This document shows, piece after piece, positions 1 through 64,000 of a stretch of 64,000 nucleotides of DNA. The position numbers were made by a program, and so were the translations under genes. Every line of letters begins with the position of its first letter. The stretch's first letter is position 1. The notes below the pieces were generated by a model, which had not been told where the DNA came from, made no database searches, and was given only the letters and a program-made list of their open reading frames with translations. The stretch is from Ornithinimicrobium sediminis. Lineage in GTDB: Bacteria; Actinomycetota; Actinomycetes; Actinomycetales; Dermatophilaceae. The stretch lies in NCBI RefSeq assembly GCF_021272345.1, contig NZ_JAJSDQ010000001.1:682001-746000 (forward strand), given 5' to 3'.

Positions 1-964
1 AGCCCGGCTCGGGCAGGGGCACCTCCAGGGCCAGGGCCACGCCCGCCACCGTGACGAAGGCGGTCAGGTGCCACAGGAAGACGGTCAGGACCGACAGGTT
101 GACCGCGACGGTGGCCTTCCACAGCCAGGCCTGCTGGAGCCACCGGAGCAGGTGTGACCGGAGCAGCATCACCAGTGAGACCTGCAGGACCGCGACCAGC
201 ACCACGCACACGCTGGGAGGCAGCATGTTGGACATCTCCTGGCCCGGCAGCCCGATCATGCTGACCGGGTAGGGGCCGGGCCCGGTGGCGACGACGAGCA
301 GCAGCAGAGCCAGGGCCACTCCGGCCCACCACGCGCGCGGCGGCCACCGCAGCAGCCGCCCGTCGGCGTAGAGGATGCCGAGCTGCTGGCAGAAGGCGAA
401 GACGACCACGTAGTTGAGCAGCCCGACCCCTGCCCAGGGCGTGCCCTGGAGCTGGTCGAGCGCCAGCGCCACGGGAGGGAGCAGCAGCACGAGAGCCCAC
501 GGATGGCGCCGGTGCACCTCGACCTGAGCCGGTGCGACCAGAGCCAGCAGCAGGTAGACGGCGAGGAACCAGAGCACCATCGCCGCGTTGGCCCCCGCCG
601 TCACGACGAGGCGGTGCGGCACCCCGGCCCACACCAGCACCTGTGCCAGCACCAGCCAGACCACGAGGAACGGCAGCACCGGGCGCAGCACCCGGTCGAT
701 CCGCCCGGACAGGAAGAGCCTCAGCGACCGACCGTGCCACAGCGAGGTGGCGTTGGCGAAGCCCGCGGCGAAGAAGAACAGCGGCATGACCTGGAACAGC
801 CAGGTCGCAGCCTGCAGCAGCGGCGAGACCTCCAGGACGTTGCGGACCGACACCGCGCCCGTGGCGTCCTGGGTCAGGGCACCCATGGTCCAGTGCCCCA
901 GCACCACGACCAGGATGCTCGCGGCGCGGACGAGGTCGACGACGCGGTCACGGACCGATGCCAT
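1..964 (-). CDS. Acyltransferase-3 family membrane protein, C-terminus outside window
   Basis: Reading the minus strand from an ATG at 964 gives an open frame that runs off the left edge after about 321 codons. The protein begins MASVRDRVVDLVRAASILVVVLGHW, and the RAxxIxxVVxGHW pattern followed by many hydrophobic helices is typical of acyltransferase-3 (OafA-like) membrane enzymes, which transfer acyl groups to extracytoplasmic glycans or lipids. A later LFFFAAGF segment fits the same family (the usual form is FFxLSGF). The acceptor cannot be told. The gene follows the TadE-like genes on the same strand with a 24-bp gap, so it may be read from the same transcript. Because the 3' end is missing, extra C-terminal domains cannot be excluded. 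Confidence 0.8.
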   Translation of the reverse strand, partial: MASVRDRVVDLVRAASILVVVLGHWTMGALTQDATGAVSVRNVLEVSPLLQAATWLFQVMPLFFFAAGFANATSLWHGRSLRLFLSGRIDRVLRPVLPFLVVWLVLAQVLVWAGVPHRLVVTAGANAAMVLWFLAVYLLLALVAPAQVEVHRRHPWALVLLLPPVALALDQLQGTPWAGVGLLNYVVVFAFCQQLGILYADGRLLRWPPRAWWAGVALALLLLVVATGPGPYPVSMIGLPGQEMSNMLPPSVCVVLVAVLQVSLVMLLRSHLLRWLQQAWLWKATVAVNLSVLTVFLWHLTAFVTVAGVALALEVPLPEPG

Positions 965-988
965 CGGTCCAGTATGTCGCCCGGACCG

Positions 989-1396
989 TCACGGAGACAG
1001 GGGCACCAGACCTGCCACCGCCGTGCCATGGGCCCAGGGCACGACCGGCACTCCGGTGGCGACCCGCACCTTGGCCCACACCCGCGGACCGACCTCGGCG
1101 CCCCCGACACCGCCGGCGCCCGCAGGGCCTGCCTCGAGCAGCTCGCAGGCGACCAGCTGGGCCCCGTTGGCCGTGGCGAGCGCGGCGACCCGCGCACACA
1201 CCCGGTGCTCGGGTGCGCCGCGCAGCAGCTCCTGCCCGCCGGCCACGGTGCCGAGGTCGGCGGCAGTGCGGGCCCGCTGCCCGGCGGTCAGCGCAGCGCC
1301 CACCATGAGCCCGGCGAGCAGCACGGTCACCAGCACCGCGACCAGCGCCAGCCCCAGCACCGAGGCCGCACCACGGTCGGAGCCTGTCCCGCTCAC
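989..1396 (-). CDS. TadE-like secreted/membrane protein (Rv3654c-type)
   Basis: A 135-residue protein with a charged start (MSGTGSDRGAAS) and one long hydrophobic segment at about residues 11-35, followed by a small extracytoplasmic domain with two cysteines. This is the layout of the TadE-like minor-pilin proteins that end the actinobacterial tad cluster (the Rv3654c position in mycobacteria). The ATG at 1396 overlaps the TGA of the upstream tadE as ATGA, so the two are probably translationally coupled. The role in assembling or anchoring a Flp-type pilus is inferred from family and position. Confidence 0.75.
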   Translation of the reverse strand: MSGTGSDRGAASVLGLALVAVLVTVLLAGLMVGAALTAGQRARTAADLGTVAGGQELLRGAPEHRVCARVAALATANGAQLVACELLEAGPAGAGGVGGAEVGPRVWAKVRVATGVPVVPWAHGTAVAGLVPLSP

Positions 1397-1746
1397 GGCG
1401 CGAGCACCGGCTCACGGGGTGCGGTGGCGCCGGCCTGTGCCCGGGGCATCCCCGGCAGCCCGAGGCGTGGCGGCGCGGTCACCGTCACCGTCACCTCCTG
1501 GCGCCCCGTGCGCAGCGTGACGCGCGACCCCTCGGGTGCTCCCGCGCCGGCCAGTCGACGCACCTCCTGCTCCGGCTCGCCGCGCGATGCGGCACGCGCA
1601 GCCACGCGCGCCGCATCGGCGCAGCGGACCTGGTCGACGGCCAGGCCCAGACCGGTCAGGCACATCGCGAGCACCAGGAGCACGACGGGGACCACGAGCG
1701 CCAGCTCGGCGGTCGCCATCCCCGACTCACGGGGCCCGCGCGCCAT
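1393..1746 (-). CDS. tadE: TadE-family pilus assembly protein
   Basis: A 117-residue protein. The start at 1746 is chosen because it overlaps the stop of the DUF4244 gene upstream (ATGA) and places the TadE signature at residues 1-40: MARGPRESGMATAEL, then a hydrophobic helix. The E of ATAEL lies at the +5 position typical of type IV/Flp pilin-like prepilin peptidase sites. The C-terminal part is a short extracytoplasmic domain. Longer in-frame starts up to 2115 exist but would run over the DUF4244 gene in another frame. It is a probable minor pilin of the Tad system. Confidence 0.82.
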   Translation of the reverse strand: MARGPRESGMATAELALVVPVVLLVLAMCLTGLGLAVDQVRCADAARVAARAASRGEPEQEVRRLAGAGAPEGSRVTLRTGRQEVTVTVTAPPRLGLPGMPRAQAGATAPREPVLAP

Positions 1747-1943
1747 CAGAGACCGACCGACAGGGACATCGTGATGACCTCCGTGACCAGCGTCGAGATG
1801 CCACCCGACTTCACCACTGCCAGCAGCACGGCCGCGAACGCGCACGCCGCGAGCGTGCCCACCGCATACTCGGCCGTCGTCATGCCCGCCTCGGGCCTGC
1901 GCCCCCACTCGCCCACCAGGTGAGCCCACCGTCGAACCCTCAT
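1746..1943 (-). CDS. DUF4244 protein, Flp pilin-like
   Basis: A 65-residue protein starting at ATG 1943, preceded by a GGAG-type ribosome site about 8 bases upstream. It has a short basic N-terminus, a TTAEYAVGT motif at residues 22-30 (the G/T-E-Y/F pattern of Flp major pilins), then one hydrophobic helix and a short tail. DUF4244 proteins occupy the major-pilin place in actinobacterial tad loci. Here the gene heads a compact three-gene operon with tadE and the TadE-like gene. The secretion motor genes that normally precede it directly are 9.4 kb away. Confidence 0.8.
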   Translation of the reverse strand: MRVRRWAHLVGEWGRRPEAGMTTAEYAVGTLAACAFAAVLLAVVKSGGISTLVTEVITMSLSVGL

Positions 1944-2252
1944 GATCCTGCTCCTCCCACTCCGTCGTCCCCGGAGCCGTTGCACCGGAGAGCAGGTGCG
2001 ACCACCCGCCACCAGCAGGCTGTCCCGAGCGCACCGGGAGGAGGAGCACCCCGGCACCGACTGTGGACGCCCCCGGGAGCCGGTGCCTGGTGTGGACGAA
2101 ACGAGAGCAGCCCACGCTGACGCGTGCCTCGACCGGCCTGCGCAGCAGTGCTTCGGCCCGTTGACCCGCGCCTCGTCACACGTGAGCGGCGCTCTGACGT
2201 CCTGCGCTGACCTTGGCTCGACCGCATGCGGGGAGGCCGGCCCACCGGCGCC
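1944..2252. other. Intergenic region upstream of the pilin operon
   Basis: About 310 bases between the stop of the formate/nitrite-type channel gene and the DUF4244 start, both on the minus strand. It must hold the promoter of the pilin operon if that operon is independent. I see no convincing -10/-35 pair, hairpin or small gene. Confidence 0.5.
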
Positions 2253-3053
2253 TCATCCTCGTTCGCTCTGGACCTGCGCGGTGTGCGTGAGCGTGATCAA
2301 CAGCAACCCGCCGGCAATGTTGCCGACCGTGGCCAGTGCGAGGTTGACGCCCAGGTCGGCGTAGCCGACGGCGGAGGACGCCCAGACGCCGAACAGCAGG
2401 TGCAGTGCGGAGACCACGACGTGGTCGAAGGGTCCGAGGGCGAGGAGGAACCCGACCATGTAGGCCACGATGATGCGGGCGACCACCGTGTCGACTGCGT
2501 TCAGCATGTAGGAGAGCAACGCGACCAACGCCCCGGCCAGCACCGACCTGGCCAGCGTCGCCACCCATGTCTTGGCTGCGATCTCCTCGGCGGCGACCAC
2601 CAGCGCCTGCGGTGCACCGTCCGGCAGGGCGCCGTCGATGCTCACGACGGCCAGCAGGACGGCACCACCCACGAGGTTGAGCACCAGGATGGTGACCCAG
2701 AGACGGGCCAGCCGTGCCCACGCCCCGGCACCTCCTTCCTTGACCGCGGCGGCGACCGGATCGAAGAAGTTCTCGCTGAACAGCTCGGTGCGCCCCACGA
2801 TGAGGAACACGAGGCCGATCGCAAAGGCGAGGGCACCGGCCAGCTTCGCGACCTCGGCCCCGAGGCTCGGCTCGACGAGCGCCTCCACCACACCGAGCGC
2901 GACGATCCCGAAGACGACCGTGACACCGGCGATGAAGCCCGTCATCGCCTGGTCCTGCAGCGTCATCGACAGACGGCGTTCCCCCTCCGCCTCGGCGCGC
3001 TCGTAGATCTCCTGAGGATCCAGGGCCGGCGGGTGGGGCAGCGCGCTGTTCAT
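2253..3053 (-). CDS. Formate/nitrite transporter (FNT) family membrane protein
   Basis: A 266-residue membrane protein with about six hydrophobic segments. The ATG at 3053 has a strong GGAGG site 8-9 bases upstream. Features typical of the YfdC-like branch of the FNT family are a cytoplasmic N-terminus rich in E/R, then ELFSENF at about residues 103-109, a soluble-facing loop, and NLVGGAV/GNIAGGLLL segments like the pore-lining helices. FNT proteins are pentameric channels for small anions such as formate, nitrite or hydrosulfide. The substrate is not evident here and no formate or nitrite enzyme gene is adjacent. Downstream on the same strand is the pilin operon after a gap of about 310 bp. 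Confidence 0.8.
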   Translation of the reverse strand: MNSALPHPPALDPQEIYERAEAEGERRLSMTLQDQAMTGFIAGVTVVFGIVALGVVEALVEPSLGAEVAKLAGALAFAIGLVFLIVGRTELFSENFFDPVAAAVKEGGAGAWARLARLWVTILVLNLVGGAVLLAVVSIDGALPDGAPQALVVAAEEIAAKTWVATLARSVLAGALVALLSYMLNAVDTVVARIIVAYMVGFLLALGPFDHVVVSALHLLFGVWASSAVGYADLGVNLALATVGNIAGGLLLITLTHTAQVQSERG

Positions 3054-3213
3054 GGGGTGACACCTCCGGTCGGAGAGGGGCAGGGACATCCTCGCCGCTC
3101 GGCCCGTCGGGCGGGCGCGGTGCGCGTGCTTCCGTTCGGCTCAACCGCTGCACCGGTCTGCCCGATGGCCGTCAGGACGGCGGCACGGTCCGCCGTCGTC
3201 GGACCGCCCCGGC

Positions 3214-4096
3214 TCACAGCTCCCCCATGAGCTCGAAGATGACGACCTGTGGTGGTGCGCCGATGCGCATCGGCGCCAGGCTGAAGCCGATGCCGCAGGT
3301 CACGAAGAGCTGGTTGCCCGCAGAGCCGTACCCCTGAGGGGCGAACCCGTCGGCGACCATGGCCTCCTTCTCGGTGAGCCCCAGGTAGGACCAGTCCGGC
3401 GTGCCGGGCAGGGAGACCTGTCCGCAGTGGGTGTGTCCTGCCACGGCGAGGGGGGCAGTCCCCTCGGGAAAGTCCGGGAAGGTCGTCGGGTTGTGCATGA
3501 GCACGATCCGGGCGGCGTCCTCGGGGACGTTCTGCAGTGCACGCTCGACGTCGGCCAGCCCGGGCCGGGCGGGGCCCACACCGACCAGATGGAGCTGTGC
3601 CTCGGCGGCGGTCCCGTCCGGACCGGGCAGAGGCACCGCCTCGTTGCGCAGCACCGTCACACCGGCGCTCCAGCGCGTCGGTGAGCTCCTCGGCAGCACC
3701 GACCTCGTGGTCATGGTTGCCCAGCACCGCAAAGACCGGGATGTCGGTCTCGAGCAGCGGGTCGAGCACGTCCAGCACCGTGTCGATCTGCACCGGGGCA
3801 CCGGGGTCGTGGGTGTAGAGGAAGTCCCCGGCGATGAGGACGGCATCGGGGTCGGCCTCCACCACCCGGTCGGTCACCCGTTCGACCATGCCGGTGTTGG
3901 CCCACCACATCCCTACCTGCAGGTCGGAGAACACCGCGATCTCCGCGCCCTCCCACTCCTGGCCGAGGTGAGGCAACGACGCTGTGTAGCGTCGCTCGTG
4001 CAGGACCAGGCGTGGCTCCACGAGCACTTCGTAGGCGACGAGCAGGACCAGGAAGGCCGTCAACGCCACGGCCGCATGCTTCAGGACATGTCTCAT
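3214..4096 (-). pseudogene. Metallophosphoesterase, interrupted by a single-base frameshift
   Basis: The first frame (ATG 4096) gives an N-terminal membrane anchor and then calcineurin-like phosphoesterase motifs: FSDLQ at residues 56-60, AGDF at 89-92 and GNHDH at 126-130. At about 3661-3669 the homology jumps to another frame, which carries LMHNP and AGHTHCGQ and ends at 3214. One extra C in the codon run after ALER restores continuity (ALER-R then GVTVLRNE). The full protein would be about 290 residues, a normal length. Both halves keep their metal ligands, so the break is either very recent or an assembly error. The ATG overlaps the stop of the hydrolase gene upstream (ATGA). The substrate is unknown; related membrane-anchored enzymes often act on phospholipid or cell-wall precursors. 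Confidence 0.8.
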
Positions 4097-5142
4097 CGGT
4101 GCTCCTCGGCCTCGGCTCCATCGCCGTCCTCGCAGCGAGACGACAGGACGCGGTCCAGCAGGGCCCGCAGTGCCGCGTTGACCACCCCTGGGTAGGTCAT
4201 GTTCACCATGTGACCGGCTCCCGGCACAAGCACAAGACAGGCACTGTCCCCGATCCCCTGGGCGATCAGCTCGGCGCGCCGGGCGGGGATGGTCGCATCG
4301 TCGGCACCGGAGAGTACGAGCGTGGGAACCCTGCCCAGCACCTCCAGAGCCTCAGTGGACTCGAAGAACGTCATCGCGAAGAAGAAGGCGGCCACCATCG
4401 ACTGGGGCGTGCGCACCCACATGTCCTGGACCGTGCGGACGGTGTCCCCGGACGCCTGGTCCGACCCGAACAGCCGCCGGTCAAGCCACCGCAGACCCCA
4501 TGACCTGCGCAACGGCGCGACCGCATCGACCACCGGCGCAACCAGCCACATACCCCACAGCAGTGCGTGCGCCAGTCCACTGCGCAGGGCGATGTGGGCC
4601 GCCGTCGGGGGGAGGGCCAGCGAGGCGAGGTGGCCCGCGGAGGCTGAGATCAGGGCCACCCCCACCACCTTGCTGCCGAACAGCTCGGGTCGCTGCTCGG
4701 CCAGGGCGATCGTGGCCATGCCCCCCATCGAGTGCCCGACGATGACCACCGGGCCGGTCCCGGTGGCCTGGTCGACCACCTGACCGAGGTCGCACGCCAG
4801 CCGGTCGATGGCGGCGGGGCGTCGGCCTGCCCACCCGCTGCGACCGTGACCGCGATGGTCGAAGAGCACGACTCGGGCTCCAGAGCCCAGCGCCCGACGT
4901 TGAGCGTCGAACTCCTCGGAGCGGACAGCGAAGCCATGGACGAAGACAACGGTCACCGGCGCGTCGCCGGAGCCCTCGACCCGGGTATGCAGGAGCACGC
5001 CGTCGTCGGTCACCACCCCCGGCCCGACGCCGTTCGTGAGACGTGCCAACCGTCGGGTCCATCCGCGCCGGGCCCACACCGCCGCCGCCGCGGCGCCCAG
5101 GACGGAGAGCGCCGCCCCCGAGGCTGGACCGGCTGACCTCAC
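4093..5142 (-). CDS. Alpha/beta hydrolase
   Basis: A 349-residue protein. The GTG at 5142 overlaps the stop of the PAP2 gene (GTGA), which decides the start against a much longer in-frame extension. An N-terminal hydrophobic stretch (residues 8-24) suggests membrane attachment or export. HGF at 69-71 forms the oxyanion region, DHRGHGRS follows at about 95-102, the nucleophile elbow is GHSMG at 136-140 (Ser138), and a late GAGH supplies the catalytic histidine. It could be an esterase, lipase or epoxide-hydrolase-like enzyme; the sequence does not say which. It sits in a tight PAP2 - hydrolase - phosphoesterase operon, which suggests work on envelope lipids. Confidence 0.82.
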   Translation of the reverse strand: MRSAGPASGAALSVLGAAAAAVWARRGWTRRLARLTNGVGPGVVTDDGVLLHTRVEGSGDAPVTVVFVHGFAVRSEEFDAQRRALGSGARVVLFDHRGHGRSGWAGRRPAAIDRLACDLGQVVDQATGTGPVVIVGHSMGGMATIALAEQRPELFGSKVVGVALISASAGHLASLALPPTAAHIALRSGLAHALLWGMWLVAPVVDAVAPLRRSWGLRWLDRRLFGSDQASGDTVRTVQDMWVRTPQSMVAAFFFAMTFFESTEALEVLGRVPTLVLSGADDATIPARRAELIAQGIGDSACLVLVPGAGHMVNMTYPGVVNAALRALLDRVLSSRCEDGDGAEAEEHR

Positions 5143-6638
5143 CGCTCGCTCCTCACGGCTGAGGCAGGTGACGGTGTCCGCGCCCCCTGGTCCGTGTCCG
5201 GTCCGGCGTGGTCCTGCGCCGAGGGTGAGCCGCGCCCAGGGCGGAACGCCCACCAGCAGGCGGCGAGCCAGGCTGCGGTGAACAGCAGGCTGGCCAGGGT
5301 GTCCGAGGGGTAGTGCACCCCGCGGTAGACCCGTGCCAGGGCCACACCCACCACCGCGAGCACCGCCACGACGAGCACCAGGTAGGCCAGTCTGCCGCGG
5401 GTCCAGGCGAGCACGAGCAACGCGATGCCACCGTAGGTGGCGAACGCCGCCGCGACGTGCCCTGAGGGGAAGGACGAGGTCGGAGGCAGCGCGGCCGACA
5501 GCGGGTCCACCTCGGGCCGCTGCCGCCCGACGACGGTGGAGATCGCCAGGAACAGCGCCGTCTCGCCGACCGTCACGACGACCAGGAACAGCGGCGGTCC
5601 CCACCGCCGGGTCAGACCCAGGGCGAGGGGGACCGCGACGAGCAGGGCCAGCACGATGCCGATGGTGCTGCCGAGGTGGCTGACCGCGACCACGACCGGC
5701 GTCAGCGTCTGGGTGCGCACCTGTGCGAACCACTCGATCACCGCCATGTCGACCTGGCGCACCGGAGCAAGGACATCGGTCATCAGCAGGCCCAGCCCGA
5801 CGAAGGCACCCCAGATCATCACCCCCGCAGTGACCAGGACGGCGACCGCGACCCACCCGGCAGGCAACGGCGCCTCATGGGCCGGGGCCGGCTCCAGGGC
5901 CGCCCGGTCCTCAGGGGCCAGCCCCTCCCGTGCCGGCCGCTCCCGTGCCGGCCGCTCGCCCAGCCCCTCCTCCTGGCGCCAGCTGCGAAAGGCCACGGCA
6001 GTCACCGTCAGCCACAGCATGCCCAGGAGCCACCCCGCGAACACGTCGGAGGGGTAGTGAACCCCCAGGGCGATGCGGGTCAGCCCGATCGCCGCGACCA
6101 GCACCACCGCCCCAGCGGTCACCGACCTGCGCAGACGCACCGGAACGACCGGCAGGAAGACGAGCAGAAGCACCCCGTAGGTGATGGTCGAGCCCATCGC
6201 GTGTCCACTCGGGAAGCCCGCAGCGGGGGTCTCGAGCAGCGGCGTGTCCACGACCGGCCGGGCGCGGTCCACCAGTGCCTTGACCCCGGTGTTGAGCACC
6301 GCTGCGCCGAGCCCGGTGACGGCCACGTAGGCGGCCAGCCGTGGCAGGCGACGGATGAGCAGCCACACCACGGCGACCGGCAACAGGATCCAGGCCGCCT
6401 CAGCACCGCCCAGGTCGGTGACGAGCTGCAACGCCGTGACCGCCCATGGGCGCTCGCTCACCGCTGCGTTCAGACTGTCCACGACGCCGACATCGACGTC
6501 GCGCAGGGGCGGCCACGCGGACATCACCAGGATGAGGACGCCGGCGAAGACGAGACCGGCCACCAGCACCGCTCCCAGCCCGAGCAGGCTCCTGCCCGCG
6601 AACCGTGCCGCACCGGACCGGTCGTGCTGATCGCTCAC
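5139..6638 (-). CDS. Membrane protein with two fused PAP2 phosphatase domains
   Basis: A 499-residue protein with two PAP2 (phosphatidic acid phosphatase type 2) units in tandem. The first has K120-x6-R127-P128, PSGH at 143-146 and R188-x5-H194-x3-D198. The second has R374-P375, PSGH at 391-394 and R436-x5-H442-x3-D446, but Ser367 where the C1 lysine is expected. A charged linker (about 220-260) joins them. GTG 6638 is preferred over GTG 6644 because GAAGG lies 7 bases before it. PAP2 enzymes dephosphorylate lipid phosphates or undecaprenyl pyrophosphate on the outer face of the membrane. Typical members are single-domain and around 200-250 residues, so the fusion is notable. It precedes the hydrolase and phosphoesterase genes in one operon. 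Confidence 0.85.
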   Translation of the reverse strand: MSDQHDRSGAARFAGRSLLGLGAVLVAGLVFAGVLILVMSAWPPLRDVDVGVVDSLNAAVSERPWAVTALQLVTDLGGAEAAWILLPVAVVWLLIRRLPRLAAYVAVTGLGAAVLNTGVKALVDRARPVVDTPLLETPAAGFPSGHAMGSTITYGVLLLVFLPVVPVRLRRSVTAGAVVLVAAIGLTRIALGVHYPSDVFAGWLLGMLWLTVTAVAFRSWRQEEGLGERPARERPAREGLAPEDRAALEPAPAHEAPLPAGWVAVAVLVTAGVMIWGAFVGLGLLMTDVLAPVRQVDMAVIEWFAQVRTQTLTPVVVAVSHLGSTIGIVLALLVAVPLALGLTRRWGPPLFLVVVTVGETALFLAISTVVGRQRPEVDPLSAALPPTSSFPSGHVAAAFATYGGIALLVLAWTRGRLAYLVLVVAVLAVVGVALARVYRGVHYPSDTLASLLFTAAWLAACWWAFRPGRGSPSAQDHAGPDTDQGARTPSPASAVRSER

Positions 6639-6640
6639 CG

Positions 6641-6883
6641 TCACGCCTTCCCGCCAGCGTTCCGCTCCAGGCACACAGGGGACGACCGGGGCGGACCCGC
6701 GACGATCTCGGCCGGCTGTGCGGTCTCGAACCGATCGGCGTCCTGCTCGTCGTCGCGGAACGCTCCGTCCACCACATACGCAAGGATCACCAGGGCCAGC
6801 GCCCCCAGGAGAAGCCACAGCCACAACAGGTCGCCGCCAGGCTTCTTGGGCTCGCCATGAGCGCGACCCCGGGACGTGCCCAT
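6641..6883 (-). CDS. Small single-helix membrane protein
   Basis: An 80-residue protein: a basic N-terminus with PKKPGG, one hydrophobic helix at about residues 19-40 (LLWLWLLLGALALVILAYVV), then an acidic and polar tail. A GGAGGGT site lies upstream of ATG 6883. Its stop is 3 bases from the PAP2 start, so the two are probably cotranscribed. The family is not recognised; the predicted topology is N-in, C-out. It may be an accessory subunit of the PAP2 protein, an inference from position only. Confidence 0.65.
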   Translation of the reverse strand: MGTSRGRAHGEPKKPGGDLLWLWLLLGALALVILAYVVDGAFRDDEQDADRFETAQPAEIVAGPPRSSPVCLERNAGGKA

Positions 6884-7079
6884 GACAAACCCTCCTGCGC
6901 GCGTCGGTCGGACTGTGTGCCGCGTCGTGGCGAGAGAACGCGTCCCTGCGGCGATGCTAGGCCACGAGCCCGAAGATGGCTGAGTGGGAGGCCAGGGGTC
7001 AGCACCACCGGACCGGCGTGCTTCTCACGGGTGCACGTGTCTGGGGCGGGAACGGTGCGGTGCTCTCGAGACCGAGGTG

Positions 7080-8510
7080 TCAGGCTGTGGTCTCCGTCGG
7101 GGAGGGCTGGATGTTCTGGTTGAGCCGGAAGACGTTGTCGGGGTCGTACCGCCGCTTGAGCGCACGTAGCCGCTCGAACTTCGCCGGACCGTAGGCCTGG
7201 CGCACGCGGTCCTGCCCTTCGTCCATCAAGAAGTTGACGTAGACACCGGAGTGGTGCGGCGCTAGCGCTGACCAGTAGTCCCGGGCCCACCGGCGTTCGG
7301 CGTCGAAGCCGTCAGGACCCTTGCTGTTGCCGTTGATGTTGAAGGTGAAGCCGGCGCCGCGGCCGCTGAACGCCGTGGCGCCCTCGTCGACACGGGCCAG
7401 CGTCCCGCCCATCTGCCACAAGGCGACGCTCGTGACGGGTGAGACGATCCGTCGCCCGTGCTCGGCCATGACGTCGATCACGTCGTCCGTGAGCTCATCG
7501 ACGTCGCAGGAGCGGAAGTAGTACCACCACCCGTGGGGAAAGGCGGGGTCGAACATCGACTGGTGGACGAGGTACGGCTTCGGCCCGCACAGGTCCAGCA
7601 CCGGCCTGCCGTAGGTCTTCAGCGGGTGCAGGACACGTTCGCCCTCCTTCATGGCACCGGCATAGCAGGCGGTGACCGCGATGACATGGCGACCGACCAT
7701 CTCGCGCGGCATGCCCGGGAGATCCGCTGCCCGGCGCTGCACGACGATCGTCGTCAGCTCGTCCGGGGACTCGGCGATCCAGTCGCGGTAGAAGCGCAGG
7801 ACCTCTGGGGCGTCCTCCATCGCCCAGAAGACCGGTCCCGCGTACACCTCGGGCCCGACCGGGTGTAGCCGGAACTCGAACTCGGTCGCGACGCCGAAGT
7901 TGCCACCGCCGCCGCGCAGGCCCCAGAACAGCTCGCCATGGTGCGAGCCGCTGGCCCTGACGAGCTCGCCGTCCGCGGTGAGGAGCTCGACCGAGAGCAC
8001 GTTGTCCACGGTCAGCCCGTGCTTGCGCTGCAGCCAGCCGAGGCCGCCGCCAAGCGTGAGTCCGGCGACGCCGGTGTGGCTGACGATCCCCGAGGGGACA
8101 GCGAGCCCCAGCCCTTGGGCCTCGCTGTCCAGCTCGCCCAGAAGGACCCCGGCCTGGACGTGGGCTCTGCGAGCAAGGGGGTCCAGCCGCAGGCTCTTCA
8201 TGGGAGAGAGGTCGATCACCATGCCGTCGTCACAGACCGAGTGACCCGCAAAGCTGTGGCCACCACCACGCACCGCGACAGCCAGGGCATGGTCGCGGGC
8301 GTGCCGGATCGACCGCCTGACATCGGCGACGCCCGCACAGCGAGCGATGAGCGCGGGGTGGCGGTCGATGGAGCCGTTCCACACCCGGCGGTGCTGTTCG
8401 TAGCGGGGCCCCCCTGGCCGGACGAGCTCGCCGCGAAGAGTCGCAGCGAGCTCGTCGGCGTCGCTCACGTCGACGGGAAGCCGCTTCGTTGCCCTGGGCT
8501 CGGTTGTCAT
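7080..8510 (-). CDS. FAD-binding oxidoreductase, berberine-bridge type
   Basis: A 476-residue protein starting at ATG 8510. The FAD-binding (PCMH) domain carries RGGGHSFAGHS at 81-91, where His85 is the likely 8-alpha-histidyl FAD attachment site. It is followed by VPSGIVSHTGVAGLTLGGG-like glycine-rich segments and ends in a BBE domain (YDPDNVFRLNQNI). Bicovalent members also have a cysteine in a later motif; I cannot place one with certainty. These enzymes oxidise sugars, alkaloids or other hydroxylated molecules with oxygen. A Crp/Fnr-type regulator gene lies directly upstream on the same strand, 32 bases away, and may control it. Confidence 0.85.
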   Translation of the reverse strand: MTTEPRATKRLPVDVSDADELAATLRGELVRPGGPRYEQHRRVWNGSIDRHPALIARCAGVADVRRSIRHARDHALAVAVRGGGHSFAGHSVCDDGMVIDLSPMKSLRLDPLARRAHVQAGVLLGELDSEAQGLGLAVPSGIVSHTGVAGLTLGGGLGWLQRKHGLTVDNVLSVELLTADGELVRASGSHHGELFWGLRGGGGNFGVATEFEFRLHPVGPEVYAGPVFWAMEDAPEVLRFYRDWIAESPDELTTIVVQRRAADLPGMPREMVGRHVIAVTACYAGAMKEGERVLHPLKTYGRPVLDLCGPKPYLVHQSMFDPAFPHGWWYYFRSCDVDELTDDVIDVMAEHGRRIVSPVTSVALWQMGGTLARVDEGATAFSGRGAGFTFNINGNSKGPDGFDAERRWARDYWSALAPHHSGVYVNFLMDEGQDRVRQAYGPAKFERLRALKRRYDPDNVFRLNQNIQPSPTETTA

Positions 8511-8542
8511 GACGTCGATTCTGTGCCCGCACGGGACGCGCG

Positions 8543-9244
8543 TCAGGGACCTAGGTTCCACCCCGGCGCAGGAACCAGGCGGTGCGGATCCACGATGACG
8601 ATCTGGTCGCGCTCGGTCCTCACCACGCCCTCCCGTCGCAGCTCCCTCAACACGCGGACCACGACCTCACGCACCGTCCCCACGGCATCGGCCACCTCCC
8701 GCTGGGTGACCCGGACCTCGATCTCGTCTCCCGGATCGCGCCCTGGGTCCTGCTGGGCAGCAAGGTCGAGCAGATGCCGGGCCACCCGCTCACGCACGGT
8801 TGCGAAAGCGCTGCCGGGGATCTCTTCGACGAAGCTCACGACCCGTTCGCTGAGCTCGACGAGGAATGCGTTGGCCACGCGAACGTCGTGGGCAGCGGCC
8901 CGCCGAGCGACAGCGGCGTTCATCCTGAGCAGCTCGGCGTCGACCACCGCCTGCACCGAGGCCGGCATGACGAACCGGTCCGAGAACAAGGACACAGACC
9001 CGACGAGCGCACCCGGCCGGCAGTAGCGAACCGTCATGGTGCGCCCATCGGGTGCGGTCACGAAGACCCTGACCACACCAGTTACCATGAGCTCCAGGTG
9101 CGGAGCAGGCTCACCCTCGCGGTGGGTGACTGAGCCGGCCGGGACCTTGGTCCGGACCGCGCCGGCGAGCAGCCGGTCCAGCACCTCCGTCGGCAGCACG
9201 CGCAGGTGAGACCTGCCCACAGCCGTCAGCACGTCAGGATCCAC
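8543..9244 (-). CDS. Crp/Fnr-family transcription regulator
   Basis: A 233-residue protein with a GTG start. Residues about 20-125 form a cyclic-nucleotide-binding-like beta barrel (PAGSVTHREGEPAP, CRPGALVG). A dimer helix follows, then a winged helix (VTQREVADAVGTVREVVVRVLRELRREGVV at about 175-205). The ExxR pattern of cAMP phosphate cassettes is not clear, so the effector may not be cAMP. No N-terminal cysteine cluster is present, so it is not an iron-sulfur Fnr. It lies just upstream of the flavin oxidoreductase gene and is distinct from the Crp homologue at 20.3 kb. Confidence 0.82.
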   Translation of the reverse strand: MDPDVLTAVGRSHLRVLPTEVLDRLLAGAVRTKVPAGSVTHREGEPAPHLELMVTGVVRVFVTAPDGRTMTVRYCRPGALVGSVSLFSDRFVMPASVQAVVDAELLRMNAAVARRAAAHDVRVANAFLVELSERVVSFVEEIPGSAFATVRERVARHLLDLAAQQDPGRDPGDEIEVRVTQREVADAVGTVREVVVRVLRELRREGVVRTERDQIVIVDPHRLVPAPGWNLGP

Positions 9245-9364
9245 AGTCCGACCCTACGGGTGCCATCTGCCGAGGAGCTCCGAGGCCGGACCCGGGGTCC
9301 ACGCTGGTAGTCCGCCTTCCCGCAACGAGCGAGTGGACCGAGGGTGCACCCCGGCCGCACGGTC

Positions 9365-11203
9365 CTACTGGTAGGAGATGAAGTCGGGGGTGGGCTCGAC
9401 CTGCATCGTGGCCTCGGGGGTGAACGGCCCGGGGACGTCCTCGTCGTAGAAGTTCTTCCAGCCCCAGTGCTCCACGTTCGGCGCGTGGTTCTGCAGGGCC
9501 CGCCAGGTGTCCATCTTGCTTCCGTGGGGTCCCTGCCCGTCGGCGTGGATGAGGACGGCGACCTCGGGACGGGACCGGTCCACGTCGTCGGCACCCGGGA
9601 TCATCCGGATCTGGAACTGGTGCAGGACCAGGATCTTCTGCGGCAGGTCGTGCTCCTGCACCAGCCCGGCCATCCAGTCGACGACCTGGTTGACCTCCTC
9701 GACGTCGACCGAGCCGATCCGCACCATGTGCCTCTCGTCGGGGCCCAGGCGCCACTCCGGGTCGAGCGCGAGCCCCACGTGCGGCAGCCGCAGCAGCTCC
9801 TCGTAGATCTGTGCCTGCGTGAGGAAGTCGGTGCGCCCCGGCTGCAGGTCGAGGACGACGTAGACGTCCTTCTCCGCGGCCAGCTCCACCAGCGGCCGCA
9901 GCTGCTCGACCGGCAGCTCGTTGGAGTAGTTGCCGTCAGGACCAGCCTCCTGGGCGGCGACGGTGGCGATGATCTCCAGCGTGGGCACCACGGGCTGGTC
10001 GGTCAGGGACTCGTACCAGGACGCGTGCTCCTGGGCCCGCGTGATCGTCTGCTCGATCGGCTGCTCGCCGAGCACGCCGAGCGCGCCGGTGCTCGGGGTG
10101 CCGTAGAGCGCCACGTAGGTCTTGCCCGGCAGCGCCGTCAGACCGCCTCCGGGCAGCTCGACACCCGTGGCCGCCGCACGTGCGCGCCAGTCCAGCGAGT
10201 CGGGGTCGCCGAACTCCGCACCCAGTCCCACCAGGCTCGTCACGTCCGAGCCGGCGTCGGCGAAGGCGGCCAAGGACTCCGACGTGGCACCCGGGTCACC
10301 CTCGGGCAGGACGAGCACCTGTGCCCCGGCGGCCCGGGCCGTCCCGACGGCGGAGGTCTGTGCGGGGTCCCCGGTCGACAGGACGAGGGCGCCGTCGAGC
10401 GGTGGCGGGGGCGCGGTCTGGGGCAGCTCGTCCCGGTCGGACTCCAGGGGTGCCGGGGTCTGCGGCCCGGCGGTGCTCCCGGCACGGTCGGCCTCCTCCC
10501 CCGTGGACCCGTCGCCGGGTGGCTCGGTGGAGCCGTCCGCGTCGCTGGGTGCCGGGGCGGCCGTCGTCGCGTCGTCGTCTCCGGTGCCGTCGTCTCCTGT
10601 GCCGCTCGACCCGTCCGGCACGAGGATGACAGGCGAGGCCTGGTCCAGGTCGGCGACCTGCTGCACCTGGTCGTCCGGTCCCACGGCGCTGCGCTCGGCC
10701 TCACCTGCGACGAGGGAGGCGAGCTCCGCGTCGTCGGCGGGCACGACCACGTCGATGCCTGGGTCCTGCACGGCACCGACGACGAGGGCCACCTCGGTGC
10801 CCAGCCGGGCCAGCTCGTCGGACGTCCCGGGACCGTCCACCAGCACGGGGACGCCCAGGGCCACCGCGGCCGACGCCGCCCGCAGCTGCTCCTCGGCGGA
10901 GGTGAGCACGACAACGGGGGCCTGGGCGAAGAAGTGGGCGCTCGTGGCGGCACCCAGGGTGCCGGGGTCACCACCGTCGAGCACCACCGTGCCCTCCTGG
11001 GCCGTGGAGACCGTCGCCACGAGGGCGTCGGGGTCGACGGAGGAGCCGTCGGTGCCACGGGCACCGTCACTTCCCTCGACGTCGTCCCCGTCCGAGCCGG
11101 GCGAGCACGCGACGAGCAGCAACGCCAGCATGGCGGTGGCCGCCACGCCCCGGCGCCGAGGGCCTCGTCGTGGGACGTCGCCGAAGGACAGGCGGTCTGA
11201 CAT
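9365..11203 (-). CDS. Large secreted lipoprotein with Asp/Ser/Pro-rich linker
   Basis: A 612-residue protein. The N-terminus has a twin-arginine-rich basic stretch, a hydrophobic core and an LLVAC lipobox (Cys33). An N-terminal alpha/beta domain (about 55-190) is followed by an acidic, proline-rich linker (about 195-265), a second alpha/beta domain resembling cell-wall-binding repeat modules (about 270-330), and a C-terminal domain of about 250 residues (KTYVALYGTPST to the end). The C-terminal part looks like a TIM-barrel-type domain with several acidic and aromatic positions, such as YVVLDLQPGRTDF and ALDPEWRL. I do not recognise the enzyme family with confidence; a surface hydrolase is possible. 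The start has no close ribosome site, but no better start precedes the signal peptide. Confidence 0.7.
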   Translation of the reverse strand: MSDRLSFGDVPRRGPRRRGVAATAMLALLLVACSPGSDGDDVEGSDGARGTDGSSVDPDALVATVSTAQEGTVVLDGGDPGTLGAATSAHFFAQAPVVVLTSAEEQLRAASAAVALGVPVLVDGPGTSDELARLGTEVALVVGAVQDPGIDVVVPADDAELASLVAGEAERSAVGPDDQVQQVADLDQASPVILVPDGSSGTGDDGTGDDDATTAAPAPSDADGSTEPPGDGSTGEEADRAGSTAGPQTPAPLESDRDELPQTAPPPPLDGALVLSTGDPAQTSAVGTARAAGAQVLVLPEGDPGATSESLAAFADAGSDVTSLVGLGAEFGDPDSLDWRARAAATGVELPGGGLTALPGKTYVALYGTPSTGALGVLGEQPIEQTITRAQEHASWYESLTDQPVVPTLEIIATVAAQEAGPDGNYSNELPVEQLRPLVELAAEKDVYVVLDLQPGRTDFLTQAQIYEELLRLPHVGLALDPEWRLGPDERHMVRIGSVDVEEVNQVVDWMAGLVQEHDLPQKILVLHQFQIRMIPGADDVDRSRPEVAVLIHADGQGPHGSKMDTWRALQNHAPNVEHWGWKNFYDEDVPGPFTPEATMQVEPTPDFISYQ

Positions 11204-11301
11204 GGTGTGCTCCCGAGCTCGTGGACGTTCCCCAGGCTAACCGCGCTCGTCCGTGAGGTCGCGACCGAGGGCCATCTCGGCGGGTCACTCCGACCGACCG
11301 G

Positions 11302-11844
11302 TCACCACGCGACCAGCTCGGAGGCCAGCGCGAGCACGACCGGCAGCACGGTGGTGAGCACGAACGCCGGGAGGAAGGCCAGCCCCAGAGGCACGACCAG
11401 GCGGACGGAGAGACGTGCCGTGGCGGTCTCGACCCCGGCCAGGGTGTCTCGCCGCAGGTCTGCCGCGGCGGAGGCCAGCAGCCCTGCCGGAGGCACACCG
11501 GCCCGCCCCGCCAGCCCCAGCGCACGGCGCGCCGGGTCCCAGTGCGCCGGCACCAGCTCCCACGCCTCGTCGTCGTCCAGCCCCCAGGCCACGCCCGCTG
11601 CCACGGTGAGCAGCTGTCTGCCCAGCGGGCCGCCCACGGCCCGGGCGACCTGCCGTAGGGCTCCCTGCAGGTCGGTGCCTCCGTCCATGGCCAGGGCGAG
11701 CAGCTCGAGCGACTCGGGCACGCCCGCCTCGAGCGCGTGGCCCGGACGACGGTCTCGGCGGCCACTCGCTGCGCCGGCCACCCGCCACGGACGGCTCCGG
11801 GGCCAGAGCAGGACCGCGAGCGTGAGTGCCAGGGCCGCGCTCAC
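11302..11844 (-). CDS. tadC: Tad pilus platform protein TadC-like
   Basis: A 180-residue type II secretion F-domain protein. The GTG at 11844 overlaps the tadB stop (GTGA), fixing the start. It opens with a hydrophobic segment, has a cytoplasmic helical region (EAGVPESLELLALAMDGGTDLQGALRQVA), and ends with a hydrophobic hairpin (VRLVVPLGLAFLPAFVLTTVLPVVL). In actinobacterial tad loci TadB and TadC form the inner-membrane platform on which the TadA ATPase acts. The next genes downstream should be the pilin genes, but a foreign lipoprotein gene follows instead. Confidence 0.85.
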   Translation of the reverse strand: MSAALALTLAVLLWPRSRPWRVAGAASGRRDRRPGHALEAGVPESLELLALAMDGGTDLQGALRQVARAVGGPLGRQLLTVAAGVAWGLDDDEAWELVPAHWDPARRALGLAGRAGVPPAGLLASAAADLRRDTLAGVETATARLSVRLVVPLGLAFLPAFVLTTVLPVVLALASELVAW

Positions 11845-12530
11845 GCGATCTCCCGCACCACGCCGCGCATCATCCGTGCCACCAGCCACCGCCCCACCAG
11901 CAGCATGACGAGCCCGCTGCCCAGCGAGAGCGCCCCGAGGAGGGTGCCGTACAGCTGGTCCGGCCCCAGCCCCAGGGTGAGAGCAGCCAGCGCCCCCAGC
12001 ACGGGCAGGACGCTCAGCAGGGTGGATGTCGCACGGGCACCCGCGGTCGCGGTGTCGAGCCGCTGACGCAGCTGGGTGCGCGCCCGGGACGACGCCGCCG
12101 TGGAGCACACCGCCTCGGCGAGGGGGCACCCCAGACGCTCGCTGAGGCCCCAGGCCCGGGCCAGCGCCGCGATCTCGGGATGCTGCTCGTGTCGGGCCAC
12201 CCGCTCCCAGACCGCGCCGGCCGGACGGCCCTGCTCAGCGGCTCCCAGCACCGGGCCGAGGACCGTGGAGCGCCATCCGTCCCGGTCGACCACCAGACAG
12301 GCCCGCAGTGCCTCGGCCGGCGTGAGGCCCGCCCGCAGCGCCGCTCCGAGGTCGTCCAGCAGCTCGACGACACGGGTGTCCGTCCCGCCCCCGCCCCGGC
12401 GCAGGCGGCGCGCCGCCCACGTGCTCCCCCGGTCCAGTGCCCGGCGACCACGCACAGCCGTCAGCGACATCGCCGGTCCGCCCGGCCGCAGGAGGAGCGC
12501 GACCACGACCAGCACCGCCGCCGCCGTCAC
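11841..12530 (-). CDS. tadB: Tad pilus platform protein TadB-like
   Basis: A 229-residue type II secretion F-domain protein with a GTG start overlapping the tadA stop (GTGA). It has an N-terminal membrane helix, a cytoplasmic stretch with the family pattern LDDLGAALRAGLTPAEALRAC, and two C-terminal hydrophobic segments (LLSVLPVLGALAALTLGLG and SGLVMLLVGRWLVARMM). It is coupled to tadA and tadC and is a probable inner-membrane platform partner of TadC. Confidence 0.87.
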   Translation of the reverse strand: MTAAAVLVVVALLLRPGGPAMSLTAVRGRRALDRGSTWAARRLRRGGGGTDTRVVELLDDLGAALRAGLTPAEALRACLVVDRDGWRSTVLGPVLGAAEQGRPAGAVWERVARHEQHPEIAALARAWGLSERLGCPLAEAVCSTAASSRARTQLRQRLDTATAGARATSTLLSVLPVLGALAALTLGLGPDQLYGTLLGALSLGSGLVMLLVGRWLVARMMRGVVREIA

Positions 12531-13663
12531 CGCGCCTCACCCTCGGTCAGCTGCCGCAGCAGCGGCCAGCCGGGGCCGCGGTGCCACCCCTCGCCCTGTG
12601 CCCGCAGCGCCGTGTGCACCTCGGCCGCGGCGCCCGACCGCTCGAGCACCGCGATCTCCTCGACCCTGCGGACCCCGCACCGGCGGCCGACATGGACGAC
12701 CACCCGCACCGCCGAGGCGACCTGGGTGTGCACGGCCGGCCCGTCGAGCCCCGCCAGCGCCCCGAGAGCCTCGAACCGGGCGACCACGTCGGCGGCGGAG
12801 TTGGCGTGCAGGGTGCCGCACCCGCCCTCGTGGCCGGTGTTCATCGCGGCCAGGAGCTCGCGGACCTCCGCGCCTCTGACCTCCCCCAGGACCAGCCGGT
12901 CGGGACGCATCCGCAGCGACTGGCGCACCAGCGTCGTCAGGGTGACCTCGCCGCGCCCCTCGACGTTGCGCCCCCGCGCCTGCAGGTGCACCACGTGCGG
13001 ATGGTCCACCCGCAGCTCGCGGGTGTCCTCGACGACGACGATGCGTTCCTGCGGCGGCACCACGGCCAGCATGGCGCCCAGCAGGGTCGTCTTGCCGCTG
13101 CCGGTGCCGCCGCCGATCACGAAGGCCACCCGGTGACCGACCACGGCACGCAGCAGGCCGGCGGTCGTCGGGTCCAGCATCCGCCACTCCTGCAGGTCCT
13201 CCAGGCTGGGCACCTGCCTGCGCGGGACCCGCAGGCTGATGTGCGCTGCCCCCTCGACCAGGGGCGGCAGGATCGCGTGCAGCCGCACGCCACCGGGCAG
13301 CACACCGTCGACATAGGGCGCCGCATCGTCGAGCCGCTGCCCCGCCAGCCCCGACAGCCGCACGGCGAGGCGGCGCAGCGACGGCTCGTCCCGGATCTCG
13401 ACCGCCGCTGCCTCCAGGCCCCGGCCGCGGTCGACATAGACGCTCCCGGCGCCGTTCACGAGCACGTCCGTGACACGGGGGTCGGCGACCAGGTCCTCCA
13501 ACGGCCCCAGCCCGAGCACGGCGCGGTGCAGGTCCTGCCGGGCCACCCCCGGGTCGGCCTCCGGGGCGTCCGCCCTGGCCCGGGCCAGTCTGCCCACCCG
13601 GTGCGGGGTGGGCAGGTTGCCGCGGAGGATCTCGGCGTGCAGGAGCGGGTCGACCTGGCTCAT
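12527..13663 (-). CDS. tadA: Tad/Flp pilus secretion ATPase (TadA/CpaF family)
   Basis: A 378-residue hexameric secretion ATPase of the GspE/VirB11 superfamily. Walker A GGTGSGKT is at 185-192, the Asp-box region VVVEDTREL at about 209-217, Walker B-like RLVLGEVRG at 256-264, and the His box TGHEGGCGTLHANS at 276-289. The N-terminal domain (DPRVTDVLVNGAGSVYVDRG) matches CpaF/Rv3659c-type proteins, and the length is normal. ATG 13663 is chosen from family length; a far longer in-frame extension runs to 14191 across the divergent CAAX protease gene. It powers pilus assembly together with the TadB/TadC genes. The septum-site ssd gene that often precedes it is absent. Confidence 0.92.
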   Translation of the reverse strand: MSQVDPLLHAEILRGNLPTPHRVGRLARARADAPEADPGVARQDLHRAVLGLGPLEDLVADPRVTDVLVNGAGSVYVDRGRGLEAAAVEIRDEPSLRRLAVRLSGLAGQRLDDAAPYVDGVLPGGVRLHAILPPLVEGAAHISLRVPRRQVPSLEDLQEWRMLDPTTAGLLRAVVGHRVAFVIGGGTGSGKTTLLGAMLAVVPPQERIVVVEDTRELRVDHPHVVHLQARGRNVEGRGEVTLTTLVRQSLRMRPDRLVLGEVRGAEVRELLAAMNTGHEGGCGTLHANSAADVVARFEALGALAGLDGPAVHTQVASAVRVVVHVGRRCGVRRVEEIAVLERSGAAAEVHTALRAQGEGWHRGPGWPLLRQLTEGEAR

Positions 13664-13802
13664 GCAGTGTGACGGTAGGCAGGCGTGGGCGGACGGAGCG
13701 TGTCGTCCACAGGTCGCAGGTGCCGCGACCACCCCGCGTCGACCCTGTGCATGCGACCCCCCACGCACTATCCTGAGGGCACCCAGCAGAGGGAGGGTCG
13801 GC

Positions 13803-14597
13803 GTGACGCACCGGCACCGCGGCACGGTGGGCGGTCTCGTCCCGGCCCTGCGCCGTCGCCTCGAGGGCCTGGGCGCTCCTGCGGACCCCGGTCCGGCCCT
13901 GCCCGGAAGGCTGCGCCCAGGCTGGGCCACCGCCACAGTGGTCGGCGCGCTCGTGCTCGTGCCCTTGGGGCGGCACGCGCTCGGCTGGGACATGCTGTGG
14001 CTCGGCCCGCCGGCGGCGGTCGCCCTGCTGGCCTTCGCGCGATGGTCGGGGCTGTCCTGGGACGAGCTCGGCCTCTCCCGCAGCACCCTGGCCCGCGGAG
14101 CGCTCTGGGGCGCAGGCGCAGCCGCCGTCGTGGGGGGCGTGTACCTCGTCGGTGTGCTGCTGCCCGCCACCCGGACGGCGTTCGTCGACACCCGCTACCA
14201 GGGGTCCGCGCTGGAGGCACTCGCCACGGCCCTGGTCGTCATCCCGCTGGGGACGGTGCTGTTCGAGGAGGTCGCCTTCCGCTCCGTGCTGTGGGCCTTC
14301 CTGGCCCGGCACGCACCCGCCTGGCAGGTGATGGCCGCGACGTCAGGGCTGTTCGGGCTCTGGCACGTGCTCCCTGCGCTCGACTCCACGGCCAACCAGG
14401 CCGTCGCGACGCTCGGCGACGAGCCCGCGGCCCGGGTCGGGATCGTGCTCGGCACGGTGGTCCTCACCACGCTCGGTGGGCTGGTCTTCGCCGAGCTGCG
14501 CCGGCGCACCGGCAGCCTCTGGGCACCGGTCGGGCTGCACTGGGCGACCAACGGGCTGGGCGTGCTCTTCGGGGCTGTCGCGACCCGGCTGGACTGA
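13803..14597 (+). CDS. CPBP-family intramembrane glutamic endopeptidase
   Basis: A 264-residue membrane protein. GTG 13803 has a GGGAGGG site directly upstream. It has about six hydrophobic segments and the three CPBP (CAAX protease and bacteriocin-processing) motifs: EEVAFR at 155-160, FGLWH at 184-188 and HWATN at 246-250. Members cleave membrane proteins or act in bacteriocin self-immunity; the substrate here is unknown. It is transcribed divergently from tadA, and two strong hairpins follow its stop. Confidence 0.88.
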
Positions 14598-14636
14598 CCT
14601 GGCCGGCTGCCCGACCGACCTGGAGGTGGCAAGGGG

Positions 14637-14668
14637 ACGGCCCCGGCTGGGGGGGTAGCCGGGGCCGT
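14637..14668. terminator. Inverted repeat, probable bidirectional terminator
   Basis: A perfect 12-bp stem (ACGGCCCCGGCT at 14637-14648, pairing with 14657-14668) with an 8-base loop, 40 bases after the CPBP protease stop. There is no T-tract, as is common in high-GC actinomycetes. It lies in the 449-base convergent gap between the protease gene and the Fic-like gene; apart from the hairpins I see nothing else in that gap. Confidence 0.6.
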
Positions 14669-14813
14669 CGACGCTCGAAGCCTGGGGGGTGGCCCCGAAC
14701 GCCCGCGCTCAACCCCGAAGGGGAGCGCTGTGCGATCAAGTATGCACGTCGGGTGGGCCAACTGCAAGCACGCCCCCGGGGGTTTGCCGGAGGTCCTCAG
14801 GATGCGTGCCACG

Positions 14814-14848
14814 CGCGAAGACGCCTCGTCCAGCGAGGCGTCTTCGCG
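14814..14848. terminator. Perfect 15-bp hairpin between convergent genes
   Basis: CGCGAAGACGCCTCG (14814-14828) pairs perfectly with 14834-14848 across a 5-base loop. It has no U-tract on either strand. It is placed roughly midway between the CPBP protease and the convergent Fic-like gene, as expected for a bidirectional transcription stop. A weaker GAGGTTT/AAACCTC pair with an 11-base loop lies at 14965-14989, nearer the Fic-like gene. Confidence 0.6.
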
Positions 14849-15046
14849 GCGATGGCGTCCGAGGGAACAGAGCGTGCATCTCTAGCCGTCGGGATGGGTC
14901 AAGCCCAGCCAGACCGGTCCATCAGTGGACTGCCCGCGCGTGGGTCCTCAGGCCGTCACCGCCGGAGGTTTCCGACGGGCGAAAACCTCTCCCCCTTGAT
15001 ACACCCGCGGCGACGCAAAGACAAGGACAACCCGCATCGCCGCAGG

Positions 15047-15934
15047 TCAGACGGTGCGACCTGCGAGCACGGCGTCGGCGACCGCGATGCCGTGGGCGGC
15101 CGCTGTCTCCGCCGCCTCGGCGCAGTGGAGCAGCCACAGCCGCACCCCCTCCGGCCCTCCGGACACGTATGCCGTGAGCGCACCCCGGTAGTCCGCGCCC
15201 ACCTTCTCGGCGTGCCCGGCCTCGGGGACGGCCACGCCGGTGGGGTCCAGCCCGCCCGCCCGCAGCACGACCCGCTCCAGCGCCCGGGCCACCAGCCCGT
15301 TGCCCTGGACGAACGGGCGGGCGGCGACGACCTCGGCGTGCACCAGGGAGGCCACGAGCAGCGCCGGCGCGCGGCCCTGCGGCACTCCGCCCAGCAGCTC
15401 GGCCAGCCCGGCCAGCCGGCCCGCCAGGTCCACCGGCTCCGGCGGCGGCCCCAGCTCGACCCACTCCGCGCACTCCTCGCCCGCGCCACGTGGCCGGCCC
15501 ACCTGGCCGGCCGGCAGCACCAGGGAGGCAGCAGCCACGTGCAGGTGGGCCAGCACCTGCGCCGGAGCAGCCAGCTGCGCCGCACCGACGTGCTCGGTGG
15601 CCGCGGTCACCTGCACCGCACAGCGCAGCGTGCGCCATACGGGGTCCGGCTCGACCGGCCACTCCTGGGCCCCCCGCACGAGGTCGCGCACCACGCGCAC
15701 GCTCCCCTGGGAGCCCGCCACCTCGGCCCCCTCCAGCAGCGCGCTCGCCGTCGCACCCCGCACCCGGGACTCCGCTGCCGCCTCCGGGATCCGCCGGCGC
15801 AGCGCCTGGTGCCACCGCAGCCGGGTGCACGCGTCCCTGGCGGAGGCGACCGCGTCGGCCACCCCCGGAAGGTCGAGCAGCGCCGCCACCGGGTCCGGCG
15901 CCGTGGCGCCACGGGGCCGGGAGATGTCCGTCAC
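15047..15934 (-). CDS. Fic-like protein with degenerate active-site motif
   Basis: A 295-residue protein with a GTG start. Residues about 190-220 correspond to the Fic core, but the catalytic motif HPFx(D/E)GNGRxxR reads [12 protein letters not shown] at 206-217: the catalytic histidine is Arg206, the metal-binding acid is Gln210 and the first arginine is Leu214. An SxxxEG segment at 64-69 resembles the inhibitory motif of Fic enzymes. AMP-transfer by the usual mechanism is therefore unlikely; a changed activity or a binding role is possible. It is divergent from acs, sharing an 87-base promoter region. Confidence 0.65.
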
Positions 15935-16021
15935 GCCCGGCAGCCTACGTGCACTGCCGTTGCCGAAACGGCGGCGAGTAGGTTGAGTGAGAACTCCGAC
16001 CGACGTCGCTCAGGAGGCACT

Positions 16022-17986
<1,965 letters not shown>

Positions 17987-18095
17987 GCCGTCACCCGGGA
18001 GCCCCGGAGGGCAGCGTGCTTAAGGAGTGAAGTTTTGCCAAATCTTTGCCCACGAGGACTGCTCGCCTGACCCGCGAGGATGCATCATGGAGGTG

Positions 18096-18202
18096 TCGAC
18101 GCGGAGCCGCACCACCAGGTGCACGCCCACCGGCTGTCACGGGACCGGTGCAGCGTCGATGGGTGCCCACCCGACACAAACAGGGGGTGTCGGGTGGGCA
18201 CC
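18096..18202 (+). ncRNA. Candidate structured RNA in the acs 3' region
   Basis: In the 318-base gap after acs, four helices nest in order: an outer 7-bp helix (TCGACGC 18096-18102 with 18153-18159) enclosing a 5-bp hairpin (18109-18113/18118-18122) and a 6-bp hairpin (18128-18133/18145-18150). This makes a three-way junction. Two bases later comes a perfect 16-bp hairpin (18162-18177/18187-18202) with a 9-base loop. The last hairpin alone could be the acs terminator. The ordered junction just before it suggests a small RNA or a cis-element. No known riboswitch core was recognised. The remainder of the gap is AT-richer just after acs and otherwise featureless. Confidence 0.35.
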
Positions 18203-18304
18203 AACAACGTCCGGTCCCTGCTTCGGGCTCCTCCCTCCGCACGCGTCCTGAGGCGAGGCGTCGCTCGTCCGGCGAGCCCAGGGACGACCAGATAGAGTCG
18301 CGCC

Positions 18305-18826
18305 ATGGCTACCTCAGCAGAGTCGACAGACGCGCCGCCCTCGCCGCCGCAGGGGGTCGTGCCCGAGCGCACCATCGGCCAGCTGGTCGCTGACGCCTCC
18401 GCCGACATGTCCGCGATCGTGCGCAGCGAGATCGAGCTGGCCAAGGTCGAGATCACGCAGGACGTCACGCACGCCGGCAAGGGCATCGGGATGTTCGTCG
18501 GTGCCGCGGCGCTGTCCGCCTACGGCTTCGGTCTGCTCCTCCTGGCCGCCGCCTGGGGGCTGGCGGCGGCCGGTCTGCCGCTGTGGGCGGGGCTGCTCAT
18601 CGTCGCCGTCGCGCTCTTCCTCGTCGCGGGGATCCTGGCCCTGGTGGGCAAGAAGCAGGTCGGCAAGGTGCAGGGCAAGCCGGTCAAGGCGATCGACAAC
18701 GCCCAGAAGACGGTCGCCGTGGTCAAGCCGCCCGCTCGGAAGCCTGACCAGCCGGCGCCCGCCGGCGTCGGGCCCGCTGTCGCGACGTCGGGCGCCACCG
18801 CGGCCACGGAGTCGCGGCACGCCTGA
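18305..18826 (+). CDS. Holin-X (superfamily III) family membrane protein
   Basis: A 173-residue protein. The N-terminal region (about 1-60) has TIGQLVADASADMSAIVRSEIELAKVEI, the amphipathic helix typical of the actinobacterial holin-X/DUF1469 family. Two transmembrane helices follow (about 68-90 and 95-118), then a polar, proline/alanine-rich tail. Despite the phage-derived family name these are chromosomal housekeeping membrane proteins in actinomycetes, with no proven lytic role. It lies between acs and the convergent NUDIX gene. Confidence 0.82.
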   Translation: MATSAESTDAPPSPPQGVVPERTIGQLVADASADMSAIVRSEIELAKVEITQDVTHAGKGIGMFVGAAALSAYGFGLLLLAAAWGLAAAGLPLWAGLLIVAVALFLVAGILALVGKKQVGKVQGKPVKAIDNAQKTVAVVKPPARKPDQPAPAGVGPAVATSGATAATESRHA

Positions 18827-18840
18827 CCCGGTCGCGGGTC

Positions 18841-19467
18841 TCAGGCCGACAGGTCACGCACGTCGCCGCGGTCCCACTCCTGGGTCAGCCCGGCCAGGTC
18901 GAGCACCTTGTCCAGCAGGCCACCGGTGAACCCCCAGACCAGCAGGCCCTCCGCGTCGAAGGCCGGCCCGACGAACCCGCTCGGGTGCCGCACCAGGAAG
19001 CGGCGCCGCGGGTCGACCAGGTGGTCGACCGGCACCCGCAGCACCTGCGCCACCTCCTCGGGCTGGCGCACCCAGACCGGCGCCGGCCGTTGCCACCACG
19101 CGAGCACCGGGGTCACGTCGTAGCCGCTGACCGGGATGTGCAGCGCCGGCAGCTGGGCGACGACCTCCACTCCCGCACGCTCCAGCCCGATCTCCTCGTG
19201 CGCCTCCCGCAGCGCCGTGGCGGCCAGGTCGGGGTCGCCGGGCTCCCGGCCACCGCCGGGGAAGGACACCTGGCCAGGGTGGGAGCGCATGCTGTGCGAG
19301 CGCTCGGTCAGCACCACCTCGGTGCGGCCGTCGTGAGCGACCCCGAAGAGCATCAGCACCGCCGACTCGCGCCGCCCGCCGCCCTCGGGCGGCAGGAAAC
19401 GGCTGAACCACTCCCCCGGGACCGTGCCCACCCGGTCGATGAGCTCGTCCATCCACGACGGCCTCAC
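18841..19467 (-). CDS. NUDIX hydrolase, CoA pyrophosphatase-like
   Basis: A 208-residue protein. GTG 19467 overlaps the nth stop as GTGA; ATG 19452 is the alternative. The region [20 protein letters not shown] followed by [11 protein letters not shown] (about residues 80-108) is the extended NUDIX box of the CoA-pyrophosphatase (NudL, UPF0035) branch, which cleaves CoA or short nucleoside-diphosphate derivatives. The length fits. The same gene pair, NUDIX after nth, occurs in mycobacteria (Rv3672c region). Confidence 0.9.
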
Positions 19468-20210
19468 CGCGGCGGCCCCGTCCTGAGCAGGGCACGCGCC
19501 GCCTCCGGCTCGGTCTCGCCGACACCGTAGGAAGGACACAGCGCGGCGACCGGGCAGGCCCCGCAGGCGGGACGGCGGGCGTGGCAGGTGCGACGCCCGT
19601 GGAAGATCAGCACATGGGAGAGCTGGGTCCACTCCCGCGGCGGGAAGAGCGCACCGACCTCGTGCTCGACCTTGACCGGGTCCTCCAGGTCGGTCCACCC
19701 CAGCCGCCGCACGAGGCGGCCGAAGTGCGTGTCCACCGTGATGCCGGGCACCCCGAAGGCGTTGCCGAGCACGACGTTGGCGGTCTTGCGACCGACCCCC
19801 GGCAGGGTCACCAGGTCGCCGAGCCGGCCCGGCACCTCCCCGTCGAAGCGTTCCACGAGCGCCGCGCCCAGGCGCAGCAGGGACTCGGACTTGGCCCGGA
19901 AGAAGCCGGTCGGCTGGATGACCGCCTCCAGGTCCTCGCGGGCTGCACCTGCCAGTGCACGGGCGTCGGGGTAGCGCGCGAACAGCGTCGGGGTGACCCC
20001 GTTGACCCGCACGTCGGTGGTCTGCGCGGACAGCACCGTGGCCACGAGGAGCTGGTAGGGGTCGGCGAAGTCCAGCTCGCAGTGGGCATCCGGGTAGCGC
20101 TGCGCGAGGAGGCGGTAGGTCCGGCGCGCCCGACGCTTGAGGGCCAGCGCGGACTCGCCGGACACGTCGAGGGCACGGCGTGGGGGACGGGGTGCCGAAG
20201 GGGTCGTCAC
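19464..20210 (-). CDS. nth: Endonuclease III, base-excision repair glycosylase
   Basis: A 248-residue protein from GTG 20210; an in-frame start at 20240 would add ten basic residues. The helix-hairpin-helix [14 protein letters not shown] carries the catalytic lysine, and [15 protein letters not shown] carries the catalytic aspartate. The C-terminal C-x6-C-x2-C-x5-C ([17 protein letters not shown]) binds a 4Fe-4S cluster. It removes oxidised pyrimidines and nicks the abasic site. It is transcribed divergently from crp and coupled to the NUDIX gene. Confidence 0.95.
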
Positions 20211-20272
20211 GTCGGGCAGCCTACGTCGGCACGGCGACACACCCCTGCCTGATTCGTCACATTGGTGGCAGT

Positions 20273-20959
20273 ATGTCGAGCGTGGACAGTCAGATCGTGA
20301 TGAAAGCGCCCCTCTTCGCCGCCTTGGACGAGGACACTGCCGAGCGCCTGGTCACCTCGATGTCCCCACGCATGCTGGCGCGCGGGGAGCAGCTCTTCCA
20401 CGAGGGGGACCGTGGGGACTCGCTCTACGTCATCATCTCGGGCAAGGTGAAGCTCGGCCGGGCCAGCAGCGACGGACGGGAGAGCCTGCTGTCGGTGCTG
20501 GGGCCGGGCGAGATGTTCGGCGAGCTCAGCCTGTTCGACCCCGGCCCCCGCCTGACCAGCGCGACGGCGGTCTCCGACACCGAGCTCATCGGCCTGGACA
20601 ACAAGGACCTGCGGGCCTTCCTCGCCGACCACCCCGAGGTGGCGATGCAGATGTTGGCCGGCCTGGCCCGCCGTCTGCGGCGCACCAACGAGGGCCTGTC
20701 CGACCTGGTCTTCACGGACGTTCCCGGCCGGGTGGCCAAGGCGCTGCTCGACCTCGCGGGACGCTTCGGGCAGCCCGCCGAGGGTGGCGTCCGGGTCCGG
20801 CACGACCTCACCCAGGAGGAGCTGGCCCAGCTCGTCGGCGCCTCCCGCGAGACCGTCAACAAGGCCCTGGCCGACTTCGCCGGACGGGGCTGGCTCAGCC
20901 TGGGCGCCAAGTCGGTGACGCTCCTCGACCTCGACCGGCTGCGCCGCCGGGCTCGCTGA
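20273..20959 (+). CDS. crp: Crp/GlxR-type cyclic-AMP receptor protein
   Basis: A 228-residue global regulator. ATG 20273 gives the start [15 protein letters not shown] shared by actinobacterial Crp/GlxR proteins. The cyclic-nucleotide barrel holds [22 protein letters not shown] at about 77-98, where FGELSL and R-T-S-A form the phosphate-binding cassette for cAMP. The winged helix has [24 protein letters not shown] at about 173-196. The gene order nth - crp - MBL hydrolase matches mycobacteria (Rv3674c-Rv3677c). It probably controls carbon metabolism widely. Confidence 0.93.
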
Positions 20960-20969
20960 CGGCGCTCAC

Positions 20970-21794
20970 TCACCCCTCGTCGAGGTAGGCCAGCTGGGCG
21001 AGCACGCTGAGCCGTGCCGCCGGCCACACCTCGCGGGGCACGTCGGCATACACCGTGCGCACCACGAGGTCGGCGAGGTCCTCTCCCGCCTCCCGCGGGA
21101 CGTCGCCCACCCCACGGACGGCCTCGCGCACCTGGGCCAGGCGCTCACGGCGGTGCTCGAGGTAGTAGCGCACCGTGCCCTCCGCGTCGGGCACGACCGG
21201 GCCGTGCCCGGGCGCGATGCTCGTCACCTGACCACTGCCGGTGAGCCGCGACAGACGCTCCAGCGAGGCCAGGTATGCCGCGAGCTCGCCGTCCGGGTGG
21301 GCGACCACGGTGGTGCCTCGTCCGAGCACGGTGTCTCCGGTGAGCATCACCTGCTCACGGGGCAGCAGGAGACTGACGGAGTCGGCCGTGTGACCTGGGG
21401 TGGCCACCACCAGCAGCTCCAGCCCGCCGACCACCATGACCTCGCCGTCGGCCAGGTCGTCGTGCCCCCGGCCCGCCGCACGCACCGGGGCCCCGGTGAG
21501 CTCTGCGAACCGCGACGCGGACTCGGCGTGGTCGGCGTGGTGGTGCGTGAGCAGGACCAGGCCCACCCGGGCGCCGGCGGCGTCGACGTCGTGCAGGACC
21601 CGGGCCAGGTGACCCTCGTCGAGCGGCCCGGGGTCGACCACCACGGCCACGTCGGCACCAGGCTCGCGCAGCACCCAGGTGTTAGTGCCGTCGAGCGTCA
21701 TCGGTGAGGGGTTGGGGCACAGACGGCACCACGCCCGCTCGCCCCAGGCCCCGCCCTCCCAGGCCGGTGCCGTGCCGGCGGTGCCCGACCGCAC
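20970..21794 (-). CDS. Metallo-beta-lactamase-fold hydrolase
   Basis: A 274-residue protein with GTG start. THHHADH at 83-89 is the HxHxDH metal motif of the superfamily; LTGDTVLG carries the bridging aspartate, and APGHGPV a late histidine. It is a glyoxalase II/LACTB2-like branch often adjacent to crp in actinobacteria (Rv3677c). It may act as an RNA or thioester hydrolase; the substrate is not known. The start is 3 bases from the stop of the NUDIX gene upstream, so the two form one operon with RidA and DUF4177. Confidence 0.87.
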   Translation of the reverse strand: MRSGTAGTAPAWEGGAWGERAWCRLCPNPSPMTLDGTNTWVLREPGADVAVVVDPGPLDEGHLARVLHDVDAAGARVGLVLLTHHHADHAESASRFAELTGAPVRAAGRGHDDLADGEVMVVGGLELLVVATPGHTADSVSLLLPREQVMLTGDTVLGRGTTVVAHPDGELAAYLASLERLSRLTGSGQVTSIAPGHGPVVPDAEGTVRYYLEHRRERLAQVREAVRGVGDVPREAGEDLADLVVRTVYADVPREVWPAARLSVLAQLAYLDEG

Positions 21795-21797
21795 CGC

Positions 21798-22661
21798 TCA
21801 GCCCTCGTCCGGCGCGTCAAGGACCCCGTCGCCGTCGGCGTCCACGGGCGCGCGCATCCACAGCGACCCGGCGTGCTCGACGGGCCAGGGCTGGACCCTG
21901 CGCACCGGGCGGACCGAGCCCAGGAAGGAGGCGACCGACCCGGCGGCCACGAGCTGCTCGGCCAGCACCTGGGTGGGCGGCAGCATGTCCTCGTGTCCGG
22001 CGGCCTGCTCCGCCAGCATCTGCGCGGCCGGCACCCAGCGAGCCTGCGCCGCCTCGGTGGTGTGGCCGTCGGCCTCCTGCCCTTGCGGCATCGCCGCGGC
22101 GAAGAAGTGGGTGTCGTAGCGCCGGGGCTCACACACCGGCGTGACCCAGTGGCCCACGTGGCTCATCAGGTCGCTGCGCAGCACGAGTCCCCGTGCGGTG
22201 AGGAGCTCGGCGAAGGAGTGGCTGCGGGACAGCAGGCCCTGCCGGTCGGCGTGCCACGAGGGGTCGTCGAGCTCACCCACGAGGTCGTCGCCGTGCGGGC
22301 CGGCCAGTAGCACCCCGCACTCCTCGAAGAGCTCCCGCGCGGCCGCGAGGACCACCTGTCGGGCCTGCGGCTCCGGGAGGTGGAGGGCCCGTGCCCAGTG
22401 CTGGGCCGACGGTCCGGCCCACGGCGGGTCGGCGTCGGCGTCCCGGGGGTCGACACCGCCACCGGGGAAGGCCATGACGTCCGGCGCGAACGCCATGGTG
22501 GCGGCGCGGCGGAACGCGAAGACCTCGACCCCGTCGGCGCCGTCGCGCAGCAGCAGGACGCTGGCCGAGGGCCTGGCCTGCGGCGCCCCCCGCGAGGGGT
22601 CCGCGAGCCAGGCCCGCGCGGAGGCGACGAGCGGGCCCGGCATCGGGAAGTCCCGGTGCAC
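21798..22661 (-). CDS. NUDIX hydrolase (NUDT19-like)
   Basis: A 287-residue protein. GTG 22661 is chosen because a GAGGA site lies 7-8 bases before it and it avoids overlap with RidA; ATG 22643 is possible. It starts with an FPMPGPLVASARAWL stretch, then PSASVLLLRDG, MAFPGGGVDPRD and, later, AARELFEECGVLL, so the NUDIX box is split by a long insertion (about residues 80-125). This is the layout of NUDT19-type acyl-CoA diphosphatases. It belongs to the DUF4177 - RidA - NUDIX - MBL run. Confidence 0.85.
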   Translation of the reverse strand: MHRDFPMPGPLVASARAWLADPSRGAPQARPSASVLLLRDGADGVEVFAFRRAATMAFAPDVMAFPGGGVDPRDADADPPWAGPSAQHWARALHLPEPQARQVVLAAARELFEECGVLLAGPHGDDLVGELDDPSWHADRQGLLSRSHSFAELLTARGLVLRSDLMSHVGHWVTPVCEPRRYDTHFFAAAMPQGQEADGHTTEAAQARWVPAAQMLAEQAAGHEDMLPPTQVLAEQLVAAGSVASFLGSVRPVRRVQPWPVEHAGSLWMRAPVDADGDGVLDAPDEG

Positions 22662-22671
22662 CGCGTCGTCC

Positions 22672-23145
22672 TCAGCCGCGGACGGCGACGGTGATCTCCA
22701 CCTCGACCGGGGTGTCCATGGGCAGGACGGCGACCCCGACCGCGGAGCGGGCGTGCACGCCGGCCTCGCCGAATGCCTCACCCAGCAGCTCGCTGGCGCC
22801 GTTGATGACGCCGGGCTGCCCCGTGAAGGCCGGGTCGCTGGCCACGAAGCCCACGACCTTGACCACCCGGGTCACCCGGTCGAGGTCACCGACGACGGAC
22901 TTGACCGCAGCGATGGCGTTGAGCGCGCAGAGCCCGGCCAGCCGCTTGGCCTCGGCCGGGTCGACCAGGCCTGCACCCTCGCCGACCTTGCCGGTCGCCG
23001 GCAGCGTGCCGTCGACGAACGGCAGCTGGCCGGAGGTGAAGACCAGCTCTCCCTGCCGCATCGCCGGCACGTAGGCGGCCACGGGGGCCGCGACCTCCGG
23101 GACGCTGAAGCCCAGCGCCTGCAGGCGCTCCTCGACGGCGCTCAC
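22672..23145 (-). CDS. RidA-family protein
   Basis: A 157-residue protein with GTG start overlapping the DUF4177 stop (GTGA). It has the YjgF/RidA pattern: GELVFTSGQLPFVDG near residue 35, LCALNAIAAVKSVVGDLDRVTRVVKVVGFVAS in the middle, and AVGVAVLPMDTPVEVEITV at the end. The conserved arginine before the final strand of canonical RidA enzymes (RxxVxxxxLPxxxxVE) is present here as ARSAVGVAVLP. RidA deaminates reactive enamines and imines. It corresponds to Rv3678c by gene order. Confidence 0.9.
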   Translation of the reverse strand: MSAVEERLQALGFSVPEVAAPVAAYVPAMRQGELVFTSGQLPFVDGTLPATGKVGEGAGLVDPAEAKRLAGLCALNAIAAVKSVVGDLDRVTRVVKVVGFVASDPAFTGQPGVINGASELLGEAFGEAGVHARSAVGVAVLPMDTPVEVEITVAVRG

Positions 23146-23300
23146 GACGTCTCCCGCTTGAGGTAGGCGACGAGGTTGGACCCGCCGTCCGGGCCGGGCA
23201 CGACCTGGACCAGCTCCCACCCCTCGGAGCCCCACTGGTCGAGGATCTGCTTGGTCGCGTGGATGATCAACGGCACTGTTGCGTATTCCCATGAAGCCAT
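23142..23300 (-). CDS. DUF4177 small protein
   Basis: A 52-residue protein read from ATG 23300. It begins MASWEYATVPLIIHATKQIL and continues with DQWGSEGWELVQVV, PGPDGGSNLVAYLKR. The WEYxTxPL and GxEGWELVxVV patterns are diagnostic of DUF4177. The stop overlaps the RidA start (GTGA). The same small gene sits before RidA in mycobacteria (Rv3678A). The function is unknown. Confidence 0.85.
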   Translation of the reverse strand: MASWEYATVPLIIHATKQILDQWGSEGWELVQVVPGPDGGSNLVAYLKRETS

Positions 23301-23342
23301 GGGGCGACTCTAGCCCCGTCGCACAGACGTCGGGGCGGCCGG

Positions 23343-24605
23343 TCAGCGCAGCGGGTCGAAGGCGGCCAGCTCCGGAGCGGCGACACCCGAGACGATCCGG
23401 TCCGCGAGCAGCCGCGCCGTGGCCGGCCCGTGGCACATCCCCCACATGCCGTGCCCACCGTGCACCCACACCCCGGGGGCGCGGACGGGGCCGACGAGCG
23501 GCAGACCGTCGACCGTGACCGGTCTGGACCCGACCCACTCCTCCCGGCGGCGGTCGAGGTCCAGCCCCTGGAACAGCGGCCGCGCCGCCGCGACGATGGC
23601 GTCGATGCGCGCCGGCTGCAGCGGGGCGTCTGGCGGGCGGAACTCCATCGTGCCGCCCAGACGCAGCCGGTCGCCCAGGGGCGAGGCGACGACCCGCTGG
23701 TGGGGGAAGTACACAGGCACCTCGACCCGCTCCCCCTCCGGCTGGTCGAGGGCGAAGGAGTAGCCGCGCCCGGCGCGCAGCGGCACCCGCACGCCGTAGC
23801 CACGCGCGAGCTCGGGCAGCCAGGCACCACTGGCCAGCACCACCGCGTCGGCGCAGACCGGGGTGCCCCCCAGCACGTCGACGGCGATGCCACCCGGGCC
23901 GTGGCGCAGCCGCCGCACCTCGGCGCCGACCCGCACGTCGCCACCGCGGTCACGCACCACGCGGGCTAGGGCCGCGACATACCTGCCCGGGTCGACCGTG
24001 CGCTGGCCGTCGATGCGCACCGCCCTGCGCACCCGCGCCGACAGCGTCGGGGCCAGCGCGTGCAGCGCCGCGGCGTCGATGTCGTGCGCGTCGAGCTGCT
24101 GACCGGCAGCGCGCACCAGCTCGAACTCGTGCAGCAGGCCCTCGGCGTGCTCGGGCTCGGTGAACGCGGCCATGATCGGGCGGGCGCGGCTGCGGACGTC
24201 CTCCGGCAGCGAGGCGTCCAGCACGTCGTAGGCCGCGAGCGCCTGACGGTTGACCGGCACCAGGGCGGCCATCGTCCTCCGCCAGGTGGGCATCGTGCAG
24301 CGCACGGCGAACCTCAGCAGGAAGGACCACAGGCCGGGGTCGGGGGAGGCGGGGATGTGCAGGGGCGCCGCGGGGTCGGTGAGGGCGGTGAGCCCGTGCC
24401 GCAGCACCGAGGGCTCCGCCAGCGGGATGGCCAGACCCGGCGTGATCCAGCCGGCGTTGCCCCAGGACGCACCGGCGGCCACCGCGGAGCGCTCGAGCAC
24501 GGTGACCTCGACCCCGTGGTCCTGCAGGAACCACGCGGTCGACAGTCCGGCGATCCCTGCTCCGACCACCACGACGTGACGGGGGGCTGCGGGTCCGTGA
24601 GCCAT
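23343..24605 (-). CDS. FAD-dependent D-amino-acid dehydrogenase/oxidase (DadA-like)
   Basis: A 420-residue protein from ATG 24605. The dinucleotide fold VVVGAGIAGLSTAWFL lies near the N-terminus, followed by VTVLER and the DadA-like ASWGNAGWITPGLAIPLAEP. The C-terminus has a second FAD contact, PLVGPVRAPGVWVHGGHGMWGM. These are DAO-family features. It probably oxidises D-amino acids or related amines at the membrane. It lies where mycobacteria have the ArsA-like ATPase pair and whiB4, so this part of the block is replaced here. Confidence 0.87.
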   Translation of the reverse strand: MAHGPAAPRHVVVVGAGIAGLSTAWFLQDHGVEVTVLERSAVAAGASWGNAGWITPGLAIPLAEPSVLRHGLTALTDPAAPLHIPASPDPGLWSFLLRFAVRCTMPTWRRTMAALVPVNRQALAAYDVLDASLPEDVRSRARPIMAAFTEPEHAEGLLHEFELVRAAGQQLDAHDIDAAALHALAPTLSARVRRAVRIDGQRTVDPGRYVAALARVVRDRGGDVRVGAEVRRLRHGPGGIAVDVLGGTPVCADAVVLASGAWLPELARGYGVRVPLRAGRGYSFALDQPEGERVEVPVYFPHQRVVASPLGDRLRLGGTMEFRPPDAPLQPARIDAIVAAARPLFQGLDLDRRREEWVGSRPVTVDGLPLVGPVRAPGVWVHGGHGMWGMCHGPATARLLADRIVSGVAAPELAAFDPLR

Positions 24606-24669
24606 GCCGCGGACGCTACCAGCGCGGGCTGGCCTTGCCCCGCCGGCCCGGCCGGGGTGGACTGTGCCG

Positions 24670-25455
24670 ATGACCGAGCCCGAGGACGTCCTCACCCGCC
24701 CCGCTCCCCCACCCAGCCGCAGCGTCCACTACGGCCCGGGCGAGCACGAGGTGTACGACGTCCACGACCCGGGCCCCGGCACCGAGGCGTCGGGGGTCTG
24801 CGTGGTCCTGGTGCACGGAGGGTTCTGGCGTGCACGCCACGACCGCACCCACCTGCACGCGCTCGCGGCCGGGCTGGCCGGACGAGGTCACCGGGCGGTG
24901 CTGGTGGAGTACCGCCGCACGGGGATGCCGGGAGGCGGCTGGCCGGGCACCGGTCTGGACGTGGCGCGGGCGGTCCAGGTCGCCCGTGCCGCGGAGGCGG
25001 GTCCGGACACCCCCGTGGTGCTCGTGGGCCACTCCGCCGGTGGCCACCTGGCACTGTGGGCCGCCCACCAGCCCGCCGCGCAGGGCGTCCGTGGCGTGCT
25101 GTCGCTGGCCGGCTGCGTCGACCTGGCCCTGGTCGCGCAGCTCGGGCTGGGTGACGGCGCGGCACAGGCGCTGCTGTCCGGCATACCCGAGGAGCGCACC
25201 GCGATGCGTGAGGCAGCCGACCCGGCCCGCCTCGGCTCGTGCCCGGTGCCGGTGCGGCTGGTCCACGGCACCGAGGACACCGAGGTGCCGGTGGAGGTCT
25301 CCCGCTCGTGGTGGGCCGCCGCCGGACGGCCGGGCACCGACATGCTGACGCTGGTCGAGGGCGCCGGGCACTACGACCTGGTCGACCCGCGCTCACCGGC
25401 GTTCGACGTCGTGGAGCGTGTCGTCGTTGACCTCGCACTCAGGCTCGCCCCGTAA
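24670..25455 (+). CDS. Alpha/beta hydrolase, kynurenine-formamidase-like
   Basis: A 261-residue protein from ATG 24670. VVLVHGGFWRARHDR carries the HGGFW oxyanion motif of the carboxylesterase/formamidase branch (about residues 42-56); VVLVGHSAGGHLALW (about 116-130) holds the nucleophilic serine. An aspartate (GTEDTEVP) and histidine (GAGHYDLVDP) complete the triad. The exact substrate is open. It ends 10 bases before the PBP gene, so cotranscription is likely. Confidence 0.85.
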   Translation: MTEPEDVLTRPAPPPSRSVHYGPGEHEVYDVHDPGPGTEASGVCVVLVHGGFWRARHDRTHLHALAAGLAGRGHRAVLVEYRRTGMPGGGWPGTGLDVARAVQVARAAEAGPDTPVVLVGHSAGGHLALWAAHQPAAQGVRGVLSLAGCVDLALVAQLGLGDGAAQALLSGIPEERTAMREAADPARLGSCPVPVRLVHGTEDTEVPVEVSRSWWAAAGRPGTDMLTLVEGAGHYDLVDPRSPAFDVVERVVVDLALRLAP

Positions 25456-25465
25456 TGTGGTAGTT

Positions 25466-27925
25466 ATGCGGACTGCCACGACCTTGGCCAAGGTGACCTC
25501 CCTGCTCGGGGCCTTCCTGGCCATCTCGGTGCTCATGGGTCTGATCGGGGCCGGCCTCCTGCTGCCCCTCGTCGGGTCCGCCGGGTCGGCGGCACGCGAG
25601 GGCGTCGGCATGTTCGAGGAGCTGCCCGGCGACCTCGAGTCCAACCCCCTGGCACAGCAGTCGCGCATCGAGGCGGCCAACGGCGACCTCATCGCCACGC
25701 CTGCCCAGGAGAACCGCATCATCGTCGAGCTCGACCAGATCGCCGAGGTGATGCAGCTCGCCCAGGTCGCGATCGAGGACGAGCGCTACTACGAGCACGG
25801 CGGTGTCGACCTGCAGGGCCTCGGCCGGGCGTTCGTGACGAACGCGACCACCGACGACACCCAGGGTGGCTCCACGCTGACCCAGCAGTACGTCAAGCTC
25901 TCGCTGCAGGAGGAGGCCCGGCAGAAGGGCGACAGCGACGCCCTGGTCGCGCTGCAGGCCCGCAGCGGGATCGACGGCTACGTCCGCAAGCTGCGCGAGA
26001 TGAAGTACGCCGTCACGCTCGAGGACCGGCTGACCAAGGACGAGATCCTCGAGGGCTACCTCAACCTGGCCTACTACGGCGACCGCACCTACGGCGTCGA
26101 GGCGGCGGCCCGGCACTACTTCGGGGTGCGGGCCAGCGAGCTGAACCTGCCGCAGGCTGCGCTCCTCGCCGGTGTCGTCCGGGCACCCGGCGTGACCGAC
26201 CCGGTCAACAACCCCGAGGCAGCCGTCGCCCGCCGCAACGTCGTGCTGGACCGGATGTACGACAACGAGATGATCTCGGAGAAGGCCTACCGCGAGGCTC
26301 GCGAGTCGGAGCTGGAGCTCAACCTGCGCGACAGCCAGCGCTCCTGCCTCAACTCCGCCCACCCCTACTTCTGCGACTACGTCACGGAGTGGCTGCTGCA
26401 GAGCGACGCCCTCGGTGCCACGCGGGACGAGCGCGAGGCCAAGCTCACCACCGGTGGCCTGACGATCACCACCACCCTCGACCCGGAGCTGTCGCAGCTC
26501 GTCCGGGAGACCACCCGCGAGTTCACCCCCCAGGAGAACGAGTACCTCCTGGGCAGTGCCGTGGCGATGGTCGAGCCGGGGACCGGCAAGGTGCTGGCCA
26601 TCGGCCAGTCCTCCGACTACGCCCTGCAGGAGTCGGAGGACCGGCTGACCGCGACCTCGGTCAACTGGAGCGTCGACGGACGCTACGGGGGCAGCTCGGG
26701 CTTCCACATCGGCTCGATCGCGAAGGCCTTCAGCATCATCGCCGCCCTGGAGCGGGGCACCCCGGTGGAGACGAACCTGGCGATCCGCGAGCCGGAGACC
26801 GTGGACTCCACCGGGGCCTGGCTGGAGAACCCGGACGACCCGGTGACCAGCCCCGAGGGCAGCACCCACCCCGCCGGCATCTTCTTCCCCGAGGACTTCG
26901 AGAGCGAGTGCACGATCGGCACCGACTACTGGAGCGTGCGCAACGCGGAGGACGCCAACCACGACCCGCTCATCAGCCTGCGCCGGGCGACCGCCGCCTC
27001 GGTCAACACCGCCTTCGCGACCATGGCCACCCAGGTCGGCACCTGCAACATCCGCGACACGATGAGCAAGATGGGTCTCACCAGCGCCGACGGTGACGCG
27101 TTCGGTGCGGGCGGGGCCGGGGTGCCCCCCACGTTCGTCCTCGGGTCCGACAACGCCAGCCCGCTCACCGTGGCCAACTCCTACGCGACGATCGCCTCCG
27201 GCGGCCTCTACTGCCCGCCGGTGCCCGTCGAGCAGATCGTCGACTCCAACGGTGAGGAGATCCCGATCCCGGTGCAGGAGTGCGAGCAGGTCATCGACGA
27301 GGACGTGGCCGCCGGCGCCGCCGAGCTCATGCAGGAGGTGGTGAGCCTCAACGGCTCCGGCTTCCGTGCCGTGCTGGACAGCGGCCAGCCCGCCGGGGGC
27401 AAGACCGGCACCGCGGACGAGTCCAAGCACACCTGGTTCGCCGGCTACACCCCGCAGGTCTCCACGGCGGTCTGGATCGGCTCACCGGGCGAGAAGTACG
27501 ACGGCAACCTGCGTGACATCAGGCTGGGTGACTACAACGTCGAGGGCCAGCTCTACGGCTCCAAGCTCGCCGCTCCGATGTGGAAGGTGCTCATGGAGGA
27601 CGCGCTGCAGGGCGTGGACGTCCAGCAGTTCGACGAGCCCTCCCAGACCATGCTCGAGGGCGAGCAGCGCACCGTGCCGGACGTCAGTGGCCTGCAGGTG
27701 GACGAGGCCCAGGACGAGCTGGCCGACGCAGGGCTCGCCGGGACGGCGATCCGGGTGGCCTCCGGGTCGCCCGAGGGCACGGTGCTCTACACCTCCCCCG
27801 GCGCCGGCTCACGGACCCGGTCGGGCGACCCCCTCGAGATCTTCGTCTCGGGCGGGCAGAACGCCCCGCCCCCCAGCAGCCTCGGTGAGGGCGGCGGCAC
27901 CGGGGCCGGCAACGGCAACGGCTGA
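25466..27925 (+). CDS. ponA2: Bifunctional class A penicillin-binding protein with PASTA domain (PonA2-like)
   Basis: An 819-residue protein. ATG 25466 places one N-terminal membrane anchor at about 12-36. The GT51 glycosyltransferase domain carries EDERYYEH at 104-111 and GGSTLTQQ at 134-141. The transpeptidase domain has S417-x-x-K420, S512-V-N514 and K646-T-G-T649. A PASTA repeat (TVPDVSGLQVDEAQDELADAGL) and a Gly/Asn tail end the protein. It polymerises and cross-links peptidoglycan on the outer face of the membrane. It is followed, as in mycobacteria, by a metallophosphoesterase gene, with yqeY between. Start choice is supported by the signal anchor rather than by a clear ribosome site. 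Confidence 0.95.
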   Translation: MRTATTLAKVTSLLGAFLAISVLMGLIGAGLLLPLVGSAGSAAREGVGMFEELPGDLESNPLAQQSRIEAANGDLIATPAQENRIIVELDQIAEVMQLAQVAIEDERYYEHGGVDLQGLGRAFVTNATTDDTQGGSTLTQQYVKLSLQEEARQKGDSDALVALQARSGIDGYVRKLREMKYAVTLEDRLTKDEILEGYLNLAYYGDRTYGVEAAARHYFGVRASELNLPQAALLAGVVRAPGVTDPVNNPEAAVARRNVVLDRMYDNEMISEKAYREARESELELNLRDSQRSCLNSAHPYFCDYVTEWLLQSDALGATRDEREAKLTTGGLTITTTLDPELSQLVRETTREFTPQENEYLLGSAVAMVEPGTGKVLAIGQSSDYALQESEDRLTATSVNWSVDGRYGGSSGFHIGSIAKAFSIIAALERGTPVETNLAIREPETVDSTGAWLENPDDPVTSPEGSTHPAGIFFPEDFESECTIGTDYWSVRNAEDANHDPLISLRRATAASVNTAFATMATQVGTCNIRDTMSKMGLTSADGDAFGAGGAGVPPTFVLGSDNASPLTVANSYATIASGGLYCPPVPVEQIVDSNGEEIPIPVQECEQVIDEDVAAGAAELMQEVVSLNGSGFRAVLDSGQPAGGKTGTADESKHTWFAGYTPQVSTAVWIGSPGEKYDGNLRDIRLGDYNVEGQLYGSKLAAPMWKVLMEDALQGVDVQQFDEPSQTMLEGEQRTVPDVSGLQVDEAQDELADAGLAGTAIRVASGSPEGTVLYTSPGAGSRTRSGDPLEIFVSGGQNAPPPSSLGEGGGTGAGNGNG

Positions 27926-27968
27926 GCCGACGACCCGGGTGCTGAGCCGTCGGTGCTGAGCCGGCGCC

Positions 27969-28436
27969 TCAGGCCTGCAGCGCCCGTCGCACGGCGGCGG
28001 CGACCCGGCCGCCTTCCGCCTGGCCGGCCACCCGCGGCTGGAGCACCTTCATGACCTGGCCCATCTGCTGCATACCGCTCGCGCCGACCTCGGTCACGGC
28101 CTCGGCCGCCATCCGGTCGAGGGTGGCGTCGTCCAGCTGGGCCGGCAGGTAGGCCTCCAGCACGGCCAGCTCGGCCTCCTCCCGCGCGGCCAGCTCGGGG
28201 CGGCCAGCGTCCGTGTAGGCCGTGGCGGCCTCCCGGCGGCGCTTGGCCTCCTTGGTCAGCACGCCGATGACGTCGGCATCGCTCAGCTCGCGGTGCGCCT
28301 TGCCGGCGACCTCCTCGTTGGTGACCGAGGTGAGCGCCATGCGCAGGGTCCCGGACCGGACCTTGTCCTGCTCGCGGATGGCGGTGTGCAGGTCGTGCTG
28401 GAGGGTGGCCTTGAGGCCGGGCGTCGTGTCGGTCAT
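27969..28436 (-). CDS. GatB/YqeY domain-containing protein
   Basis: A 155-residue protein from ATG 28436 (28445 is an alternative). The sequence LKATLQHDLHTAIREQDKVRSGTLRMALTSVTNEEV at the start and GMQQMGQVMKVLQPRVAGQAEGGRVAAAVRRAL at the end are typical of YqeY, a single-domain protein related to the tRNA-binding tail of GatB. It may aid amidotransferase or tRNA metabolism; the exact role is unproven. It faces the PBP gene convergently and the phosphoesterase gene divergently. Confidence 0.9.
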   Translation of the reverse strand: MTDTTPGLKATLQHDLHTAIREQDKVRSGTLRMALTSVTNEEVAGKAHRELSDADVIGVLTKEAKRRREAATAYTDAGRPELAAREEAELAVLEAYLPAQLDDATLDRMAAEAVTEVGASGMQQMGQVMKVLQPRVAGQAEGGRVAAAVRRALQA

Positions 28437-28498
28437 GGGCGCCATGATCTCACCGACCGGGCTGGGTCCACCCACCGTTGTGCTGGCAGGATCACCGC

Positions 28499-29434
28499 AT
28501 GCACCCTGCAACCGCCCTCACCGCGGGGGTCGTCGGCCTCGGCGCCGGCGTCCTGGCCTGGAGCACCCTGGTAGAGCCGCGGGCCTTCGTGCTGCGCCGG
28601 GCCGAGGTGCCGGTACTGCCGCCGGGGTCGGCGGCGCTGCGCGTCCTGCACGTCACCGACCTGCACCTGGTCCCGGGGCAGGACTACCGGGCCGACTGGC
28701 TGCGTGGGCTGGACGCGCTCGAGCCCGACCTGGTCATCAGCACCGGTGACAACCTGGCGCACCTGGCGGCCGTACCCGCCGTGCTCGACGCCTACGGCCC
28801 CCTGCTGCACCGTCCGGGCGCCTTCGTGCTCGGGTCCAACGACTACTTCCCGCCCGTGCCCAAGAACCCGCTGCGCTACTTCGACGACAGCCACCGGCGC
28901 GGGTCCGAGCTGACGCGTCGCAGGCTGCCGACGCACGACCTCGTCCGGGGGTTCACCCAGGCCGGCTGGACCGACCTCGACAACGCCCGTGCCCGCCTGC
29001 CGGTCGCCGGCCTGGACCTCGAGCTCGTCGGGGTCGACGACCCGCACCTCGGCTACGACCGCTACCCGCTCGTCTCCGCCCCGGCGGCTGCCGACGCCGA
29101 CCTCACCATCGGGGTCTGCCATGCGCCCTACCAGCGCGTGCTGGACGCCATGGCCCGCGACGGCGCCGCCCTGCTCGTCGCCGGCCACACCCACGGAGGG
29201 CAGGTCTGCGTGCCCTTCCACGGTGCCCTGGTGACCAACTGCGACCTGGACACCGGGCGCGTCAAGGGGCTGTCCCGGTGGTGGGAGGGCGCGGGGTCCA
29301 CCCCCAGCGACGAGGCCCCGGCCGACGCCGCATACCTGCACGTCTCCGCCGGCCTCGGCGCCTCGCCCTACTCCCCGTTCCGGCTCGCCTGCCGGCCCGA
29401 GGCGACGCTGCTCACCCTGGTGCCCCGCGACTGA
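28499..29434 (+). CDS. Membrane-anchored metallophosphoesterase
   Basis: A 311-residue protein from ATG 28499 with an N-terminal hydrophobic anchor. Calcineurin-like motifs in order: HVTDLHLVPG near residue 55, STGDNLAH near 80, GSNDYF near 115 (N-D in place of N-H), CHAPYQRVLD near 210 and AGHTHGGQVC near 230. It follows ponA2 as in mycobacteria (Rv3683). The substrate is probably a phospholipid or wall intermediate, by analogy. It is not a recent copy of the broken phosphoesterase at 3.2-4.1 kb; the two share only family motifs. Confidence 0.88.
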   Translation: MHPATALTAGVVGLGAGVLAWSTLVEPRAFVLRRAEVPVLPPGSAALRVLHVTDLHLVPGQDYRADWLRGLDALEPDLVISTGDNLAHLAAVPAVLDAYGPLLHRPGAFVLGSNDYFPPVPKNPLRYFDDSHRRGSELTRRRLPTHDLVRGFTQAGWTDLDNARARLPVAGLDLELVGVDDPHLGYDRYPLVSAPAAADADLTIGVCHAPYQRVLDAMARDGAALLVAGHTHGGQVCVPFHGALVTNCDLDTGRVKGLSRWWEGAGSTPSDEAPADAAYLHVSAGLGASPYSPFRLACRPEATLLTLVPRD

Positions 29435-29505
29435 CACCCTCCGGCAACACCCTCGCCCGGACGATTCGGCCGGGCCCTCACCCGTGGGCTATCCTTGCCG
29501 TCGCT

Positions 29506-29525
29506 ACGCGCCCATCAGGGCGCGT
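29506..29525 (+). other. Hairpin in the tRNA-Pro leader
   Basis: ACGCGCCC pairs perfectly with GGGCGCGT across a four-base ATCA loop, ending 4 bases before the tRNA. A TATCCT sequence at 29490-29495 could be the -10 box, which would put the hairpin in the 5' leader removed by RNase P. This is inference from position. Confidence 0.35.
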
Positions 29526-29529
29526 GCCA

Positions 29530-29606
<77 letters not shown>

Positions 29607-29614
29607 TGGCACAA

Positions 29615-29662
29615 AAGGGCTGTTGACCTGCGCAAACGCAGGTTCAACGGCCCTTCTGTTTT
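29615..29662 (+). terminator. Rho-independent-type terminator just inside the element
   Basis: A stem of about 18 bp with one G-U pair and one bulge (29615-29632 with 29637-29655), a CAAA loop, then CTGTTTT. It starts 9 bases past the tRNA CCA. It therefore probably ends tRNA-Pro transcripts and shields the element from read-through. It lies inside the inserted DNA, so the element supplies it. Confidence 0.7.
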
Positions 29663-29668
29663 CCCGGT

Positions 29669-29690
29669 CGTGCCTTGAGCGTGCCTTGAG
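29669..29690 (+). repeat. Left arm-type tandem repeat
   Basis: Two adjacent perfect copies of CGTGCCTTGAG, 63 bases inside attL. A near-identical tandem pair (CGTGCCATGAA) is found inside the right end in the same orientation. Paired short repeats flanking the core site are the usual form of tyrosine-integrase arm sites. Confidence 0.6.
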
Positions 29691-30211
29691 ATTCGCCGTC
29701 CACCAGTCGGCTCGGTGAGCCCCCCCGGACCCCCGGGTGGCCAGCCCGGCCGGTGCCTGATCCGAGCGCCACCGCCCGCAGGTCCGGCCGTGCACCGCGT
29801 GGCACTTCCAGCCCCATGATGGGCGATGCCCACAGCTGTGCACCACCTCGACGTCGGTCACGTGCGTGGTCGCCGTCAGGCACGCGACGTTCCCAGGGAC
29901 CCGGCAGGCGCTGAGACCGTGACTGCCCGCTCAGATTCGTAGGCCTCGACCCAGGCAGACCGCACAGCGCCAGCACACTCACCTCGTCAGCCGACCACAG
30001 CGTCCAGTCGAGCGCAGCCTCCCGGTCCTCGCCCGAGGACCACCGCGACCGCTTGCCCGCGCACGCACATCCCCCTGCCGCGCTCTCAGCCTTCGCCGAC
30101 GGTCACCTCAGTCCTCGCTGCGCTCGATAAGGACACACCTGGTGCACTCGGCGAAATCTGTCGCAGTCTGGGTGACCCCCAGAGGGCTGCTGCTCCGCAT
30201 TGGGAGGTGTG
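29691..30211. other. Non-coding left end of the element, possible oriT
   Basis: About 520 bases before the relaxase gene with no convincing ORF. A TCTGGG-TGACC-CCCAGA hairpin is at 30167-30183, some 30 bases before the relaxase start. Transfer origins often lie here for MobF elements, but I cannot match a nic site. Confidence 0.3.
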
Positions 30212-33200
30212 ATGACGTTGCACAAGCTCGCCGCCGGGAGCGGGTACACGTACCTGACGAAGCAGGTCGCCGCCCACGACGCCACGGAGAAACGGCAGGT
30301 CGGGCTCGCCTCCTACTACGAGGAGAAGGGCGAGGCACCGGGGCGTTGGCTCGGTACCGGCCTGGCCGGTCTGGACCTGACCGTGGGGGATGTGGTCACC
30401 GAGGAGCAGATGAAGCTGCTGTTCGGGCAGGGCCGGCACCCCCGCGCCGACGAACCAGAGGCGGCTGAGCGTGGGTGGGGTGGGTTGGGGCGGGCGTTCC
30501 CGACGTTCGACGCAACGACCTTGCGGCAGGTGATCGCGCGGGCGTTCAGTGACCACAACACCGCCCAGGGGTTGGCCTGGAACCACCCGATCGCGGCGGA
30601 GGTGCGGGCGGTGATCCGCACCCAGGTCGCCCGCGAGGTGTTCGTGGACCGTCACGGCCGGGCGCCGGTGGATGAGGGCGAGCTGACGACGTTTGTCGCG
30701 TCGGCGTCGCGGCCGGCGCAGGTCCCGGTCGCGGGATATGACCTGACGTTCTCGCCGGTGAAGTCGGTCTCGGCGCTGTGGGCCCTCGCCCCGGTTGACG
30801 TTGCGAAGCAGGTGGAGGCGGCGCACGAGGACGCGGTCCGCGCGACGTTGGCGATGCTGGAGAAGGAGGTGTCGTTCACGCGGGTCGGGAAGGGTGGCAT
30901 CCGGCAGGTGCCCGTGGTCGGGTTGGTGGCGGCGGCGTTCGACCACCGCGACTCGCGCACCGGGGACCCGGACCTGCACACCCACGTCGTCGTCTCCAAC
31001 AAGGTCCAGTCGTTGCCCGAGGAGGGAGGCCGGTGGTTGACGCTGGACGGGCGGATGCTGTTCAAGGCCAAGGTCATGGCCTCCGAGCACTACAACACCC
31101 ACCTCGAAGCGAGCCTGGTCGACCGGCTCGGGGTCCGGTTCGTGGACCGCCCCGGCCCGCAGGGGCGTAGGCCGGTGCGGGAGATCGCCGGCATGGACGC
31201 CGGGCTGCTCGCGGTGTGGTCCAGCCGCCGGCACGCCATCGAGCTCCGCCAGCAAGACCTGGTGTCGGTGTTCCGGGGCGAGCACGGCCGGGCCCCGACG
31301 GCTATTGAGTCGTTGTCGTTGGCGCAGCAGGCGAACCTGGAGACCCGCCCGGCCAAACACCAACCACGGTCCGAGGCCGAGCAGCGGCGGGAGTGGTGGG
31401 CGCAGGCCAGCGCCCTGTACGCCGGGGGCGGGGGCGGTGGGGACGAGGCCGTCGCCAAGCTCATCGCTGCGGTGGTGGGGACGCACCAGGGACGCAACCG
31501 GGAACGCGGTGGGGACGGGGGCATCACCGCAGGTCAGCGGGTGGGGACGCTCCAGGGACGCGACCGGGAGCGGCGGTGTGGGGGCGTGGGTCCCCAGGAC
31601 GTCGCCGACCGGGTCCGGGAGGTGTTGGAGGGGTCGAGGGCGACGTGGCAGGTGTGGCACGTCCGGGCCGAGGCCCTGCGTCAGGCGCGCGCCGCACAGG
31701 TGCCGCGGACGGACCTCGACGACTATGTGCGGGACGTGGAGCGGCACGTCCTGACCGGGCTGTCCGTGCCCGTCGGGGTGCCACCGGAGCTGGGCGAGCC
31801 TGAGGTGCTGCGCCGCCCGGACGGTCAGTCCGCCCACACGGTGCACGGCAGCCAGGCGTACACGTCCCGGGCGATCCTGGCCGCCGAAGAGGAACTGTTG
31901 ACGTTGGGCCAGCGCCGGGACGGCCGGCAGGTGAGCCCCGCAGTGGTGGACGCCGTCCTGATCGGCCAGAACGCGGACGGGCTCAGCCTGGACCGGTCCC
32001 AGGCCGCCATGGTGCGCAACCTGGCCACGAGCGGGTGCCGGGTGCAGGTCGCGCTCGCCCCGGCCGGGGCTGGCAAGACCGCCGCGCTGCGTGTCCTCGC
32101 GCGGGCGTGGGAGGTATCCGGGGGCACCGTCCTGGGACTGGCACCGACCGCGGTGGCGGCTGACCAGCTCGGCCGCGCCACCAACGTCCCCGGGGACACG
32201 CTCGCCAAGTACCTTCACCAGACCACGCGCAACGCCGCGGACGGTCCCGGCCACGGGCACCAGGTGGGCCCGAACGTGGGGCCGGGGACGTTGGTGGTGA
32301 TCGACGAGGCAGGGATGGCCGGCACCCGCGACCTCGCGGCCGTCGTGAGGCATGTCGTCGGGGCCGGTGGCAGTGTGCGACTGGTCGGGGACGACCAGCA
32401 GCTGGCCGCCGTCGCCGCCGGCGGCGTGTTCGCTGACCTGGCCGAGCAGGGCCACGCGCACGGCACCACCGCCAACTTGTCCGAGCTTCACCGGTTCACC
32501 GACCCCGCCGAAGGCGCCGCCACCCTCGCTATCCGCGACGGTGACCCCGCCGCCCTGGACCACTACCTCGACCGCGGCCGCGTTCACACCGGCGACCTAG
32601 GCACGGCGACCGACGCGGCATACGCCGCCTGGGCCGCCGACCAGCAGGCCGGGCTCTCGAGCCTGCTGCTCGCGGCGACACGGGACACCGTCCGCGACCT
32701 CAACCAACGCGCACGCCAGGACCGCCACGCCGCCACCGGTCGACCACCCGGGCGCGAGGTGGCCCTGGTTGACGGCACCCGAGTCAGCGCAGGCGACACC
32801 GTCATCACACGTCTCAACGACCGGCGCCTGGGCGTCGGGGACGGGTCCTCGGTCAAGAACGGCGACCGGTGGCACGTCCTCGCCTGCCACCCCGACGGCA
32901 GCGTCCGCGTGGAACGCCACGACACCAGAGCCAGAAGCAGCACCGCTCGCGCCGACCTCCCCGCGGGGTACGTGGCCGCACATGTGCAGCTGGGGTATGC
33001 CAGCACGATCCATGGCGCGCAGGGCGCCACCGTGGACACCACCCACACCGTCCTCACCGGGGTTGAGACCCGTCAGGGGCTGTACGTGGCCCTGTCCCGC
33101 GGCCGGCAGACAAACCACCTCTACCTCGGGTCCCCCACGCCAACGTTGGACGGTGTTGGCCCGAAGGTGGCGGAGCCTGCGGCCGACCCACGGGAGGTGC

Positions 33201-34030
33201 TCACCGACATCCTCGCCCGGGACGGCCGTGCACAGTCCGCGATGACCGTCGAGCGGGGCGACGCCGCACGAGAGCTGCGGCAGGCGGTGCTGGCCTACCA
33301 GGACGCCCTTCCGGTCCTGGCCCAGCAGCACCTCGGAGGTGAGCGGATGGCTGCGCTGGACGACGCGCTGGACCGGTGGATCCCCGGCCTCACGCAGCAA
33401 CCGGCGTACCCGCACCTGCGGGGACAGCTCGCGCTGCACTGGGTCGACGGGACCCACCCGGAGACCGTGGTCGAGCAAACCACCTGGTACCGCGGCATGC
33501 AGTCCCTCACTGAGGCCGACGACCCCGCCGCCGCCCTGGCCTGGCGCGTCGCCGGCGCTACCTCGCCGTCGTACCGGGACGCGCCGCTGCCCTGGCTTCC
33601 CGACATCCCACCCGTCCTACGACAGGACGCGCAGACCAGCGACTATCTCGACCGGCTCACCCACCGAGTCGACATGCTCAAGCACCGGGTCACCGACGAG
33701 GCCCAGCAGGCCGGTGCCGCTAACCGCACGCCCTGGCAACGGGCGCTGCCCCCGCACGTCGACGACCAGCTGATCGGCGACCTCGCCGTCTATCGCGCCG
33801 CCCACGGCATCCCACCCACCGAGCCCACCCCCACCGGTCCACCCACGAAGGAACCCGACGCAGCCAGACACCAGACCCGACTCAACCGGCGACTCAGCGC
33901 ACCGTCTTCGGTCTTCGGCAGACCGACGGCAGACGCTGAGCGGTGGAAGCTACGAACCAGCCAGCGACAAGCCGAGCTCCATCGGCTCCACCAACACCCC
34001 TCACGCGACGTGACCGGACCCTCCTGGTGA
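30212..34030 (+). CDS. MobF-family conjugative relaxase-helicase (TraA/TrwC-like)
   Basis: A 1272-residue protein from ATG 30212 with GGGAGG upstream. The N-terminal TrwC relaxase domain begins with tyrosines 12 and 14 (possible nicking residues; SYYEE follows near 38) and has the metal site FDHRDSRTGDPDLHTH with His245, His256 and His258. A low-complexity Gly/Arg stretch with repeats lies at about 405-455. The C-terminal half is a RecD2/UvrD-type helicase with Walker A APAGAGKT (Lys622), VVIDEAGMAG as Walker B, VRLVGDDQQL and a final STIHGAQGATVD and YVALSRGRQ. It would nick and unwind the element for single-strand transfer. Length and order are normal for MobF. Confidence 0.93.
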   Translation: MTLHKLAAGSGYTYLTKQVAAHDATEKRQVGLASYYEEKGEAPGRWLGTGLAGLDLTVGDVVTEEQMKLLFGQGRHPRADEPEAAERGWGGLGRAFPTFDATTLRQVIARAFSDHNTAQGLAWNHPIAAEVRAVIRTQVAREVFVDRHGRAPVDEGELTTFVASASRPAQVPVAGYDLTFSPVKSVSALWALAPVDVAKQVEAAHEDAVRATLAMLEKEVSFTRVGKGGIRQVPVVGLVAAAFDHRDSRTGDPDLHTHVVVSNKVQSLPEEGGRWLTLDGRMLFKAKVMASEHYNTHLEASLVDRLGVRFVDRPGPQGRRPVREIAGMDAGLLAVWSSRRHAIELRQQDLVSVFRGEHGRAPTAIESLSLAQQANLETRPAKHQPRSEAEQRREWWAQASALYAGGGGGGDEAVAKLIAAVVGTHQGRNRERGGDGGITAGQRVGTLQGRDRERRCGGVGPQDVADRVREVLEGSRATWQVWHVRAEALRQARAAQVPRTDLDDYVRDVERHVLTGLSVPVGVPPELGEPEVLRRPDGQSAHTVHGSQAYTSRAILAAEEELLTLGQRRDGRQVSPAVVDAVLIGQNADGLSLDRSQAAMVRNLATSGCRVQVALAPAGAGKTAALRVLARAWEVSGGTVLGLAPTAVAADQLGRATNVPGDTLAKYLHQTTRNAADGPGHGHQVGPNVGPGTLVVIDEAGMAGTRDLAAVVRHVVGAGGSVRLVGDDQQLAAVAAGGVFADLAEQGHAHGTTANLSELHRFTDPAEGAATLAIRDGDPAALDHYLDRGRVHTGDLGTATDAAYAAWAADQQAGLSSLLLAATRDTVRDLNQRARQDRHAATGRPPGREVALVDGTRVSAGDTVITRLNDRRLGVGDGSSVKNGDRWHVLACHPDGSVRVERHDTRARSSTARADLPAGYVAAHVQLGYASTIHGAQGATVDTTHTVLTGVETRQGLYVALSRGRQTNHLYLGSPTPTLDGVGPKVAEPAADPREVLTDILARDGRAQSAMTVERGDAARELRQAVLAYQDALPVLAQQHLGGERMAALDDALDRWIPGLTQQPAYPHLRGQLALHWVDGTHPETVVEQTTWYRGMQSLTEADDPAAALAWRVAGATSPSYRDAPLPWLPDIPPVLRQDAQTSDYLDRLTHRVDMLKHRVTDEAQQAGAANRTPWQRALPPHVDDQLIGDLAVYRAAHGIPPTEPTPTGPPTKEPDAARHQTRLNRRLSAPSSVFGRPTADAERWKLRTSQRQAELHRLHQHPSRDVTGPSW
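31475..31574 (+). repeat. In-frame imperfect repeat within the relaxase gene
   Basis: Two 34-base units (31475-31508 and 31541-31574) start GTGGGGACGC, then CCAGGGACGC, and differ at only a few positions. They are 66 bases apart, so 22 codons, and encode VGTHQGRNRERGG and VGTLQGRDRERRC. They fall in the linker between relaxase and helicase domains. Slippage expansion of a flexible linker is the simplest reading. Confidence 0.6.
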
Positions 34031-34450
34031 CCGGCCCTGACCGGCGACGACCCCGCGAGACGGTGGTCGATACATCGCGACATGCCGAATACAGGGCGCC
34101 TAGGTGAACGTCATCCTCCGAGCCTCGGCCACCGCCGAAAGCAGTGGAAACGGTTGTTGCGACGTTGTGCGTCATCACGCACCCTCGTGCAGAGCAAGCG
34201 GGACAACGCCGCTGGCCATGTGGTCAAAGTCTGCAAACCCGCCCTGTCGGATGGCATCCCGTCGCTCGGCTGCTAGACGTGGCGATGATCGAGCTCAGCG
34301 ATGACGCCTTCGCGCCGGCGGCCGACTGAACGCAATGCAGGGCGTCGGCGCTCACTTCGAGAGGGTTGCCGACACCCCAATCGGCAGTTCTTCGACAACA
34401 GGACTCCCTTTCGTGACATGCTCGGTCCGCCGCCGGAGGGAAGGGATGCG
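34031..34450. other. Gap between relaxase and ParB-like gene
   Basis: About 420 bases with only short unconvincing ORFs. It probably holds the promoter of the ParB-like gene; no clear elements or inverted repeats were seen. Confidence 0.4.
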
Positions 34451-35965
34451 ATGACTTACGTGCAGTTGCCAATGTTGGAGGTCGACGTCGGAGACCTGTT
34501 GCTCGACCTCGCCAACTATCGGATCCCCACGCGTCCCGACGACGAGGCAGCCGCCTTGAACTACCTCTTCGCGGAGGAAGACGTCTTAGGCGCGGCGAAA
34601 CTGATTCTGCGAGACGGCTACTTCGACAACGAGGTCCCGATCGCTGTTGAGGAGGACGGCGCATACGTCGTGCTTGAGGGCAATCGCCGGGTCAGCGCGC
34701 TAAAGGGCCTCCTCGACCCGAACAGCGTCCCTTCGCACGCGCACGACTTGAGAATGCTGCTGAAGCGGTACGCCGTAGAGGCCGAGGACCTGCCCAAGGC
34801 CATCCGAGTCCTGGTCGCCCCGTCACGGGAGGCAGCGAATCCCCACATCGCCCGACTGCATACCACTGTGCCGAAAAAGCGTTGGAGCCGCGACCAGCAG
34901 GCCAACTACTACTACTCCCTGCTCGGTCCGGGCGTTGCGGTCGACAACATCAAGGCGGACTATCCCGACGTCGACGTGGTCAGGTTCATCAAGATGGCCG
35001 AGATGCGACGGTTCCTGTCCGGGGTCGCCTACCGGGATCCGAGTCTTCGCAACTACGTTACGGGCCCCGGACTGGCGATGTCAGCGTTCGAGTATGCTTA
35101 CCGCAGCGCCGACATCGCGGAAGCGATCGGCGTTTCCTTCAACATCGACGGTCACGTGCGCCCAACCACAAAACGTCCTGAGGCGATCGCTGCTGACCTC
35201 ACCGACCAACAGCGCGCGGCGATTGAGTACCTCATGATCGAGTTCCGTGCGAAGCGGCTCAACACTCGCTCAACCGAGTTCAAGAAGGCGACCCCCGAGC
35301 ATGCCGTACTGGTCGCCGAGCTCGCCGGTAATCGCGATGACGCTCGACAGGACGAGGCTAGCGGCAGTGCCGACCAGGAGACCACGTCGGAGGTAGCCAA
35401 CCCGGACGATCGGCCGAACAGTGGCAGCCCATCGGGGGCCGACGCGCCGGACCAAGGCAGCACCGACACTGCGTCAGACGACGAGCGGGAGTCGGGCAGT
35501 GCAGATGGCCGCGGCCCCAACCACCCCGACACCAAGGCCACACTGTCACTCACGGGTCTTGACTACACCACCCACACTTCGGCCAACCTGCAGCGCCGCT
35601 ATCACGAGCTGCGCAAGGTGAACCTTAAGGAGAACCCTGTCGCGGCCGCGCTCCTGCTGCGCTCGGTGTTGGAGACCACCATCAAGTTCCACTTTGAAGG
35701 CACCTCAACCCCTGCCGTCGGACAGCTCAGCGAGACGATCAAGGTCGTCATTTCGGCGTACGGGAAGACCAAGAGCCTTCAGCACTCAATTAACCGCATC
35801 CAGTCCGGTGGAACGGGAGTGCCAGGGAGCGCCCAATGGTTCAACCTGGCCTCACACAGCGCTGATCTCCTGGTCGATACCAAGCAGGTACACGCCGCGT
35901 TTGGGCTGCTTGAGCCGCTGCTCAGGCACCTTCTTCGGCCGCCGGCAAGCGGGCCCGCCTCTTGA
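34451..35965 (+). CDS. ParB/Srx-fold N-terminal protein with C-terminal helical domain
   Basis: A 504-residue protein from ATG 34451, with GGAGGGAAGGG upstream. The N-terminus has the ParB-like layout: LEVDVGDLLLDLANYRIP, then PIAVEEDGAYVVLEGNRRVSALK with EGNRR at 76-80. This is the GxxRxxA-type nucleotide-binding motif of ParB/sulfiredoxin domains, which can be CTPases or nucleases. A polar, acidic linker (about 298-365, many D/S/E/N) leads to a C-terminal domain of about 140 residues with ARLLLRSVLET-like helices, similar to HEPN/abortive-infection C-termini. It converges with, and overlaps by 44 bases, the methylase gene. A restriction or defense role is inferred; true plasmid partitioning is unlikely without ParA. 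Confidence 0.7.
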   Translation: MTYVQLPMLEVDVGDLLLDLANYRIPTRPDDEAAALNYLFAEEDVLGAAKLILRDGYFDNEVPIAVEEDGAYVVLEGNRRVSALKGLLDPNSVPSHAHDLRMLLKRYAVEAEDLPKAIRVLVAPSREAANPHIARLHTTVPKKRWSRDQQANYYYSLLGPGVAVDNIKADYPDVDVVRFIKMAEMRRFLSGVAYRDPSLRNYVTGPGLAMSAFEYAYRSADIAEAIGVSFNIDGHVRPTTKRPEAIAADLTDQQRAAIEYLMIEFRAKRLNTRSTEFKKATPEHAVLVAELAGNRDDARQDEASGSADQETTSEVANPDDRPNSGSPSGADAPDQGSTDTASDDERESGSADGRGPNHPDTKATLSLTGLDYTTHTSANLQRRYHELRKVNLKENPVAAALLLRSVLETTIKFHFEGTSTPAVGQLSETIKVVISAYGKTKSLQHSINRIQSGGTGVPGSAQWFNLASHSADLLVDTKQVHAAFGLLEPLLRHLLRPPASGPAS

Positions 35966-36821
35966 GGATGTCGGCCACCGCAGGTGATGCGACCAGGAGT
36001 TCCTCAGCCCGGCCGGGATACCTCGCCGAGTAGTTGAGGTCGAGCGTCGCCTGGAAATGGCCAACGTAAAGGCCTTCTGCTAGAGGCGCGAGGTCGTAGG
36101 TCATCAGCCAGTCAGCCGTGGCTATTTCGTTCACCACCTTGGACAGAGCCCGGTGATCGCGCCCATCAAAAGCGTTCAGATAAAGCTGCGATCCAGCCTG
36201 GATGTATGGCGGGTCGATGTACATGAAAGTCGATCGGTTGCTGCCGTAGCGTCGGATCACGCTGCGTCCGTCAAGGTCCGAGACCTCTATAGCCGGCGCT
36301 AGCCTGCCGATCGCTGCAAGTCGTTCAGTCAGAGTGGCCCGATTGAACCGTGCATCGATCTTGTATTTGCCCTGCTGGGCCTTCCCGCCAATCACACCCG
36401 CGTTGAGCACACCGGACCTGTTGGTGCGGTTGAGGTAGAAGAAGGCTCTGCCAAGCGTAAAAGCGTCGCTGGATTTGTTGCGATATATCGCGCGTTGTTT
36501 TTGCCACTCCTCAAGGGTCAGTGGAACACTGTTGACCCAGTCAAGGAACGCCGCGTTCTCCTCGGTTACAGACTTCCAAAAGGCGAAGACAGCCGGGTCG
36601 ATGTCGTTGATAACGAGCTTCTCGACGCACCCTTCGCGAAGCAATGCGATGCCAGCGCCCGCCCCACCTGCGTAAGGCTCGACGTACGTGACATCTGTGG
36701 CGCATAACTCAGCTATCAGATCGGCAAACAGCCCGGCAAGCGACGCCTTCCCACCGGGATAGCGCAAGGGCGATAAGGTGCCAAAGCGGCGCCCCGCGGC
36801 CACCCGGACGTTCGTTCTCAC
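35922..36821 (-). CDS. D12-class DNA adenine methylase (Dam-like)
   Basis: A 299-residue protein. GTG 36821 overlaps the zinc-ribbon gene stop (GTGA). SAM-binding motifs: RYPGGK at 20-25, VEPYAGGAGAG at 47-57 and the catalytic DPPY at 203-206. These define the Dam/M.DpnII-type N6-adenine methylase family. The target sequence cannot be read from the protein. It overlaps the convergent ParB-like gene, so the two are tightly organised. No dedicated restriction enzyme is recognisable, which makes the ParB-like protein the obvious candidate partner. Confidence 0.9.
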   Translation of the reverse strand: MRTNVRVAAGRRFGTLSPLRYPGGKASLAGLFADLIAELCATDVTYVEPYAGGAGAGIALLREGCVEKLVINDIDPAVFAFWKSVTEENAAFLDWVNSVPLTLEEWQKQRAIYRNKSSDAFTLGRAFFYLNRTNRSGVLNAGVIGGKAQQGKYKIDARFNRATLTERLAAIGRLAPAIEVSDLDGRSVIRRYGSNRSTFMYIDPPYIQAGSQLYLNAFDGRDHRALSKVVNEIATADWLMTYDLAPLAEGLYVGHFQATLDLNYSARYPGRAEELLVASPAVADILKRRARLPAAEEGA

Positions 36822-37045
36822 GCTCTTGCCTGATGAAGGCGCTGACGATAGGCGGCGGTCCGACAGCGCCCTGAGCAGTATCGAGCGTCTGCACGCGCTG
36901 GGAATGGTGTTCCGCAGACTGCACACTGCCCCCAACTCTTGTCTCGACGCAGCCGCTCGAGGCGGACTTGCATGCTGAGGTCCTGCAGAGCGTCGTCTTC
37001 GAGGTCAGCCACGGAGTCGGCCCAGTCGGGGATGCGCACGTTCAC
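36818..37045 (-). CDS. Small zinc-ribbon protein, probably leaderless
   Basis: A 75-residue protein. The C-terminal half holds C41-x2-C44 and C57-x3-C61 in CAVCGTPFPARADARYCSGRC, an FCS-like zinc finger, then RTAAYRQRLHQ. The N-terminal half is acidic and helical. GTG 37045 is chosen: TATAAC at 37057-37052 ends 6 bases before it, the spacing of a leaderless promoter, and no ribosome site exists. Translation is coupled to the methylase. It may be a DNA-binding autoregulator of the pair, given the palindrome abutting its start. Confidence 0.7.
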   Translation of the reverse strand: MNVRIPDWADSVADLEDDALQDLSMQVRLERLRRDKSWGQCAVCGTPFPARADARYCSGRCRTAAYRQRLHQARA

Positions 37046-37065
37046 GTGACAGTTATAGCTGTCAC
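37046..37065. promoter_or_regulatory. Palindromic operator overlapping a leaderless promoter
   Basis: GTGACAG-N6-CTGTCAC forms a perfect 7-bp inverted repeat directly before the zinc-ribbon start codon. On the minus strand its centre is the TATAAC -10 box. A bound protein would block transcription of the zinc-ribbon/methylase operon. The likely binder is the zinc-ribbon protein itself or the ParB-like protein. Confidence 0.6.
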
Positions 37066-37495
37066 TCCTAGCTTTTGGGAGCCTATCGACGGCGTGTTGA
37101 AGGTCCAACCCATCAGCGGCGGGTCGACTGGGCATGCGATCTGAAGACACGACGGGTCACGGCCCAACGGCGAGCCCGCGGCTCGTACAGCACACCTCCG
37201 TCTCAGTGCTAGGAGGGCGGCGACAACCGTCGCCAAGGTTCACAAGTATGCAGCAGGGAGGTGACATGGCCACGTCGGGTACTGCCCCACCCTGTCGTCC
37301 GCGACGACCATGTCCTCTCCCCCTCCCACTGGGCACCCGAACCTCGTCAACGGTGACCCTTGCCAGAGCGAACTTCACTGCGGTGCAGGCTTCTGAGGAC
37401 CCCTGCACCAAGGTATGGCCAAACGTCTTCGTCCCTGGTGAGGCACAGGCACCAGCAGCACATCGCCCGGCGGGACCTCTGAAGACCACAGACAG
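37066..37495. other. Gap between methylase operon and nucleotide cassette
   Basis: About 430 bases. An ATG at 37266 has a good GGGAGGTGAC site before it, but its frame is Pro/Arg/Thr-rich, resembles no protein I know and runs into the NUDIX gene. It may be debris. No other feature seen. Confidence 0.35.
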
Positions 37496-37975
37496 GTGTG
37501 CCACCCTTGGCTCGTGCTTACCGAGCCACCGACGCCAGGGAAGGCGGGAGACGTCGCCGTCGCTGCGTTGCTACGTGGGTCAAGTGTCCTTCTCGTGCGC
37601 ACCCGAAGCTTCCCCAATCTCTGGCAACCGCCTGGTGGCAAGATCCATCCATACGACGCGTCTCCTGAAGAGGCCATCCATAGAGAGCTATCCGAGGAAC
37701 TCGGACTTCAAATCTCACATGAAGACCTGATCCTCTTCGGAAGCCAGCCAGCCGATTTAGTTGAAGGAACGGTGTACTTCTTCGTAGGCAGGCTTGGAGA
37801 CCGGCTGGCCATACATCCCGATACAGATGAGCTGCTAGAAACCCAGTGGGCAGGACTGAAAAATGCGACTCGGATGCCTATGGGAACTGCAACTCGGCGA
37901 TTTCTAGAAGAACTACAGTTATCATTGAGTGCAACCCCGGAACGGATCGGCGAGAAAAATGAACACAACAGCTAA
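37496..37975 (+). CDS. NUDIX hydrolase of the nucleotide cassette
   Basis: A 159-residue protein from GTG 37496. The beta-strand DVAVAALLRGSSVLLVRTRSFPNLWQPPGGK precedes the NUDIX box, EEAIHRELSEELGL, with REL and EE metal ligands intact. This is MutT/ADP-ribose-pyrophosphatase-like in form; the substrate is probably a nucleotide. The codons and base composition are clearly AT-richer than the host: the 60 bases at 37681-37740 hold 29 G or C. It overlaps the next gene by 17 bases, so the two are coupled. Confidence 0.82.
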   Translation: MCHPWLVLTEPPTPGKAGDVAVAALLRGSSVLLVRTRSFPNLWQPPGGKIHPYDASPEEAIHRELSEELGLQISHEDLILFGSQPADLVEGTVYFFVGRLGDRLAIHPDTDELLETQWAGLKNATRMPMGTATRRFLEELQLSLSATPERIGEKNEHNS

Positions 37976-38780
37976 CGGTTCCCCAGATGCGCCAAAGGGC
38001 ACGCTTACGGATGCGGACATTATCGCACTGGCCCATGAGGGCCGATTAATCGTCAATGGGTTCAGTGAGGCGCGGATCAAACAGGCCTGTTATGAGTTGA
38101 GCGCGTCAGAGACGTACTACGACTTGGCCGCGCCTGACCGTCCCCGGCAGGCCGGAGCCGACGGCAACATATTGCTGAAGCCCAAGCAGATCTTGGTCTT
38201 CATTACGGAGGAAGAGCTGCAACTTCCGCCCGACATTTTGGGGCGGGTGTTAAGTAAAGGTCAACTTTTTAGCCTAGGGGTGGTGCCAGTCAACACATAC
38301 GCCGACCCTGGTTTCTCCGGTAAACTCGGGATAGTCTTGATCAACGCATCTAATGATTACTTAAGAATCCCTCCTGGCATGACGATAGCGAAGATCGAAT
38401 TCGTGCGACTGCACCACGACGTTTCACGGCCATACGACGGTCAGCACGGATACCAAACTCACATTTGGCCAATAAGGCACGACCTCAAGCTGACGCCACA
38501 AGAAATAAAAGACGACAAACGCATAGAAGACCCGACGGCTGAGGTAGTTCGAGCATATGGTCCTGACTTCGGGGCCGTGGTCGAACGGGTCTTTCGATAC
38601 GAGCGACGATTGCTCCTCGCCGCCGCGGTGTACCTGACGACACTTGTTGGCGTCATCGCGTTGGCCTTCGGGCGGGAAGAGCGACTCGGAATTGTGGCGG
38701 CGGTGGTTCTTGGAATCGTGTCGAACCTCGGCTTTTGGCTGCTCACGTGGTTCGCTACCAACCTACGACGCAAAGGCTGA
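37959..38780 (+). CDS. dCTP-deaminase/dUTPase-fold protein with C-terminal membrane helices
   Basis: A 273-residue protein from ATG 37959. Residues about 17-180 follow the Dcd/dUTPase trimer fold: LTDADIIALAHEGRLIVNGF, then LSKGQLFSLGVVPVNTYADPGFSGKLG at 98-124 and PPGMTIAKIEFVRL at 138-151. Against E. coli Dcd the residues for Ser111, Arg115 and Glu138 fall at Gly101, Ser105 and Val126 by my hand alignment, so deaminase activity is probably lost. Two hydrophobic helices (about 219-238 and 243-263) anchor the C-terminus in the membrane. A nucleotide-sensing role is plausible. It sits between NUDIX and kinase genes in one operon. Confidence 0.78.
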   Translation: MNTTANGSPDAPKGTLTDADIIALAHEGRLIVNGFSEARIKQACYELSASETYYDLAAPDRPRQAGADGNILLKPKQILVFITEEELQLPPDILGRVLSKGQLFSLGVVPVNTYADPGFSGKLGIVLINASNDYLRIPPGMTIAKIEFVRLHHDVSRPYDGQHGYQTHIWPIRHDLKLTPQEIKDDKRIEDPTAEVVRAYGPDFGAVVERVFRYERRLLLAAAVYLTTLVGVIALAFGREERLGIVAAVVLGIVSNLGFWLLTWFATNLRRKG

Positions 38781-38788
38781 CTGGACTC

Positions 38789-39412
38789 TTGACACCACCA
38801 CGAATCGCAGTGATGGGAAGCATTGGGTCCGGTAAAACGACCCTGGCGCGGATTCTCGGTCGCGCCCTGAAATTGCCGGTGCTGCTGGAATCGCCCGAAG
38901 ATAATCCGTTTCTCGCGAGAATGAAGCACGATGCCGCGCGCTGGTGCTTCCCCAATCAACTATGGTTCCTGTCGGAGGCCTACAGCACAAGCGCCAAGTT
39001 GAACGAGCATGGTGGCGTCATGGATCACTCCGTTGAGGAGGTGGCCCTTGTGCATTCGCCGGAGTTCGCAAAGCTCGGCTGGCTAAAGGACGAAGACTCT
39101 TCTCTTCTCGACCAAGTACACCATCGGATGATGGCTACGATTGTGGCCCCGGATCTCTTCGTGGTCCTCTCCACTCCGCCTAGCGTCCTGATTGACCGTG
39201 TGCGTGAGAGAAGTCGGCCCGGTGACTCCATTCCGACGACCGAGTACTTGTCCGCCGTCTCTCAGAGACGCGAGTCGGTGTTGGGACGCATCCCTCTTCC
39301 GGCATGCTATGTCGACTCGCATGCACTCGACTTCCGGACTGGGCAGGGGCGGGCGCAGGTTGTAAAGTTGGTAGAAGAAGCGATGGAGAGGAACCGAGAA
39401 GGAGCCTGTTGA
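38789..39412 (+). CDS. Deoxynucleoside kinase family protein
   Basis: A 207-residue protein. The P-loop GSIGSGKT is at 10-17 in the numbering from TTG 38789, followed by PVLLESPEDNPFL (Glu34 in the place of the catalytic acid), NQLWFLSEAY and a C-terminal DLFVVLSTPPSVLIDRVRERSRPGD with an Arg-rich lid. This is the dCK/dGK/dAK family. The usual DRS/ERS is DHS at 79-81. The start is uncertain: TTG 38789 avoids overlap with the upstream gene, whereas ATG 38735 would overlap it by 46 bases. It probably phosphorylates deoxynucleosides or nucleotides. Confidence 0.82.
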   Translation: MTPPRIAVMGSIGSGKTTLARILGRALKLPVLLESPEDNPFLARMKHDAARWCFPNQLWFLSEAYSTSAKLNEHGGVMDHSVEEVALVHSPEFAKLGWLKDEDSSLLDQVHHRMMATIVAPDLFVVLSTPPSVLIDRVRERSRPGDSIPTTEYLSAVSQRRESVLGRIPLPACYVDSHALDFRTGQGRAQVVKLVEEAMERNREGAC

Positions 39413-39588
39413 GGCCGTGCGCCACCCGTACAGCCCTTCGACCGAGGACAATGACGCTGAATTGCCGTTCCGTATCTACGGGTTGAGGGGTGCTATAGGG
39501 GAACACCTGATCGAGTCGGCAGGCACGGAGGGTTCCCTGACAGAGCTGGTCGTAAAGACACGTTATTGCCGCTGTCGGGCACATGCCG

Positions 39589-40140
39589 TTACTCACCGAC
39601 CCGGGGCAGTTCATCGTTCCCCAAGTCATCTCGGGCCGCATGTAGGAAGTCTGTGAGAGTAAGGTCAAATTGCTTTGCAGCGGCAGCTCGCTTGCGCTCA
39701 ATCCTTCTCCGCTTCAGCGGTCCAGCGAGAGATGACGCACCTGGGATGGCCAATGCAGCCAATGCTCGGAAGAGCGCATCAGCGCGATCCTGCACTGCCT
39801 CAGTCCCGACCTCGCGGACCTCCTCCCACGCTGTCATGACATCGAGGAGATCCTCATTGAAGCGGTCCAATAGTTCAGCGTGCATAGGGAGCGCTGTGGC
39901 GTGAGTCATCAGGGCGAGAGGGTGGGTTCGCACTGCGTGCACTCGCTGGACCAGTTGCAGCCTGAACCGCGTACGCATGCACGTCGTCACCAGCCGCCGG
40001 TAGGCGTTGCGACGGTCCGCCGGCTCCCGCGCCCGCTTCTGCAGGGAGGAGACACCGATGCGCCCCAGCGTCTCGATGGCTAGTTCCATTGCCTTGACGG
40101 CCGCAATCTCGATCACGGGGCCCATCCTCGCCTTGGCCAC
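39589..40140 (-). CDS. Hypothetical helical protein
   Basis: A 183-residue protein from GTG 40140, with GGAGGG 7 bases upstream. It is alpha-helical and rich in A/R/L, with VKAMELAIETLGRIG, a run of basic positions (KRRRIERKRAAAAKQF) near the end and no cysteine motif. I recognise no family. It is convergent with the kinase gene. It might be an effector or structural protein of the cassette, but nothing proves that. Confidence 0.5.
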   Translation of the reverse strand: MAKARMGPVIEIAAVKAMELAIETLGRIGVSSLQKRAREPADRRNAYRRLVTTCMRTRFRLQLVQRVHAVRTHPLALMTHATALPMHAELLDRFNEDLLDVMTAWEEVREVGTEAVQDRADALFRALAALAIPGASSLAGPLKRRRIERKRAAAAKQFDLTLTDFLHAARDDLGNDELPRVGE

Positions 40141-40230
40141 CGACAGACCCTCCGAAGTCCAAGGGATGCCTTGGGCTCGGGCGCAGCAACGGACAGGCTG
40201 CCGACATGCAGTCGTCACGACACCTGAGTC

Positions 40231-40581
40231 TCAGACGCACGCTCTTGCCACCCGGAGGACGCTAGCCCTCGGTGCGTCTAATATTGCCGTGGGGCGTCCG
40301 GAAAACGAGGTGGCAAGGCTCGGCTCCTGCCGCGTGCCCCTGACGCCCTGGCGAACCGCCAGTCGTACGACGAAGTAGAGGCTCGGCGTGAGGAGGGAAG
40401 CGTTGTCGGTCGGGCCTTGCGCGTCGAGGCCCTGCATGACGGCGGAAGCCGCAGCCTTCCCGGTAATCATGCGCGCCAGAACCCTCGCGGCGACCGCCGC
40501 CAGGCGGTAAACCTGAGGTGCTAACGGGCGGATCCACCCCACCTCGGGCGGTGCCTCTTGAGCGACCGGCGCCAATGACAT
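40231..40581 (-). CDS. Hypothetical protein, weak support
   Basis: An open frame of 116 codons from ATG 40581, starting MSLAPVAQEAPPEVGWIRP. It has a plausible helical middle (LAAVAARVLARMITGKAAASAVM) but no ribosome site at good spacing. It lies 23 bases from the divergent gene at 40605. It could be noise. Confidence 0.3.
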   Translation of the reverse strand: MSLAPVAQEAPPEVGWIRPLAPQVYRLAAVAARVLARMITGKAAASAVMQGLDAQGPTDNASLLTPSLYFVVRLAVRQGVRGTRQEPSLATSFSGRPTAILDAPRASVLRVARACV

Positions 40582-40604
40582 CTCACAGGGAACGGAGACA
40601 GGTG

Positions 40605-40838
40605 ATGCTCGGCAAATTCTTGCGACGGTTGGGAGGCTCGGACCACTCGGTTGGAGCCACCAAGACCCGGACGCTATACCACTGGCAATGCGAATGCGGA
40701 GCACACTCTCGCGGGGGCGATCCGCTGGAGAGCGACGCCGAGTACAACGGCCAGCGCCACCAGTGGAGCAAGGGCCTCGACCACCCGAGGCCGACAACCT
40801 ACTCAGAAGAGGTGGAGGTCCCTGCGGATTGGCCGTGA
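40605..40838 (+). CDS. Small hypothetical protein with CxC motif
   Basis: A 77-residue protein from ATG 40605 with GGAGACAGG upstream. It starts MLGKFLRRLGGSDHSVG, then HWQCECGAHSRGGD (CxC), and ends in an acidic EEVEVPADWP. A possible one-half zinc ribbon. No family recognised. Confidence 0.5.
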   Translation: MLGKFLRRLGGSDHSVGATKTRTLYHWQCECGAHSRGGDPLESDAEYNGQRHQWSKGLDHPRPTTYSEEVEVPADWP

Positions 40839-41203
40839 CTTGTGAGGCCAGCGGTGGTCGCATTGAGCGATGACTTTTCGCGGCTTTGGCCGGGAGTACA
40901 ACGTGGATAACGCGAGCCCGGGCGACGCGTTCTGTGCCGCCTCATACCAGTGGGTGACACCTGTGATGGTGTCGCGGCATGCACCAAGGACCCGGGACGC
41001 GACCTCGGCCGGCCCTGGCGCGCCGAAGGTCAGGGTGATCACGTTCATGCGGCAGTCTTCTGCGTGGCTGATAGGGCTCTCACGCCGAAGATGTGATTAC
41101 AGCCGCGGGCGCGATGATCCGGACCAGTAGGGCACGTTCGGGGAAGCGCCCGCAGGCTGCATTCCGGACCATGGCCAGCCGTCGCCGAGTCCCGACGCGG
41201 CCC
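40839..41203. other. Gap with short doubtful ORFs
   Basis: About 365 bases. A minus-strand frame from ATG 41048 (MNVITLTFGAPGPAEVASRVLGACRD) extends 81 codons, looks somewhat protein-like but has no ribosome site and overlaps other frames. I do not call it. Confidence 0.35.
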
Positions 41204-41998
41204 TCAAACCAGCGAGTGCTCGTAGTCCCGCGCCGTCGCAACCCAGTCGGACACAATGCGCACGCACGGCAGCTGCAATGACAAAGGCACCACCTCGTTG
41301 ACGCCGAACTCGAGCCACGGCGTACAGTCCGTGTGCGGGTAGGTCGCAGCAACCTCCGAATCGACCAGAACCAAGCTGAAGGGGGCCCACTGCACCATCG
41401 CCGACAAAGTCTTCTCCGGCTTCGCCGGCGGTGACCCGTCCAACAAAACCGACGCGGCCACGCGCCGGTGAGCGCCATGAATCTCTCGGCGTTCCTCCCA
41501 CGGGGTAACGCCCATCAGGAACCTCATTCCAGCATCCGCGCTCAACGGCTCACCGGTCCGCACAGCCTCGACGAAATCCGGGTGCGTCTGCCACAAGTTC
41601 TCGGCAAGCACGACCATGCCGGCCAATGCAGCACGCGCAAACCGGCCAGGCCGGACCCGTGGCGCAGCGAACTGAACCACCCGTCGCCTGCGCGCCGCCG
41701 GCGACTCCACCAGCATCTGAACGAGGCTCTTAGCCCAGAGGATGTACTCGTCATCCCAAGGCGACGTGTCTGCCCGACACTGCTCGCAGTGTCCGTAAGG
41801 CGCGAGACCGCCCGGTCTCCCCATCGACTCAAGCACGTACGAGCCGTTCGGACCCACGACCATGCGCTTGCCGATGCCACTGTTGAACGCCCCACGCGGC
41901 GGGACATGGGTCTTCGTCAGCTTCGTGACCCTTCCGCACAACCCGCAAGGACGCCGAGGTTTGTGAGTCCTCGGGTTCGTGGGCAGGAAACCGCTCAT
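41204..41998 (-). CDS. Hypothetical protein with HNH-like zinc pattern
   Basis: A 264-residue protein from ATG 41998. The N-terminus has C18-x2-C21, then THVPPR with His31, and C71-x2-C74. This treble-clef arrangement (CGLCG, TKTHVPP, HCEQC) resembles HNH-associated zinc sites in phage and defense proteins, although the catalytic His-Asn-His is not clear. The rest (VQFAAPRVRP, MGVTPWEERREIHGAH and a beta-rich C-terminus) is not recognised. It directly follows the decayed toxin gene on the same strand. Confidence 0.6.
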   Translation of the reverse strand: MSGFLPTNPRTHKPRRPCGLCGRVTKLTKTHVPPRGAFNSGIGKRMVVGPNGSYVLESMGRPGGLAPYGHCEQCRADTSPWDDEYILWAKSLVQMLVESPAARRRRVVQFAAPRVRPGRFARAALAGMVVLAENLWQTHPDFVEAVRTGEPLSADAGMRFLMGVTPWEERREIHGAHRRVAASVLLDGSPPAKPEKTLSAMVQWAPFSLVLVDSEVAATYPHTDCTPWLEFGVNEVVPLSLQLPCVRIVSDWVATARDYEHSLV

Positions 41999-42004
41999 GC
42001 CCGC

Positions 42005-42386
42005 TCAACCCATTCCGCTGGACCAGTGTTCCGTCTCGAGGAACAGGGGCCGGGCGGGCGCGGATGAGGCCAGGCTCCACGTGCACAGGCGCGTCTGCCA
42101 ACCGTCGGGAAGTGTCGACGTGCTCACCGAGATCCCCTCGGCGTAGATCCCCTCGGCAGCGTGCATTGCGAGAGCTCACCGATAGCGCCCTCGATCATGT
42201 CGGCCTTCTTTCGGTCCGGGCCGTCGTCCAGGGGATGTCGACCTCCATGGAGGCCGTGGCCTGAGGCGGCAGCTCGTCCTCGTCCCACGTGCCCAGGACT
42301 GCCTGCGCGCCCATGACCAGGACCCTCGGGTCATTAGTGACGTCGCACGCAGCTTTGAGTAGGCGCGCCAGCTGCTGGCGATTCAC
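42005..42386 (-). pseudogene. Remnant of a DUF6036-like nucleotidyltransferase (toxin side)
   Basis: Three frames carry consecutive parts of one protein. Frame one from GTG 42386: NRQQLARLLKAACDV, RVLVMGAQAVLGTW, ATASMEVDI. Frame two: LDDGPDRKKADMIEGAIGELSQ. Frame three: AEGIYAEGISVSTSTLP, DGWQTRL, ending at 42005. The order GxQA(I/V)LG ... SxExDI ... GWxxRL is that of DUF6036/AbiEii-like nucleotidyltransferase proteins. Two frameshifts and a short C-terminus make it nonfunctional. GTG 42386 overlaps the HTH gene stop (GTGA), so they formed an operon. Confidence 0.6.
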
Positions 42387-42879
42387 GCGGACGGCTTGCG
42401 CCTATCGCGGAAGGTACGCAGCGCCTGCATCCGTTCGGTCTGGTTCAGGACGCCCGCGAACGGGGAGTTCTGGCGCAGGTCGCGCGCACGAGGACTCGTG
42501 CTGAGGACGATATCAACGGTCTCCCCGAGTCCCCTGGCGAGGATACTGTCCCACTCGCGGAGTTACTCGACCGTCCTGCCGTCCTGGCGGTGCATCGAGC
42601 TCCAGCGCCGGATGTTCTCCCGCGCCAGACCCATGACTTCCTCCGGCCTGGTGAGCAGGTGGGTGAGCATCGCCTGGTGCATCCACAGCTGCTTGCGCTG
42701 CGCGTCGGTCATCGCCTGGCCCTCCAGCAGCGCGTCGACGTCTGAGCGACGGATCCGCCGGTGCGCCCCTACCTTATGCTGGGCAGGTCGCCCCGCGTGC
42801 ACAGGTCGACGACGTGCTGGCGCGAGACGCCGAGCAGCTCAGCGACCGCTCCCGTCTTCACCATCGTGTCGTTCTCCAT
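42383..42879 (-). pseudogene. Frameshifted HTH DNA-binding protein (antitoxin side)
   Basis: From ATG 42879 (GAGG upstream) the frame reads MENDTMVKTGAVAELLGVSR, then QHVVDLCTRGDLPS, an excisionase-type helix-turn-helix. It stops at a TAG in place of the usual VGxHRRI. The other frame continues VGAHRRIRRSDVDALLEGQ. An in-frame TAA near 42563 then breaks the chain before LREWDSILARG, and RQNSPFAGVLNQTERMQAL follows. The rest matches a known HTH partner of DUF6036 genes. At least one frameshift and one stop are present. Confidence 0.65.
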
Positions 42880-42969
42880 ATGCCCATCCTCACGTAAACA
42901 CCAAAAACGCAACAAGATCCAACGCGCGAAGCGGCCGTGGGTGTCCCGCTGCTGAGCGGGCGCGTCCGC

Positions 42970-44130
42970 TCATCGTCCTTCGTCGCTCGGGAGACCGGCC
43001 TGCACCATCAATGACAGTGCCTCAGCGATCCTCGCGTCTCGGTCCGCCGCGGCGTGCTGGTAGCGCAGTGCCGCCTTGTGCGTCGAGTGGCCAAGCCGCG
43101 CCATGAGCTCAGCCAACGTCGCTCCTGCCTGCGCCGCGAACACCGCTCCCGTGTGTCGCAGGTCGTGCCAGCGCAGGTCAGGCCGCCCGGCCGCGGCCCG
43201 CGCCGGGTGCCATGCCTTGTTGAGGGTAGACACGGCCAGGTGCTGAGCGGGGTTGCTCTTGGCGTGGAACAACAGCGCGTCCGGTCGCTTGTCTTCCATG
43301 GCGTCCAAGTGCGCCTGGATGGCCGGCATGATCGCGGACGGCATCGTGACGGCGCGGATACCGGCCTCGCTTTTGGGGTCGCCCACGACGAACCGTGGTC
43401 GCCGGCGCGCCGCCACCGTCTCAGGGTCCTCTCCAGGCAGGCGCACCACGGCGCGCGTCACATGGACGACGTTGCCGGACAGGTCCTTGCGTCGCAGCTC
43501 CGCGACCTCGCCCCAGCGGAGTCCGCCCCAGGCGGACAGCAGCACAGCGGCCCGCAGCTGAGGCGGCATGTTTTCGATGATCGTCGCCAGCTCCGCCGGG
43601 GTCGCCGGCTGGATGCGGTGGCGGCGACGTGGCGGTGAGCCCGCCTCGCGCAGCCGGCAGGGGTTGACGTCGATCAGGGGTGGGTCGTCCTTCCGGGCGG
43701 ACTCCAGGATCGTGCGCAGCAGAGCGTAGGCGTGGGCTCGAGCCGTGGCCTTGTCCGGGTCCATGCGGCGCCACCACTCCCGCACCGCGTCGGTGGTGAT
43801 CGCGTTCACGGTGAGCCGGCCGAACGTGGGAAGGAGGCAACGGTCGAGCTGACCGGCGTAGAGCACCTGCGTCCGCGGCTTCAGGTCCTGCCGCTCCTCC
43901 AGCCACTCGCGGGCGTACTCGCCGAAGGTGACCGACCGGCGTTCCCTCTCCCGGGTGAGGATCCACCCGGTGTCGAGCTCCGTGCGCTTGGTGCGCAGCC
44001 ACGCCTCGGCGGCGTCCTTGCTCGCGAACGTGCGCGGCGCCTTGTGCTCCAGCGCGTCCCAGGTGTAGCGCGCCTGCCACTTCCCGGACGGGAGTCGGCG
44101 CACCGAGCCGAACCGTCGCTCGCGTGCCAT
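42970..44130 (-). CDS. int: Tyrosine recombinase, integrase of the element
   Basis: A 386-residue protein. The N-terminal AP2/arm-binding domain (about 1-60) has GSVRRLPSGKWQARY; a SAM-like core-binding domain follows (67-160). The catalytic domain carries Arg205 (GGLRWGE), Lys253, H322-D-L-R325-H-T, His348 (LGHST) and Tyr357 (LRYQHA). All residues needed are present, so it is probably active. It lies 155 bases from attR, with tandem arm-type repeats just before its start. It integrates the element into tRNA-Pro. Confidence 0.94.
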   Translation of the reverse strand: MARERRFGSVRRLPSGKWQARYTWDALEHKAPRTFASKDAAEAWLRTKRTELDTGWILTRERERRSVTFGEYAREWLEERQDLKPRTQVLYAGQLDRCLLPTFGRLTVNAITTDAVREWWRRMDPDKATARAHAYALLRTILESARKDDPPLIDVNPCRLREAGSPPRRRHRIQPATPAELATIIENMPPQLRAAVLLSAWGGLRWGEVAELRRKDLSGNVVHVTRAVVRLPGEDPETVAARRRPRFVVGDPKSEAGIRAVTMPSAIMPAIQAHLDAMEDKRPDALLFHAKSNPAQHLAVSTLNKAWHPARAAAGRPDLRWHDLRHTGAVFAAQAGATLAELMARLGHSTHKAALRYQHAAADRDARIAEALSLMVQAGLPSDEGR

Positions 44131-44142
44131 GCCGCCGCCTTT

Positions 44143-44164
44143 CGTGCCATGAACGTGCCATGAA
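44143..44164 (+). repeat. Right arm-type tandem repeat
   Basis: Two adjacent perfect copies of CGTGCCATGAA between the integrase start and attR. They differ at two of eleven bases from the pair at the left end and share orientation. A partial extra copy (CGTGCCATG) lies at 44123-44131 over the start codon, so integrase binding could repress its own gene. Confidence 0.6.
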
Positions 44165-44284
44165 CTATGGTCACTTGTGCATCATCCTGTCCCCTCCTGA
44201 CAAAGGTAACAGTGTGACCTTCGTGCAGTTCAAGGGGCATATGCGCTGATGGTCACAGGGAGCCAAAATGGGCCATGTGTCTAT

Positions 44285-44307
44285 TTCAAATCCTGTCACC
44301 CCGACCA
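44285..44307 (+). repeat. attR, partial copy of the tRNA-Pro 3' end
   Basis: Identical over 23 bp to the tRNA 3' segment at attL. The sequence upstream of it is not tRNA-like, so this is a displaced target fragment, not a second tRNA. The following 277 bases up to the M64 gene stop hold no recognisable gene. Confidence 0.9.
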
Positions 44308-44584
44308 CAACCGCAGGTCTCTGACCGGCGGTCGCTCTCAGCTCTACACCTTCAGTCCGCGTGACGTCGTCGCTCGGACACCACCAGGGCACAACCCACG
44401 TGGTGACACGAGCGGACAGGTGACAGGTGAGGATAGCTCGTGCCACCTGTGGTGCTCCCACTGCGACTCCGCCGAGCTCCACTGCAACCATCGCCGGCAC
44501 CGCGAACAGCCTGACGCCGGGCCTCGTCCAGGTCACCAGCCGCGCGCTGAGCGCAGGCTGGTGAGGCGGGTCTGCCCGGGGCGG

Positions 44585-46918
44585 TCACAGGGGCTGGGTG
44601 GGGTTGTTGTCGTCGGGCGGGCGGCGGCCTCCGTTGCCTCCCTTGCCCGGGCCGTGTTCTCCGCCGCCGGGATCCGGCATGACGACCGTGATCGACGAGG
44701 TCGAAGACCAGGGCGAGGCCCGTCCGGACTCGTTGACTGCTCGGGCACGGAACGTGTACCGGCGGTCGATCTTGCGGAAGGTCACCTGCCCATCGACGCG
44801 GGCATGTCCTGATGACGGCGAGAGCCAGTCGGTCCGCTGGGTGTCGGCATGGACGAAGCTCTTCGTGTCCGGGACGATCTGGAACTCCAGTCGCACGTCC
44901 TGGCCGTTGGGGTCGCTCGTCGCGGCTGACAACGTGACCTGCTGCGGGGTGCCGGGCTTGTTGTTGGGGGTCTGGGTGCCGGTGACGCTGCTCGGCTTCT
45001 CCGGTGGGTCGACCGCATCCGGGTCGGGCGCACACCGCAGCGCGAGGGTGTACGTCGGGAGATCCTCGCTGAAGGGCATGAAGGGACACTCGGAGCGGAC
45101 GGTGAGGGTGAGCGTGTCACCGTCGGACCCCTCGAAGGTCCAGGACCGCAAGGGCACCGGCGAGCCTTCCCTCCTGCCCCGGTGGTCAGTGGACGACGTG
45201 AGCTCACCGGTGCCGTCGAGGTGGGCCTCGACCTGCCACGGCTCTGGGAGAGTCCCGGCGGCCAGGGTCACGGTGACCGTGGAGGAGCCCTTCGGTGCGA
45301 CGAAGACGTGGTCGCTCAGCGATGTGTCCGTGCGGTGCTGGGCTCGGAGCCGGACGACCCGGTCCGTGTCGGTTGCGTCGCTGACCTCGACCAGGAACTC
45401 GTCCAGCCCCATCGCCTCACGGACTCCGCTGGTGAGTGCCTCCCGGCAGACCGGGCAGAACTGGGCGAACTCCGGCTTCTGGTCGTCCTGATGGGTCTGC
45501 ATCGCGCAGCGCGCGGCCGGCCGCCAGATCTTCGACCCGAAGTACCCAGCCCCCTCGGTCTCCTCGACCGGGAAGGCGTTCCAGGCAGGGAGCACGTCCG
45601 TGCCCGTGCGCCACCGCTGCCACTTGTCCTGCCCACGGTCGGGCCCCATGAGGTTGGCTGCCGCCCGGGTTTGGCCCCGGTACTCCTCGTCAGCGCGGTT
45701 GTCCTCGACGTACTCGTCGGCGAGGTAGCCCAACGTGGTGTGACCCAGCTCGTGCAGCAACGTCTCGGCCCAGTGGTCCGCCGAGGTGCTCGTGGGGTGC
45801 ATGACCACGTTGCCCATCGCCATCGCACGAGCCCGCGCCCCGTCCTTGCGCGCGTCGGCGAAGGGGTCGCCGGCGTGGTTGGCGACGAAGACCAGGATCA
45901 CCGGGCCGGAGATCGACCGCTGCGCCGACCGGCCGATTGCCGCGAGCCGGGCGAGGTTGCCCAGCGTGGTCCGATGGCTGTCGCCGTCATGGTGGACGCC
46001 GACCACCACGTCGTCCCTGGCCTTCGAGGCCGCGTCGCTGTGGTCGGTGTCGTCGGGTCGCTCGGGCACCAGCGTCCACAGGTGCAGCCCCGAGGTGAAG
46101 CTGTGGAACGGCTCGTGGACGTGGTCGTCATTGGGCTCGTAGAGACGCCGGCGGGCAGCGTCGACGTAGTCGTGGAACGTGTCGAGCTCGGAGTCCTGGA
46201 ACCCGTCGGCGACGAGGACGACGTTGACGCCGTCGGTGAGCAGCTTGCGGTCCGGCACCACCAGCTCCGGGGACGCCGTACGGGCGGCCTCGGCGTCGTA
46301 CCGGGCCTGTCCCAGGAAGCCGAGCTCCTCGGTGAGGTCACTGTCGTTCAGCTGGGCCTTGATGTCGTCCTTCCAGGCGCGCAGCTTGTCGTTGACGAAC
46401 TCGCCGCGCCTGTTGGTGTCGACCGTGGGTTCGTGGACGACGACCTCCGGCTCGCCGGCCGCCGAGAACCTGACCGTCAGGCGCAGACCCACCGTCACCC
46501 GGAACCGGACGACCTTGCCCAGAACCGGCCCTAGGGCCCGGATGTGGGTGGTGAACGTGTACCGGTCCGATCCGGCGGACGGGAAGTGCGCCTCGACCAC
46601 CTCGGCGCCAGGCCTGGCGGACGGCTCGGAGGTGAGGTCCATCGTGGTCGCGGACTGGTCCATCTCGATCGACGACAGCACCGCTTCCTTCAGCTGAGTC
46701 TTGAGGCGGTCCAGCGGGTCGGTGACGGACGGAACGCGGAGGGGTCCCGGAGGTCGCGACACGACCTCGTCCCGACCGTCCTCCGCACCGTCCTCCGCGT
46801 GGTTGAACTCCGTCACGGCCGCGTGCGTGAACTCCGCACCGATCAGCTCGGACGCGCCCGGCCACAACGCGCTCAGGAACTCACCGAGCCACTGTGCGTC
46901 CTGCCTCAGTGTCGTCAT
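44585..46918 (-). CDS. M64-type metallopeptidase with C-terminal beta domains
   Basis: A 777-residue protein; ATG 46918 has GGAGGA 7 bases before it. An N-terminal alpha/beta region (about 1-220) precedes the peptidase domain, which begins VNVVLVADGF-QDSELDTFHDYVD at 231-253. The zinc site is HELGH at 389-393 with LADEY at 399-403, matching the HExxH...LADEY of the IgA-protease-type M64 family. Two beta-rich C-terminal modules (about 520-620 and 640-740) precede a Gly/Pro-rich end. No signal peptide is visible, unusual for a family often exported. It lies downstream of a LuxR-type regulator and OsmC gene. Confidence 0.8.
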   Translation of the reverse strand: MTTLRQDAQWLGEFLSALWPGASELIGAEFTHAAVTEFNHAEDGAEDGRDEVVSRPPGPLRVPSVTDPLDRLKTQLKEAVLSSIEMDQSATTMDLTSEPSARPGAEVVEAHFPSAGSDRYTFTTHIRALGPVLGKVVRFRVTVGLRLTVRFSAAGEPEVVVHEPTVDTNRRGEFVNDKLRAWKDDIKAQLNDSDLTEELGFLGQARYDAEAARTASPELVVPDRKLLTDGVNVVLVADGFQDSELDTFHDYVDAARRRLYEPNDDHVHEPFHSFTSGLHLWTLVPERPDDTDHSDAASKARDDVVVGVHHDGDSHRTTLGNLARLAAIGRSAQRSISGPVILVFVANHAGDPFADARKDGARARAMAMGNVVMHPTSTSADHWAETLLHELGHTTLGYLADEYVEDNRADEEYRGQTRAAANLMGPDRGQDKWQRWRTGTDVLPAWNAFPVEETEGAGYFGSKIWRPAARCAMQTHQDDQKPEFAQFCPVCREALTSGVREAMGLDEFLVEVSDATDTDRVVRLRAQHRTDTSLSDHVFVAPKGSSTVTVTLAAGTLPEPWQVEAHLDGTGELTSSTDHRGRREGSPVPLRSWTFEGSDGDTLTLTVRSECPFMPFSEDLPTYTLALRCAPDPDAVDPPEKPSSVTGTQTPNNKPGTPQQVTLSAATSDPNGQDVRLEFQIVPDTKSFVHADTQRTDWLSPSSGHARVDGQVTFRKIDRRYTFRARAVNESGRASPWSSTSSITVVMPDPGGGEHGPGKGGNGGRRPPDDNNPTQPL

Positions 46919-46960
46919 CTGCAACTCCTCCCTCGGGTACGGCTCAGATGTCGTGGTCCT

Positions 46961-47053
46961 TCACGGGGACGACCGTCGCCGCACGGCGGTGAGCCACGTG
47001 TATGCGGTGGCTGCCGCAGGGACGACGTCCAGGTGCTCGACGGGGTGGCACAT
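46961..47053 (-). CDS. Possible 30-residue peptide between OsmC and M64 genes
   Basis: ATG 47053 has GAGGAG 6 bases upstream, and the ORF ends at 46961. It starts MCHPVEHLDVVPAAA and ends in a basic VRRRSSP. It is 43 bases from the M64 start and 60 from the OsmC stop, on the same strand. It could be a true peptide or a chance ORF with a good ribosome site. Confidence 0.4.
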   Translation of the reverse strand: MCHPVEHLDVVPAAATAYTWLTAVRRRSSP

Positions 47054-47113
47054 GGCGCTCTCCTCGTCTGGGTCTTCTGGCGGGAACGTGGGTCTCTGGG
47101 CTGGGCCACCTGC

Positions 47114-47683
47114 TCAGATGACCTGCAGCGTGGTCTCGACGGGCACGGCGTTGACCAGGGAGTCGCGGACGGGTGAGGTGTCCTGGACGTACCGGCACAG
47201 CTGCTGCAGCTGTTCGGGGGTCGCGTTGGGGCTGGAGACGCGGCCGGTGGCCCGGATCCTGGAGAACCCGGGCCGCTGTCCGGGCATCCCCAGGAACGGG
47301 CGGACGTCGAAGTCCCCTTCGACCTCGTACTCCATGCGGCTGATCTCGATGCCTCGGGCGGCCGCGTTGGCGACGAAGCCGACCGCGTAGCAGAAGGCCA
47401 GCCCCTGTAGCAGCAGCTCGACGGCGTTGGCGCCCTTGTTGGCGCCGAGCAGCACCGGTGGTTCGTCACCGTGCAGCACGAAGGGCGCGGCGCGGCTGTG
47501 GTCCTGCGCTCCGGCGTGGGTGAACCCGTGGATCTGGCCGACGTTGTGGGTGCCGTCCTGCCAGATGCTCCTGGCACGGAAGGTGAACGAGCTGAGCGAC
47601 GGGTCCTCCTTGGTCGCCTCGATGGTCTGGACCAGGGCGGTGACGTCGATGCCATTGGTCTCGGTGGACTCGATCTGGGTCAT
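47114..47683 (-). CDS. OsmC-family protein
   Basis: A 189-residue protein from ATG 47683 with GGAGGAGG upstream. The middle has DEPPVLLGANKGANAVELLLQGLAFCYAVGFVANAAARG, where the OsmC/Ohr pattern with a conserved Cys (FCYA) occurs. The second typical catalytic cysteine is not obvious; CRYVQDTSPV near the end may supply it. OsmC proteins reduce organic peroxides. It is downstream of the LAL regulator (gap 154 bases). Confidence 0.8.
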   Translation of the reverse strand: MTQIESTETNGIDVTALVQTIEATKEDPSLSSFTFRARSIWQDGTHNVGQIHGFTHAGAQDHSRAAPFVLHGDEPPVLLGANKGANAVELLLQGLAFCYAVGFVANAAARGIEISRMEYEVEGDFDVRPFLGMPGQRPGFSRIRATGRVSSPNATPEQLQQLCRYVQDTSPVRDSLVNAVPVETTLQVI

Positions 47684-47837
47684 GACTGCCTCCTCCGGAC
47701 AGCGGGGACGGTCGGCGGGGTCGACCAGCTCCATACCCGTCAGGCTAGGAGGCACCCGGAGGCCGGTCATCGGTGCTGCCACCCAGATCTGGGCGTCGCC
47801 CCACCTATCTGAGGCCTGGGTCCGCGGCGCGGAGCCG

Positions 47838-50411
47838 CTACAGCAGGTCGAGCTCGGCGCAGCGGGCCACGGCCTCCGCCCGGGTGCGTGCTCCGAGCTT
47901 GGTCAGGATGGTGGAGACATGGTGCTCCACCGTTCGCGGGGAGATGTGCAGCTCTTCGGCGATGGCGGTGTTGCCCTTCCCGGAACCGACCAGCGTCAGC
48001 ACCTCGAGCTGGCGGTCGGTGAGCTGGGCCGGGTTGGACCGGGTCGACGCCAGCGGGCCTCGCGGGGCGGGCACGCCGATCTCGTGCAGCCGCCGGCAGA
48101 CCCATCGCTCCAGGGGCCCTGCCCCCACTGACCTGGCCAGGGTGCATGCCTCGAGCAGCGCGTCCGGGGAGCCCTCCAGGGACAGCATCAGGGCCTGGTC
48201 GTGAACCCAGCCCGCCGCCTCGAACCGGCGAGCGGCCGTCCGCCAGTCCCCGGTGAGCATGGCAGCGTGGGGCGGCGGTGCTGTGCCGGCGACAGTGGGC
48301 GGCACTCCGCACAGGCGCGCCCAGGCCGCGAACCGGCCCCCGAGACCGCCGTGGCGGAGGGGTTCGGCACCGACGATCTGCTGCACCCGCGCGAACCGCT
48401 CGACCGGAAGCGGACGTCCGAGCGTCAAGGCGTGCTCCACCTGAAGCTCCAGCACTGGCAGGATCCGCTGCAGCTCGCCGGTCCGGTCGGCGGCCACCAC
48501 CAGCGCGTCGAGCACGTCGTCCGCGTCCGGGTCTCCACGGCGGACCGCCAGCTCTGCCAGGACCGTCCTGGCCTGCAGGTGGGCTACGGTCTCCTGTGCC
48601 GGCCCCGCCGAGTCGAGGACCTGTCTGGCCATGCGCTCGGCGTCTTCCCGACGACCAGCACGCAGCTGCAACCAGGCGCAGATGCCGTCCAGATAACGTG
48701 CCAGGGTGTCGATCTGATGCGCTCGTGCCTCGCTGCGGCCGCGCTCAGCATGGCGCAACGCCTCCTGCGGCCTGACCCAGTGCAGGTTGACGAAGGCGAA
48801 GCCGGTGCGTGCCAGCAGCATGTGATGGTGCAGGTGCTGGGTGCGGCAGTACGCCATGGCCTGCGACAGCGGCTCCACGTCGTCGGGGTCGACCTGCATC
48901 CGCAGTGTCCCCAGCACGACCAGCGTCCGGGCTCGGATCTCCGGCTGTGTCCCGGCGAGGCGGAGTGCCCGCTCCCCCCACCGCATCCCCTCGGTGGTGC
49001 GACCGGCGAGGGTCGCGAGCTCGGCGAGCTGGAGCCAGCACCGAGCCCGCTCCAGGTCCGGGGCGTCGCGCCCGAGCATGCGCACTGCGGTGCGGGCGTC
49101 TCTCCGGGCCAGTGCGCCGTCCCCGGCCACCCAGTGGACGTGCGCTCGGGTGCCGAGGCATCGCGCCGCGTCCGCCATCTGACCTGCCTCCCGGTAGGCC
49201 GCGACAGCACAGCCAACGGCATGCTGGGCCTCGTCCGTGCGTCCCACCAGGTATGCGGCGTCGGCCAGGTCCTCCCAGAGGCGGGCACGGCCCTGCTGGT
49301 CCAGGCGGTCCGCGAAGGCAGCGGCACGGCTGAAGTGCGCGAACGCCTCCCGGTGCGACCTGGCGCCCCGCGCCTGTCGAGCGGCCACGAGCGCGTGCTC
49401 GGCAACGACATCAAGGTCGCCGGCCGCCTCGGCGTGGTGGACCAGCTCGGCCGGGTCCGCGCCCACCTCCTGGAGCGCGCACAGGACCCGACGATGCAGT
49501 ACTCGTCGTCGGGAGGGAGGCACGCTCGAGCGGACCGCCGCACGGACCAGCGCGTGACGGAACCGGACGTGAGCGGGGTCGCTCGTCAGCAGGTGCCGAC
49601 GCTCGGCCTGCGCGGTGGCCGACGCCCACCCCGGTTCGACGAGGTCCAGCAGCCGGGTGGATACCCTCGTGGGCACCACCGAGATCAGTTCGACAGCCTC
49701 CCGCGAGGCCCGGTCCAGCCGTGCCACACGCCCGAGCACGGCGTTGGCCACCGACGGCGGCAGCGGTCCGTCCTCGTGGGCGACCATCTCGCTGACGAAG
49801 AACGGGTTCCCACCGGCGAGGGCGTAGATGCGCTCGGCCTCCTCACCCGCCATCCGCGCCACCGACGCCACTGACAGGGGCTCGAGCTCCACGTGCACCG
49901 AGGTCGTGCGCTGCATCGCGTCGATCGCGGCGTGCAGCTGGTGACCCGGCCCGGTCTCACCGGTGCGGTAGGTCAACAGCAGCAGGAGCGGTAGCTCGCT
50001 GGCGCGCCGCCCGAGCACTGTGATGACGTCGAGCGTGGCCTCATCGGCCCAGTGCACATCCTCGAGCACCAGCACAGTAGGTATCCGGCTGCAGCGCAGC
50101 TCCTGCAGGAGGAGCGCGTGCAGGTCGCGACGGTCGGTCCCGCTCCGGATGACGTGTGCCAGCGGCTCGGGCAGGTGGTCGGCCACGTCCTGGAACGCCC
50201 CCAGCGGGCGAGGGATCGCCAGGTCGTCACACAACCCGACCAGCACGCGGACCGCGGAGTCGAGGTCCCGCGCAAACCGGTCGACCACCGCTGACTTGCC
50301 CATTCCCGCCTCGCCGGCTACCAGGGCGACGGACCCATCCCCCCGGGAAGCCCTGGCGAACGCCTCACCTAGGGCCCGGAGGGTGGAGTCTCGCTCATAG
50401 AGCTCGTCCAT
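47838..50411 (-). CDS. Large LuxR-family ATP-binding regulator (LAL)
   Basis: An 857-residue protein from ATG 50411 (GAGG 8 bases upstream; a TTG at 50429 is possible). The NTPase domain starts with Walker A GEAGMGKS at 33-40 and has VLVLEDVHWAD as Walker B. A tetratricopeptide-like helical body fills the middle (about 330-760), and the C-terminus (about 795-857) is a LuxR HTH: LTDRQLEVLTLVGSG, NTAIAEELHISPRTVEHHV. The order is that of MalT-type regulators responding to an unknown ligand. It likely controls the OsmC and M64 genes downstream. Confidence 0.9.
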   Translation of the reverse strand: MDELYERDSTLRALGEAFARASRGDGSVALVAGEAGMGKSAVVDRFARDLDSAVRVLVGLCDDLAIPRPLGAFQDVADHLPEPLAHVIRSGTDRRDLHALLLQELRCSRIPTVLVLEDVHWADEATLDVITVLGRRASELPLLLLLTYRTGETGPGHQLHAAIDAMQRTTSVHVELEPLSVASVARMAGEEAERIYALAGGNPFFVSEMVAHEDGPLPPSVANAVLGRVARLDRASREAVELISVVPTRVSTRLLDLVEPGWASATAQAERRHLLTSDPAHVRFRHALVRAAVRSSVPPSRRRVLHRRVLCALQEVGADPAELVHHAEAAGDLDVVAEHALVAARQARGARSHREAFAHFSRAAAFADRLDQQGRARLWEDLADAAYLVGRTDEAQHAVGCAVAAYREAGQMADAARCLGTRAHVHWVAGDGALARRDARTAVRMLGRDAPDLERARCWLQLAELATLAGRTTEGMRWGERALRLAGTQPEIRARTLVVLGTLRMQVDPDDVEPLSQAMAYCRTQHLHHHMLLARTGFAFVNLHWVRPQEALRHAERGRSEARAHQIDTLARYLDGICAWLQLRAGRREDAERMARQVLDSAGPAQETVAHLQARTVLAELAVRRGDPDADDVLDALVVAADRTGELQRILPVLELQVEHALTLGRPLPVERFARVQQIVGAEPLRHGGLGGRFAAWARLCGVPPTVAGTAPPPHAAMLTGDWRTAARRFEAAGWVHDQALMLSLEGSPDALLEACTLARSVGAGPLERWVCRRLHEIGVPAPRGPLASTRSNPAQLTDRQLEVLTLVGSGKGNTAIAEELHISPRTVEHHVSTILTKLGARTRAEAVARCAELDLL

Positions 50412-50886
50412 GACTGCAACCTCGGGCAACGGCTCCTGAGGGACACCGCGTGCGCAACGTTGCTCTCACCGTAACAGCCGCCGCGCCCCGGCTCCCGACC
50501 ACGCTCACCGGACCCTCCCCACCGACGAGCCCGGCACCATTGGGGTGCAGCAGCAGCTCGAGGTAGGTGCGGAGATGGGCGAACGGTGGTTGACGCGGTG
50601 TGGTCCTCCGTCGCGCGGGGCGAGGAGGGACGACGCCTCGATCACCATGAAGCCAGCGTCGGCCCGTGACGGCAGGTGTCGACCGTCCTCGATGTCGACC
50701 CTCCGCTTGAGCAGTGTGAGCAGCCGCTCTCCAGACGCCGCGCGGGAGCGAGGCCTGCTGTTCGGTGTCGTGCTGCGGCGACTCCGGTGACCGGTACGCG
50801 GTCCCGGGTCAGCTCGCGGTGGCCGGTGGCTGGGTCGGCGAGGGAGAGGGGCGACGCGTGGTCGTAGTCCTGCTTGGCGTGGTGGC
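50412..50886. other. Gap upstream of the LAL regulator
   Basis: About 475 bases between the LAL start and the lipoprotein stop. A few short protein-like stretches appear in different frames on the minus strand, as from a decayed gene, but none can be linked to a family. Confidence 0.35.
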
Positions 50887-51315
50887 TCAGCCTTCGGGTT
50901 CGCCGAAGCGGTCCTGCAGTTCGGCACGGGTCCAGGTCCGTGCGTAGTCGCTCTGGTCCGCGCCGACGATCTCAAGGTCGATCTGGTCGACCTCGTCGCC
51001 GATGGACCGCCAGATGATCTCCGCTGCCTCCTCGCCGTGCGTCTCGTCCACGTGCTCCTCGAGGAGCTCCAGGTCGGCGTCGACATCACCGGTCGCTGCG
51101 TCGTGGTCGAGGTCATGGTTGAGGGAGGTGACCTCGTAACCGGCGTCCTCGAGATCGGAGCCCGTCGCGACCAGGTCGCCCAGAGCGCACGCGGAGACGG
51201 CCGCGACGGCTGCTGCGGTGGTGAGAGCCGTGCGGAGACGGCGCGTCGGAGCACGGGTGTGAGCTTCGGGGGTCTCGACAACACGGCCCTCGGTCTGTCG
51301 GCATGCAGGTCGCAT
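50887..51315 (-). CDS. Small putative lipoprotein
   Basis: A 142-residue protein from ATG 51315, with GGAAGGAGAG upstream. A basic start and hydrophobic core (LTTAAAVAAVSAC) lead to a lipobox cysteine; the mature part is strongly acidic (DLDHDAATGDVDADLELLEEHVDE). It is probably surface-attached. Family unknown. Confidence 0.6.
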   Translation of the reverse strand: MRPACRQTEGRVVETPEAHTRAPTRRLRTALTTAAAVAAVSACALGDLVATGSDLEDAGYEVTSLNHDLDHDAATGDVDADLELLEEHVDETHGEEAAEIIWRSIGDEVDQIDLEIVGADQSDYARTWTRAELQDRFGEPEG

Positions 51316-51575
51316 GAGCACTCTCCTTCCGACCGGTCGGCGACCGGAAGGTCCGGTCACCGGCCCCCTCTCGCCACGCTAGGGGTTGGGACTGACGCTG
51401 CAACCGGAGACACGGGCGGGCGTCCTGCCCGCGTGCACGCAGACAGCCGCGTGTGCCCCGCCCGGTGTGCCCTGGCGGCCCTCGCCCGTGTGGTCAGCGT
51501 CGTGCAGCACCTCTCCGGACGTGTGGTCTGGGGGTCTGCCGTGCCGGTGCAGTGCGGAGATGCAAGCATTGCCCG

Positions 51576-51989
51576 ATGCCATCCGCGGAACCCGTCCTGC
51601 GGCTGCGGCGTGCGGTGCTCACGGCACTCGTCGGCGGAGTGCTCGGTGCTCTTGTCCTGGGCCTGGGCACAGGTCAGCTCCTCGCATCGTTCGCGGACGA
51701 TGCCTCCGGAAGGTTGTACGCCTTGGCCGGGGCGACGCTGGCTGGGGGTGCGGGGACCTTCCTCGGCGGAGCGGCCGCGCTCGTCATCGCCTTCCGCGAC
51801 GAGGCCGCGCGTCCTCGTGTGGTGACTGGCCTGACGACAGTAGTGCTCGGGCCGATCCTGGCCGTCGTGCTGGCCATGATGGGTGCACACGTGGTGCAGG
51901 CAGTGGTCGGGCCGCCGGTCCTGCCGCTGGGCGTCGCGCTCGTCCTGAGCACGGTGGCCGGGCGTGGGCTGGCGTTCAGGCTCGAGTAG
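51576..51989 (+). CDS. Small integral membrane protein
   Basis: A 137-residue protein from ATG 51576. Four hydrophobic segments (about 15-38, 50-70, 80-105 and 112-130) with short loops. No motif recognised, and the ribosome site is weak. Function unknown. Confidence 0.55.
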   Translation: MPSAEPVLRLRRAVLTALVGGVLGALVLGLGTGQLLASFADDASGRLYALAGATLAGGAGTFLGGAAALVIAFRDEAARPRVVTGLTTVVLGPILAVVLAMMGAHVVQAVVGPPVLPLGVALVLSTVAGRGLAFRLE

Positions 51990-52240
51990 GCAGTCCGGTG
52001 CCGGATGAGGCCTGGCCCTACCCTCGGACACCTCCTGGCATACGCCGGGCTGCGAGGGCGACAGCCGGCGGAGGGCACCGGGCCCTGGGTCGTCGTGATG
52101 GCGCGGTTGCGAGCAGGCTGAGACGTGTGACGCTGGAAGCGTAGGCAGATGGGGGCCACGGGCCACGCCCGGCGATGGGGGGCGGTCCATCCACGTGGCT
52201 TCACTGGGTGTCCGAATCGACCAACCGTGAAGGAGCGTCC

Positions 52241-53020
52241 GTGAGGTACGCCGCAGTGGTCGCAGCGCTTGCCATCGGGGTGAGCGGCTGCTCTTCCGCA
52301 GACCAGGAGTCCGACGACCAGGTAACCCCGGATGAGGCGACACAACAGCAACAACAAGACGGCGAGACTGCGGAGCAGGGCACCGCGACGAGCGATGTGG
52401 AGGTCACCACTGAGGCGGCTCCCGATGACGGTGAGGGTGCAGCGGAGACAGGGGAGCCCGGCCGGGGTCAGGCTGCCCCAGGGACGCCCTCGCCCGAGTG
52501 GGCAGGCGCCCCCGAGGATGAGATCGGGCAGCCCGTGGCGGTCGACCCCATCGTCGTCGAGGGTGACGACGCGGTCGTAGCCATCACGGACATCACCGCA
52601 TACAGCACGGGGCTGCAGGTGCAGGTGGCTGTGCGCACCAACCCGAACGAGGCCGAGGAGGGATCGGCACAACCGGATGACCCGATGGGCGAGATGGGCC
52701 GTCCTTCTCCGCAACCCGACTCCGAGGACGACCTCCCTGAAGAGCTGCTGCGCATCGACGTGGCGTACCCGGACGGCCAGGTCGCCAGTTCGGCTCAGCA
52801 GCCGGAGCCCGAGGGTCCGGTGCTGGCGTTCGAGTCCAGCCAGAGCACGCTCACCTCATGGGACTACGAATTCTGGCTCTGGCCACTCCCGGAGTCCGGG
52901 GAGGGCGATCTCCAGGTCACGCTCGCATGGCCGGCACGCGGGATCGACGTCACCGAGCCACTGGATGCCGAAAGGATCGATGCCGCAGCACAGGAGGTCA
53001 CAACCCTGTGGAGCGAGTGA
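52241..53020 (+). CDS. Acidic putative lipoprotein
   Basis: A 259-residue protein from GTG 52241, with AAGGAG 5 bases upstream. The signal peptide ends in a GVSGC lipobox. A long E/D/Q/T-rich disordered region follows (about residues 20-115), then a beta-rich domain (about 120-255: VAVDPIVVEGDDAVVAITDITAYSTGLQVQVAVRTN). It resembles other actinomycete lipoproteins with an unstructured spacer. Function unknown. Confidence 0.65.
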   Translation: MRYAAVVAALAIGVSGCSSADQESDDQVTPDEATQQQQQDGETAEQGTATSDVEVTTEAAPDDGEGAAETGEPGRGQAAPGTPSPEWAGAPEDEIGQPVAVDPIVVEGDDAVVAITDITAYSTGLQVQVAVRTNPNEAEEGSAQPDDPMGEMGRPSPQPDSEDDLPEELLRIDVAYPDGQVASSAQQPEPEGPVLAFESSQSTLTSWDYEFWLWPLPESGEGDLQVTLAWPARGIDVTEPLDAERIDAAAQEVTTLWSE

Positions 53021-53275
53021 GGTGACCAGATACCTCACTCAGGACGCCGGGTCGGTACGAGTAAGGGACTCCCAGTGGAGTCCTTCAGTGGTGTCGACAT
53101 CGAGGGTGGATCGGAGCCCCACAACGACTTCTTCGGCCAGTGACGACCCTGAGGTCTGCGTGCGCGATGAGCTGGCCAGGCTCGGCCGACCGTTCAGGTC
53201 GGGCTGGGTCGAACGTCCCGGCGAGCCTGTCGCAGCAGGACGCCTATGCCTTTGAGCGTCGCTGGGACTCGGCCG

Positions 53276-53596
53276 TCAACCACCGTTGCGTGCGTCAACA
53301 CTGCGGCCGATGTCGGTGGCGATCTCCTCGACCAACCCCTCGAGGTCCCCGGTGTCGGCGAGGGCGAAGGTGTCGTAGCGCAGCCGCAGCAGCACCCCGT
53401 CCTCGGCCTGACTCACCGTCAGCTCGAGCGGGAGCTTCTCGCCCTTCGTCGTCAGCTGGGTCCCGGCGCGGGTCAGGATCGCGTGACCGGGCAGCTGCTC
53501 ACGGACCGTGAACCCGCGTTCGCGGGCGTCAGCGACTGCGTGGTCGAGCAGGACCTTCCCTCGCACGCGACGCTCCGCGGTCTTCCATCCGTCCAT
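53276..53596 (-). CDS. Hypothetical 106-residue protein
   Basis: ATG 53596 has GGAGG 5 bases upstream. The protein begins MDGWKTAERRVRGKVLLDHAV and has a central beta region (GFTVREQLPGHAILTRAGTQL) and a VLLRLRYDTFALAD segment. It is likely soluble. It is 47 bases after the DUF3159 stop on the same strand, so perhaps cotranscribed with the gene upstream. Confidence 0.6.
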   Translation of the reverse strand: MDGWKTAERRVRGKVLLDHAVADARERGFTVREQLPGHAILTRAGTQLTTKGEKLPLELTVSQAEDGVLLRLRYDTFALADTGDLEGLVEEIATDIGRSVDARNGG

Positions 53597-53643
53597 GACG
53601 GACCTCCTCCATGTCGGGTCGACCCCACATCTGGCGGGGTCGT

Positions 53644-54285
53644 TCAGTCAGGCATCGGTTCACTGTCATCGGGTAGCGGCGTCCTGCCGCGCACCAGGAT
53701 GAGGCCGGCCACGGCCAGGGTGGCGGCGTGTAGCGGCCAGTCCAGGGCTACCCGGCTGATGGCCAGCCAGCTCACCTCACCGGTCAGGTACAGCGGTACC
53801 TGTACGGCGAGGCGGATGAGCATGGGCGCCAGGAGGACCAGGGTGAGACGGTCAGCCAGCCTGAGCATCGCGGGGTTGCTGCGCCAGCCGGTGATGTCGT
53901 CCAGGACCGCGCCGATCACGAACCCGGCGGCAGGCCAGCGGACCAGCAGAGAGATGCCCAGCAGGAGCGCCCAGCCGCCGCTGCGCAACAGCCCGGGCAG
54001 GAAGGCGCCTTCAGCCTCGCCGGTGATCGAGACGAACACCACGGCGACGACGATGCCGATCAGCCCCTGCCGGACGAAGGTCGTCTCCGAGCGCTGCAGC
54101 AACCGCATCCCGTAGGCGAGAACAGCCGTGACCAGGGCGGCCAGCACCGCGGTCCAGGTCTCGTCGGTCGTGACGTAGACGAGGGCGAACACCACGAGCG
54201 GAAGCGCGGTCTCCACGGACCCACGCAGCCCACCAAGGCGGTGCGCCAGCTCGGCTCGGACCTTACCCTCGACGGTCTGCACCAT
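53644..54285 (-). CDS. DUF3159 family membrane protein
   Basis: A 213-residue protein from ATG 54285. About six hydrophobic helices with the family pattern: GLRGSVETALPLVVFALVYVTTDE at the start, RWPAAGFVIGAV, WRSNPAMLRLADR and VQVPLYLTGEVSWLAISRVALDWPL at the end. DUF3159 is common in actinobacteria and has no known role. Confidence 0.82.
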   Translation of the reverse strand: MVQTVEGKVRAELAHRLGGLRGSVETALPLVVFALVYVTTDETWTAVLAALVTAVLAYGMRLLQRSETTFVRQGLIGIVVAVVFVSITGEAEGAFLPGLLRSGGWALLLGISLLVRWPAAGFVIGAVLDDITGWRSNPAMLRLADRLTLVLLAPMLIRLAVQVPLYLTGEVSWLAISRVALDWPLHAATLAVAGLILVRGRTPLPDDSEPMPD

Positions 54286-54533
54286 ATGCGCCTGCGCCCC
54301 TCCTCCAGGTTCCCGCCATGGCCTTGTACCCATGCCACCGTCGCACGGCACGATCCCTCACGTCGAACGGGCCCCGCCGTGCCCGACGACGGACAATCCG
54401 ACCAACGCCCGAGCCGTGCACCACCAGGTTGAGAATCTGTCCCGTCGTGCATGGGCAGGTGGTGCCGTTGTTGTGCGATGCGGACCCAGCTCAGTTGCAG
54501 CGGTCCACGCGCCCTGCCCTAGCGTGAGTCCGT

Positions 54534-56462
54534 ATGCGGACGCCTATCCAGACCGGCCATGGATTGACTGGGCATGGGGCGCGTGCACCGGGGCTCTCGG
54601 TCAGCTGGCCGCGGCCGGGTCTACGGAGGGTGCACCGCCTGGTGGCGCCTGCCGTGATCGCGGCGCTGAGCGTTGCGGCGTGCTCCCCGACCTCGGACGA
54701 TGACCCCTCGGGAGAGGTCCCGATCACCTCGAGCCCGTCCTCGACGACGGCATCGGCGGTGCCGGACGCGACGGTTGCGCCCCCGCCCAGTCCCGACCAG
54801 GCCCAGCCCGACCAGTGGCCGCGCTTGGCCGAGGCCTCCCCGGCCAGTGTCCCCGGCCTGGGCCTGCACACCGTCACTGACTGGGAGGACCGGATCTACC
54901 TGTCGGCCCCGCAGCTGGAGGACCACCCGGTCTTCAACGAGAACCTGCGCCGGTGGGCCGACGAGCGCGTCGAGGAACACCGGCAGATGCTTGCCGACCG
55001 GGGCGAGGTGGCGGGGCGGCCCTCGCTGAGCGGGCGGCTGACGATCATCGGCGCGTCGGAGGAGGTGATCGGGTTTGGTCTCGAGACGTTGGTGAACGAC
55101 GGTCAGGAGGCTCACCGGTCCCGGGAGACAGCGTGGTTCGACCCCCGTGAGGAGAAGGTGCTGTCCTGGGCGGACCTCATCGCCGCCGAGCACCGGGAGG
55201 GACTGACCGAGGCGGTCCTGTCCCGGCTCGAGGAGCCGTTGACCGGCTTCGACCCGGACGCCGCCCAGGAGCTCCTGGAGCAGGGAGCGGCCCTGCTCGG
55301 TTTCACCGAGAGCGGCGAGCTGCTCGTGGGCTTCGAGGAGGGTGCCGTAGCCCCGTCATACCAGGGCGCACCTGCGGTGACCTTCCCCCAGGCACACGAC
55401 GACGGCTGGCTGACCGACCTCGGCCAGGCAGCACGAGAGGCCACGCTGGTGCCACTGGTCGGCCAGGTCCCCACCCTGGAACCAACGCCGAGCCCCACCT
55501 CCACCTCCGAGCCCGAGCCGACACCGACGCCCACGTCAGAGCCCCAGCCGACACCAGAGCCCACCTCCGAACCGAGTCCGACGCCAAGTCCGACGTCGGA
55601 GCCGGACCCGACGCCGGATCCTGTGCCGAGCCCGTCCTCGGGTGAGAGAGGCACCTGGGTGGTCTCGGCAGCGGCCGGCGCGAACATCCGCACCGGCCCG
55701 GGTACGGACTACCCGGTGGTCGGCGGGGCTGCCGAGGGCACGACGATCACCGGCACGATGAGCCGGGGTTGGGTCTACCTGGACGACGGGACCGGCTGGA
55801 TCAGCGGCGCGACTCTGACGGACCCGCAGTCCCCGACCTCCACTCCTGACCCGGAGCCGACTGCACCTCCGGGGCAGGGGGTGAACTGCGCGGTGGACGA
55901 CTGTGTCGCGCTCACCTTCGACGACGGCCCCGAACCGGGCCCGACCGAGCGGGTCCTGAACACCCTCGCGGCCTACAGCGTGCCGGCCACCTTCTTCGTC
56001 ATCGGAAGCAACGTCAACACCTACCCCGACCTGGCCGCCCGGATCACCGCCGAGGGACACCAGATCGGCAACCACACCATGACCCATCCCTCGTTGCCCG
56101 GTCTGGAGCAGGCCGCTATCCGGGATGAGCTGGCCGACGCGAACGCGGCGATCTCCGCAGCCACCGGCATCCAGCCGTGGGCGATGCGTCCGCCCTACGG
56201 CGCGACGAACGCCACGGTCCGCTCGATCGCCGCCGACCGTGGCCTGACCCAGGTGCTGTGGGACGTGGACACCCGCGACTGGGAGCACAAGAACCCGGCG
56301 ACGACCCTGGCCACGGTCCAATCACAGACCACCTCCGGCGCGATCATCCTGATGCACGACGTCCACCCCACCACCGCCGACGCGGTGCCCGCGGTCATCG
56401 AGTGGCTCCACGGTCAGGGCTACGTGCTCGTCACCATCGACCAGCTCTTCGCCACCCCCTAG
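54534..56462 (+). CDS. Polysaccharide deacetylase lipoprotein with SH3 domain
   Basis: A 642-residue modular protein. The N-terminus has a long basic leader and a LSVAAC lipobox (Cys50); a later start would shorten the leader. A DUF3298/RsiV-like domain is at about 95-300. A Pro/Thr/Glu/Ser-rich tandem spacer is at about 313-369. An SH3b domain (GANIRTGPGTDYPVVGGA) is at about 375-432, and a NodB deacetylase domain has TFDDGP at 461-466, NHTMTHPS with His514 and His518, RPPYG, WDVDTRDW and LMHDVH. It should de-N-acetylate cell-wall glycan outside the cell. Confidence 0.88.
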   Translation: MRTPIQTGHGLTGHGARAPGLSVSWPRPGLRRVHRLVAPAVIAALSVAACSPTSDDDPSGEVPITSSPSSTTASAVPDATVAPPPSPDQAQPDQWPRLAEASPASVPGLGLHTVTDWEDRIYLSAPQLEDHPVFNENLRRWADERVEEHRQMLADRGEVAGRPSLSGRLTIIGASEEVIGFGLETLVNDGQEAHRSRETAWFDPREEKVLSWADLIAAEHREGLTEAVLSRLEEPLTGFDPDAAQELLEQGAALLGFTESGELLVGFEEGAVAPSYQGAPAVTFPQAHDDGWLTDLGQAAREATLVPLVGQVPTLEPTPSPTSTSEPEPTPTPTSEPQPTPEPTSEPSPTPSPTSEPDPTPDPVPSPSSGERGTWVVSAAAGANIRTGPGTDYPVVGGAAEGTTITGTMSRGWVYLDDGTGWISGATLTDPQSPTSTPDPEPTAPPGQGVNCAVDDCVALTFDDGPEPGPTERVLNTLAAYSVPATFFVIGSNVNTYPDLAARITAEGHQIGNHTMTHPSLPGLEQAAIRDELADANAAISAATGIQPWAMRPPYGATNATVRSIAADRGLTQVLWDVDTRDWEHKNPATTLATVQSQTTSGAIILMHDVHPTTADAVPAVIEWLHGQGYVLVTIDQLFATP

Positions 56463-56714
56463 GGTCGATCCCTACTTCTCGGTGGCGTCGTTGGAGTAGT
56501 CCGCGAGTCCCTGGCCGATGTCGCACCTCTGCGCCGGTCAAGGGTGGCTTTCACCGGGCCGAGCGACTACGCTGAGAGTTTTCTCGGCACCTGCCCCGGA
56601 CCCCGGCACGCGGTCGATCCACCACACCGCCCAGGGGGTCCCCGTGAGGCACGTGACTACAGCAGGCTCGACGCGAGCGGCCCGGTCCGCCGACGATCCG
56701 ACGGACCCATCCGC

Positions 56715-57014
56715 ATGAGCGCTCAGCCCGCACCCGAGGCCACCCTGTGGGAGTGGCAGCGCCGAGGACTGTGCCGGCTCACCGGGCCGGAGGTCTTCTT
56801 CCACCCCGAGGCCGAACGAGGTCCTGCCCGCCGGTGGCGCGAGGCCCGAGCCCTCGCGATCTGCCGCCGGTGCCCCGTCCTGGAGGAGTGCCGCGAGCAC
56901 GCCTTGCGCGTCAACGAGCCATACGGCACCTGGGGCGGCATGACCGAGAAGGACCGCAAGACCATCCGTGCTGACAACGCGGACGCTCTTCTCCTCGGCA
57001 GGGACGCCGGGTAG
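56715..57014 (+). CDS. WhiB-family iron-sulfur regulator
   Basis: A 99-residue protein from ATG 56715. C20, then C50-x2-C53-x5-C59 bind an Fe-S cluster; GTWGGMTEKDR at about 71-81 is the WhiB turn with the G(V/I/T)WGG motif. A basic tail follows (DRKTIRADNADALLLGR). WhiB proteins sense redox changes or NO and bind sigma factor. It stands alone; mycobacterial whiB4 sits beside ponA2, but no WhiB gene is present there in this genome segment. Confidence 0.85.
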   Translation: MSAQPAPEATLWEWQRRGLCRLTGPEVFFHPEAERGPARRWREARALAICRRCPVLEECREHALRVNEPYGTWGGMTEKDRKTIRADNADALLLGRDAG

Positions 57015-57154
57015 CGGGGCTGCCCGAAGGCGGCGACCGCCACGTCCGTCGAGCCGCCGACAGCCGTGGTCGCGCCGAGCTCCTTGACGGGCTTCTCCGC
57101 CTCCTCGAGGTCGTCGACCATGACGCCGATGTGCATCTGCTGCGGCGTGCATTG
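57015..57154 (-). pseudogene. VOC (glyoxalase-fold) family fragment
   Basis: The minus-strand frame reads PQQMHIGVMVDDLEEAEKPV, then KELGATTAVGG, as in the C-terminal half of VOC proteins (PQQMHxDVMVDDL...LGA). The upstream half is not found in any frame, and the downstream part loses the DPxGHPF motif. It lies in the 341-base gap between whiB and the SDR, which otherwise holds nothing I recognise. Confidence 0.55.
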
Positions 57155-57355
57155 GTGCGGTCAGACAACCGGGCCGGCAGGTGGACGCGGGCAGGAGGGC
57201 GACGGTGGGCACGGCGAGCACATCGCGATGGACCCGTTCGAGCTCTGTCGCGCGGTCAGCGGGCGCGCACCGGCCGCCGGGCTGCTCGCGACCCAGGTGC
57301 CGTTCTGAGCCCACAGGGACGCGAGCGCACCCGCGTCACCTGACGTGCCGACGGC

Positions 57356-58108
57356 CTACGACTTGCCGGCGGTGAAGCCGCCGTCGACCATCAGCGTGGT
57401 GCCGGTGATGAAGCTGGCCTCGTCGCTGGCGAGGAACAGGAACGCGTTGGCCACCTCCTCGGCACGGCCGAGCCGCCCGATCGGGTGCATGCTGATGAGC
57501 CCCTGCAGCATCTCGTCGTCCAGCGCCGCGAGCAGCGGGGTGTCGATGTAGCCGGGGCCGATGGCGTTGACCCGCACCCCCTTGGGTGCCGCCTCGATGC
57601 CCAGGGCACGGGTCAGGTTGACCACCCCGCCCTTGGCTGCGCTGTAGGCAGCGGTCTGCGACTGGCCGACCATGCCGAGGATCGAGGCACAGTTGACGAT
57701 GCTGCCGCTGCCCTGGGCATACATGACGCGCAGCGCAGCCCGGGCCACCCTGAAGACACCGGTCAGGTTGACGTCGACGACCCGGAGGAAGTCCTCGTCG
57801 GACACCTGGTCGGACGGGCCGATCCCGCCGATGCCGGCGTTGGCGAAGACGGCGTCCACGCTGCCCAGCTCCTCGACCGTCGTGGTGAACAGGCGGTCCA
57901 CCTGAGCGGTGTCGGTGACGTCGCACGGCGTGAACAGACAGCGCCCCCCGTGCGTGCCGTCCAGCTCCGCGGCGCGCTCGGCCCCCGCGCTGTCCGGGAG
58001 GTCGGAGATGACGACGTGGGCGCCCTCCTCCAGGCAGCGCACGACGCTGGCCAGGCCGATGCCGCTGGCGCCTCCGGTGACGATGACGTTCTTGCCCTTC
58101 ACTCGCAT
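57356..58108 (-). CDS. Short-chain dehydrogenase/reductase
   Basis: A 250-residue SDR from ATG 58108 with GGAGAAG upstream. The NAD(P) motif TGGASGIG is at 11-18, NAG at 90-92, catalytic Ser142, Tyr155 and Lys159 (YSAAK). Asp36 after the second strand suggests NAD(H). C-terminal GTTLMVDGG is typical. The substrate could be a hydroxyacid, sugar alcohol or steroid. Confidence 0.9.
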   Translation of the reverse strand: MRVKGKNVIVTGGASGIGLASVVRCLEEGAHVVISDLPDSAGAERAAELDGTHGGRCLFTPCDVTDTAQVDRLFTTTVEELGSVDAVFANAGIGGIGPSDQVSDEDFLRVVDVNLTGVFRVARAALRVMYAQGSGSIVNCASILGMVGQSQTAAYSAAKGGVVNLTRALGIEAAPKGVRVNAIGPGYIDTPLLAALDDEMLQGLISMHPIGRLGRAEEVANAFLFLASDEASFITGTTLMVDGGFTAGKS

Positions 58109-58257
58109 AGGACTTCTCCTTCTCGGGCCCTGTCGGGCGGACAACATGCACAGCAGTGCACACCTCAGTCTAGTCAGGCTGGCCGGCGCCCATCCCGGAA
58201 TCCGGGCTGCTCGGGGAGGCGCTGGCCCTGGGTGGCCGAGAGGCAGACACTGACCGT

Positions 58258-59258
58258 ATGACGACACCCCAGCCCGCCGCCGTCGAGGACGCGGACTCCC
58301 TCCTGCCCGGGTCGATCGAGCAGTACCTCGCGGTCCGGGTGCCGGTCTGTGCACCGGATGCGCGAGCGGGGGACGTGCGCCTGGCCCTGCACGGCCACCA
58401 CTACGAGAGCGTGGCCGACGTGGCTGTCTGCGTCGGGACGCGGCTGGTCGGTCTCGTCCCGGCCGAACGGCTGCTCTCCGCCGCCGACGACTGCCCGGCC
58501 TCGGAGCTCATGGATGCCGACCCGCCGGTGGTCGCCCCTGGGCTGCCCCAGGAGGAGGCGGCGTGGAAGGCCGTGCACCAGGGCGAGTCGAGCCTGGCGG
58601 TCGTGGGCCAGGACGGCACGTTCCGGGGCCTGGTCCCGCCGGCGCGGCTGCTGGGGGTGCTGCTGGCGGAGCACGACGAGGACGTCTTCCGCCTGGCCGG
58701 GGTGATCTCCTCGCAGGCCACGGCCCGGCACGCGAGCGAGGCGCCGCTGGGTGAGCGGATCCGCCTGCGTGCCCCGTGGCTCGTCGTCGGCCTGCTGGGG
58801 TCTGGTCTCGCCGCGCTGCTCATGGACCGCTTCGAGACCCAGCTGGCGGCGGACGTGCGCCTGGCCTTCTTCATCCCGGGGGTGGTCTACATGGCCGACG
58901 CCATCGGCACCCAGACGGTGGCGCTGGCCATCCGCGGCCAGTCGGTGGGCATCACCATCCGCAGCATGTTCCGCCTCGAGCTGTTCACCGGGCTCGCCCT
59001 CGGCGTGCTGGTCGCGCTGGTCTCCCTGCCCGCGGTCTGGTGGGCGATGGGCTCCTTCGACCTCGCCCTGGCGGTGTCCATCGCCCTGATGGCCGCGTGT
59101 GCGGTGGCCACCGTGGTGGCGATGGCGCTGCCGTGGCTGATGACGCGCGCCGGGCGCGACCCCGCCTACGGCAGCGGCCCGCTGGCCACCGTGCTGCAGG
59201 ACCTGCTCTCCCTCCTCATCTACTTCGTGGTCGCGGCCCTGCTGCTCGGGGGCGCGTG

Positions 59259-59259
<1 letters not shown>
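58258..59259 (+). CDS. MgtE-like magnesium transporter
   Basis: A 333-residue protein from ATG 58258. CBS-like regulatory domain (about 20-140), then a membrane domain with five helices; GVVYMADAIGTQTVALAIRG matches the MgtE pore segment. The N-terminal MgtE superhelical domain is missing, so it is a short form. The stop overlaps the start of the ABC-F gene (TGATG). Confidence 0.82.
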
Positions 59260-60902
<1,643 letters not shown>

Positions 60903-60954
60903 GCGCCCTCTCACAGTTCCTACCGTTGACGTGCTGATTGCTACAGTACGGCGC

Positions 60955-61008
60955 ATGTTCGGGCCCACGTCGACGACTCAGCGCGCCGCGCGAGCCCGGA
61001 AGACCTGA
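60955..61008 (+). CDS. Possible 17-residue leader peptide before mrpA
   Basis: ATG 60955 to TGA 61008, MFGPTSTTQRAARARKT, ending 3 bases before the mrpA start. No ribosome site is clear. It could be a coupled leader or chance. Confidence 0.25.
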   Translation: MFGPTSTTQRAARARKT

Positions 61009-61011
61009 CGT

Positions 61012-63957
61012 ATGGCGCTGCTGTGGACGCTGCTCGTCGTCGCGGTCGCCGTGGCGGTGGCGCCCGCGTGCACGCGCTACCTGGGCCGGGACGCGGGCTA
61101 TCCGCTGGGCGTGATCTACCTCGTGGCCACCGCGGTGTTCCTGCCCGCCGCCGCTGCCGTCCTCCGTGGGGAGCCGGTCACCTACTCCGCCGCGTGGGTG
61201 CCCGACCTGGGGGTGAACTTCGCCCTGCAGGCCGACGGCATCGGGGTCGTCTTCACCATGATCGCCCTGGTCATCGGCGCGGTCGTCTTCTTCTACTCGG
61301 CGCGCTACCTGCACGACGGGCGTCACCTCAGCTTCTACCTGGTCATGGCGGCCTTCACGCTGTCCATGGTCGGCCTGGTGCTCGCGGACGACCTGATCCT
61401 GCTCTTCATGGCGTGGGAGCTGACGTCGCTCGCCTCGTTCCTGCTCATCGCCCGCTCCGGCTACGGCGGCGAGCTGGCCTCGCTGCGCACGATGATCATC
61501 ACCTTCGTCGGTGGCCTCACGATGCTGGCAGCCGCCGTGGCGATGATCGCCCGCACCGGCACGACCTCGGTCACCGAGGTCCTGGCCCACCCCGTCTGGG
61601 ACGAGGACCCCACCTTCACGACCGTCATGGCGGTGCTGGTGCTGCTGGCCGCGTTCACCAAGTCGGCGCAGTTCCCCTTCCACGTGTGGCTGCCCGACGC
61701 CATGGCCGCGGCCACGCCGGTGAGCGCCTACCTGCACGCCGCCGCCGTGGTGAAGGCCGGCATCTTCCTGCTCATGCGCTTCACGCCGGCCTTCCACGAG
61801 ACGCCGGTCTGGAACTACACGCTCATCTTCACCGGCCTGTTCACGTGCGCCATGGCCGGCTGGTTCGCGCTGCAGAAGACCGACCTCAAGAAGCTCATGG
61901 CCTACTCCACGGTCAGCCAGCTCGGCCTCATCGTGGCCACCATCGGCGTCGGCACCGGATACGCGCTCGCTGCGGCCACACTGCACGTCATCGCGCACGC
62001 GCTCTTCAAGTCGGGCCTGTTCATGATGGTCGGTGTCATCGACCACGCCGCCCACACGCGTGACATGCGGCGCCTGCCCGCCCTGCGCAAGCAGATGCCG
62101 TGGTCCTTCGCCACCGTCGTCATCGGCTGTGCCTCGATGGCGGGCATCCCACCCCTGCTCGGGTTCGTCTCCAAGGAGTCCGTCTTCACGGCGATGCGCG
62201 AGGCCCCCGGCCCGGAGTGGGTCGGCTGGGTCGCGCTCTTCGGCGCCGTGGGCGCCTCGGTGCTGACGTTCTCCTACTGCGCCAAGATCGTCTTCGGCGC
62301 GTTCGTCGACGGGGACCGCGACGACCTGGTGGTCCACGAGGCGCAGCCGTCACTGCTCCTGCCCGCGGCGCTGCCGATCCTCGTCGGTGTCCCCCTCGCT
62401 TTGGTCGCCGGGGTCTTCGACAACCCTGTGGGGTATGCCGTGCAGGCCGCCCTGCCGGACAGCGACCACGAGCCGCACTTCGTGCTCTGGCACGGGCTGG
62501 TGCTCGAGCTGTGGCTGTCGCTGGCGATCATCGCGATCGGCGTGGTCCTCATCATGAACCGCGCCAGGCTGCGGCCCTGGGCCGAGCACGACACCCTCAA
62601 CGTCGACGGCGCCTGGGTGATGACGCGGATGGTGCGGGCCTTCAGCACCCTGGGCCGGGTGCTGGTGCGCACGGTCCGGGCCGACCACCCGACCCGGCAC
62701 GTCGCCCCCCAGTTCGTCATGCTCAGCCTGGTCGCCCTGGCGGGCCTGCCCGCCGTGATGGCCACCGTCGGCCTGGCTCCGCTCACCCCCGACCTGGGCC
62801 GGCCGATCGACCTCATGATGCTGGTGGTCATCGTGGGCGGCGTGGTCGGCATGGTCACGGCCGACTCCCGGCTGGCCGCGACCGTCAGCCTCTCGGCCGT
62901 CGGCGTCGCCGTCACCGTGCAGATCTTCTCCCTCGGGGCACCCGACGTCGGCCTGACCCAGCTGCTGGTCGAGGCGCTCACCATCCTGATGATCATGCTC
63001 GTGCTGCAGAAGCTGCCGCTGCGCTTCGGGCGGGCCCCGCGCTACGGCCAGTCCGCCGCCGCGGGGCTCGCGATCGTCACCGGTGTGGCAGCCGGCCTGC
63101 TGACCTGGGGGCTCACCGGCCGGCGCGAGCGCACCCCGGTCGCGCAGTACTACCTCAACGAGGGCCCGGCCGAGACCGGTGGCGACAACATCGTCAACAC
63201 GATCCTGGTGGAGTTCCGCGCCCTGGACACCCTCGGCGAGCTCGCCGTGCTCGGCATGGCCGGCGTTGCCATCATCGCCGTGCTCTCCACCATCCGGGAC
63301 GCCGACGTCGACCCGCCCCCGGAGGACGACCGCAGCTACGTGCCCGCGCCCGAGGTGCCGCTGCGCGAGCCCGGCTCCACCGCATACCGCGCGATCACCG
63401 AGTCGTGGAGCAACGCCGTGCCGCTGCAGCTGCTCGTGCGCACCGTCACCCCGCTGCTGGCCCTCATCTCCGCGATCCTCTTCCTGCGCGGGCACAACGC
63501 CCCCGGCGGTGGCTTCATCGCCGCGCTCGTCGGCTCGGCCATCGTGGCCCTGGTCTACCTGTCCGCGGCCAAGGACCACGCCGTCGGGCCCCCGCGCCTG
63601 CCCGTCTACCTCATCGCCGGGGGCGTGCTCACGGCGATCGGGGCCGGGCTCTACGGCCTGGCGTTCCTGGGCTCCTTCCTGGAGCCGCAGAGCGGCTACA
63701 TCCTCGGCTACGGCGTGGGCACCGCGCTCATCTTCGACGTCGGGGTCTACCTCGCCGTGCTGGGGCTGGTCATCTGTGCGTTCAACCTGCTCGGCGCCGC
63801 ACAGGACAGCAAGGAGCACACCCGGGAGCGCGCGGACCAGCAGGTGGAGGGCGAGCTGCCCGGGCCGATGGACACCGTGCGCGGCGAGCGCCCGGGGCGC
63901 AGGACCACATTCCTGGCCTCCGACACCCCACCCCTCAGAGGAGGCGGACGCCGATGA
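61012..63957 (+). CDS. mrpA: Na+/H+ antiporter subunit A, fused A+B (MrpA/MnhA)
   Basis: A 981-residue membrane protein. The first 500 residues are a proton-pumping NADH-dehydrogenase-5-like unit: MAWELTSLASFLLIA, KSAQFPFHVWLPDAMAAATPVSAYLHAAAVVKAGIFLLMR and MAYSTVSQLGLI with proton-path Lys and His. The C-terminal part includes the MrpA extension and an MnhB domain (about 805-940: ISAILFLRGHNAPGGGFIAALVGSAIVALVYL). The fused arrangement is usual in actinobacteria. It exports Na+ or K+ in exchange for protons. It starts an operon with mrpC. Confidence 0.93.
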   Translation: MALLWTLLVVAVAVAVAPACTRYLGRDAGYPLGVIYLVATAVFLPAAAAVLRGEPVTYSAAWVPDLGVNFALQADGIGVVFTMIALVIGAVVFFYSARYLHDGRHLSFYLVMAAFTLSMVGLVLADDLILLFMAWELTSLASFLLIARSGYGGELASLRTMIITFVGGLTMLAAAVAMIARTGTTSVTEVLAHPVWDEDPTFTTVMAVLVLLAAFTKSAQFPFHVWLPDAMAAATPVSAYLHAAAVVKAGIFLLMRFTPAFHETPVWNYTLIFTGLFTCAMAGWFALQKTDLKKLMAYSTVSQLGLIVATIGVGTGYALAAATLHVIAHALFKSGLFMMVGVIDHAAHTRDMRRLPALRKQMPWSFATVVIGCASMAGIPPLLGFVSKESVFTAMREAPGPEWVGWVALFGAVGASVLTFSYCAKIVFGAFVDGDRDDLVVHEAQPSLLLPAALPILVGVPLALVAGVFDNPVGYAVQAALPDSDHEPHFVLWHGLVLELWLSLAIIAIGVVLIMNRARLRPWAEHDTLNVDGAWVMTRMVRAFSTLGRVLVRTVRADHPTRHVAPQFVMLSLVALAGLPAVMATVGLAPLTPDLGRPIDLMMLVVIVGGVVGMVTADSRLAATVSLSAVGVAVTVQIFSLGAPDVGLTQLLVEALTILMIMLVLQKLPLRFGRAPRYGQSAAAGLAIVTGVAAGLLTWGLTGRRERTPVAQYYLNEGPAETGGDNIVNTILVEFRALDTLGELAVLGMAGVAIIAVLSTIRDADVDPPPEDDRSYVPAPEVPLREPGSTAYRAITESWSNAVPLQLLVRTVTPLLALISAILFLRGHNAPGGGFIAALVGSAIVALVYLSAAKDHAVGPPRLPVYLIAGGVLTAIGAGLYGLAFLGSFLEPQSGYILGYGVGTALIFDVGVYLAVLGLVICAFNLLGAAQDSKEHTRERADQQVEGELPGPMDTVRGERPGRRTTFLASDTPPLRGGGRR

Positions 63958-64000
63958 CCTGGGTCATCCCGATCACCATCGGCGTGCTCGTCGCCGGCGC
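63954..64000 (+). CDS. mrpC: Antiporter subunit C, start only
   Basis: ATG 63954 overlaps the mrpA stop (ATGA). The 15 codons before the window ends read MTWVIPITIGVLVAG, the first helix expected for MnhC (MrpC). Position in the operon supports this. Confidence 0.75.
   Translation, partial: MTWVIPITIGVLVAG

Follow-up and report, generated by a model that had tools for sequence, protein, structure and literature searches.

A predicted membrane-bound DCD-fold protein marks a recurring and apparently undescribed gene module with a likely role in defence

What function would bring three nucleotide-handling proteins, one of them predicted to sit in the membrane, together on a mobile element of an actinobacterium? 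The question was raised by a first-pass annotation of a 64,000-nucleotide stretch of the Ornithinimicrobium sediminis genome (the window), which described a comparatively AT-rich cassette of three same-strand genes, encoding a NUDIX protein, a membrane dCTP-deaminase-like protein and a deoxynucleoside kinase, and proposed that the trio forms a system with a defence or signal-nucleotide role. Here we describe the cassette, its relatives in other genomes and the gene neighbourhoods in which they occur.

A low-G+C cassette in a tRNA-Pro element

The gene content given for positions 37496–39412 held up. All three reading frames are open on the forward strand and each product exceeded its curated Pfam cut-off: a 159-aa NUDIX hydrolase (37496–37975; PF00293, E = 6e-17) that keeps the R-E-x-x-E-E core of the NUDIX box; a dCTP-deaminase/dUTPase-fold protein with two C-terminal transmembrane segments, which we call DCD-2TM (37959–38780; PF22769, E = 4e-16); and a deoxynucleoside kinase, dNK (38735–39412; PF01712, E = 2e-22). 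The overlap reported for two of the genes was confirmed for NUDIX and DCD-2TM, which share 17 nt; that of dNK depends on its start codon, with candidates in one frame at TTG 38735, GTG 38747 and TTG 38789, the first giving a 46-nt overlap with DCD-2TM and the last lying just past the DCD-2TM stop. dNK, the sole PF01712 match in the whole genome, retains the P-loop GSIGSGKTT and reads D-H-S where its nearest solved relative (PDB 8puu) has D-R-S in an alignment. Its matches among plasmids and phages were distant enzymes with at most 33.5% identity among the matches listed (20 of 36 and 15 of 36, respectively); the plasmid match with the best listed E-value (L099) adjoins thymidylate synthase and dfrA45 genes and was dropped. 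The window NUDIX had no match among plasmids. Matches in a promoter and terminator scan were at chance level, with no excess, and the tRNA was the sole match in an Rfam search.

The cassette lies within a 14.7-kb element that occupies a tRNA-Pro gene and extends, repeat to repeat, from 29584 to 44307. Its attachment sites are 23-bp exact direct repeats on the forward strand, the left one (29584–29606) forming the 3′ end of tRNA-Pro(CGG) at 29530–29606 (ARAGORN) and the right one lying at 44285–44307. Adjoining the right repeat on the reverse strand is a tyrosine recombinase/integrase gene (42970–44130), whose XerA/XerC-type NCBIfam matches are all below cut-off, and a MobF-family relaxase/helicase is encoded on the forward strand at 30200–34030 (NF041492, E = 9e-72, above cut-off). 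Inside the element the cassette adjoins a PD-Lambda-5-like pair (34301–36935), comprising a PD-Lambda-5_A-like defence candidate on the forward strand (34301–35965; PADLOC E = 5e-31, best stretch residues 52–204) and, on the reverse strand, a PD-Lambda-5_B-like D12-class adenine methyltransferase (35922–36935; PADLOC E = 2e-93; PF02086).

The AT-richness noted at first pass was accurate: exactly 29 of the 60 positions at 37681–37740 are G or C, and the cassette has 56.5% G+C, compared with 65.8% for the element and 73% and 71% for the flanks. Its value was equalled or undercut by 5 of 1242 same-length sliding windows, all five of which overlap the cassette. This low G+C supports the further suggestion that the cassette arrived separately, but the adjoining part of the element (~35–37.5 kb) is likewise at 60–64%, so composition leaves a separate arrival unproven.

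A recurring module around DCD-2TM

Besides the window, 27 DCD-2TM loci were recovered: four on plasmids, 20 in genomes and three on viral contigs. Close plasmid relatives occurred in five records (Priestia, Rhizobium and Sinorhizobium), four of which were fetched for locus analysis; six weaker plasmid matches (of 11) and seven phage matches were set aside, by their low identity, as presumably ordinary dCTP-deaminase/dUTPase-type proteins. In 84,980 species genomes, 23 loci were recovered; the search relied on two peptide patterns, so the 20 genome loci counted here are a lower bound. Left out of the 27 are L027, which is incomplete, and the distantly related L029 and L030; near-copies among the loci are L003/L004, L006/L026, L021/L023 and L031/L032. 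Viral contigs scanned with the window protein alone yielded no relative.

DCD-2TM is rare and scattered. Its carriers belong to at least eight phyla (Bacillota, Actinomycetota, Pseudomonadota, Thermodesulfobacteriota, Nitrospinota, Planctomycetota, Bacteroidota and Verrucomicrobiota), which are intermixed in the DCD-2TM tree. In three genome samples that overlap one another, the window's own genome was the single match among 297 genomes of an order-level sample of actinobacteria (E ≤ 1e-12) and among 394 genomes of a class-level sample (E ≤ 1e-30); at phylum level, 64 of 396 genomes matched at E ≤ 1e-15, and only the window's own exceeded 75 bits (349).

Partner genes were detected by searching each locus and its surroundings, translated in six frames, with profiles; most gene calls were taken as the longest open reading frame. 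A PF00724-type flavoprotein of the old yellow enzyme family was present in the cluster at all 27 other loci, downstream of DCD-2TM at 26 and upstream at L019, with MazG or NUDIX in between at 20. MazG was found at 20 of the 27 loci (as a fragment only at L003, and only at E = 8e-7 at L016) and NUDIX at one, from Acrocarpospora (L009), the product of which is 40% identical to the window NUDIX over 125 aa (blastp). The cluster flavoproteins keep the motif H-A-A-H-G-Y and three C-terminal cysteines, and the MazG proteins keep their acidic motifs; the distant relatives L029 and L030 are accompanied by a different flavoprotein, a PF01613 flavin reductase. Eight loci have a nucleotide kinase within the cluster or next to it, and 19 have none. 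The kinase was of thymidylate-kinase type at L013, L015, L017, L021, L023 and L024, an assignment resting on Pfam for L013, L017 and L021 and on phmmer plus a profile for the other three, and of another P-loop type at L016 and L018; L016 had no Pfam match above cut-off. The kinase of L024 is encoded on the opposite strand. Five of the six loci at which a pyrophosphohydrolase was missing carry a kinase, and L019 has neither; a pyrophosphohydrolase, a nucleotide kinase or both thus occur at 26 of the 27 other loci, and the window has both (NUDIX and dNK).

In the recurring unit, DCD-2TM and a flavoprotein are joined by MazG or NUDIX, by a nucleotide kinase, or by both a pyrophosphohydrolase and a kinase. 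Pairwise distances of DCD-2TM were correlated with those of the flavoprotein (r = 0.83, 24 loci) and of MazG (r = 0.92, 16 loci), and in each case none of 2000 permutations gave as high a value, suggesting that the three genes travel together; such correlations fit co-function or joint inheritance alike.

DCD-2TM lacks the deaminase glutamate

DCD-2TM comprises a DCD-fold domain (approximately residues 14–172), a helical linker and two C-terminal transmembrane segments. Hydropathy placed these segments at residues 218–236 and 243–261 of the window protein and an AlphaFold2 model (mean pLDDT 85, 22 input sequences) ends in two long helices, in agreement with the membrane tether predicted at first pass. 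Two hydrophobic C-terminal segments were present in 26 of 28 DCD-2TM rows, and one in L008 (from Lysinibacillus) and L024. Foldseek matched the model to known DCD-fold proteins at E ~1e-12, with the dUTPases 9ln0, 9ln3 and 8y1w at the top and dCTP deaminases also among the matches. By fold, DCD-2TM is of the dCTP-deaminase type.

As a statement of function, judged by its residues, 'dCTP deaminase' is probably wrong. The catalytic glutamate of the deaminases, which corresponds to E138 of the E. coli enzyme (numbered after the titles of 1xs4 and 2j4q and placed by alignment), was missing in all 26 aligned rows, a set that includes the window and leaves out L003 and L023, arguing against dCTP deamination by DCD-2TM. 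Val replaces it in 23 rows (Val126 in the window), Ile in two and Thr in one; the canonical dcd of the same genome, L054 and 4xjc all have Glu there. The window protein scored 69 bits against TIGR02274, below the cut-off of 92.8, and passed the cut-off of the broader PF22769. K100, G101, S105 and D116 are invariant (26/26). The phosphate-binding motif R/K-S-S-x-x-R has become an invariant K-G-x-x-x-S, in which Gly101 replaces the first Ser and Ser105 the second Arg; the residue after Gly101 varies, and 8y1w has R-S-S. The D-P-G-F/W motif is common to DCD-2TM and the DCD-fold deaminases and dUTPases, with Asp116 standing for the dUTPase Asp before P-G-W/F in every row.

A plain metabolic duplicate of dcd was ruled out, as the window genome contains another member of the PF22769 family, scoring 169 bits, together with a third match that is shorter and dUTPase-like. 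Another DCD-family match above cut-off was present in 16 of the 21 carrier genomes checked, which together with the other dcd-type genes of the window genome makes a housekeeping role for DCD-2TM unlikely.

Because the dUTPase Asp is kept, DCD-2TM may be a hydrolase, and plain nucleotide hydrolysis by a dUTPase-like enzyme is the main rival to the membrane-receptor reading that we favour. DCD-2TM would then be a membrane-bound enzyme that edits dNTPs or, with MazG or NUDIX, drains the nucleotides that phages need, and no receptor would be involved. The invariant Asp116, the DCD-fold dUTPases at the head of the structural matches, the intact MazG acidic motifs and NUDIX core, and the absence of the deaminase Glu from the printed alignments of 8y1w and 9ln0 as well are all consistent with such an enzyme. 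However, the Ser-Ser and second Arg of those dUTPases have been lost from DCD-2TM, with Gly101 and Ser105 in their stead, and depletion leaves both the membrane anchor and the flavoprotein unexplained; we consider it unlikely. The receptor and membrane-effector reading takes its support from a DCD fold that is devoid of deaminase chemistry, anchored in the membrane and accompanied by nucleotide enzymes and a flavoprotein.

The window carries a divergent form

The idea that NUDIX, DCD and dNK are themselves the system did not survive comparison with the other loci. No relative of dNK, and none of the window NUDIX apart from that of L009, was found (both at E ≤ 1) when the regions surrounding the 29 other DCD loci that were fetched were translated in six frames; with dNK at none of these loci, the exact trio is unique in the data searched. 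What recurs outside this strain is the broader DCD-2TM module, at 27 loci. The window is a divergent member of it, being without the flavoprotein found at all the others. Candidate flavoprotein or MazG remnants in the window were short matches (E ≥ 0.03), none inside the cassette, and a flavoprotein search of the rest of the genome gave one weak, partial match (51.5 bits).

The missing flavoprotein and the D-H-S of the kinase in place of D-R-S raise the possibility that the copy in the window is a hybrid or has degraded. Taken further, it could be a broken or chimeric remnant that lost its flavoprotein, captured an unrelated dNK and is inactive even if the family is functional, as might be expected from a flavoprotein in 27 of 27 relatives, a dNK in none and no convincing flavoprotein relic in the window. 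The three reading frames, however, are all open and overlapping or tightly packed, NUDIX is common to the window and the Acrocarpospora cluster, and the module varies elsewhere too, six loci being without a pyrophosphohydrolase and 19 without a kinase. An inactive remnant is in our estimate decidedly improbable, and we retain the reading of the cassette as a divergent member of a receptor module.

Defence genes near the module

The neighbours of DCD-2TM were compared by PADLOC with those of other PF22769-family genes, taken from 15 genomes, 12 genomes being common to both sets. The test set held 92 genes from the 15 of 23 loci listed and the control set 104 of 107 (two long genes and one short were dropped), drawn from ranges of ~5.1–6.6 kb and of 5.5 kb either side, respectively, with a minimum of 180 aa in both; the L005 helicase entered in shortened form. 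At E ≤ 1e-20, 93 PADLOC models were matched by the DCD-2TM neighbours versus 4 by the control neighbours, the latter of RtcR and CARF5 types, although such model counts overstate gene counts because many overlapping models match a single gene. A defence neighbour was traced at seven of the 15 scanned loci, five of them in genomes common with the control, and none at eight, one of which may hold a PDC-S08 match whose locus was untraced. When 20 neighbours were chosen by eye, PADLOC recognized 11 and gave no match for the other nine.

Both genes of Gabija lie beside DCD-2TM at L005, PDC-S28 at L014, and PDC-M62A and PDC-M62B at L020; further neighbours are a type I methyltransferase (L010), other methyltransferases (L006 and L011), CARF6 (L025) and a weaker type IIG match (L028). 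A repressor gene ends 49 nt before the start of the module on viral contig L031, where integrase and primase genes also lie close by, and the spot beside a phage repressor is a usual place for lysogen-expressed genes; on L033 the module lies near baseplate genes. The window DCD-2TM matched no PADLOC model at E ≤ 0.01, and the DCD-2TM, MazG and flavoprotein of plasmid loci L004, L005 and L006 matched none at E ≤ 0.1; weak matches were obtained for the window NUDIX (PDC-S07, 8e-11) and dNK (VakA, 1e-4; mad8, 1.5e-4).

A defence role for the module is likely. Recurrence within mobile elements and defence islands was proposed as a check on the trio; it is DCD-2TM that occurs on plasmids and phage contigs and often beside defence genes. 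The nucleotide-based defence role offered by the first-pass annotation gains from the foreign, mobile and defence-neighboured character of the cassette, but its version as depletion by dCTP deamination is disfavoured by the Glu missing in 26 of 26 rows. Very unlikely, in our view, is a base-modification or salvage pathway in which an unusual deoxynucleotide, destined for incorporation or metabolism, is produced by the flavoprotein, the kinase and the pyrophosphohydrolase, DCD-2TM is a membrane scaffold and the defence neighbours are fellow hitchhikers in mobile islands: the partner set does resemble nucleotide-modification chemistry and the kept H-A-A-H-G-Y motif would suit a reductase for which a uracil-like ring is a plausible substrate, but an unsystematic look at the partners revealed no polymerase, glycosylase or transferase that recurs, the further DCD-family matches in 16 of 21 carrier genomes indicate that the gene is not simply their dcd, and the module is scattered, often near defence genes and in phage contigs.

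A proposed nucleotide-gated membrane receptor

The reading that we favour, at a probability of roughly 45%, assigns the cassette, as a divergent member, to an undescribed anti-phage (or anti-mobile-element) module that moves horizontally and whose DCD-2TM protein acts as a nucleotide-gated receptor and effector in the membrane. DCD-fold relatives are trimers, and DCD-2TM would likewise form a trimer, binding a perhaps modified deoxynucleotide; binding would act on the six membrane helices of the trimer, permeabilizing or depolarizing the infected cell. The kinase and flavoprotein would make or shape this ligand, and MazG or NUDIX would clear it in uninfected cells; in the window form, kinase and NUDIX would suffice. 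That the partners make and remove a ligand is suggested by analogy with dITP in Kongming (PMC12948488).

A more specific version is speculative and, like depletion, unlikely: a new class of immune signalling in which a flavin-dependent reductase and a kinase make an altered, for example reduced, pyrimidine deoxynucleotide during infection, MazG or NUDIX keep its level low otherwise, and a catalytically silenced trimer opens or disrupts the membrane through its six helices on binding. Should this hold, a fold long used by house-cleaning enzymes would have become a nucleotide receptor in the membrane, flavin chemistry would join nucleotide-based immunity, and the automatic label 'dCTP deaminase' would mislead for DCD-2TM proteins. 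The module spans at least eight phyla, with natural copies in easily handled genera, and yields clear predictions, namely a ligand and a membrane phenotype.

Comparison with known systems

DCD-2TM shares its fold and the D-P-G-F/W motif with dCTP deaminases and bifunctional dCTP deaminase-dUTPases (TIGR02274; 4xjc and 4a6a) and with archaeal dUTPases (8y1w and 9ln0). Unlike these, it has two C-terminal membrane segments and a rewritten phosphate motif, and unlike the dCTP deaminases it has no deaminase Glu and falls below the TIGR02274 cut-off. The dCTP deaminase and dGTPase defences deplete nucleotides, and the described defence deaminases have the zinc-dependent cytidine-deaminase fold. The module resembles these depletion defences in placing a nucleotide enzyme in a defence context, and differs in that the window DCD-2TM is without a PADLOC match at the threshold given above.

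Among the defence domains that DefensePredictor predicts but has not validated are those of MazG, dUTPase and nucleotide kinases (PMC13092281). The main text of that paper contains neither 'flavin' nor 'deaminase', and the parts consulted mention no membrane DCD protein, flavoprotein partner or DCD-2TM gene order. The first-pass annotation knew of no described system with the gene set of the cassette, and in the open-access literature searched we found no description of the DCD-2TM gene set, although an earlier one may exist elsewhere. The novelty lies in the gene set, and the module is apparently undescribed.

Membrane effectors of CBASS such as Cap15 join a beta-rich nucleotide-binding domain to membrane helices. 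DCD-2TM likewise joins a beta-rich domain of nucleotide-binding type to membrane helices, but its domain has the DCD fold, and inspection of the neighbouring genes, though not aimed at nucleotide cyclases, showed none. The Kongming partners KomA, KomB and KomC appear to belong to families other than those of the DCD-2TM module. In Kongming, the non-canonical deoxynucleotide dITP is produced by a kinase together with another enzyme and sensed by a binding protein (PMC12948488). The same logic, in which a kinase and another enzyme make a ligand for a sensor, is what we propose for the signalling of the DCD-2TM module, with the difference that Kongming depletes NAD, whereas the DCD-2TM effector would be its membrane helices.

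Possible variants of the module at other loci

At L029 and L030, two loci carrying distant relatives of DCD-2TM (the dCTP-deaminase-fold protein with two C-terminal transmembrane segments), the DCD gene is followed by a PF01613 flavin reductase that replaces the old-yellow-enzyme type (L029:7959–9375 and L030:4185–5665), an arrangement that is perhaps a second branch of the DCD-2TM module idea. Both of these DCD proteins have a single clear C-terminal membrane segment and Thr at the position of the deaminase Glu, a residue absent here as in DCD-2TM. The Glu is absent in the printed alignments from PDB 8y1w and 9ln0, solved DCD-fold proteins that are named dCTP deaminase as molecules and dUTPase in their entry titles.

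In three clusters without MazG, the thymidylate-kinase gene adjoins a gene for a small protein of 128–149 aa (L017:2588–3034, L021:10344–10730 and L024:6850–7242) that might substitute for the pyrophosphohydrolase; a Pfam search with the L021 protein gave no match. Similar four-gene blocks adjoin the DCD-2TM module at L006:9151–13953 and L026:10180–15114, encoding proteins of 307 aa and 603 aa, a metallophosphoesterase and a Dam-type methyltransferase. No PADLOC model matched the L006 603-aa and metallophosphoesterase proteins at 1e-5, and the block is possibly a further undescribed restriction-like system.

Neighbours of the cassette

Two minus-strand genes of the element, at window 39589–40218 and 41204–41998 (the latter with a C-x-x-C near its start), had no Pfam match over the cut-off. 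Directly outside the element, a 779-aa protein (window 44588–46924, minus strand) matched an aKG-HExxH peptide beta-hydroxylase domain below the cut-off. Within the element, the cassette adjoins a PD-Lambda-5-like pair (window 34301–36935), with A on the plus strand and the B methyltransferase on the minus strand. The best-scoring stretch of A covers only residues 52–204 of 554, and A may therefore represent a divergent subtype.
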